Of a stretch of 33,225 nt of DNA, positions 1-33,225 are shown one piece after another. Below the pieces are notes generated by a model. That model did no database searches. It saw only the letters and a list, made by a program, of their open reading frames with translations, and was not told the origin of the DNA. This DNA is from Methanomassiliicoccaceae archaeon (GTDB lineage Archaea; Thermoplasmatota; Thermoplasmata; Methanomassiliicoccales; Methanomethylophilaceae). The stretch covers positions 1 through 33,225 of the forward strand of contig PUJZ01000071.1 in the NCBI GenBank assembly GCA_003550345.1, read 5' to 3'. Both the position numbers and the translations under genes were made by a program. Numbering within the stretch: the stretch's first letter is position 1; every line of letters starts with the position of its first letter.

Positions 1-1366
1 CTTCGATATCATTCATTGACCTTTCCACTTTGAAATCAATTGAATAGAGCTTCTGCCACTCTTTTATCTGTGCTTCATTAGCACATATCTCATCATAATA
101 AGATTCGGGGATATGGTCTATAGTAATGCAGTAGTCGGACTGGAGCACGAACTTCTTCTTCTCCCATAGCATCTTCTGGAAATTCTCGAGCTGCGCCAGG
201 AAATCAATGATACGCAGCGCAACCGTCTTTAGAACCTTGGACCTCTTGACATATCTTTCCACTGGCAATTCGTTCTCTGTACCGAGGTCGTCCAATCGGA
301 AGACCTCGTTCTTGATATAGAAATCGAGTTCCTGGCCAAGGAAGGATCTAAGGTCCTTATGTATGAAGAAGTCACTGGAGCTTGCCCGCGTGAATCCGTG
401 CAGATGTTTCATGAGCCTTGTTTTTGGTTTGGTATCTCCGATGCTCTCTCCTTTCACTTTCTCCAATCCTATTTTCAGCCCAGGTGGTAGCGACTCGTTC
501 TCAAGTATGGATTCGGCGAGGGCCTCGATGATATCCTCATTGTTAGGTTTCTGCTTATTAACGCTAGGAGGGAAGGTCCTCTTCAAATCTGAATCCGAGA
601 GGCTGATATGCCTGAACCTTACGGTGAGCAGCCTCTTTTCCTCATTATAATTAATTCCATCTTCATTGTCGCTGATTACGAAGTAACGTTTATCCTTCTC
701 ACTTCCTGTTTCCATTTCCTTGTCAGAACTGACGACCTCGAACATAACCTTGTAATCACCAACATCGAATCCATGGCCACGTAGGAAACGGTCGGTCTTT
801 ACGTAATACTGGTCTTTATTTGCCCAGTGGAGCAGCACCTCCTCGCCGTTATATGGAACGGCATACTTCTCGTTGGCTGCATATCTTCGCAGTGAAAGAA
901 AGTCCCCGTCCTTATAATACCTGGTGAAGAAAGATTCCAGATGGGAGAATATCTCTGCCTTCTGCATATCACTCATGGTCGCGTCTTTCTCTTCTTTTTT
1001 AAGTTCTTTCCATTTTTCATTGAGTTCCTTTGCACGATTGCTGTTAAGATAATCTTGTTTTATCCCTTGAATGTCAATGGCTTCCTCGTGGATCTCCTCG
1101 CGTATCTGTGTCTCCAAAGATGCGATATCTTTGCTTATCCTCTCACGAAGTTCAGAGTCATATCTTCCGAATTCGGTGTCAACCAATTCGACCAGCTCGT
1201 TATCAAGGAACCGAATAATTTCCTGCTTCCTTTGATTAAGTATCCGATAAATGCCAAAACCCAGTTCGGGGGAGTCTATCTGGAATATTTCAACGAGGGA
1301 TCTCCTCAGACTCTTCTTCAATTCGTCGAGGCGTTGTAGGTTGTGATCAGCGGTTTTTCGATTCAT
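1..1366 (-). CDS. DNA methyltransferase, N-terminal part (type III Mod-like), cut by window edge
   Basis: An uninterrupted frame of 455 codons starts at ATG 1364-1366 and runs off the left edge. It is preceded by an AAGGT Shine-Dalgarno-like stretch and AT-rich TATA-like sequence near 1392-1402. Visible features are an N-terminal helical region with GFGIYRILNQ near residues 36-45, a charged coiled region, and a block near residues 150-190 with FFTRYYKDGDF, YAVPYNGEEV and LHWANKDQYYVKT. I recognise this block from the N-terminal regions of large site-specific adenine methyltransferases of type III-like restriction-modification systems. The catalytic domain itself, with its DPPY and FxGxG motifs, would lie outside the window, so methylation is inferred from the N-terminus only. 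The gene is clearly more AT-rich than its neighbours, which fits an acquired defence gene. Its partner restriction or helicase gene would be expected to the left. Confidence 0.6.
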   Translation of the reverse strand, partial: MNRKTADHNLQRLDELKKSLRRSLVEIFQIDSPELGFGIYRILNQRKQEIIRFLDNELVELVDTEFGRYDSELRERISKDIASLETQIREEIHEEAIDIQGIKQDYLNSNRAKELNEKWKELKKEEKDATMSDMQKAEIFSHLESFFTRYYKDGDFLSLRRYAANEKYAVPYNGEEVLLHWANKDQYYVKTDRFLRGHGFDVGDYKVMFEVVSSDKEMETGSEKDKRYFVISDNEDGINYNEEKRLLTVRFRHISLSDSDLKRTFPPSVNKQKPNNEDIIEALAESILENESLPPGLKIGLEKVKGESIGDTKPKTRLMKHLHGFTRASSSDFFIHKDLRSFLGQELDFYIKNEVFRLDDLGTENELPVERYVKRSKVLKTVALRIIDFLAQLENFQKMLWEKKKFVLQSDYCITIDHIPESYYDEICANEAQIKEWQKLYSIDFKVERSMNDIE

Positions 1367-2239
1367 GGTGAGACCTTTTTAATTAAATTATTATATTTAT
1401 TAAATTATTGATATTCCGATGTTTTCTAATCACTTGATGATTGTAGTAACTGTAATGATTATTTCCATATTGTATGTTTTGATGTAATTGTATTGTGCTT
1501 ATATTAATTTAATGAATTTTTAATAAAAATTTTGTCAACGACGGTTGCCCGAATATCAACATGATTACGGCCGAATCCTGAGTTTCATTGGGGATTATCG
1601 TCCACGGAATCACTTTTTGGAAATTGCGGTTTAATCGCTGTTTAGAAACTGGAATTCTACTATACAATATACATTACTAATATTATGTGTTATGATATTG
1701 CCTAATACAATTAAGTAATATGCTAAACTGTAATTTCCGACATGAAATTGTCATCAATATACGGCCGCATACGCAATGAACAGTCTGATTTTCTTGCATT
1801 GAACGATGATGTGCCCAGTGGAGTGGATTATCGAGTTTAACAAAATATTGTTTCCATGGCCTTCGATGGCCGGACATCGAACTACGACAGAATCGTATCG
1901 GTGAAAATGTCGGAGAACGTTAGGATGGACGTTATGACCTCTATGAGCACCGAAAAAATTTGCGCCTGATGGATGCCCTCTCGACTGCAGCGGTTCCGCC
2001 TTCAGCCAAAGCGCCTTTCTGATATACTCTTCCCTCCCAGATTCCTGTAAGAACTCAGCCTCGAGAGATAATCATTCAATCTCCACCGGCATCCAGGAAT
2101 TTGATGGACAGCCTCGCCGGGATGATAGGCAGACGTGACGTCCATATCCATCACAGGAACGATATACTTAGCATCAGATTCGAGGTGGCCGCCTACACCG
2201 ACCTGGAGCATGCATGACATTTGACGGTCAGGAAGCGCC
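1367..2239. other. AT-rich spacer with no intact gene
   Basis: This 870-base stretch separates the methyltransferase from the chromosomal-type genes. Bases 1370-1700 are very AT-rich and hold TATA-like sequences. The right half carries what looks like a decayed plus-strand gene, listed separately. A minus-strand frame of 72 codons at 2002-2220 is also open, but it has no recognisable motif and overlaps the plus-strand remnant. I see no tRNA-like or repeat structure. Confidence 0.5.
1742..2217 (+). pseudogene. Probable broken plus-strand gene of unknown function
   Basis: A protein-like reading begins at ATG 1742 (MKLSSIYGRIRNEQ). It meets TAA at 1838-1840 and continues in the same frame to TGA at 1967-1969. 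It then resumes one frame away, after an A6 run at 1953-1958, as LMDALSTAAVPPSAKAPF. A TGA follows at 2020-2022, and the frame then stays open to TGA at 2215-2217, ending RFEVAAYTDLEHA. Two in-frame stops and one shift at a homopolymer fit a decaying gene near the edge of an acquired segment. No family is recognised. The alternative is a chance open frame, or a real minus-strand gene at 2002-2220. Confidence 0.33.
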
Positions 2240-3001
2240 TCACCGAGGAACGGGCTTGAAGACGATGGCTGAATTCACGTAGATGGACTCCATCATCTGA
2301 TACTCCATCATTTGCGATATGATGTATGATTTGAACAGCTCCTCTTTGTCGGGATGCATCTCCACCAGCTCCAGGCATCTCCTGGTAAGCATGTCCAGCT
2401 CTCTCTCGTAGTCCTTCTTCAGCGCATCTTTGTCGGTTAGCACGTGTTCATCGATTATCCGCATCCCCGCCTCATTGGCCTGCTGCCCTATGGGCTCGGA
2501 GATGTCATGGTAACCCTCGTCGATGATAATCAGACCGTCCTCCGCCAGGCATCCCTTGAGCGCCGATAGGGTGTCCTTGTGGTCTCCGAACACCTGGCCG
2601 ATGGAGCCCAGCACGATCACGTCGTAATCCCTGAGCTCCTTGACCTTCTCGCGGATATCGGCCTCCTCGAAGGAGCACAGCCCCTCGACGCCCAGCTCCT
2701 TGGCTTTGGACATGGCCTCCCCTATGAACTCTGGAATTGCGTCTACGCCCATGCATCGGCAGCCTAGCTTGCTCGCCGCCGATATGCAGACCGCGCCTTT
2801 ACCGCAACCGAGGTCCAGGAGACTGGCGCCTTCGGGTTCGGCCTTGTTCCTCCTTATCAATTCAATTATGACGTCTGGATAGGTGCCCATCTCCCAGAAG
2901 TCCTGCAGTATGTAGGGCAGATGGGGAAGCAGCTCCTTGTCCTTCACGCTCATGGCCTCGGCGACGCTGTCCTCGATCGGTTTCATGCTCGTGTCAATCA
3001 T
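2240..3001 (-). CDS. Class I SAM-dependent methyltransferase
   Basis: This 253-residue cytoplasmic protein has a Rossmann-type methyltransferase core. Motif I is LLDLGCGKGAVCIS near residues 61-74. The acidic end of strand 2 is GVDAIPEF, motif II is the EEADIREK region, and a post-motif DYDVIVLGSIGQVFGDH is followed by GLIIIDEGY. This layout is typical of the Methyltransf_25/11 group acting on small molecules, but the substrate cannot be read from the sequence. The gene lies 32 bases downstream of the ParB-like gene on the same strand and is probably cotranscribed with it. Its own Shine-Dalgarno is weak, and a second in-frame ATG at codon 6 is an alternative start. It may be a separate unit from the sulfur operon upstream. 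Confidence 0.8.
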   Translation of the reverse strand: MIDTSMKPIEDSVAEAMSVKDKELLPHLPYILQDFWEMGTYPDVIIELIRRNKAEPEGASLLDLGCGKGAVCISAASKLGCRCMGVDAIPEFIGEAMSKAKELGVEGLCSFEEADIREKVKELRDYDVIVLGSIGQVFGDHKDTLSALKGCLAEDGLIIIDEGYHDISEPIGQQANEAGMRIIDEHVLTDKDALKKDYERELDMLTRRCLELVEMHPDKEELFKSYIISQMMEYQMMESIYVNSAIVFKPVPR

Positions 3002-3033
3002 TGCTTTGGCTCAATGATAACGTTTTCTTGTCC

Positions 3034-3756
3034 TTACCGAGAAACGGAGTCTTGATGTTGTACAGGGGGCTCTCTCAATCCCTCGAGATGGTCGATGGCG
3101 CTCTCATGCACACAGCCGACCTCGACTGGCACCCTCTTTTCGGTCAGCCTGCCCATAAGATTCAGTGAATATGCTATCGCGAAACGGTGGTTGCCGTCCT
3201 CTCCGAGGAAGAGCTCGCCGTCCGGCCCTACATGGACGACTATTCCTCCTCTCTCCCGGAAATTCCTCGGTTCCACCCGATCCCTGGGTTTCAGACCTCC
3301 GTCCTCCGCTATCTCATCGAAGAGCGAGTCCAGCCTTCGGAGGTAGTCGTCTATGTCCGACATGCTGCGGCAGCCGTAAGCGCCTGGATATTTCTCCATC
3401 GCCCGGGCGATGCGTTCAGCCTCGTCGGTCTCCTCCCACGGGACTCCGTGCAACCAATGCTGGACGCAATCCCTGATTATGCTGATTTCCTCCACAGGAA
3501 TGGAGTTCTCGTAAGGCCATGCGCCTTTGATTACCTTCGCCGAGATCTCGTCCTTGCGCCCCATCCTCTTCATGCGCATACTGCAGTCTTCTATATCCAT
3601 CCAAAGCCGCTCGGCGAAGCGCGGTGCATCGTCCCCGTGGACTATCCTGTTGTGGACATCGCGCAGAATATATATCCTATAGCCTGTGAGCTCAGCGAGA
3701 GCCAGCTCGAAGAATTTCCTTGATTTGTTCTTCCTGAGCATCTGCTTGAGGTCCAT
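3034..3756 (-). CDS. ParB/sulfiredoxin-fold-like protein
   Basis: This is a 240-residue soluble protein of unassigned function. The C-terminal half contains GGIVVHVGPDGELFLGEDGNHRFAIA. The DGNHR element resembles the nucleotide-binding motif of ParB/sulfiredoxin (Srx-like) folds. The N-terminal half is rich in Arg, Asp and Trp and has no recognised domain. I chose ATG 3754-3756 because AAGGTGG lies 5 bases upstream; an in-frame GTG nine bases earlier is possible. A TATA-like TCTAAATATC about 60 bases upstream suggests its own promoter, 134 bases after sufE. The methyltransferase follows directly, so the two may modify or process the same small molecule. The fold assignment is moderate and the function is unknown. 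Confidence 0.6.
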   Translation of the reverse strand: MDLKQMLRKNKSRKFFELALAELTGYRIYILRDVHNRIVHGDDAPRFAERLWMDIEDCSMRMKRMGRKDEISAKVIKGAWPYENSIPVEEISIIRDCVQHWLHGVPWEETDEAERIARAMEKYPGAYGCRSMSDIDDYLRRLDSLFDEIAEDGGLKPRDRVEPRNFRERGGIVVHVGPDGELFLGEDGNHRFAIAYSLNLMGRLTEKRVPVEVGCVHESAIDHLEGLREPPVQHQDSVSR

Positions 3757-3899
3757 GACGTCCACCTTACACCGCTGAGAATGTTCGGCCCCTGATGCCT
3801 TCTGGGATATTTAGATATGCAGTGGTGATTGAATGTCGGACCAATCAATCCATTTCTTAATATTAGGGTATGGCCTAGAAAACAATAGCAATCGAAATA

Positions 3900-4310
3900 T
3901 CATTTATGATTCCGTACGAAGCCCATGATCGTGTTTATTATGTTCTTCACCCCATCGCTCCTTGATGGCGAAAGGTTCGTGCTCAGACCTGTTTCGTCCA
4001 AGAAGAAAAGCTCGGAATCCATTATCTCCTCTGGCCTCGTTCCGTCCATCACTCTCAGCAACAACGATAGGATCCCCCTAGTGATCAATGCGTCGCTATC
4101 TGCCTCGAGTTTCAACGTGCCGTTCTCCATGCCCATCCTCAACCAGACATTGGATTGACAGCCAGGTATGGCGTTATCCTCCGTTCTATGTTCTGGGCTG
4201 AGCGCATCGAGCCCCCGTCCTAATTCTATAAGGTGCTCGTACACATCGAACCAGTCATCCAAGACGGAGAACTCCGCGACGATTTCATTCTGGATCTCTA
4301 CGATGTCCAT
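3900..4310 (-). CDS. sufE: SufE-like sulfur acceptor for cysteine desulfurase
   Basis: This 136-residue cytoplasmic protein accepts persulfide sulfur from SufS and passes it on. The signature IPGCQSNVW carries the acceptor Cys at residue 51, the same number as in E. coli SufE. The N-terminal helix (EIQNEIVAEFSVLDDWFDVYEHLIELG) and the LSLLLRVMDGTRPEEI segment are typical of the family, and the length is normal. The start lies 4 bases after the sufS stop, which implies translational coupling. There is no SufBCD scaffold nearby. In this operon the sulfur may therefore serve EanB rather than Fe-S assembly; that role is inferred from context only. The gene ends the operon. Confidence 0.9.
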   Translation of the reverse strand: MDIVEIQNEIVAEFSVLDDWFDVYEHLIELGRGLDALSPEHRTEDNAIPGCQSNVWLRMGMENGTLKLEADSDALITRGILSLLLRVMDGTRPEEIMDSELFFLDETGLSTNLSPSRSDGVKNIINTIMGFVRNHK

Positions 4311-4314
4311 TGTA

Positions 4315-5532
4315 TCAGGCGAACAGTCCCTGGACCTTTCTAAGGCCCTCCGCTAGTATGTCTATCTCCTCCACGGTGTTGTACATCGCCAAGCTGGCTC
4401 TAACATTGCCTGTGATTCCATAATGGTCCATTAACGGCTCGGCGCAATGGGTCCCGGTCCGGACTGCGATCCCCATCTTGTCCAGTATCTGGCCGGCATC
4501 GTAATGATGGATACCGTCCAGATTGAATGAGAAGACCGGGCAGCGCAGGGGGGCGTTCCCGTAGAGGGTGAGCCCCTCGAATCCTGCGAGCGATTCCAGC
4601 ATATGTTCTGTCAGGACTGCCTCATGCTTCGCCACATTTTCCATCCCCAACGACGCGATGTAGTCCAAGGCGGCCGAAAGGCTCACCGCGCCCACGTAGT
4701 TCGGAGTTCCGGCCTCGAACTTGAGAGGCGGTTCTGCATAGGTGGTGCCGCCCATCTTCACTATGCCTACCATCCCCCCGCCGCCTTGGTACGGGGGCAT
4801 GTCCTCCAGCCATTCCGATTTCCCGTACAGCACTCCGATGCCCGTCTCGGCGTGCACCTTGTGGCCGCTGAATGCCAGGAAGTCGCAGTCGATGTCCTGG
4901 ACGTCCACCTTCATATGCGGGGCCGATTGGGCGGCGTCGACTAGCAACGGCACATCGTGCTCGTGGGCCAGTGACGCGATGTCCTTGACCGGGTTGACCG
5001 TCCCCAGTACGTTGGAGACATGGCTGACCGCGACCATCCTTGTGCGGGGATTGAGCATCTCCTCCAGCAGATGGGTTTCCAGGTTGCCGTCGTCATCGAA
5101 GGGCATCGACCTCAAAGAGGCCCCGCTGCGTTCGCAGGCCATCTGCCAGGGCACGATGTTGGAGTGGTGCTCCATATCGGTGACTATCACCTCATCCCCC
5201 CTTTCCAGATATGCGGAGGCGAAGGACTGTGCAACAAGGTTGATGCTCTCCGTCGTACCTCTGGTGAATATCACCTCCTCGTCCCGGGGGGCGTTGATGA
5301 ACCCCCTCACCTTGGACCTGGCGTCCTCGTAGGCGGCGCTGCATCTCCCGCTCAGCTCATGGACGCCCCGGTGGATGTTGCTGTTGTGATTGGTGTAGAG
5401 GTCGGTGACCGCCTCGATGACGCAGCGCGGCTTCTGGGATGTGGCGGAGTTGTCGAAATACACCAGCGGACGGCCGTGGACCTCGCTGGAGAGTATGGGG
5501 AAGTCCTCTCTGACCCTCTCCACATCGAACAT
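4315..5532 (-). CDS. sufS: Cysteine desulfurase, SufS type (group II)
   Basis: This 405-residue PLP enzyme converts L-cysteine to alanine and an enzyme-bound persulfide. The PLP lysine is in SGHKVHAETG (K225). The persulfide cysteine is in RTGTHCAEPLM (C363) on a short loop, as in group II enzymes. Further family marks are YFDNSATSQKP near residues 25-34, TEHHSN-like DMEHHSNIVPW, DAAQSAPH with the cofactor Asp, and NVRASLAMYNT near the C-terminus. These positions are almost identical to E. coli SufS (K226, C364). GAGGTC precedes the ATG by 6 bases. The gene starts 10 bases after eanA and is followed by sufE after 4 bases. Placement between an ergothioneine pair and SufE suggests a dedicated sulfur supply. 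Confidence 0.95.
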   Translation of the reverse strand: MFDVERVREDFPILSSEVHGRPLVYFDNSATSQKPRCVIEAVTDLYTNHNSNIHRGVHELSGRCSAAYEDARSKVRGFINAPRDEEVIFTRGTTESINLVAQSFASAYLERGDEVIVTDMEHHSNIVPWQMACERSGASLRSMPFDDDGNLETHLLEEMLNPRTRMVAVSHVSNVLGTVNPVKDIASLAHEHDVPLLVDAAQSAPHMKVDVQDIDCDFLAFSGHKVHAETGIGVLYGKSEWLEDMPPYQGGGGMVGIVKMGGTTYAEPPLKFEAGTPNYVGAVSLSAALDYIASLGMENVAKHEAVLTEHMLESLAGFEGLTLYGNAPLRCPVFSFNLDGIHHYDAGQILDKMGIAVRTGTHCAEPLMDHYGITGNVRASLAMYNTVEEIDILAEGLRKVQGLFA

Positions 5533-5542
5533 GACCGCGACC

Positions 5543-6535
5543 TCAGGCCCCCAGCCTCAGCAGGGAGAACCATCCCCGCTCATCGCTGTGGCTCTCGCGC
5601 ACCGACAGCCCCACGCCCTCTATCATGCCCTGCACCTGCTCCGGGGTGAACTTGTAGGAGTTCTCGGTATGGATCATCTCGCCCTCCTGGATCTCTATGG
5701 GCGCTTCCAGGCCCTCCACGCGCACGGTTGCGGGCGCCAAGGCGCGAAGATGCATCTCGATGCGGGACTCCTCGGGGTTGAAGAAGGCCACATGCTCGAA
5801 CATCCCCGGATCGAGCTGGGAGCCTATCATCCTGTTGACCACGTTGACGATGTTGCGGTTGAACTCGGCGGTCACGCCCTGGCTGTCGTTGTAGGCCTCC
5901 TCCATCACCGCCGCGTCCTTCACCATGTCGACGCCCAGCAGCATCTCGTCACCGGGGCGCAACACCTGCGCTAGCTCCTGGAAGAAGTCGTAGGCCTTCT
6001 CCCTCTCCAGGTTGCCGATGGTGCTGCCGAAGAACACCAGCAGGCGTCGGCGGCCGTCGGGCACGCAGTCCAGGTGCGACAGGAAATCACCCACTATGCC
6101 GTGTATGTCCATGCCGGGGAACCTCCTCCTCAGTTCGGCGGCCGATTCCTCCACCGCCGAGCGGCTGAAATCGACCGGCACATAGCGCAGGGTGGGGATG
6201 TCCTCGGCGGGCACGCGGCCGAGCAGAATGGATATCTTGGAGCAGTCGCCGCTTCCCAGCTCCACGATGTCATGGCCCCTTAGGCCGTGGGCCATCGCGT
6301 CGGCGGCCATGGCTATCAGCCTCTTCTCCAGCTTGGGAGGGTAGTACTCGGGAAGCTCGGTTATCATCTCGTAGAGCTTGGACCCGCGTTCATCGTAGAA
6401 GAACATCGAGGGTATCTCCTTGGGCTCCTTCAGCAGGCCCTCCACTATCGAGTCGGCGAGGTGAGAGCCCTTCAACTCAGGGAGGAAGTCCTGGATGATG
6501 AGCTCCCCCTCCTTCGGAACGCGGCCTTCAGACAC
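5543..6535 (-). CDS. eanA: EgtD-type L-histidine N-alpha-methyltransferase (EanA)
   Basis: The 330-residue protein belongs to the EgtD family, which trimethylates histidine with SAM to give hercynine. SAM motif I is DIVELGSGDCSKI. The residues known to bind histidine in mycobacterial EgtD are present with matching spacing: Tyr in LPEYYP (Y65), Gly and Asn of GSTIGN (G170, N175), Tyr of AYND (Y215), Met of IEMHL (M261), and Glu and Ser of TENSYKF (E291, S293). These pairings rely on my memory of EgtD numbering. I chose GTG 6533-6535, which overlaps the eanB stop (GTGTCTGA) and has GGGAGG 6 bases upstream. An ATG-like frame extending to 6625 would add 30 low-complexity residues inside eanB. A length near 320 is normal. 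Confidence 0.92.
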   Translation of the reverse strand: MSEGRVPKEGELIIQDFLPELKGSHLADSIVEGLLKEPKEIPSMFFYDERGSKLYEMITELPEYYPPKLEKRLIAMAADAMAHGLRGHDIVELGSGDCSKISILLGRVPAEDIPTLRYVPVDFSRSAVEESAAELRRRFPGMDIHGIVGDFLSHLDCVPDGRRRLLVFFGSTIGNLEREKAYDFFQELAQVLRPGDEMLLGVDMVKDAAVMEEAYNDSQGVTAEFNRNIVNVVNRMIGSQLDPGMFEHVAFFNPEESRIEMHLRALAPATVRVEGLEAPIEIQEGEMIHTENSYKFTPEQVQGMIEGVGLSVRESHSDERGWFSLLRLGA

Positions 6536-7853
6536 CGTAGAGCCTCCCGCTGACCTTGATGTCCGCAGGCTCGCCGGTCTCGATGGGGTTGGCGTCGTCG
6601 CTGCTCCATTCGAACCATCCGCCATCGTAGACCGATATCCGCGGCCAACCCATCAGCCAGGCGTTGAAGAAGGCCTCGCTGCCCCTCCAGCCGGTGCCGC
6701 AGTAGAAAGAGTTGTGCTTGTCGGGGGTGATGCCGGCCTCGGCCCACATCCTCCCTATCTCATGGAATTCGCGGGTGGTGTGGTCGAGGTTGCGGTAGTT
6801 CTCCATATGATAGGCGTCGCTGCCGCAGTTGCCGAACACCGCTCCGGGTATCCTCCCTTTCTTCTCTATGTAGTTGTAACCGCTCACCCTCCCGATGAGC
6901 TCAGGCCAGCTCCGCACGCATACCAGGTTCGAGTCCTCCGCCCCAAGTATGCGCTTCGCCTCGTCGGTGTCCACCGCCAGATCGGGTCGCTGAGGTATGT
7001 CCGCTCCGAACCCGGCGGCCCGCGGAGGAGAGGGCTCGGAATCGCTCAGCGGGTACCCCTCGTCGGTCCATGACTGCATGCCGCCGTTCAGGACCCGCAC
7101 GTCATTGACGCCGGCGTACAGCATTATGAAGGCGCAGCGCATCGCCCCCAGCTGGCCGGCGCTGCTGCCGGGGAACGGGTCGTCGTTGCGGGGATGGGAG
7201 AACCTCCCGTAGAGTATGACGGTGCTGTCCTTGTCTATGCCCTTGGACTCCAGCGCCGCCGCCAGCTCATCGGGGGAGCGGCGGTTCCAGCTGACGGTGT
7301 CCTCCAGGGAGTTGGTGTCGAGGTCCAGCGCCCCGGGTATGTGCCCCTGCTCGTAATCAGCGCGGTTGCGGTAGTGGCAGTGGCATATCACCGGGCTAGC
7401 GCCCTCGCAGGTGGGAGCGGATCCGGTGTCGATCAGAAGCTTAAGCCATTGGGCGGGGACCAGATGCCGGTGGCGGGGCAGGCTCTGCATCGGCAGCGAC
7501 GGGTCCTCGCTCCACTCGTCCAGGAAATCATGGTAGACGCGGACGTCGCCATGCCCCAGCCTCTCCAGGCCGGAGGCGACCTTGACTGCCTCCTCCCCGT
7601 AGCCGTAGACAACCGCGCGGGGGAAGGAGAGGACCCCTTTGTCCTCCACGATGTCAGGCCAGTCGATGTAATTAAGCCACTTCCGGGGCAGGCTCCTGGC
7701 GCCTTCGATGTGGCCACCCCTGCTCTCGCCCCCCAGCCTCCAGCCGTTGTAGGCGTCCACAGGGCGGGCGTCGATTACCACCGTTCCTTCATCATCGAGC
7801 GCTTCCAGGAGCTGAGGGGTCGATATCTTTCGAGAGCCGCTCACTTTTTCCAT
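6528..7853 (-). CDS. eanB: EanB-type hercynine sulfurtransferase (multi-rhodanese)
   Basis: The 441-residue protein has three rhodanese-like domains, at about residues 10-115, 130-270 and 290-435. Only the last has the active loop, FYCGTGWRGS, with Cys385. In Chlorobium EanB, the enzyme that puts polysulfide sulfur directly on hercynine to give ergothioneine without oxygen, the catalytic Cys is 412 and Tyr353 is important. Here Y326 lies exactly 59 residues before C385. C157, C312 and C343 fall at the spacings of the other EanB cysteines 184, 339 and 370 as I recall them. The GYNYIEKKGRIPGA block carries this Tyr. GGAGG lies 8 bases before the ATG. The gene leads the operon and overlaps eanA by 8 bases. 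An ordinary thiosulfate sulfurtransferase is less likely given this spacing and the neighbour. Confidence 0.88.
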   Translation of the reverse strand: MEKVSGSRKISTPQLLEALDDEGTVVIDARPVDAYNGWRLGGESRGGHIEGARSLPRKWLNYIDWPDIVEDKGVLSFPRAVVYGYGEEAVKVASGLERLGHGDVRVYHDFLDEWSEDPSLPMQSLPRHRHLVPAQWLKLLIDTGSAPTCEGASPVICHCHYRNRADYEQGHIPGALDLDTNSLEDTVSWNRRSPDELAAALESKGIDKDSTVILYGRFSHPRNDDPFPGSSAGQLGAMRCAFIMLYAGVNDVRVLNGGMQSWTDEGYPLSDSEPSPPRAAGFGADIPQRPDLAVDTDEAKRILGAEDSNLVCVRSWPELIGRVSGYNYIEKKGRIPGAVFGNCGSDAYHMENYRNLDHTTREFHEIGRMWAEAGITPDKHNSFYCGTGWRGSEAFFNAWLMGWPRISVYDGGWFEWSSDDANPIETGEPADIKVSGRLYGV

Positions 7854-7937
7854 ATGTTCGGCCTCCGCCTGTTCCGTTGATGGTGCGGCGACGCTTCCTC
7901 CTTGAACCTGTAGGCGGCGCCGGCGCTGTGACTGTTT

Positions 7938-7952
7938 CGATGATTATCATCG
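7938..7952 (-). promoter_or_regulatory. Palindrome upstream of eanB, candidate operator
   Basis: CGATGATTATCATCG is a perfect 7-bp inverted repeat around one T, 85 bases before the eanB start codon. AT-rich sequence just upstream on the minus strand (AAAAATCTATTAG) could serve as a weak TATA box, which would put the palindrome near the transcription start. It is a candidate repressor site for the ergothioneine/SufSE operon; the regulator is unknown. Confidence 0.4.
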
Positions 7953-8298
7953 CTAATAGATTTTTGTTTCTTACCTCTATTCCCGCATAGGCTTGATGCA
8001 GCGTCCTGGGCGGCCATGTTCTGCCTTCAAAACGCTTATGGGCAAAGCGTTGTAGTGCACTATGGATTATTATTAATTATTAATGTATGTTACGTACAAA
8101 ATCAAAATAAATTAGATTATTGTATTTTCTACATGTTTCAATACGGTTTAATGATTAACGTCATTAACCCCTATATTTCCACTGCAGAAATCAGGCGAGC
8201 ACAGTGTACGGGCACGGATACGGCGGATCAGGGCGGTCGGCTCTTAAGAGACAAGCGCAGGGCATCACGTGCAGAGTTCAGAAGGCGGCCCTGAATGC

Positions 8299-8304
8299 AA
8301 AAAA
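8299..8304 (-). terminator. Oligo-T tract after the transporter gene
   Basis: A run of six T residues on the minus strand lies about 40 bases past the stop codon of the acetate-transporter-like gene. Archaeal transcription commonly ends at such tracts without a hairpin. No experimental support is available. Confidence 0.35.
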
Positions 8305-8344
8305 TGATTGGGTTAAGGGGTTTGGCGCTACTGTTGCTACACGA

Positions 8345-8929
8345 TCACATGATGGGAAGGACGTTCTTTCCCTTCATGGTGTTGAACAGTATCGCGGTGG
8401 GCAGGTAGAGCGAAAGCAGGCCGGTGATGACACCGAGCAGACCGCCGAGCATCTCATACGTGGAGGAGTCGAGCTCTCCAACCCAGATCCACAGAGCGAC
8501 CATCAGGAAGGTCAGGCCGGCGAGCACGATGACCCCGGTGACCATCTTGACCGGCTGGGCCAAGGAGACGGCGCCCATGATGATCAGGAACACGGCCCCG
8601 AACAGCACGTACATCCCGGTGTCGGCGAATTCGGTCAATGCGCCCAGCTGGGCCCCGACCACTTCGGGGAACCCGTAGAAGAACACCGCCAGAATGCCGA
8701 ACAGAGCGGTCGCGAACATGTTGTCATTGAAGTAGCTGAACACCGCCACCAGTCCGAATGCAAGAGCTGCATACGGCAGGAAGGCGAAGACCATGTACAT
8801 GCTTCCGAACGGCCCTATACCGACATCCAGCAGTGCAAGCCCTACCATCAGGGCGACGAAGGCCACCAGGTACAAGCCTAGTATCTCCGGCATCGCCACT
8901 TTCACTTTCACTTCGTCGTGACTAGTCAT
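8345..8929 (-). CDS. GPR1/FUN34/YaaH-like acetate uptake transporter
   Basis: This 194-residue integral membrane protein has six predicted hydrophobic helices and short loops, the size and topology of the SatP/AceTr family that moves acetate and succinate with protons. The N-terminal EILGLYLVAFVALMVGL resembles the family's PxPLGL entry helix, but the usual NPAPLGL motif is degenerate. The fourth and fifth helices (GMYVLFGAVFLIIMGAVSLAQ and MVTGVIVLAGLTFLMVALWIWVG) also fit. GAGGT lies 7 bases before the ATG. A clear TATA box and a palindrome lie upstream. The gene is monocistronic. Substrate is inferred from family only, and the weak signature leaves room for another small transporter. Confidence 0.65.
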   Translation of the reverse strand: MTSHDEVKVKVAMPEILGLYLVAFVALMVGLALLDVGIGPFGSMYMVFAFLPYAALAFGLVAVFSYFNDNMFATALFGILAVFFYGFPEVVGAQLGALTEFADTGMYVLFGAVFLIIMGAVSLAQPVKMVTGVIVLAGLTFLMVALWIWVGELDSSTYEMLGGLLGVITGLLSLYLPTAILFNTMKGKNVLPIM

Positions 8930-8949
8930 TTTCCAAACCTCACAATCTT

Positions 8950-8998
8950 GACACTAGTGTCTTGTGTCGAAAAAACATTGACAACTGTTTATTTAAAA
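8950..8998 (-). promoter_or_regulatory. Promoter and palindromic operator of the acetate-transporter-like gene
   Basis: A strong archaeal TATA box, TTTTAAATAAA, lies at 8988-8998 and predicts a start of transcription near 8967. Just downstream, at 8950-8961, is the perfect 12-bp palindrome GACACTAGTGTC. It is preceded on the minus strand by another GACAC unit. A protein bound there would block transcription, so this is a likely repressor site. Confidence 0.5.
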
Positions 8999-9135
8999 CT
9001 CTTACCCATAAATACCGTCCACGCGATTATCCCTGGAGGATGTGTCCATATCTCGTGCTTAACGCTGGTTAAACAACGGCAAAGAGCGTATATATGCTTC
9101 GATTTATAGATTAACTATATATATTTGGGAATGTC

Positions 9136-10020
9136 TTAAAAGTTAGATTCTTCCCTCGCCCATGCTTTTTTAAGATCGTCCGCCCTGATGACCGTATCAC
9201 TATCCTCTGGTAGTTCCATGTAGGTCCGGTGCCGAGGGTTCCTCACTTTGGAGGCCATCCTCCTCTGCACGGAGTTGAACGTTAACGTGGTGATTATCCT
9301 CTGGTGGTCCGAGGGGATGAGCATGTCCTCCCATCTGAGGAAGCCCGCGTACACCGGGTTATGTAGCACGGTCCTCAGATTGTGCACGTTCCAGGGGTTG
9401 CCGCTGCGGGTGAGCGTGCCGTGCCGGTTGTTGAGCGTGAATGCGATGTCGTCCATGGACCTTCCCTCCAGATAGGCGGAGAATATCCATCTCACGATGT
9501 CGGCCTCGGACTCCTCCGGTATGAGGGAGCCTTCCTCCAGCCGGTACCCGTAAGGGACGCGGAAACCGAGGATGCCGCGCGCGGACTCCGCCTTCTCCCT
9601 CATGCCCATATAGGTCCGCTCGCCGATCTGCTCGCTCTCCAGTTGACCTATACGTTGGATCATGTCCATCACGAAACGCCCCAGGGCGTTGGATGTGTCC
9701 AAGGATTCGGTGGAGGAGCTGAAGCTCTTGCCCCATCCTTCGAGGGATTCCATCATCGCCATGAAGTTCTTCGAGCTGCGATGGATGCGGTCCATCTTCA
9801 GCACCAGGACGCAGTCCCAAAGCTCGCGCTCCTCCAGCATCCTCTGGTATCCGGGCCGGCGGGTGTTCCTCCCCGAATACCCGTCGTCCCGGTACACCGA
9901 GGCGACCTCCCATCCTTGGGCCTCGCAGTAGGCGCGCAGCATCTCCTCCTGCGCCTCCAGCGAATGGCCCTCCCGGGCCTGGTCCTCGGTTGACACTCGG
10001 ACGTAGAGGGCCGCCCTCAT
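9136..10020 (-). CDS. Small serine recombinase (resolvase + recombinase domain)
   Basis: This 294-residue site-specific recombinase carries the resolvase catalytic domain at the N-terminus: MRAALYVRVSTEDQAREG with nucleophilic Ser at residue 10, VLKMDRIHR, and GRFVMDMIQRIGQLESEQIGER. A recombinase domain (PF07508-like) follows, with IPYGY-like RVPYGYRLEEG and LHNPVYAGFLRW. The protein stops soon after this domain and lacks the zinc ribbon and long coiled coil of large serine integrases. I chose ATG 10018-10020 because the second recombinase in this window begins at the same residue. An in-frame GTG at 10086 would add 22 residues. It shares orientation and family with the recombinase at 12216-13019; the surface protein gene lies between them. 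Confidence 0.85.
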   Translation of the reverse strand: MRAALYVRVSTEDQAREGHSLEAQEEMLRAYCEAQGWEVASVYRDDGYSGRNTRRPGYQRMLEERELWDCVLVLKMDRIHRSSKNFMAMMESLEGWGKSFSSSTESLDTSNALGRFVMDMIQRIGQLESEQIGERTYMGMREKAESARGILGFRVPYGYRLEEGSLIPEESEADIVRWIFSAYLEGRSMDDIAFTLNNRHGTLTRSGNPWNVHNLRTVLHNPVYAGFLRWEDMLIPSDHQRIITTLTFNSVQRRMASKVRNPRHRTYMELPEDSDTVIRADDLKKAWAREESNF

Positions 10021-10335
10021 GGTTCCTTTAACATCGAATCCTGACTTATCGTTTTCCGAGGCCATGGCGGACAGGGTGCCTGACACATCCTGGCCGAAGG
10101 CCCTGACCGCGGTTGGCCTGTATCATCCTCCCTGCTGCTGGTGTGGCTCGTAATCGTCTTATACCTTTAGCAAAGGAAAGGAAGGCCCCCCGCTTACGCT
10201 AGAGCGGCATGCCCAGTCGCAACCAGGAACACCAATGCTGACGCTAGGCATTCCTGTCTCTACCGATAGGCATCGCTGATTGTGTCTCAACGTAACGGGA
10301 GACGGCCTCCATGCGCTACCTTAGGGGGCCGGTCC
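10021..10335. other. Spacer upstream of the first recombinase, with promoter palindrome
   Basis: A TATA-like GGTATAAGAC on the minus strand (about 10155-10164) is abutted by CCTTTAGCAAAGG (10164-10176), an inverted repeat with 5-bp arms. Two near-identical 12-mers beginning TAGGCAT occur at 10245 and 10267. I see no gene in this stretch apart from the possible N-terminal extension of the recombinase. Confidence 0.4.
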
Positions 10336-11982
10336 TCATCTCCTCCTCATCGTGACAGCGGCGATCCCGAATATGAGGAGCAGTGCGAACGGAAGCGGGC
10401 AGATATCCTCATCGTCCTCTTCCTCGGGATCCTCCTCCGGCGGGTCCTCTTCCGCCGGGTCCTCATAAACCGGAGTTTCCGTATCACCGATGTCGTTCTG
10501 GGTGGTCTCTATGCCCCCCAACCCGTCATTGGCCGCGGCGACCTCCATGCTCTCGAAGGAGAACTTCCCCTCCATGTCCATGCCGGTCATCGTTTCCACC
10601 GTCCCGATAATCATCTCCTCGGTGGCTTCAGTGGTATCTTTGAGCACTGAATCCCATCTATCGAAGTCCAACAGGTCCTTCACATAGGGAAGCCCGCCGA
10701 TGAAGACCGTCTGGTTTTCGTGCCAGCCTCCGGTCAGGTCCCACAACGGTATCTTGACATCCCCTGGTATTGTTATGTTGTCAGGGTCCGGGTTGTCTCT
10801 CAGGAAGATCCAATAGATGTTGGAATCATCGTCCATGACGCCCATCTGGAAGAAATGATGGAACAGCGTGGAGTTATCGGTGCTGGAGTTATCTTTACCG
10901 GTGCATATCAGCGGAATCTGCATCGGTACCGGTATTATCCCCAGCAGCATCTCGCCGTTCACTATCTCCGGTTCTATCTCTTCGATGATGTCTCCGTTCA
11001 CATCGTCGGCGGCCTCAACGAAGTATTCTGAAGGGATGCTCACCTCCTCGAGTATTATGGGGAATCCCTCAAGGCCGCTGGCTCCGGGCATATCGGCGGC
11101 TATCTCGGCGAACATATCCGCCAGATTACCATTGATCTCCGTCACAGCCGGGGACTTGCCGGCGCTGGCCATGTCGATGACGCCTTCGAACCTAAGGCTC
11201 ACGCTGATGTTCTCGGTGGCGGTGTCCCATTCGTGGTCGGTTTCGATGTTCTCAAGGTCGAAGAGCTTCAGCCCGGGCATGAACTCCAGGGCGAGCGTCG
11301 TCTTCACATCGGCCTTCACGAACATCTTGAAGCTCTCATAGCTCACGGTGATGCTCTCGTCCTCGTCATCTAACCAGGGCAGCTTCTCCATGTCGATCTC
11401 GATCATGAAGGAGGGCCTGATGCTCATGGATATCTCCATGATGTCCATGGATTCCTCATCGAAGGTCACCGAAAGGTACTGGACCATGGCGACCTTGAAC
11501 TCCAATGACACGGAATTGCTTATATCAATCGTGTCAGCTTGTTCGAGGGCGTCCTCATCGTCATAGACCCCTGGCTCGGTCATGTCGAGCATGACCGCCG
11601 ACATCGTCGCTTTGAAGATTATCTCGAAGCCCATCTTCTGGGTCACAGTGACATTTCCATCGCTCTTGTCGGTCACCCCTACAGAGGCGAAGGCCTTTAT
11701 CGACCCTTTTTCTATGCTCAGGTCCTCGAGCTCCATTATTCCTTCATCAAGCAGCAGGGCGGTGAGATTATCGATAAAGATGTCGGTGTACTCATCGAAC
11801 AGGCTCAGCATGTCGATTTCGATTCCGGCAGCCACACCGTCCCCCTCATCCCAATCGGGGGCCTCGTTAGCAGCTCTTATGTCAACTGGCATTAAAAGTG
11901 AGAAAGCGGCAATCGAGACCATCAGGACAAGGGCCACACTAGCGGCCATGAATTTCCTGGATAGTCTGATCTCTCCAAGCAT
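10336..11982 (-). CDS. Secreted, membrane-anchored surface protein with IC-x-LPFAL tail
   Basis: The 548-residue protein has a basic N-terminus and a hydrophobic segment at about residues 12-31, ending near DIRAANEA, which fits a signal peptide. A long acidic, beta-rich extracellular part follows without a domain I recognise; it contains repeated motifs on the pattern hydrophobic-x-hydrophobic-D/E typical of extended strands. A Pro/Glu/Asp-rich linker (residues about 500-525) leads to ICPLPFAL, a short hydrophobic stretch and three Arg at the very end. The giant GLUG protein at 23511-28679 ends the same way. A TATA box (ATTATATACC) about 28 bases before the ATG suggests a leaderless transcript. 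The serine recombinases on both sides raise the possibility that this is a mobile or switching locus. Confidence 0.75.
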   Translation of the reverse strand: MLGEIRLSRKFMAASVALVLMVSIAAFSLLMPVDIRAANEAPDWDEGDGVAAGIEIDMLSLFDEYTDIFIDNLTALLLDEGIMELEDLSIEKGSIKAFASVGVTDKSDGNVTVTQKMGFEIIFKATMSAVMLDMTEPGVYDDEDALEQADTIDISNSVSLEFKVAMVQYLSVTFDEESMDIMEISMSIRPSFMIEIDMEKLPWLDDEDESITVSYESFKMFVKADVKTTLALEFMPGLKLFDLENIETDHEWDTATENISVSLRFEGVIDMASAGKSPAVTEINGNLADMFAEIAADMPGASGLEGFPIILEEVSIPSEYFVEAADDVNGDIIEEIEPEIVNGEMLLGIIPVPMQIPLICTGKDNSSTDNSTLFHHFFQMGVMDDDSNIYWIFLRDNPDPDNITIPGDVKIPLWDLTGGWHENQTVFIGGLPYVKDLLDFDRWDSVLKDTTEATEEMIIGTVETMTGMDMEGKFSFESMEVAAANDGLGGIETTQNDIGDTETPVYEDPAEEDPPEEDPEEEDDEDICPLPFALLLIFGIAAVTMRRR

Positions 11983-12003
11983 GATAAATAAACTTAATTA
12001 TTA

Positions 12004-12014
12004 GGTATATAATG
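12004..12014 (-). promoter_or_regulatory. TATA box of the surface protein gene
   Basis: ATTATATACC on the minus strand is centred about 28 bases upstream of the ATG at 11980-11982. This spacing predicts that transcription starts at or within a few bases of the start codon. There is no Shine-Dalgarno sequence. Confidence 0.5.
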
Positions 12015-12215
12015 TTATTCAAAATTTTGAGGTTTATATGCCGTATGGCGGTATTTACGCACGCCCTTCCATATCCGTAGGTTCGTTCTGTTCGAATACT
12101 GCCAGGAATGCGGCATATCCTATCTTCAGACGACAGTCATGCAAACTTGTACGCCGCCGAACGCTGTCGATATCTAATCTAGTTCTAAGGAAAAATCCGC
12201 TTATGATGTCACGGG

Positions 12216-13019
12216 TCAGGCAGAGCCCTTCTCAATCACTGGGGGATCGTTGCCCCGGAGTCCGCTGAACTCCTCCTGGCTGATGATCGCCGCATGCTCC
12301 CCCTGCCTGAGAACGTCCGCCCAGCGGACGTATCCGCAGTACAGCGGGTTCTTCAGTATGCGGTGGACGCTCTGCCTGCTCCAGTCCAGGCCCTTCTTGC
12401 TCCTGATCCCCAGCGAGTTCATGCGGTCGGCGATGGCCTGCAGTGAGCTCCCCTCGGCGCGCATGCGGTACATCTCCCGCACGACGCGGGCCTCATGCTC
12501 GTTCACCGTGAGTCCGTCGTCGGTCACATCATAGCCGTAGGGATGCCCGAAGCCCAGTATGCCCTTGCCGCTCCTGGCCTTGTGCTCCATTCCCATGCGG
12601 ACGCGCTCGCCGATCTGCTCGCTCTCCAGCTGGGCGATGCGCTGCATGATGTCCATAACGAAGCGCCCCATGGCGGTGGTGGTGTCGAAGCTCTCCTGCA
12701 CCGAGTTGAACTCCTTCCCCCATCCGCGCAGAGCGTCCATCATCAGGGTGAAGTTGACCGAGTTGCGGTGGATGCGGTCCATCTTCAGCACGAGGATGAG
12801 GTCCCAGGAGCCGCTCTCCTCCATCATCCTGCGGTACGCCGGCCGCCTGACATCCCTGCCGGAGTGGCCCTCGTCCACGTAGACCGCGGCGACCTCCCAG
12901 CCCCTGGCCTTGCAATAGGCGCTCAGGCGCCTGCGCTGCGCGTCGAGGGAGAACCCTTCACGCGCCTGGTCCTCGGTGGAGACCCTGAGGTAGAGTGCGG
13001 CTCGCATTCCCATCCGCAT
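12216..13019 (-). CDS. Small serine recombinase (resolvase + recombinase domain)
   Basis: This 267-residue recombinase is a paralogue of the one at 9136-10020. Catalytic features are MRAALYLRVSTEDQAREGFSLDAQ with Ser near residue 14, LVLKMDRIHRNS, and GRFVMDIMQRIAQLESEQIGERVRMG. The recombinase domain contains GKGILGFGHPYGYDV and a C-terminal LKNPLYCGYVRWADVL. The protein ends shortly after this domain, with no zinc ribbon and no coiled coil. Two Met codons (1 and 5) can serve as the start. A minus-strand frame past the stop stays open to 12055 but is out of register and has no motif. The TATA box and a flanking palindrome upstream suggest regulated expression. Confidence 0.86.
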   Translation of the reverse strand: MRMGMRAALYLRVSTEDQAREGFSLDAQRRRLSAYCKARGWEVAAVYVDEGHSGRDVRRPAYRRMMEESGSWDLILVLKMDRIHRNSVNFTLMMDALRGWGKEFNSVQESFDTTTAMGRFVMDIMQRIAQLESEQIGERVRMGMEHKARSGKGILGFGHPYGYDVTDDGLTVNEHEARVVREMYRMRAEGSSLQAIADRMNSLGIRSKKGLDWSRQSVHRILKNPLYCGYVRWADVLRQGEHAAIISQEEFSGLRGNDPPVIEKGSA

Positions 13020-13037
13020 AAGGAATCCTGTTGCCCG

Positions 13038-13065
13038 ATATATAAAATATCTGACAAATGTCAGA
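13038..13065 (-). promoter_or_regulatory. Promoter of the second recombinase with flanking palindrome
   Basis: A TATA box (ATTTTATATATC) lies about 25 bases upstream of the start codon. Immediately upstream is TCTGACA-AA-TGTCAGA (13050-13065), a perfect inverted repeat with 7-bp arms that overlaps the position of the BRE. The half site GACAAAT is repeated directly at 13064-13070. This arrangement suits a repressor or autoregulator. Confidence 0.5.
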
Positions 13066-13184
13066 CAAATAGACCTGTTTGTGGGCGTTACCGTCCGACA
13101 CTATCGATGGGGAATGGAACAATCGCTGTAGAATAAAAGGGAATGGTAAATGGTTTGCTTAAGGTATGATTGCGCCTTCTGGGC

Positions 13185-14840
13185 TCACATCATGCCGCCG
13201 GGCATCCCCATGTTCATGCCGCCCATGCTCGGGTCGTTCATGGGGTCGGTGGGGGGAGCCCTCTTGGAGGCGATGACGTCGTCGATCCTGAGGATCATGT
13301 TGGCGACCTCGGCGGCGGAGTTTATGGCCTGGGTCTTGACCCTCAGAGGCTCAAGGACGTTGAGCTTCACCATGTCGGCGGCCTTCCCGGTGTTGAGGTC
13401 TATCCCGTAGACGGTGCCCCCGTTCTGCTCGTGGGCGTGCTTCAGGGATATAATCACGTCGATGCCGTCAAGGCCGGCGTTCTGGCCCAGGGTCCAGGGG
13501 ACGGACTCCATCGCGTCGGCGAAGGCCTCGATGGCGAGCTGCTCCCTCCCGCCCACGCTGGACGCGTAGTCGGAGAGGCGCAGGTTGAGCTCGGTCTCGG
13601 GGGCGCCGCCGCCGGCGACGACCTTGCCGTCCTCGATGGATATGCCGATGACGCGGACGGCGTCATGCAGGGACCTCTCCACCTCGTCCAGGACGTGCTC
13701 GGTGCCGCCGCGGATGATGATGGAGACCGACTTGGGGTTCTTGCAGCCGGTGACGAAGGTCATCTCCTCGTCGCCCACGGTGCGCTCCTCCACCAGCTCG
13801 GCCTCGCCGAGGTCGTCGCTGGTGATCTCGTCGATGTTGCCGACGATCTTGGCGCCGGTGGCGCGGGCCAGCTTCTCCATGTCGCTCTGCTTCATGCGGC
13901 GGATGCAGAAGACGTCCTGCTTGGCCATGTAGTGCTGCACCAGGTCGTCGACGCCCTTCTGGCAGAAGACGACGTTGGCGCCGGACGCTTTGACCTTGTC
14001 GGCCATCTCGCGCAGGGTGTTCTCCTCCTCCTGGAGGAAGGCGCCCATGGCGGAGGGGTCGCTGATGTTGATCTGCGCGTCCACCTCGGTCTTCTTGATC
14101 TCCATGCCCGAGGAGATGAGGGCGATCTTGGCGTCGCTCACCTTCTTGGGCATGCGGGGGTGGACCCTCTGCTTGTCGACGACGATGCCGGAGACCATCT
14201 CGGTCTCGGCGATGGTGCCTCCGACCTTCTTCTCGACCTTGATGTTGTCCACGTCCACGCCCTGCTCGTCGGCGACCGCGCGCACCGCCTTCACGGCGAT
14301 GTCGGAGAGGCGCTCCTTCTGGCCGCCCACCGACTTGCCGGTCATGGCGGTGTTGGACACCCTCTTCAGCATCTCGTCGTCATCGCTGACGTCGATGGAT
14401 ATCTCGTTGAGTATCTCGATGGCCTTGGCGGCCGCCAGCTTGAACCCGTTGGTGATCACGGTGGGGTGGATGTTCTGCTCGATGAGCTCCTCCGACCTCT
14501 TCAAAAGCTCTCCGGCGAGGACCACCGCGGTGGTGGTGCCGTCGCCGCACTCGGTGTCCTGGGTCTTGGCGACCTCCACGACCATCTTGGCCGCGGGGTG
14601 CTGCACGTCGATCTCCTTGAGGATGGTGACGCCGTCATTGGTGATGATGACGTCGCCCATGGAGTCGACGAGCATCTTGTCCATGCCCTTGGGGCCGAGC
14701 GTGGACCTTACCGCGTCCGCCACCGCGCGGGCGGCGGAGATGTTGTTGTACTGGGCTTCTTTGTCCTTGGTGCGCTCAGTGCCCTCTTTGAGCACGATCA
14801 CAGGTTGGTTTCCCATGCTGTTTCCCATGCCATATGCCAT
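13185..14840 (-). CDS. Thermosome subunit (group II chaperonin)
   Basis: The 551-residue protein is an ATP-driven cytosolic chaperonin that folds proteins in a double-ring complex. The equatorial domain shows [26 protein letters not shown] and the nucleotide site [15 protein letters not shown]. The apical and intermediate domains follow, and the second half of the ATP domain contains [16 protein letters not shown]. The end is a Gly/Met-rich tail ([12 protein letters not shown]), as in archaeal thermosomes. Length is normal. A very strong Shine-Dalgarno, AAGGAGGA, lies 9 bases before the ATG, in keeping with a highly expressed protein. The gene follows the dehydrogenase by about 100 bases but has its own promoter. 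Whether other subunits form a hetero-oligomer cannot be told from the window. Confidence 0.97.
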
Positions 14841-14849
14841 GTGTAACTG

Positions 14850-14892
14850 TCCTCCTTGACTGTCATTGGTAATTTTGTTCTTCTATAATAAG
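14850..14892 (-). promoter_or_regulatory. Thermosome promoter and strong ribosome binding site
   Basis: AAGGAGGA (plus-strand 14850-14857) is a near-perfect Shine-Dalgarno. About 30 bases upstream is CCTTATTATAG, a TATA-like sequence at 14882-14892. No obvious inverted repeat for a heat-shock regulator is visible between them. Confidence 0.5.
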
Positions 14893-14946
14893 GTTTCCAT
14901 ATGCTGGTACCCAATCAGGATAACTGACCCGCCTTTGAGTAAGGCC

Positions 14947-16176
14947 TCAGGCGCTGAATGAGTCCTTGTAGCGGGTCCAGCGCTCCTCCAGCGTCGGGTC
15001 CTTGACCGTCTCCAGCACGTACTCGGCGTACTCGGCGCCGCTGGCGCCGTCGGCCCGTCCGGTCATCGCCAGACGCCTCTCGAACTGCCCGCAGACGTCC
15101 AGGGCCATCTCCAGGCGCCGGGCCTGCTCCGGCCTGCCGATGTGGGCCAGCAGCATCGCCGCCGCCTTGATCATCGACGAGGGGTCGGCGTACTGCGCCC
15201 GGCCCTCGTCCACCATGCGCGGCGCCGAGCCGTGGATGGCCTCGAACATGGCGTAGCGCTTGCCGATGTTGGCGCTGCCGGCGGTGCCCACGCCGCCCTG
15301 GATCTGCGCCGCCTCGTCGGTGAGGATGTCGCCGTAGAGGTTGGGCAGCACCATCACCTTGAACTCCTTGGCGCGGTAGGGGTCCAGCAGCTTGGCGGTC
15401 ATGATGTCGATGAACCAGTCGTCCCACTCCACCGCAGGGAAGTCCTTGGCCACCCTCTCGGCCACATCGAGGAACCTGCCGTCGGTGGCCTTCACCACGT
15501 TGGCCTTGGTGACCACGCTCACCTTGCCCATGCCGTTGCGCTCCGCGTAGTCGAACGCCAGGCGGATGATGCGCTCCGAGCCCTGCTCGGTGGTGACGCA
15601 GAAGTCTATGGACACGTCGTCGTTAACATGCACGCCCTTGCTGCCGAGCGCATAGGAGCCCTCGGTGTTCTCACGGAAGAACACCCAGTCTACGCCCTTC
15701 TCCGGGATCTTCACCGGCCGCACGTTGGCGAAGAGGTCGAGATGGCGCCGCATGGCGACGTTGGCGCTCTCGATGTTGGGCCAGGGGTCCCCCTTCTTGG
15801 GAGTGGTGGTCGGCCCTTTGAGTATGACATGGCAGTCGCGGAGCTCGTCGAGCACCGCGTCGGGGACGGCCTTCATCTCCTTCACACGGTTCTCTATCGT
15901 CAGGCCGTCGATGGTCCTTATCTCGACCCTGCCGGCGGCGATCTCCTCGGAGAGCAGGTCCTCGAGGACGGTGCGGGCGTGCTCGGAGATGAACGGGCCG
16001 ATGCCGTCGCCGCCGCATACGCCGACCACTATCCTGTCCAGCGAGCCGTAGTCGGTCCAATCGGCGGCGGCCTTCATCGCCTCCGCCCTCTCCAGCTGCT
16101 CCTCGACGACTCTCCCGAAGTGCTCCATCGCCGCTTTGGTCTCTTCCCTGAAGGCCATGTTCATCAGTCCTGTCAT
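14947..16176 (-). CDS. Isocitrate/isopropylmalate dehydrogenase family enzyme
   Basis: This 409-residue beta-decarboxylating dehydrogenase has VVGVCGGDGIGPFISE near residues 50-65, ESANVAMRRHLDLFANVRPVK with the substrate-binding Ser, Asn and Arg cluster, FFRENTEGSYALG, KANVVKATDG with the catalytic Lys, NLYGDILTDEAA with metal-binding Asp residues, and EAIHGSAPRM near the C-terminus. The SxNVxxRRxLDLFANVRP form points to isocitrate rather than isopropylmalate dehydrogenase, but the specificity call is tentative. The N-terminal 45 residues form an extra helical region. Starts at codons 1, 5 and 7 are all possible; the first has GAGGT 10 bases upstream. In an anaerobe the enzyme would feed 2-oxoglutarate synthesis. 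Confidence 0.85.
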   Translation of the reverse strand: MTGLMNMAFREETKAAMEHFGRVVEEQLERAEAMKAAADWTDYGSLDRIVVGVCGGDGIGPFISEHARTVLEDLLSEEIAAGRVEIRTIDGLTIENRVKEMKAVPDAVLDELRDCHVILKGPTTTPKKGDPWPNIESANVAMRRHLDLFANVRPVKIPEKGVDWVFFRENTEGSYALGSKGVHVNDDVSIDFCVTTEQGSERIIRLAFDYAERNGMGKVSVVTKANVVKATDGRFLDVAERVAKDFPAVEWDDWFIDIMTAKLLDPYRAKEFKVMVLPNLYGDILTDEAAQIQGGVGTAGSANIGKRYAMFEAIHGSAPRMVDEGRAQYADPSSMIKAAAMLLAHIGRPEQARRLEMALDVCGQFERRLAMTGRADGASGAEYAEYVLETVKDPTLEERWTRYKDSFSA

Positions 16177-16214
16177 CGTAAAGGCGACCTCATATTTGAA
16201 AAAATGCCGCCCTC

Positions 16215-16988
16215 TCAGAAGGCGTCGCGGCAGATGAGGCCGAGGGACGAGGCCTCCCGCCTCAGCCGGTCGAGGGACGCGGCGGAGGCGGGACCGAGGC
16301 CTGACGCCTCCAGCTCGGCGCGGCGGTCGGGGCGGAGGTTGAGGGGGTCCACCATAACCGTCCTGACGCCGGCGGCGGCGATGGCCTCCATCAGCTCCCG
16401 CTCCCCGCCGGCCAGGCAGGAGAGCGCAGGGCCGACCATGGCGAATGCGTCCACGCCGGCGGCGGCCAGGCCCTGGAGGGCCTTCAGCCTCCTCCCCGGA
16501 AGGGGGGCCCCCGGCTCCAGCTTGCGGGAGACGGCGTCATCGAGGGTGGTGACGGTGACGCCCGCCTCCATGCCGCGGAGCAGGTCCGCGTCGCGGAGCA
16601 CCAGGTCCGACTTGGTATGCACGCAGGCACGGGCGTTGCTGCGCGATATCAGCTCCAGGCATCCGCGGGTGAGGCCCGTCTCGGCCTCGAGGGGCTGATA
16701 GGGGTCGGTGACGGTGCCCACGCCGATGGTTCCCGCGGCGTGGCGGAGCTCCCTCTCCAGCAGCCGGAGCAGGCCCCTCTTCGGCAACGCCTCGGGCCAC
16801 TCGTCCCAAGGCACGTGCGTCAGCGACGGGGCGTAGCAGTAGACGCAGGCGTGGGCGCAGCCGCGGTAGGGGTTGAGCGCATGGTCCAGGCCGGGCAGCC
16901 TCGTCGGGCTGAGCGCCCGGGAGCAGGGGGCCTCGCGGCGGCGGGCCACGCCGATGTCGCCGAAGCGGTGCAGGTCAGAGGAAGTCAT
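16215..16988 (-). CDS. Radical SAM protein, SPL-like
   Basis: This 257-residue protein has the radical SAM cluster motif CAHACVYCYAP (Cys44, Cys48, Cys51), preceded by LNPYRGC, a combination typical of the spore photoproduct lyase-like (SPL/Rv2578c) branch. TDPYQPLEAETGLTR and the HTKSDLVLRD segments are also family marks. It would bind a 4Fe-4S cluster and SAM in the cytosol. Substrate is not known for archaeal members, and a DNA repair role is only suggested by its partner: it starts inside the 3' end of the nreA gene, overlapping by 14 bases. Its GC content is very high. It ends the two-gene unit. Confidence 0.83.
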   Translation of the reverse strand: MTSSDLHRFGDIGVARRREAPCSRALSPTRLPGLDHALNPYRGCAHACVYCYAPSLTHVPWDEWPEALPKRGLLRLLERELRHAAGTIGVGTVTDPYQPLEAETGLTRGCLELISRSNARACVHTKSDLVLRDADLLRGMEAGVTVTTLDDAVSRKLEPGAPLPGRRLKALQGLAAAGVDAFAMVGPALSCLAGGERELMEAIAAAGVRTVMVDPLNLRPDRRAELEASGLGPASAASLDRLRREASSLGLICRDAF

Positions 16989-18252
16989 CGAGCCTCCTCT
17001 GGGTCAGCATGTCCTTCAGCACCCCGGAGTTGAAGACCCAGCGCTGCCGGGGTATGTCCATCACGCGGTCGACGTGCTGCAGCGCCTGATCGAGCGACTC
17101 GTAGCGGTGGGGGAGCGTCGCCAGCGCCGCCCTCACGTTCTCCCTCACGTTCCAGACCCCCACCGGCATCAGGTAGCCGGGATGGGCCTCGCGGAAGATC
17201 ACCGCCCCCGCCTGCCTGCCCTCCTTGATGAGCAGCTCGTTCACGGCCATCCTCGCCGCGTAGTAGCATCCGCCGATGCGGGCGTACTCCTTGCGGCCGT
17301 CGTGGAACTCATGGTCGGATATGATGGAGACCTCGCGCCCATAGGGGTTCCAGGTGGTGTTCGGGTACCAGGCCTCGATGAGCTCGTACCTCCAGCTGCA
17401 GGGCATGAGGAGGACGCACCAGCGGTTGTCCAGCTCCTCCCATTGGTAGATGCGGAAGTCGTCGATGGTGGGGTTGTGCCTCGTCGTGCGCAGCAGGTGC
17501 TTCCCCACGGTGTCGTCGACGGCGGTTATGCTCCAGCGGGTGGGGACGAAGCGCCTCCTCTTCCCCGTGCCCAAGGTGCCCACCGACAGCGCCTTCTGTA
17601 TGTCGGAGATCAGCGTCCCCTCCTGATAGAGGGAGACCATGGCCTCGCTGGCGTTGAGGTCCGTGTCGTAATAGGCCTTCTCGATGTCGCTGTGGTAGCG
17701 GCCGTTGCCGGTGCGCATCCTCTCCAGCGGGGCGGAGGGCCCGAACGGCTGCACCTCGTCGTCGAGCACCATCCTCCCGCCGGGGCGGCGGGAGAAGGAG
17801 GCCTCCACGTCCGAGGGGTCGCGCATGAGGGCGATCTCCTGCACCTGCTCCATGATCCTCCCCCCGGAGGAGAGGTCGCGGGCGTCGACGCGGTGCCTCC
17901 CCCGCACCAGGCTGTAGCGGAAGTCGACTATCTCGTCGATGCTGCGGCCCACCCATCTCTCCGGGGTGTCCATCAGCGAGGTGTCGCCCATCACCGGCGG
18001 CAGCAGCGGGCCGATGTCCACCTTCGGATATCCGTGGCGGCCGATGAAGACCGCCGGAGGGGACGACCCGGCCATCTCCCTGCCCTCCACCAGCCTCATG
18101 CTCTTGGTCTGCGAGTGGTACTTCACCATCAGCGGGCAGCGGTCCTTGCCGCAGAGGTTCTTGGAGCCCTTGCAGAGGACGCAGAGCTGCGAGCGGTCCT
18201 TGCGGTGGGAGGGCTGGTCGAATATCCTGTCGAAACCGGCCGCCGCCTGCAT
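16975..18252 (-). CDS. nreA: NreA-type archaeal DNA repair protein
   Basis: The 425-residue protein matches the archaeal Nre family, linked to DNA damage tolerance and to PCNA. A zinc-finger-like cluster near the N-terminus has Cys24, Cys27, Cys34 and Cys39 (CVLCKGSKNLCGKDRC). Conserved family blocks include FIGRHGYPKVDIGP, RYSLVRGRHRVDARD, EIALMRDPSDVEASF, GTGKRRRFVPTRWSITAVDD, and a C-terminal WVFNSGVLKD. The final residues, QRRLDDFL, form a PIP-box-like PCNA-binding tail, as in other Nre proteins. A TATA-like AGCATTTATC about 25 bases upstream of the ATG suggests a leaderless transcript. The overlapping radical SAM gene downstream makes a shared repair role likely. Confidence 0.9.
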   Translation of the reverse strand: MQAAAGFDRIFDQPSHRKDRSQLCVLCKGSKNLCGKDRCPLMVKYHSQTKSMRLVEGREMAGSSPPAVFIGRHGYPKVDIGPLLPPVMGDTSLMDTPERWVGRSIDEIVDFRYSLVRGRHRVDARDLSSGGRIMEQVQEIALMRDPSDVEASFSRRPGGRMVLDDEVQPFGPSAPLERMRTGNGRYHSDIEKAYYDTDLNASEAMVSLYQEGTLISDIQKALSVGTLGTGKRRRFVPTRWSITAVDDTVGKHLLRTTRHNPTIDDFRIYQWEELDNRWCVLLMPCSWRYELIEAWYPNTTWNPYGREVSIISDHEFHDGRKEYARIGGCYYAARMAVNELLIKEGRQAGAVIFREAHPGYLMPVGVWNVRENVRAALATLPHRYESLDQALQHVDRVMDIPRQRWVFNSGVLKDMLTQRRLDDFL

Positions 18253-18307
18253 GCCCTTCCATCCTCATGCCTGATAAATGCTTTTTCCGGGAGGTCCTCG
18301 GAACTGC

Positions 18308-21300
18308 CTAGTCCTCCTCGTAAAGGAACTCGGCCAAGTGCACGGCCGATACCCTCTTGATCAGGTCCTTGCTGCGCTCCCGGTGCTCGTTCTCGTCTAT
18401 CTCCCCCTCGTCCAGAAGGCGGTCGAGCTCCTCCAGCTCCTCCCTGAGCACCTCCTGGGCCTGACGGAAGGCCTCCGCATGGGCATCGGAGCCCAGGCTC
18501 CGCTCCGCCGCCGGCCTCGGCGCCGGGCGGGGCGCCTCCACCCCACGGGAGGGGCCGCGCCTCAGCCTCCGCAGGGCCAGGTATGCGGCCAGGAGCAGGG
18601 AGAGCAGGAGGATGCCCCCCAGCGCGTAGCCGTCCAGCCACCCGATGTCCAGTCCCTGCTCGGCGGCCATCGCCACGATCGCCTCGCTGGCCGCCTCCAA
18701 CAGGAGGAGGATCTGGGCCGCCCATCCCTCCAGCTCCTCCCCGGCCTGCTGCAGCGCCGGCAGCGCCGATCCCTCCAGCCACGCCGTCAGCGCCGCGATC
18801 CCCTCGGCGCCCTGCTCCGCGAAGAGCTGCAGCTGCAGCGGGTGGGCCGCCGCCAGGAATTCCAGGAAGGAGAGCAGCCTGCCCAGCTCGTCCAGCTCCT
18901 CCGCCGCCACCGTGTCCGCCGAGATGGACGGCCCGCTCTCGCCGATGATGTTGCTGGTCGTCACATAGTAATGGTAGTTCACGCCGGAAGAGACGCCGCG
19001 GTCCACATAGCTCAGCCCGGCGGTGCTGCCGATGCGCTCCCATTCGCCGTCGCCGTCGTGGCGGTACACGGTGTAGGTCAAGGGATGGAGGTCGGTGGGG
19101 TATCCGCCGTCATCGAAGGGCTCCTCCCAGGAAATCTTGTTGTGTATCCCCGTCCAGCTCGCCTTGGACGATGCCTCGGTGGCCACCGGCCTCCCCGGCT
19201 CGCTCAACGGACGGGTGGAGAAGGAGAGCTCGTCCGTCCTCACGTTGCCGGCCCTGTCGGTGGACTGGACCGTGAGCTTGAATCCCTGGGGGTTGTCCAG
19301 CCTCTCGCTGGGCCGGAAGACCAGCGTCCCGTTGCCCGTCCATTCCATCGACCCGGGTACCCGGTAGCCGTCGTCATCCACCATGACGGCGTAACTGAGC
19401 AGAGTGTCCATGAGGGCCGGGTCCTCATGCAGCATCTCCGCCGGCACGTCGAAGAGATGGTCGTCGTATCCGTCAGCGGGGGAGGTCCACGCCAGCGCGG
19501 GGACCTCCTCGGACACCCTCAGCACCAGGTCGCGGGTGAGGTTGTCGCCGCTGTCGGAGCAATGGGCCCATATGCTCATCTCATGGACGCCCTCCTCCAG
19601 GTCAAGCGTCACGTTCAGCGCATCCCCCAGCGGCACGGCGGAGCCGTCGATGACGTAGCCGAAGCTGAAGTCGCCCTCGCCCCAGACGTCCCAGGAGATC
19701 TCCGCCGGCCTCCCGGCGTGGCCGTTCTTCGGCGATGTGACGTCGAAGATGGCCGCAGAGTCGCCGAACACGAGGCCCATGCTGTCGGACCCGAGGTTGC
19801 CGATGCGGTCGTAGGCGATCACCTCCACCAGGTGGTAGCCCTCGTCCAGGCCTTCCAGCGTCCGGGAGGTCTCCCCGGTGATGTCGACCGGGTCGCCGCC
19901 GTTTATGCGCATGTAAACGCGGTCGACGCCGCTCCCTTCGTCGTCCACCTGCCATTCCAGCGTCGTGGACGCGCCCACCAGCGGATGGCCGTCGGGGATG
20001 TCGATCGACACAACCGGCCCGGCGCTGTCCACCGTCACCGTGGCCGTGGCCTCCGCGCCGTTTCCCGCCTTGTCGAACGCGCGGACGGCGATCGCCCTCT
20101 CGCCTTCGTCCAAGTCAAGGACGTGGCTGCGCGAGCCTGCCGGCAGCGTTGAGACCGCGCCGTCCACGTCCACCTCGAAGCGGTCGATGCCGGAGGCATC
20201 GTCGCCGACGTCGTAGGCGCTCCACTCCAGCAGCCATTGCGAGCTGGGCAGGATCTTCCCGTCCAGAGGGGAATCCACCTTCACCTGCGGGGTGACGGTG
20301 TCGATGAAGAAGTCGGCGCGGGCGAAGCTGAAGTTGCCGTCAGGGGCGTAAGCGCGGACGCGCAGGACCTGCTCACCGTCGTCCAGGGAGACGGTCGCCT
20401 CCTGCTCCTGCGTCTCAATCCAATCTCCGGGGCCGATGCGGTACTCGTAGCGGTCGACCAGACCCGGGTCGGCGACGGACCATACGAAGGTGTTCGTCGA
20501 CGTGTTCAGATAGAAGTCCGCGGGATGGGTAACGCTCAGCACCTGGAGGTCGGTGAGGTAGTCTATGGTGAAGTTCATCACGCCGAGGTTGCCCAGGGAG
20601 CTGTAGGCCTTCACGGTGACGTTGTTCTCCCCGTGCACGAGGCCGAGGTCCCCGGCCCTGGTCTCGGGCTGGTCGAGGGTCCGGAAGGTCTCGCTGTCAG
20701 CGCTGAACATGTAGAGCTCCACGCCGGAATCCGCTTCGAATCCGAGGTCCAGCATATCGGTGGAGTAAGCTGAATCGGGAACGTCGCCGATGAATTCCGG
20801 CGGGTCGTTGATGTTATCCGCCAACGGTGACGGGTCGACGCCCTCGCCGGCGAGCTCATACTCGGCCGCGCCGGCGAGGTCGCTCCACCAGTTCCCGCTC
20901 CAATCGTTGTCGCCTTGGTTGTAGGCCTGCTCGCCCTTCTCCCAAACGCTGCTGCCGTTGTTCTCCACGAAGCTGTTGTTGGCCACCTTGCTGCCATCGC
21001 CTTCCATGATGATCGCGTGGGAGGGGCCGCGGGAGAAGACGTTGTTCTCCACCGTGAGGGCCGAGCCCTCCGACTGCAGGCCATGGACGTTGCCCTTAAC
21101 CAGGCTGTTGTTCCGGACCAGGGCATGCGAGTCGTAGAAGGACATCGCCGCCTGGTTGTCCCGGAAGGTGTTGTTGAGTATCGCTATGGATGAGGACGAC
21201 CTGACGCAGATCGCCAGCTCCTTGGCGGAGAAGAGGTTGTCGCGGACGGTGACGTTGGACGATCCGTTCAACGATACGCCCCCGCCGAGGCCGAGGAACT

Positions 21301-23152
21301 CGTTCCCGGCGATGACCACGTGCTTGCTGGTGTTCTCCAGGGTGACGCTGCATTCCCTCATGTCCTCGAATACCGCCCCGCTCAGGAGGTACGGGTCGGC
21401 CTCGGTGCCCGAGCCGGACCATTCTTCGTGCTCCTGGACCATGAGCTCGAGCTCCTCATCGCTGGTGGCCGCCATGTCCATGGACGGTATCTCGTCATAG
21501 CCGCCGATGCGCAGGGCGGGGTCGCCGAGCAGATTGAGCGTAGCGTACACCCAGCGGATGTACTGGTTGCCGAGGTTCTCGATCTGCGTCTCCTTGGCCT
21601 CCTGATGGACGCGGCCGAGGCTGTCCTCGGTGTCGAAGACCAGGTCCATGAAGGCCATGTCGAAGATGTTCGACGGTCCGTTGATGTAGACATCGGGGTC
21701 GCTGCTGCTGATGTACCAGCCGAAGCGGGAGTTGACGATGTTGGCGACCGAGTTCTTCTCGTCGGCGAGCATCGTGTTCGAGACCGAGCCGCGGTCGAAG
21801 CCTCCCACGTTGCAGCCCTGGCTGTACCAGATGTACGGAGCGTCGTTCTCGATCTGGTTCACGTTGGAGCTTCTCAGGGTGGCGAGGAAGTCGTAGTCGC
21901 CGTGGCCGAGGTTGTTGATGATGTGCGCCTCCTCCACCAGCGGCTTGATCTGGCTGAAGCGCATCTTCCCCTTGTCGCGCTCGTAATGCTTGGTGAGTTC
22001 GCGGTCATCGGGGACGAAGGGTGCGTTGGTGTCCTTGACGTCGCCTCCCCAGACCCTCTGGTCCAGACGCTCGCCCAGGAAAAGGACATTGTCCAGATAT
22101 TCGTCGCCGGCGCTGCGGCTCTCGTAGGCGATGACCTTCTCGACGTAGTTCCTGGCGCCTTCGACGGCGGAGACCGGCACGCGCCCGACCAGCACGTCAG
22201 CCACGGGATGGAAGGAGCTGGACCAGTCCACGCCCCCGCCGTACGCCCCGTAATAGAGGTCGGACGGTATGGCCTCGGTGTACTCGCCGGCGGTCAGGGT
22301 CACCTTGTGGGCGGGGACGATGCTCGCATCCCCGCCCAGGAGCAGGTACTCTATGCCGCTGACGTTGTGCTGGCTCCAGGCGAAGGCCCTGACGGCCTCC
22401 GAGAGGCTGCGGTCCGGATAGGCGGCGGCGACCTGGCTGGTGGTGTACACCCTCGCGTCGATGCCCAGGGCGGACCTCCAGCGCTCCAGCCTCTCGAACT
22501 CCTCCCGCAGAGAGGTGGAGGTGACGATCAGCATGTCGTAGTCCCCGGAGAGGACCCCTGCCTGGGACGGGTGAACGTCATTCCCGGACGCGCTCGGAGT
22601 CGGCGCACCCTCCTCGTAGAGTATCTCCACCTTCACCTCCTCGTGGAAATAGGCGCGGCCGTCATCGTGATATGCGATGGGCGTTACCGAGAGCGGGACG
22701 GCGGGCACGCCGTCCCGGTGGTATATCGGACCGGAATAGGCCAATGACGGGTCCGCGCCCGAGGAGCTGCCGTGGCTGTTGCCGTAGCTCAGCCTCGGGA
22801 TGTCGAAGACCCCCAGGGGCACGGGGTCGGAATGGCTTATCCTCAGGCCGATGATGCTCTTCGCCCCCAGCGGCAGCAGCACCTCCTGACTCAGCATCGG
22901 CAGCTCATAGGAGGATCCGCCCGGGGCGCCTATGACGGTCCCCTCGACGTGGAAGGGGCGCTGCTCAGAGCCGGTGAGCTCCGCCATGGGGAAGCTGAAG
23001 CTGACCTCGTGCGTCGAGTGCCCCGGGGCCGCGGCGCTGTGGAAAAGAGGCAGGCCTGTGAGGACGAGGGAAAGCGCCAGCGCCACCGCGAGGAGTCTGA
23101 GGCCGGCCTCCCTCCCATCATCCTGTCGCTCCCTGTAGGGCGTTGCCTCCAT
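18308..23152 (-). CDS. Giant surface protease: C25 (gingipain-like) with beta-helix, Ig-like and Fn3 domains
   Basis: With the start at ATG 23150-23152 the protein has 1614 residues. It begins with a signal peptide (about 15-45) and a propeptide-like beta region. A C25 cysteine peptidase domain spans about 205-570, with catalytic His417 in NNLGHGD and Cys447 in YSQGCNVGGFD. A right-handed beta-helix with NosD-like repeats follows (about 575-755). Several Ig-like domains come next, with the repeated phrase on the pattern GEQVLRVRAYAPDG, then a fibronectin type III domain (about 1315-1410). The C-terminus has an Ala/Leu-rich region, a membrane helix (about 1509-1528) and a cytosolic SHOCT-like helical tail (LDRLLDEGEIDENEHRERSKDL). 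A TATA box (GCTTATATGC) sits about 26 bases before this ATG, which supports leaderless transcription and rules against 65 extra N-terminal codons. The stop is TAG. Confidence 0.82.
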   Translation of the reverse strand: MEATPYRERQDDGREAGLRLLAVALALSLVLTGLPLFHSAAAPGHSTHEVSFSFPMAELTGSEQRPFHVEGTVIGAPGGSSYELPMLSQEVLLPLGAKSIIGLRISHSDPVPLGVFDIPRLSYGNSHGSSSGADPSLAYSGPIYHRDGVPAVPLSVTPIAYHDDGRAYFHEEVKVEILYEEGAPTPSASGNDVHPSQAGVLSGDYDMLIVTSTSLREEFERLERWRSALGIDARVYTTSQVAAAYPDRSLSEAVRAFAWSQHNVSGIEYLLLGGDASIVPAHKVTLTAGEYTEAIPSDLYYGAYGGGVDWSSSFHPVADVLVGRVPVSAVEGARNYVEKVIAYESRSAGDEYLDNVLFLGERLDQRVWGGDVKDTNAPFVPDDRELTKHYERDKGKMRFSQIKPLVEEAHIINNLGHGDYDFLATLRSSNVNQIENDAPYIWYSQGCNVGGFDRGSVSNTMLADEKNSVANIVNSRFGWYISSSDPDVYINGPSNIFDMAFMDLVFDTEDSLGRVHQEAKETQIENLGNQYIRWVYATLNLLGDPALRIGGYDEIPSMDMAATSDEELELMVQEHEEWSGSGTEADPYLLSGAVFEDMRECSVTLENTSKHVVIAGNEFLGLGGGVSLNGSSNVTVRDNLFSAKELAICVRSSSSIAILNNTFRDNQAAMSFYDSHALVRNNSLVKGNVHGLQSEGSALTVENNVFSRGPSHAIIMEGDGSKVANNSFVENNGSSVWEKGEQAYNQGDNDWSGNWWSDLAGAAEYELAGEGVDPSPLADNINDPPEFIGDVPDSAYSTDMLDLGFEADSGVELYMFSADSETFRTLDQPETRAGDLGLVHGENNVTVKAYSSLGNLGVMNFTIDYLTDLQVLSVTHPADFYLNTSTNTFVWSVADPGLVDRYEYRIGPGDWIETQEQEATVSLDDGEQVLRVRAYAPDGNFSFARADFFIDTVTPQVKVDSPLDGKILPSSQWLLEWSAYDVGDDASGIDRFEVDVDGAVSTLPAGSRSHVLDLDEGERAIAVRAFDKAGNGAEATATVTVDSAGPVVSIDIPDGHPLVGASTTLEWQVDDEGSGVDRVYMRINGGDPVDITGETSRTLEGLDEGYHLVEVIAYDRIGNLGSDSMGLVFGDSAAIFDVTSPKNGHAGRPAEISWDVWGEGDFSFGYVIDGSAVPLGDALNVTLDLEEGVHEMSIWAHCSDSGDNLTRDLVLRVSEEVPALAWTSPADGYDDHLFDVPAEMLHEDPALMDTLLSYAVMVDDDGYRVPGSMEWTGNGTLVFRPSERLDNPQGFKLTVQSTDRAGNVRTDELSFSTRPLSEPGRPVATEASSKASWTGIHNKISWEEPFDDGGYPTDLHPLTYTVYRHDGDGEWERIGSTAGLSYVDRGVSSGVNYHYYVTTSNIIGESGPSISADTVAAEELDELGRLLSFLEFLAAAHPLQLQLFAEQGAEGIAALTAWLEGSALPALQQAGEELEGWAAQILLLLEAASEAIVAMAAEQGLDIGWLDGYALGGILLLSLLLAAYLALRRLRRGPSRGVEAPRPAPRPAAERSLGSDAHAEAFRQAQEVLREELEELDRLLDEGEIDENEHRERSKDLIKRVSAVHLAEFLYEED

Positions 23153-23173
23153 ACGGATGGAATAACATCCGCA

Positions 23174-23183
23174 GCATATAAGC
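23174..23183 (-). promoter_or_regulatory. TATA box of the C25 protease gene
   Basis: GCTTATATGC on the minus strand is centred about 26 bases before ATG 23150-23152. This supports that start over the upstream in-frame one at 23347, which would lie upstream of the promoter. Confidence 0.5.
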
Positions 23184-23451
23184 AAACTTTTCCTACCATG
23201 CCGCAATCGATGGCCGCCCACGGCGCCGGGCATCGTGGCCACGGTCACATCGGATGGTGGCCCTCCGATCTCACCGGTGGGGATCCGTGGGCACCGCCGG
23301 GATCTTAATGACCGTTCGATGCGCTCTATTAGCCCCGTGACGGACATCTCATTTCTAGAGGTGTGAGGGGTCCTCTTTGTCGCTGAGGGGCCTCCACGGG
23401 CCTCCGGGCGCGGTTAATCGTTGAGTTTCCCTGTCCTGCGCCGAGATGTCC

Positions 23452-23487
23452 GGGGAGGTAGCATGCTACCGCCTAAGATGCCTCCCC
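23452..23487 (-). terminator. Nested inverted repeat downstream of the GLUG gene
   Basis: GGGGAGG (23452-23458) pairs with CCTCCCC (23481-23487). Inside lies the perfect 14-bp palindrome GGTAGCATGCTACC at 23457-23470. These are alternative stems that overlap by two bases. The element is 25-60 bases past the GLUG stop codon, so a transcript-end or RNA-stability structure is plausible. No T-tract follows. Confidence 0.35.
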
Positions 23488-23510
23488 CTATGACCGGTCG
23501 AGGACGGAGC

Positions 23511-26500
23511 TCATCTCCTCTTCAGAACCAGAATGGACGCCCCCATCATCAGCATCAGGGCGAAGGGCAGAGCGCATATGCCGTCGTCATCGTCGTCGGG
23601 CGGATCCTCGTCCGGCAGAGCGGTTATGACGAAGCTGCCGCTGGTTGCGCTCCCGCCGCTGGGGGCGTGGGTGACGGTCACGCTCAGCATGGTGAGTTCC
23701 GCCGCGGCCCCGTCGAGCAGGCTGGCGGTCAGCCCATGGCCGGCGAAATCGGCGAACGCGACGGTCTGGTTGCCGGTGTCGCTCCAGAGGAGGTTGACCT
23801 GCATGCCGCTGAAGTCCAGGGCCTCGCCGACCTCGTAGGAAAGGCGCGGCTGCTGCTGGATCCAGACCGAGAGCACCACGCGGTTGACCGTTATATCGAA
23901 GGAGTCCTGCTGCCCGGAAGGGGTGTGGGTCGCCGTAACGGTGGTGTCGTCATGGGTCAACAGATGCCCCTGCACCGGGTCCGTTGCAAGGGAGCCGTGG
24001 CCCCAGGCGATGACCGAGCTGCTGCCGTCGCTCCATATCAGCCTCAGCTCGAAGCCGCTGAGGTCGATGGCGTCGTTGTAGTTGTAGACGGTCACGTCAG
24101 GAATGGTGTCGACCTCGACCGCTATGACCACGGTGTTGACGGTTATGCCGAAGCTGTCGCTATGGCCGGAGACGGTGTGCGTCACGGTGACGGTGCTGTT
24201 GGCGTGGGTCAGCGGGAAGCCGTGGGGCGGGTCGCTGCTCAGCGACGGGTCGTCCCAGGGCAGGACGGAGCTGCTGCCGTTGCTCCAGGTCAGGTTGAGG
24301 GTCAGGCCGGTGAGGTCGAGCGGCTCGCCGAAGTCGTACACGGTCGTCACCGCCGGGGCCTCTATCCCGACCGCGGTGACGATCGGGTTCACTGTGAGAG
24401 GGGCGCTCTGGCCGGACTCTCCGCTAGGAGCATGTGTGACGGTCACGGTGGAATGGCCGTGGTCAAGCGCGGTGCCGACCTCCGGTTCGGCCTCCAGCCC
24501 TTTCACAACGAATCCGCTGAAAGGAACGGCCTCGATGAAGCCGTCGCTCCAGGTGAGGACCGCTTCCATAATGCTGAGGTCGAGCGCCTCGCCGAAGTCG
24601 TACGTCAGCGAGGGCTGCGTGAGGATCCCCACATCGACCACCGTTCCGCCCACGCCCTGCAACAGGGGGTAATGTCTTCCATCCACCATGGTCCAGACCT
24701 CATCGAAGTCCCAGGAGGCGTCTGTGAATGTCGCCTGCGTCCGCATCCCCTCGGTGGTAATCCCGTCGCCGCCGGCGCTGACCGAGAGCCCGGAGGTCTG
24801 CATGTCCCAGAACGATGATGTGACCTCTGGTTCGGTGAATAAATCGAGCTCATAGCCCACCAGGCCGCCCGCGGCCTCGCCCAGGACCGCACCGACGGAA
24901 TAGGAATTGGCGATCAGCATGCCGTTGAGGCCCACCAGGCCGCCGGCCGCTGACACCTCCTCATCCCCGCTGGGAGGGACCAACGCGCCTATGGCGGTCA
25001 CGCTCCCCATGGCATAGGAGTTGTTGATCAGCCCAAAGTTCTGGCCCGCCAGCCCTCCTATAAGGGTGTATCCGTGGACGTCGCCGCTGGCGAAAGAGCG
25101 TTCGATGAGCCCCTGGTTGTGGCCAACGAGACCTCCGGCGGCGGAGAGGTTGCCGCTGTGCTCGCTGTCCGGCGTGCCGGTGGCGATGGCGTCCCCGCGG
25201 GAATATGAGTGTTCGATGACCCCTTCGTTCAACGCCGCCAGCCCTCCGACCAGGAACATGCCTTGTACGTCTCCGAGGGCGTGGCAATCAAGAATGTCGC
25301 CATCGTTCAATGCCACCAGGCCGCCGGCGACAGAGACATTGTTCATGAAGGCGTCCCCCGTTGCGACCGCCCCGGACGCGGTCACGTCCCCTGCTGAATA
25401 AGAGCCCTCTATCCCGCCCTCATTGATGGCCACCAGCCCTCCCACTCCAGCCCAACCCTGCACATCCCCCAGGGCGTGGGACCCGGAGATGTTCCCGGAG
25501 TTGTACCCCACCAGCCCGCCCACGGCGTACAGGCCGCTGACATCCCCAGTAGAATAGGAGAGGTCGATCGAACCCTTGAAGTTGATCCCCACCAGCCCGC
25601 CGGCGTAGGACACGTTGTCGAAGAAGCCGCCGTACGGGTCGGCCGTGGACCCGCGGGCGGTGACGCTGCCTGAGGCGTGGGAGTTGCTCACCTGGGCGTC
25701 ATCGGTGTTCACTCCCACCAGGCCCCCCAAGGCCCATTCGGCTGAGACGTGGCCGCTGGCGAAAGAGTTGTTCACGATCCCCATGTTCATGGCCACCAGG
25801 CCCGCGACCATGGATATCCCGTCAACCGCACCAGTGGCATAGCACGCATCGATCAGGCCCCCGTTAATCGCCATAAGCCCTCCGGCCACAGAGAGGTCCA
25901 GGCCCGGGGGTGCGATCACGGTGCCGGTCGCCGTCACATCGCCGGTGGCGTAGGATCCCGTCACACTGCCATCCATGGCGAATGCCACCAGGCCGCCCAC
26001 GATCGCCTCTCCGCTGACCTCTCCGGTGGAATGGCATTCCTCTATCATGCCGACATTGATGCCCGCCAGGCCGCCCACCGCCGATATGCCGGCCACATCA
26101 CCGTGGGCCGAGGACCAGCTGACGTTGCCCATGTTGAAGCCTATCAGGCCTCCGGCCGCCGAGTTGTTGACATCGGCGCTGAAACGGAAGACGCCCGCGG
26201 CCTCGACGGCGCCGGTCGCATAGGAGCCGCTGACGTTATGCAGGTTCTGCCCCACCAGCCCGCCCACGATGGCCAGGGCCTTGACGGAGCCGGTCGCGTG
26301 CGAGGCTTCTATCTCACCAATGTTCAGGCCTACGAGGCCTCCCACAGTGAGGTTCCCCTCCACATCACCGCTGGCTGAGCATTGGTCTATGGACCCCATG
26401 TTCATGCCCGCCAGGCCGCCGATGCCGTCGGCCCCCTTCACAGAAGCCCCATGGAAATGCGAATGGGCCAGGATCCCCATGTTCACGCCCGCCAGGCCGC

Positions 26501-28679
26501 CTGCCGCGGTGATGTTCATCCCTGGTTCCATCTCGATGCTTCCGGTCGCTTCCACCTTGCCGCTGGCACAGGAGCCGTTCACCTGGCCCATGTTTGCGGC
26601 CAGCAGCCCCCCGACCATTACCTCCCCCCTTACATCGCCGATTGAATGGCTGTTGTTTATCAGCCCCATGTTGATGGCGACCAGCCCTCCCACGGCGCTG
26701 ATTCCTTGGACATCGCCGCTGGCCTGCGAATCGCTTACGTTGCCGAAGTTGAAGCCGATGAGACCTCCCGCCATGGAGACGTTCATGTCCTCGTCCATTT
26801 CAACGCTCCCGGTCGCCAGGACATCGCCGGATGCGCGGGAGTCGCTGACGTTCCCCATGTTGAGGGCCAGGAGCCCGCCGGCCATGGCGACCGAATGGAC
26901 GCGGCCGGAGGCGCTGCAATTGACGATGGTGCCGACGTTCATCGCCGCCAGGCCGCCGATGGCGATGGCCCCGGACACGTCGCCTGAGGCCGAACAGTCC
27001 AGCAATTCACCGACGTTCATACCGACCAGGCCTCCGGCGGCAGAGGCCTCCAAGCCGCCCCCCAGATCCTCGACGTCGGTGACGAGAACGTTCCCGCTGG
27101 CATGGGACTTCGATATGCTGCCGTTGTTGATGCCTGCCAGCCCTCCGGCCACCGCCGCAGACCGCACATCGCCGCTGGCGTCTGACTTCGATATGCTTCC
27201 CTCATTCATGCCTACCAGGCCGCCCGCCGCCTCCTCGCCCTTCACCTCCACGGAGGATGAGGAGCTCTCGATGACCCCTAGGTTCACACCTGTCAGCCCT
27301 CCGACCATCATGAGGGTCCCATTGACGACGCCGCTCGCGCTGCAGCCGATGACATCACCCAGGTTGGCCCCTGCCAGCCCCCCGACGCCGATCCCGGCGG
27401 TGATGTCCACGCCGACCATGTGGAGATCGCTGACCTGGCCGCTCTCCCCGATGAACACGAACAGCCCCCCGCCGAGGTCACCGGGGCGGTTGACGTATAG
27501 CCCAGATATTTCGTAGCCGTTGCCGCTGAAGGTGCCGTTCAGCCCGTAGTGGAACCTGTCGTTCTCTATGTCGTCCATCGTCAGGTGGCCGATGGGCAGG
27601 AAGCCCTTGCCCTCGGTCTCGTTGCTGCCCCACATGCCGCTCTTCCGCTTTACGTCAGCGAGGTCGATGTCGCTCATGAGGACGTAATCGGAATCACGGT
27701 CCATGGCCATCAGCTGCAGCTGGTGGCTGTTCCTTATCTCCGTGGACCATTCCATGCGCAGGAACGGCCGCGTCTCATTGTCGGCCATCCACCAGACGCC
27801 GTCGAAGTCCCAGTCTGCGAAGGTGGACTGCCGCATCATCTCGTCGGTGGTCCTGCCCTCGCCGCCGACCGAGGTCGTTTGTTCAGTCGTCTGATTGTCC
27901 CAGTAAGATCGGTCTACGGAGCCCTCATTGTGGCCGACGAGGCCGCCGACGTGAGTGTTGCCGATGACATGCCCGGAGGCGTATGATCCGCTGACGGTGC
28001 CATGATTATAACCGACCAGGCCGCCCGCCACGTCGTCGTAACCCCTAACCTCCCCTATGGCGTAGGATTCGGTGATTGTGCCAGAGTTAAAGTTCTGACC
28101 GACGAGGCCGCCGACACGGGTGTTGCCGCTAACTTCTCCAGAGGAGTAGGATTGGTTGACCATGCCGTTGCTGTAACCGATGAGGCCACCCACGTTCCAA
28201 TCGCCGCTGATTTTTCCAGTGGAATAGGATCGGTTTACGGTGCCATCACTATAACCGACCAGGGCGCCGACCCATCCGCGGCCGCTGACGTCCGCGTCCA
28301 TCAGCCCGACGTCCTTGATCTCTGCCGTTCCTGAAATACGACCGAATAGGCCAACGCAGTCGGTAGAGGTGCGGTCAATGAAGAGGCCGTTTATGGTATG
28401 GCCGTTGCCGTCGAAGGTCCCGGTGAAAATGTCCATCTCGTTGCCGATGGGCTCGAAGCCGGCGCCGCCGTTCCAGCCCGAGCTGTCGCTGGCGTCGATC
28501 GAGTTGTTCAGGACATAGTGGGCGCTCAGGTCGTTCTGGATGTCCTGAAGCCCCTGCAGATCGAAAATGAGGATCGGGCCGTCACCGGGATCGGCGGCGG
28601 ACCTGTATGAGGCGAAGGGGGCCAGCAAAGCTAAGATGAGGACCGTGGCCACGATGACCGTTGTGATCTCCTTCGCCAT
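23511..28679 (-). CDS. Giant GLUG-repeat surface protein with Big_3 domains and IC-x-LPFAL tail
   Basis: With the start at ATG 28677-28679 (GGAG 7 bases upstream) the protein has 1722 residues. An N-terminal hydrophobic segment (about 6-22) acts as signal peptide. Next come about 34 GLUG-type repeats on the pattern GGLVGxNxGxIxxSxAxGxV, in two blocks of about 5 and 29. Each block ends or begins with the WDFDxVW segment (STFADWDFDGVW and TDASWDFDEVW). Four Ig-like Big_3 domains follow, each with a Y-x-F/Y-G-E-x-L-D-L and W-S-D/N-G element and ending VTVTH. The end is an Asp-rich linker, ICALPFAL, a short hydrophobic stretch and KRR. GLUG proteins are adhesin-like, so cell-surface attachment is the likely role. 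An in-frame GTG at 28700 is an alternative start with poorer spacing. Confidence 0.88.
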   Translation of the reverse strand: MAKEITTVIVATVLILALLAPFASYRSAADPGDGPILIFDLQGLQDIQNDLSAHYVLNNSIDASDSSGWNGGAGFEPIGNEMDIFTGTFDGNGHTINGLFIDRTSTDCVGLFGRISGTAEIKDVGLMDADVSGRGWVGALVGYSDGTVNRSYSTGKISGDWNVGGLIGYSNGMVNQSYSSGEVSGNTRVGGLVGQNFNSGTITESYAIGEVRGYDDVAGGLVGYNHGTVSGSYASGHVIGNTHVGGLVGHNEGSVDRSYWDNQTTEQTTSVGGEGRTTDEMMRQSTFADWDFDGVWWMADNETRPFLRMEWSTEIRNSHQLQLMAMDRDSDYVLMSDIDLADVKRKSGMWGSNETEGKGFLPIGHLTMDDIENDRFHYGLNGTFSGNGYEISGLYVNRPGDLGGGLFVFIGESGQVSDLHMVGVDITAGIGVGGLAGANLGDVIGCSASGVVNGTLMMVGGLTGVNLGVIESSSSSVEVKGEEAAGGLVGMNEGSISKSDASGDVRSAAVAGGLAGINNGSISKSHASGNVLVTDVEDLGGGLEASAAGGLVGMNVGELLDCSASGDVSGAIAIGGLAAMNVGTIVNCSASGRVHSVAMAGGLLALNMGNVSDSRASGDVLATGSVEMDEDMNVSMAGGLIGFNFGNVSDSQASGDVQGISAVGGLVAINMGLINNSHSIGDVRGEVMVGGLLAANMGQVNGSCASGKVEATGSIEMEPGMNITAAGGLAGVNMGILAHSHFHGASVKGADGIGGLAGMNMGSIDQCSASGDVEGNLTVGGLVGLNIGEIEASHATGSVKALAIVGGLVGQNLHNVSGSYATGAVEAAGVFRFSADVNNSAAGGLIGFNMGNVSWSSAHGDVAGISAVGGLAGINVGMIEECHSTGEVSGEAIVGGLVAFAMDGSVTGSYATGDVTATGTVIAPPGLDLSVAGGLMAINGGLIDACYATGAVDGISMVAGLVAMNMGIVNNSFASGHVSAEWALGGLVGVNTDDAQVSNSHASGSVTARGSTADPYGGFFDNVSYAGGLVGINFKGSIDLSYSTGDVSGLYAVGGLVGYNSGNISGSHALGDVQGWAGVGGLVAINEGGIEGSYSAGDVTASGAVATGDAFMNNVSVAGGLVALNDGDILDCHALGDVQGMFLVGGLAALNEGVIEHSYSRGDAIATGTPDSEHSGNLSAAGGLVGHNQGLIERSFASGDVHGYTLIGGLAGQNFGLINNSYAMGSVTAIGALVPPSGDEEVSAAGGLVGLNGMLIANSYSVGAVLGEAAGGLVGYELDLFTEPEVTSSFWDMQTSGLSVSAGGDGITTEGMRTQATFTDASWDFDEVWTMVDGRHYPLLQGVGGTVVDVGILTQPSLTYDFGEALDLSIMEAVLTWSDGFIEAVPFSGFVVKGLEAEPEVGTALDHGHSTVTVTHAPSGESGQSAPLTVNPIVTAVGIEAPAVTTVYDFGEPLDLTGLTLNLTWSNGSSSVLPWDDPSLSSDPPHGFPLTHANSTVTVTHTVSGHSDSFGITVNTVVIAVEVDTIPDVTVYNYNDAIDLSGFELRLIWSDGSSSVIAWGHGSLATDPVQGHLLTHDDTTVTATHTPSGQQDSFDITVNRVVLSVWIQQQPRLSYEVGEALDFSGMQVNLLWSDTGNQTVAFADFAGHGLTASLLDGAAAELTMLSVTVTHAPSGGSATSGSFVITALPDEDPPDDDDDGICALPFALMLMMGASILVLKRR

Positions 28680-28713
28680 GTTCTCGCTCCGTTCAAGCAC
28701 CCCCTAGCAAACT

Positions 28714-28745
28714 GTGAATTCACTGACCTGTGAATATATATAACT
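28714..28745 (-). promoter_or_regulatory. Promoter region of the GLUG protein gene
   Basis: AGTTATATATATTC (about 28733-28745) is a TATA-like box. Downstream lies the perfect 10-bp palindrome GTGAATTCAC at 28714-28723. The octamer CTGTGAAT occurs at 28712-28719 and again at 28728-28735, 16 bases apart, which could be paired operator half-sites. The 170 bases further upstream, to the feoB end, are AT-rich with more TATA-like stretches and no gene. Confidence 0.4.
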
Positions 28746-28916
28746 ATGTTAATGAAGTGAAAATAATATACAAAACACCTATATCCAGACAATCAATATA
28801 TAGCTAAAATCATAAATATATACCTAAGAATCGGCACATACGGGAAAGACTGCCTCTCAAGCTCATCGCCGGCCAGGCCTTTGGAATGAGGGCGTCATTT
28901 GCCTTGTGTTGCGTGG

Positions 28917-30602
28917 CTAGAAGAGGAGCATGCCCGCCTGGGCTATCATCCCTCCCACCAGGAAGGACACCGCCAGCGTCGCCAGGAGAAGGACGGCCGA
29001 GACCTTGAGGCCGAACTCCTTCGCCAGGACCCCGATGACGGCGATGCAGGGGATGTACAGCAGCGCGATGACCGAGGCGGTCATGAGCTGCAGCGTACCC
29101 AGGCCCATGTCCAACAGCGGGAGCACCGCCAGCTCGCGGCGGAACACCCCGAGGATCAGGGGAGTGGAGGCCTCCTTCGGCAGCCCCAGCCAACCGGTGA
29201 CCAGCGGCTCCATCAGGTCGCTGACCCGCAGCAGGACGCCGGTCTCGTATAGAACCGAGGCCGCCCCGATTATCACCACCATGGGGACGACGCCGTCCTT
29301 GAGGAAGTGCCTAACCCGCAGCAGCAGCTTCTTGCCCAGCATCCTCATGTCCGGGAGGAGGAGCTCGGGTATCTCCTGCACCATCATGTCCCTGCGCACG
29401 CCCAGCAGGCGGCTGATCGCCGCGCCGGAGACGAAGGCGGCCATCAGGGAGAAGCCGAACAGGAGGACGACCAGGAGCAGCGAGTGCTCCGCCAGCAGAG
29501 CTATGAACGCGCCGGACTGCGCCACGCAGGGCACCGAGAGGCAGACGACGGAGGCCACCACCACCCTCTTCCTCCTGTCGCTCATGTTGCGGGTGGACAT
29601 GATGGCGGGAACGGCGCAGCCGTATCCCAGCAGGAAGGGTATGATGTTGGAGCCGGAGAGGCCCATGCGCCGGAAAACGCCATCGACCAGGACCGCCAGG
29701 CGCGGCAGGTAGCCGCTGTCCTCCAGGATGCTCAGCGCCAGGTAGAACGATATGATGTAGGGCAGCACCAGGCCCAGGGGCCACTCGATGGACTTGATGA
29801 GGAAGCCGTACTCCCCCACCAGTATCTCCCTGAGCATGCCCTCCGCCACCGTGGCCTCCACCGCGGCGGTCAGCGGCGGGAAGACGAAGGCCTCGAAGAA
29901 GGGCATGAGGACGAAGCGCCTGAGTCCCATGCCCAGGCCCACCACGAAAGCGAAGATCAGTATGAGAATGATGATTGCCAGAGGGATGCCGGGTATCGGC
30001 CGCACCATCAGGTCGCCCCAGCGCTCCCTCCTCCCTCCGTCCTCAGGGGCGGCGCGGACGCGGCCAGCTATCCTCTCCGCCTCCCTCCATCCGTGGAACA
30101 GCGGCCGTGCCGGCGGCACCGTGCCGTCCAGAAGCCTGACGATGAGCTCCTCCAGCTGGGGCACGCCCTCGCCCTCCACCGCCACCGTCCTGATGACCGG
30201 TATGCCGGCCTCGGCGGAGAGCCTCTCCAGGTCGACCCTCCCCTTAACCAGGTCGGAGCGGTTCACCGCCGCCACCGTGGGTATGCCCTTGTCCAGCACC
30301 TGCAGTAGCAGATGGATGCTGCTCTCCAGGTTCTTGGCGTCCAGCACGAAGACCGCCCCCGCCGGGCTGCCGGAGAGCATCTCCACCGCCACCTTCTCCG
30401 CCTCGTTGGAGGCCTTGAGGTCATAGGTGCCCGGAACATCGATGAGGGTGAAGCGCCGGCCGTCGGCCTTGGCCTCGCCCTTCTTGAACTCCACCGTGGT
30501 GCCGGGATAGTTGGCCATCGACACGTCGAGGCCGGTGAGGCGGTTGAAGAGGACGCTCTTCCCCACGTTGGGAGGCCCGATGAGGAGGATCTCCTGGCCC
30601 AT
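28917..30602 (-). CDS. feoB: Ferrous iron transporter FeoB
   Basis: The 561-residue membrane protein imports Fe2+. The N-terminal G domain has G1 GPPNVGKS (residues 9-16), G2 within YPGTT, G3 DVPGTYD (55-61) and G4 NRSD (114-117). The membrane domain begins near residue 205 and contains the gate motif GYGCAVPAIMSTR and the second Gate repeat with SVPCVAQ. About eight to ten hydrophobic helices are visible. It is slightly shorter than bacterial FeoB and has no C-terminal FeoC-like part. The ATG lies 3 bases after the stop of the NAS-like/FeoA fusion, so translation is coupled. The stop is TAG at the natural end of the family. Expression is probably controlled from the divergent promoter upstream of the fusion gene. 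Confidence 0.96.
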   Translation of the reverse strand: MGQEILLIGPPNVGKSVLFNRLTGLDVSMANYPGTTVEFKKGEAKADGRRFTLIDVPGTYDLKASNEAEKVAVEMLSGSPAGAVFVLDAKNLESSIHLLLQVLDKGIPTVAAVNRSDLVKGRVDLERLSAEAGIPVIRTVAVEGEGVPQLEELIVRLLDGTVPPARPLFHGWREAERIAGRVRAAPEDGGRRERWGDLMVRPIPGIPLAIIILILIFAFVVGLGMGLRRFVLMPFFEAFVFPPLTAAVEATVAEGMLREILVGEYGFLIKSIEWPLGLVLPYIISFYLALSILEDSGYLPRLAVLVDGVFRRMGLSGSNIIPFLLGYGCAVPAIMSTRNMSDRRKRVVVASVVCLSVPCVAQSGAFIALLAEHSLLLVVLLFGFSLMAAFVSGAAISRLLGVRRDMMVQEIPELLLPDMRMLGKKLLLRVRHFLKDGVVPMVVIIGAASVLYETGVLLRVSDLMEPLVTGWLGLPKEASTPLILGVFRRELAVLPLLDMGLGTLQLMTASVIALLYIPCIAVIGVLAKEFGLKVSAVLLLATLAVSFLVGGMIAQAGMLLF

Positions 30603-30605
30603 GGA

Positions 30606-31526
30606 TCAGACCAGCAGAATAGATGACGCCACCTGGGCGTCTATGGCCACCTTGCGGCCGTCCACCGAGGCCAGCAACGGGCCGCCGAAGGGCTGCCTCG
30701 ATATGCTGACCACGGTCTTGCCGGGCCTCAGGCCGAGGGCGTTCAGCACCGGGTCCTCGGGGCACTCCGCTATCACCCCTTGCAGGCCGCATTGCAGGCA
30801 TGCCAGGGTGATCCTCCGCTGCGAGCCCCCCACCGAGAAGGGCCCGTCGCAGGCGCCTTTGGCCAGCATCACCGACTCCTTGCCGAGGAGATGGCGGGAG
30901 CGCTTCGCGCTGGGCCCGAGGCATTCCTCGTCCACGGGCTCGTAGAACCTTGTCACAACGCCCCGCGGGTTGCGGAAGACCGCCTTCGCCCCTTCGGACA
31001 TGGTGTCCAGAGCGCGCTGGAGCACCTTCTGCTTGGGGGAGGCGCTGAAGGTTATCCAGACCGCATCATAGCCATCGGCGTCCGCGTCCACGCCGTCGCC
31101 GGTCTCGAAGCGTACATTGAGACCGGCGGCGGAGCGCTGCGAGAATCTCCGCGCCGCCGATGTGGCGGCTGCGTCGTTGTCCACCGCGGTGACATCATGG
31201 CCATGCCGGGCGAGGTGGACGGCGGTCATCGGAAGACGGCCGCTGCCGACCACCAGGACCTTGGACCCGGCGGCGAGCTCCGCCATGTCCATCTCGCGGT
31301 GCAGCGTGGGGCTGTAGAACAGCTCCTCGTAGACACGGGCGAGGACCGTGGAGCGGCAGGCGAGCGCCTCCAAGGTCTTGAAGACGCCTCCGAGCACCGA
31401 TCCAGCTCTGTGCCTGGGCCCGAGGGGCGCCGGCGAACGGCCTTTTGACGACGCCTCGACGGGCGGCGCATCGATGCTGCCTGCGGGCATGATGGGGCTG
31501 CCGCACTGCGTCCTTTCACCTTCCAT
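30606..31526 (-). CDS. Nicotianamine-synthase-like SAM enzyme fused to FeoA domain
   Basis: The 306-residue protein joins two parts. Residues about 70-200 form a nicotianamine synthase-like SAM domain: VLVVGSGRLPMTAVHLA (motif I near 91-107), TAVDNDAAATSAARR, and a C-terminal SPKQKVLQRALDTM...AKAVFRNPRG that mirrors the plant and archaeal enzymes. Residues about 240-306 form a FeoA SH3-like barrel (LNALGLRPGKTVVSIS, FGGPLLASVDGRKVAID). NAS enzymes condense aminocarboxypropyl groups from SAM; here the product is unknown. FeoA domains bind the FeoB system. I chose ATG 31524-31526 because the TATA box is about 26 bases upstream, so the transcript would be leaderless; an ATG at 31541 adds five residues and lies too near the TATA. 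Fusion of these two domains is unusual. Confidence 0.8.
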   Translation of the reverse strand: MEGERTQCGSPIMPAGSIDAPPVEASSKGRSPAPLGPRHRAGSVLGGVFKTLEALACRSTVLARVYEELFYSPTLHREMDMAELAAGSKVLVVGSGRLPMTAVHLARHGHDVTAVDNDAAATSAARRFSQRSAAGLNVRFETGDGVDADADGYDAVWITFSASPKQKVLQRALDTMSEGAKAVFRNPRGVVTRFYEPVDEECLGPSAKRSRHLLGKESVMLAKGACDGPFSVGGSQRRITLACLQCGLQGVIAECPEDPVLNALGLRPGKTVVSISRQPFGGPLLASVDGRKVAIDAQVASSILLV

Positions 31527-31548
31527 GGATAAGGGGAACATTTAGGAG

Positions 31549-31583
31549 ATATAAAATGTTTTAGGATTCCCTAAACTATTTAT
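31549..31583. promoter_or_regulatory. Divergent promoter with DtxR-like operator
   Basis: Two TATA-like boxes face outwards: TTTTATAT (minus strand, 31549-31556) for the fusion/feoB operon and AACTATTTAT (plus, 31574-31583) for the NAS-like gene. Between them TTTAGG-ATTC-CCTAAA (31560-31575) is a perfect inverted repeat. It fits the TTAGG-N-CCTAA pattern of DtxR/IdeR-type iron repressors. A third TTTAGGA occurs at 31541. Each TATA box is about 26 bases from a start codon, so both transcripts may be leaderless and both would be shut by one repressor. Confidence 0.6.
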
Positions 31584-31605
31584 CGTTCCTCCATGTTGCG
31601 GTCTC

Positions 31606-32160
31606 GTGAACAAGAGCAGGATCATACAGAGATTCACCTGCGCCTTCGAGAAACGGCTGCAGAGCAGCCGCTGCCTCTTCGAGCTCTACATGCTGCCCTA
31701 CGGCAGGGTGGTCAGGCGCGAGATCGCCCTGGCAGGGATAACAGAGGAAGATGTGGTGCTCAACGTGGGCTGCGGCTCCCTCCCCTTCACCGCCGTGCTC
31801 ATCGCCCGCCTCAGCGGCGCCAGGGTGATCGCCGTGGACCGGGATCCCGCGGCGGCCGAGGGCGCGGAGGGCCTCCTCGGCCGGATGGGGATGGACGGCC
31901 TGGTCCAGGCGCTGCACTGCGACGGCCTGGACGAGCTGCCCTTCCATTATGACAAGGCGGTGCTGGCCCTGCATGTGGAGCCCAAAGGGGAGGTCTTGGA
32001 GAACATCCTCCGCGGCCGTCCCGGCGTCAGGGCGGTGGTCCGTGTGCCGCGGGGCGGCCTCAAGGAGTCCTACGGGTTCAAGGGCATGGCCATGCCCGCC
32101 GCCGGGAGGGCGGGGCACCTGATGCCCACCTTCGACCGCTCTCTGCTCTACAGCGCATGA
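31606..32160 (+). CDS. Second nicotianamine-synthase-like SAM enzyme
   Basis: The 184-residue protein has the same core as the fusion gene: VLNVGCGSLPFTAVLIARL (motif I), VIAVDRDPAAAEGAEGLL, a YDKAVLALHVEPKGEVLENIL stretch, and RAVVRVPRGGLKESYGF. The LP-x-TAV element after the glycine-rich motif is shared with NAS-type enzymes and distinguishes it from ordinary methyltransferases. The start is GTG at 31606, about 26 bases after a TATA box and without a Shine-Dalgarno, which fits a leaderless transcript. It is followed at once by the flippase-like gene, 10 bases later. It may act with the fusion protein as a pair of related enzymes on one pathway. A simple methyltransferase remains the alternative. 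Confidence 0.68.
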   Translation: MNKSRIIQRFTCAFEKRLQSSRCLFELYMLPYGRVVRREIALAGITEEDVVLNVGCGSLPFTAVLIARLSGARVIAVDRDPAAAEGAEGLLGRMGMDGLVQALHCDGLDELPFHYDKAVLALHVEPKGEVLENILRGRPGVRAVVRVPRGGLKESYGFKGMAMPAAGRAGHLMPTFDRSLLYSA

Positions 32161-32170
32161 GGTGGACGCG

Positions 32171-33154
32171 ATGAACAGGAAGGCTTTGCTCTGGGTTACG
32201 GGTATAGGGGTGCTGGCGGCCGTCACCTTCCTCAGCGGCTGGGATTCGATAACGGAGGTCTGGTCGGGCGTGGCGGCGCCCACTCTGATAACATTCCTGG
32301 CCGCCCTCTTCGCCCTGCAGGTCGCCACCATGGCGATGACCGCCTACCAATGGCACGTCCTTCTGAGGAAGGAGGACCCCTCCCTCCGTTTCCGGGACGT
32401 GTTCCAGGTGCACCTGGCAGGCAACTTCGTGGAGAGCGTCACGCCCTCATCGAAATTGGGCGGCGAAGCGGCCAAGGTCTACCTCTTCCGCCGCCGCACC
32501 GGGGCCTGCTACCATACGCTCACCAGCTTCCTGCTGGTGCACAAGTACGTCTCCCTGCTCCCTTTCCTGGCCATATGCGCCGCCTTCCTCGTGGCCGCCC
32601 CCTTCCTCATCGCGCTCCCGGCGGCGGTGTACGCGGCATTCGTAATGCTGGCGATACCGTTGGGGCTGCTGGCGTGGTCGATCAACCGTGGCCCGCGCCC
32701 CGCCGGACATCGGCCCGAGGCGCCCGGCCTGAGGGGAAGGGCGGCGAAGGCCGTCGACTACCTGGCCACGGCGGCGTCCCGCTCCCGGGAGCTGTCCCCG
32801 CCGGCGGAGAGGAGGTCCCTCTTCCTGCTTTCCTTCGTTGTCTGGGGGCTCTATCCGGTCAAGATCTTCCTGGTGGCCTCGCTGCTGGGGATCGAGATCG
32901 GCCTGACATTGGCGATCGCCGCCACCTACGCCGCCTACCTGGTCAGCATGCTGCCGCTGACGCCCGGCGGGCTGGGGACCTTCGAGGGGACCCTGGCGCT
33001 GGTGCTGAGCATCAACGGCGTGCCCTTCGCCGCCGGGATGGCCCTGGCCCTGATGGCGAGGACGGTCACGTTCTGGTTCCCGTTGGCGATCTCCGCCGCG
33101 GCCACCGCCCTACTCGCTCGCGCCCGTCCATCAGGGGACGCTGACGCCTGCTAG
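32171..33154 (+). CDS. Flippase-like membrane protein (LPG_synthase_TM / AglD-like)
   Basis: The 327-residue integral membrane protein has about seven hydrophobic helices. It carries two motifs of the lysylphosphatidylglycerol synthase TM region family: NFVESVTPSSKLGGEAAKVYLF near residues 84-105 and MLPLTPGGLGTFEGTLAL near the C-terminal third. Members act in lipid or glycan transfer across membranes in archaea (AglD-like) or as uncharacterised transporters. I chose ATG 32171 because GAGGTG lies 6 bases upstream; a GTG nine bases earlier also keeps the frame. It overlaps nothing and follows the NAS-like gene after 10 bases, so the two are cotranscribed. It could export a product of that enzyme, but this is inference from position. 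Its stop is TAG. Confidence 0.8.
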   Translation: MNRKALLWVTGIGVLAAVTFLSGWDSITEVWSGVAAPTLITFLAALFALQVATMAMTAYQWHVLLRKEDPSLRFRDVFQVHLAGNFVESVTPSSKLGGEAAKVYLFRRRTGACYHTLTSFLLVHKYVSLLPFLAICAAFLVAAPFLIALPAAVYAAFVMLAIPLGLLAWSINRGPRPAGHRPEAPGLRGRAAKAVDYLATAASRSRELSPPAERRSLFLLSFVVWGLYPVKIFLVASLLGIEIGLTLAIAATYAAYLVSMLPLTPGGLGTFEGTLALVLSINGVPFAAGMALALMARTVTFWFPLAISAAATALLARARPSGDADAC

Positions 33155-33225
33155 GGTGCTGGAGCCCGGACAGGGCGCCGCCCCTCAGGCTCATGGAAGG
33201 CGGGACAGTCGGTGGCGCTTCGGCC

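What the first reader, a model, noticed from the sequence alone, without database searches (positions are those of the whole stretch)
3900..7853. Anaerobic ergothioneine pathway operon with its own SufS-SufE sulfur supply
An EanB-like rhodanese, an EgtD-type histidine methyltransferase, SufS and SufE are joined with overlaps or gaps of at most 10 bases. Key residues of both ergothioneine enzymes are present: EgtD-type Tyr, Gly, Asn, Tyr, Met, Glu and Ser at matching spacing, and EanB-type C385 with Y326 exactly 59 residues earlier, plus three further cysteines at the Chlorobium spacing. The known EanB takes sulfur from polysulfide; here a cysteine desulfurase and SufE sit in the same unit, suggesting protein-bound persulfide as donor. 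Ergothioneine synthesis in an anaerobic archaeon with this arrangement would be worth reporting.
Basis: partly seen in the sequence, partly recalled or inferred. Interest (0 to 1): 0.87.

Follow-up and report, generated by a model that had tools for sequence, protein, structure and literature searches.

The report
Ergothioneine operon with dedicated sulfur supply
An archaeon carries a four-gene cassette that should make the thiol ergothioneine without oxygen; the cassette includes its own two-protein sulfur-delivery system, and the same four genes recur in seven other phyla, which points to a testable answer to how the known enzyme gets its sulfur.

Summary
On the minus strand lie EanB (6528-7853), EgtD/EanA (5543-6535, GTG start), SufS (4315-5532) and SufE (3900-4310), all with their catalytic residues. 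EanB is 58% identical to Chlorobium limicola EanB.

[quoted passage not shown] The partners are what appear unreported. EanB-linked SufE recurs in about a dozen phyla, and the full four-gene order in Methanosarcinaceae, Thermoplasmatota and six bacterial phyla. In Methanosarcinia all 29 EanB genomes carry SufE, against 2 of 209 without EanB.

Linked SufE and linked SufS each form one clade. SufE linkage falls on a single branch of the EanB tree; the characterised C. limicola enzyme sits on the other, unlinked side. Several four-gene genomes show no SufB/D, so the pair is not an Fe-S machine there.

Best reading: a horizontally spread cassette in which SufS-SufE carries cysteine sulfur to EanB. 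Whether SufE passes persulfide directly or releases polysulfide cannot be settled by sequence.

The parts
6528..7853 (-). eanB-like ergothioneine synthase (three rhodanese stretches in one chain); catalytic C385, acid/base Y326, T387, R390
   Evidence: phmmer 566 bits to C. limicola EanB 6ktv; Pfam Rhodanese, 3 stretches; catalytic columns invariant in 110 sequences
5543..6535 (-). egtD/eanA L-histidine N-alpha-methyltransferase; start revised from ATG 6625 to GTG 6535
   Evidence: TIGR03438 336 bits, over its cut-off; PF10017 1e-100; active-site residues and start
4315..5532 (-). sufS group II cysteine desulfurase, PLP lysine K225, catalytic C363
   Evidence: TIGR01979 560 bits, over its cut-off; 461 bits to PDB 5vpr; lies in the EanB-linked SufS clade
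3900..4310 (-). sufE sulfur acceptor/carrier, C51 in an IPGCQS loop
   Evidence: PF02657 133 bits; PDB SufE match with C51 aligned; lies in the EanB-linked SufE clade

Best explanation
The four genes are a horizontally spread cassette for oxygen-independent ergothioneine synthesis with its own sulfur supply. EgtD/EanA trimethylates histidine to hercynine. SufS removes sulfur from cysteine onto C363 and passes it as a persulfide to SufE C51. SufE then charges EanB C385, and EanB (Y326 protonating the imidazole) replaces the C2-H of hercynine with sulfur to give ergothioneine. Shown here: gene content, catalytic residues, recurrence of the unit, genome-wide co-occurrence of SufE with EanB, and single clades of linked SufE and SufS. 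Inferred from characterised relatives: each enzyme's chemistry. Inferred without a direct test: that SufE hands sulfur to EanB by protein-protein contact. The confidence given is for the cassette with SufS-SufE as EanB's sulfur source; for direct SufE-to-EanB handover I would say about 0.55.
For: Family membership and residues. Same order in unrelated lineages: (Methanomethylophilaceae, other Thermoplasmatota, Methanosarcinaceae, Aminicenantes, Planctomycetota, Omnitrophota, Bacillota, Elusimicrobiota, Fibrobacterota). SufE tracks EanB: Methanosarcinia 29/29 EanB genomes vs 2/209 others, Fisher p about 3e-35; one of the two exceptions, G541, carries SufE-SufS-EgtD running off a contig end where eanB would lie. 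Thermoplasmatota outside two families with a separate SufE type: 3 of 4 EanB genomes vs 0 of about 266, p about 1e-6; the fourth is cut at a contig end. The linked SufE is the only SufE in nearly every four-gene genome. Linked SufE is one clade, 100/99; linked SufS is one clade apart from the archaeal paralogues of the same genomes, 98/93; SufE linkage needs one change on the EanB tree, branch support 99/94. Some genomes carry SufE alone beside EanB, with SufS in a separate SUF operon (G394, G407, G408). Several four-gene genomes have no SUFBD match, two of them single-contig assemblies (G108, G395). No fifth gene is shared across lineages. A cysteine desulfurase (IscS) can supply EanB in vitro (PMC9103826), and MES has a cysteine desulfurase fused to an ergothioneine synthase (PMC9516567).
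Against: No biochemistry exists for this subgroup that I could find. For C. limicola EanB the IscS effect was reinterpreted as polysulfide formation, with Cys412 at the end of a 13 A tunnel (PMC9103826). Eight of 46 SufE-unlinked EanB genomes showed no SufE at all; they are drafts, so incompleteness is likely but not proven. Ergothioneine was reported as not yet detected in archaea (PMC7278568), and Chlorobiaceae gave no evidence for it as a major thiol (PMC6282198). The linked/unlinked split largely follows phylogeny, so it amounts to few independent events.
Confidence: 0.84

Rival explanations
1. SufS-SufE feeds EanB only indirectly: it turns cysteine into polysulfide or small persulfides, and these diffuse down the EanB tunnel to Cys385, as proposed for C. 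limicola EanB with IscS.
For: Cheng 2020 as summarised in PMC9103826: polysulfide is a direct donor, the other EanB cysteines are dispensable, and Cys412 lies at the end of a 13 A tunnel. The catalytic residues are conserved here.
Against: A polysulfide-only route does not explain why a distinct SufE clade (100/99) is kept beside EanB, sometimes without SufS. SufE carries its cysteine on a loop known to enter the SufS active site (established knowledge, not tested here), so the IscS steric argument need not apply.
Confidence: 0.3
2. SufS-SufE is a general or Fe-S sulfur supply of the cell that merely sits in the same operon.
For: The window genome has an archaeal SufB elsewhere, and no second SufS was found in it (89% complete).
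Against: SufE is absent from the EanB-less congener G137, which keeps SufB. Several four-gene genomes have no SUFBD. L022's genome and the methanogens keep a separate desulfurase of another lineage. The association recurs across phyla.
Confidence: 0.06
3. The rhodanese is a YnjE/thiosulfate-sulfurtransferase-like enzyme acting on another substrate, so the product is not ergothioneine.
For: Rhodanese-fold enzymes are versatile; the product had not been detected in archaea (PMC7278568).
Against: 566 bits to EanB vs 286 to YnjE; all catalytic residues invariant; contiguous EgtD over the equivalog cut-off with histidine-binding residues; 7 of 8 EanB genomes checked without an egtD downstream of eanB have one elsewhere.
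Confidence: 0.05

Closest known systems
EanA-EanB anaerobic ergothioneine pathway of Chlorobium limicola (Burn 2017; PDB 6h98, 6ktv)
   Same: Both enzymes, same catalytic residues, adjacent genes, anaerobic hosts; archaeal carriers already noted (PMC9103826, PMC7278568, PMC11993508).
   Different: C. limicola EanB lies in the EanB group in which no sampled member has SufS or SufE next to it; the window's group has a dedicated SufE, and often SufS, in the same unit.
MES, metallopterin-dependent ergothioneine synthase of Caldithrix abyssi (PMC9516567)
   Same: Anaerobic; cysteine sulfur delivered by a dedicated cysteine desulfurase; histidine methyltransferase partner.
   Different: MES uses a molybdopterin enzyme with a fused desulfurase; here a rhodanese enzyme with separate SufS and SufE.
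E. coli SufS-SufE (SUF) and CsdA-CsdE
   Same: Desulfurase-carrier pair, same catalytic Cys and Lys, SufE Cys51.
   Different: No SufB/C/D in the unit, and several hosts show no SUFBD at all; linked SufE and SufS form their own clades.
Cysteine desulfurase-rhodanese couples (ABA3-STR18, CD-Rhd fusions; PMC8931425)
   Same: A desulfurase charging a rhodanese cysteine with persulfide.
   Different: No SufE carrier between the two, and the acceptor rhodanese is not a biosynthetic C-S-forming enzyme.

Membership tests
EanB ergothioneine synthase | Full-length similarity to C. limicola EanB well above other rhodaneses | tested here: met
   566 vs 286 bits for YnjE; 58% identity
EanB ergothioneine synthase | Catalytic Cys412, Tyr353, Thr414, Arg417 equivalents | tested here: met
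   C385, Y326, T387, R390; columns invariant in 110 sequences
EanB ergothioneine synthase | Converts hercynine to ergothioneine | not testable with these tools
   needs an assay
EgtD/EanA histidine methyltransferase | Over the curated TIGR03438 cut-off | tested here: met
   336.1 vs 290.9 bits
EgtD/EanA histidine methyltransferase | Histidine-binding residues (Y56, N166, Y206, M252, E282, S284) | tested here: met
   all present; F47 is Tyr
SufS cysteine desulfurase | TIGR01979 cut-off, PLP Lys and catalytic Cys | tested here: met
   560 vs 475 bits; K225 and C363, both invariant in 47 linked sequences
SufE | PF02657 with the Cys51 loop | tested here: met
   133.5 vs 27 bits; C51 invariant in 55 linked sequences
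SUF Fe-S assembly system | SufB/C/D scaffold in the same unit | tested here: not met
   Only the four genes; SufB is on another contig (C58) in the window genome and not found in several hosts
MES | Molybdopterin domain fused to a desulfurase | tested here: not met
   SufS is a stand-alone 405 aa protein with no other domain

The most novel reading that the evidence does not exclude
EanB falls into two groups with different sulfur logistics. Outside the Bacteroidota/Chlorobiota group, a specialised SufE subfamily hands protein-bound persulfide to EanB, so free polysulfide is not the physiological donor. SufE would then have a role outside Fe-S assembly, feeding a C-S-forming enzyme that makes a small thiol, and SufS+SufE+EanB would be a transferable ergothioneine sulfuration module.
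Probability: 0.5. Interest if true: 0.75.

Novelty: new variant of a known kind. Interest (0 to 1): 0.66.

Why it matters
The in vivo sulfur donor of EanB is open: IscS was first used in vitro, then reinterpreted as a polysulfide source. A SufE clade that travels with EanB across bacteria and archaea gives a specific, testable candidate donor in about a dozen phyla and culturable model genera (Methanohalophilus, Methanolobus). It also supplies a compact gene set for oxygen-free ergothioneine production, and supports a function for ergothioneine in strict anaerobes.

Tried and rejected
A conserved fifth gene: none shared across lineages. Extra EanB cysteines as a relay: not conserved enough. 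A residue signature for SufE-linked EanB: Asn four residues before the catalytic Cys is present in all 51 SufE-linked sequences and in all 4 loci cut off by contig ends (L029, L064, L167, L173), but also in 5 unlinked ones (L036, L038, L057, L073, L074), so it is a marker rather than proof and is confounded by phylogeny. The TGA reported inside some methanogen EanB matches looks like the match running over the gene's own stop; an uninterrupted EanB frame is seen in L067. Chance neighbourhood: rejected by co-occurrence tests. The SufE-without-EanB cases in Omnitrophota (G701, G744, G896) have no EanB, EgtD or SufS relative in the stretches fetched, and were included as outgroup rows in the SufE tree, where the linked clade stayed whole. 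Structure prediction was not run because 58% identity to a solved EanB made it uninformative on the donor question. Primary papers Burn 2017, Leisinger 2019 and Cheng 2020 were not read (Cheng is not held; the others did not turn up in the library searches), so I cannot exclude that one of them mentions SufS or SufE neighbours.

Full report
WHAT IS THERE. The window is a whole 33,225-base contig (C102) of a 1.40 Mb draft genome, 89% complete. It encodes a thermosome whose best PDB match is 1a6d and archaeal Nre; the nearest reliably named relative of the unit is a Candidatus Methanomethylophilaceae genome (L022). The four genes are confirmed on the minus strand in the order eanB, egtD/eanA, sufS, sufE. 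The egtD start should be moved from ATG 6625 to GTG 6535, giving an 8-base overlap with eanB; the close relative L021 has an ATG at the same place. The other gaps are 10 and 4 bases.

ENZYMES. EanB scores 566 bits against C. limicola EanB and 286 against YnjE, with 58% identity. C385, Y326, T387 and R390 match Cys412, Tyr353, Thr414 and Arg417; deposited EanB chains with changes at the Tyr and Thr positions show the same columns (6kw0, 6kvz), and all four columns are invariant in 110 sequences. EgtD passes the curated equivalog cut-off and keeps the histidine-binding residues, with Tyr in place of F47. SufS has K225 and C363; SufE has C51.

WHAT IS ALREADY KNOWN. [quoted passage not shown] Methanococcoides vulcani and Methanohalophilus mahii are named carriers (PMC7278568; PMC11993508). 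So the archaeal pathway is not new as a genomic prediction. Among the held papers that mention EanA or EanB, or ergothioneine with SufE, I found none describing SufS or SufE next to eanB. The primary papers were not available to me.

RECURRENCE OF THE UNIT. A scan of about 85,000 species genomes matched 391 stretches encoding an EanB relative, of which the best 80 were kept. In those, the complete order EanB-EanA-SufS-SufE is in 14: Thermoplasmatota (L022, L048), L021 (see noticed), Aminicenantes (L031), Planctomycetota (L033), Omnitrophota (L035, L049, L070), Bacillota (L039), Elusimicrobiota (L042, L046), Methanosarcinaceae (L067, L085) and Fibrobacterota (L087). L029 is cut by its contig end. 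EanB-SufS-SufE without EanA in line is in 3 (L024, L025, L089), and EanB-SufE alone in 8 (L023, L026, L027, L028, L032, L037, L052, L081). In Methanosarcinia, 29 of 238 genomes carry EanB; 27 have the full order and 2 are cut by contig ends (L167, L173). The 80 loci are the closest hits, so these proportions are not unbiased.

CO-OCCURRENCE. In Methanosarcinia, SufE is over the cut-off in 31 genomes, including all 29 with EanB. Of the two exceptions, G541 has SufE-SufS-EgtD running off its contig end (L182), and G602 has a SufE that scores far lower and was not recovered by the EanB-linked queries (L183). Fisher p is about 3e-35; this ignores relatedness. In Thermoplasmatota, SufE outside two families with their own SufE type occurs over the cut-off only in the EanB genomes G000, G094 and G108; the fourth EanB genome, G193, is cut at a contig end. 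In Omnitrophota all 3 EanB genomes have SufE, with 3 of 282 others; all three EanB genomes were already known carriers. In four-gene genomes the linked SufE is nearly always the only one. Unlinked EanB genomes have a SufE elsewhere in 38 of 46 drafts.

NOT THE FE-S MACHINE. Several four-gene genomes have no SUFBD match, including the single-contig G108 and G395; others have only a single, archaeal-type SufB elsewhere. Where a bacterial SUF operon exists (G394, G407, G408), its SufS lies beside SufB/D and only SufE is beside EanB. The constant partner of EanB is therefore SufE.

TREES. Excluding contig-cut loci, SufE linkage needs one change on the EanB tree, on a branch supported 99/94. The unlinked side is Bacteroidota, Chlorobiota and part of Ignavibacteriota, and it holds C. 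limicola EanB. Linked SufE from archaea and about ten bacterial phyla is one clade, 100/99, and linked SufS is one clade, 98/93, separate from the archaeal desulfurase paralogues of the same genomes. This fits one assembly of the module followed by horizontal spread. Limits: housekeeping SufE sampling is narrow, and the trees are unrooted.

MECHANISM. Most likely: cysteine > SufS C363-SSH > SufE C51-SSH > EanB C385-SSH > hercynine C2, giving ergothioneine. The first handover is established for SufS-SufE pairs, and the last step for C. limicola EanB. The middle step is inferred. The tunnel objection was raised for IscS; a SufE loop that already enters the SufS active site is a different case, but no structure here tests it. 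The rival, in which SufS-SufE releases polysulfide that EanB takes up, keeps the same supply role and is not excluded.

VERDICT. Observation confirmed; interpretation partly supported (archaeal pathway already noted, dedicated supply supported, direct persulfide transfer open). New variant of a known kind.

Noticed in passing
L021 (PWEN01000020.1): Contig labelled Candidatus Nealsonbacteria carries a unit 81% identical to the window in EanB and shares the window's downstream genes; it is probably a mis-binned archaeal contig.
   Followed up: partly
window 9136-10086 and 12216-13019: Two short serine recombinases upstream of the unit (the first matches Resolvase and Recombinase domains; the second was read from its sequence only); L022 also has a related one upstream. 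They may relate to mobility of the cassette.
   Followed up: no
L066, L079, L086: In some Bacteroidales EanB and EgtD lie in one open frame, apparently an EanB-EanA fusion.
   Followed up: no
window 30606-31541, beside feoB 28917-30602: A FeoA domain fused to a nicotianamine-synthase-like methyltransferase domain next to FeoB, suggesting a possible link between metallophore-type chemistry and iron uptake.
   Followed up: no
window 18308-23347 and 23511-28700: Two very large surface-type proteins: a peptidase C25/beta-helix/Ig-like protein and a GLUG-repeat protein of 1729 aa.
   Followed up: no
window 8345-8929: Membrane protein weakly matching an acetate uptake transporter, upstream of eanB and also upstream in L022.
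   Followed up: no
Methanosarcina acetivorans (control genome): Has a histidine-methyltransferase (PF10017) match but no SufE match in the control searches; what its EgtD-like protein pairs with was not checked.
   Followed up: no
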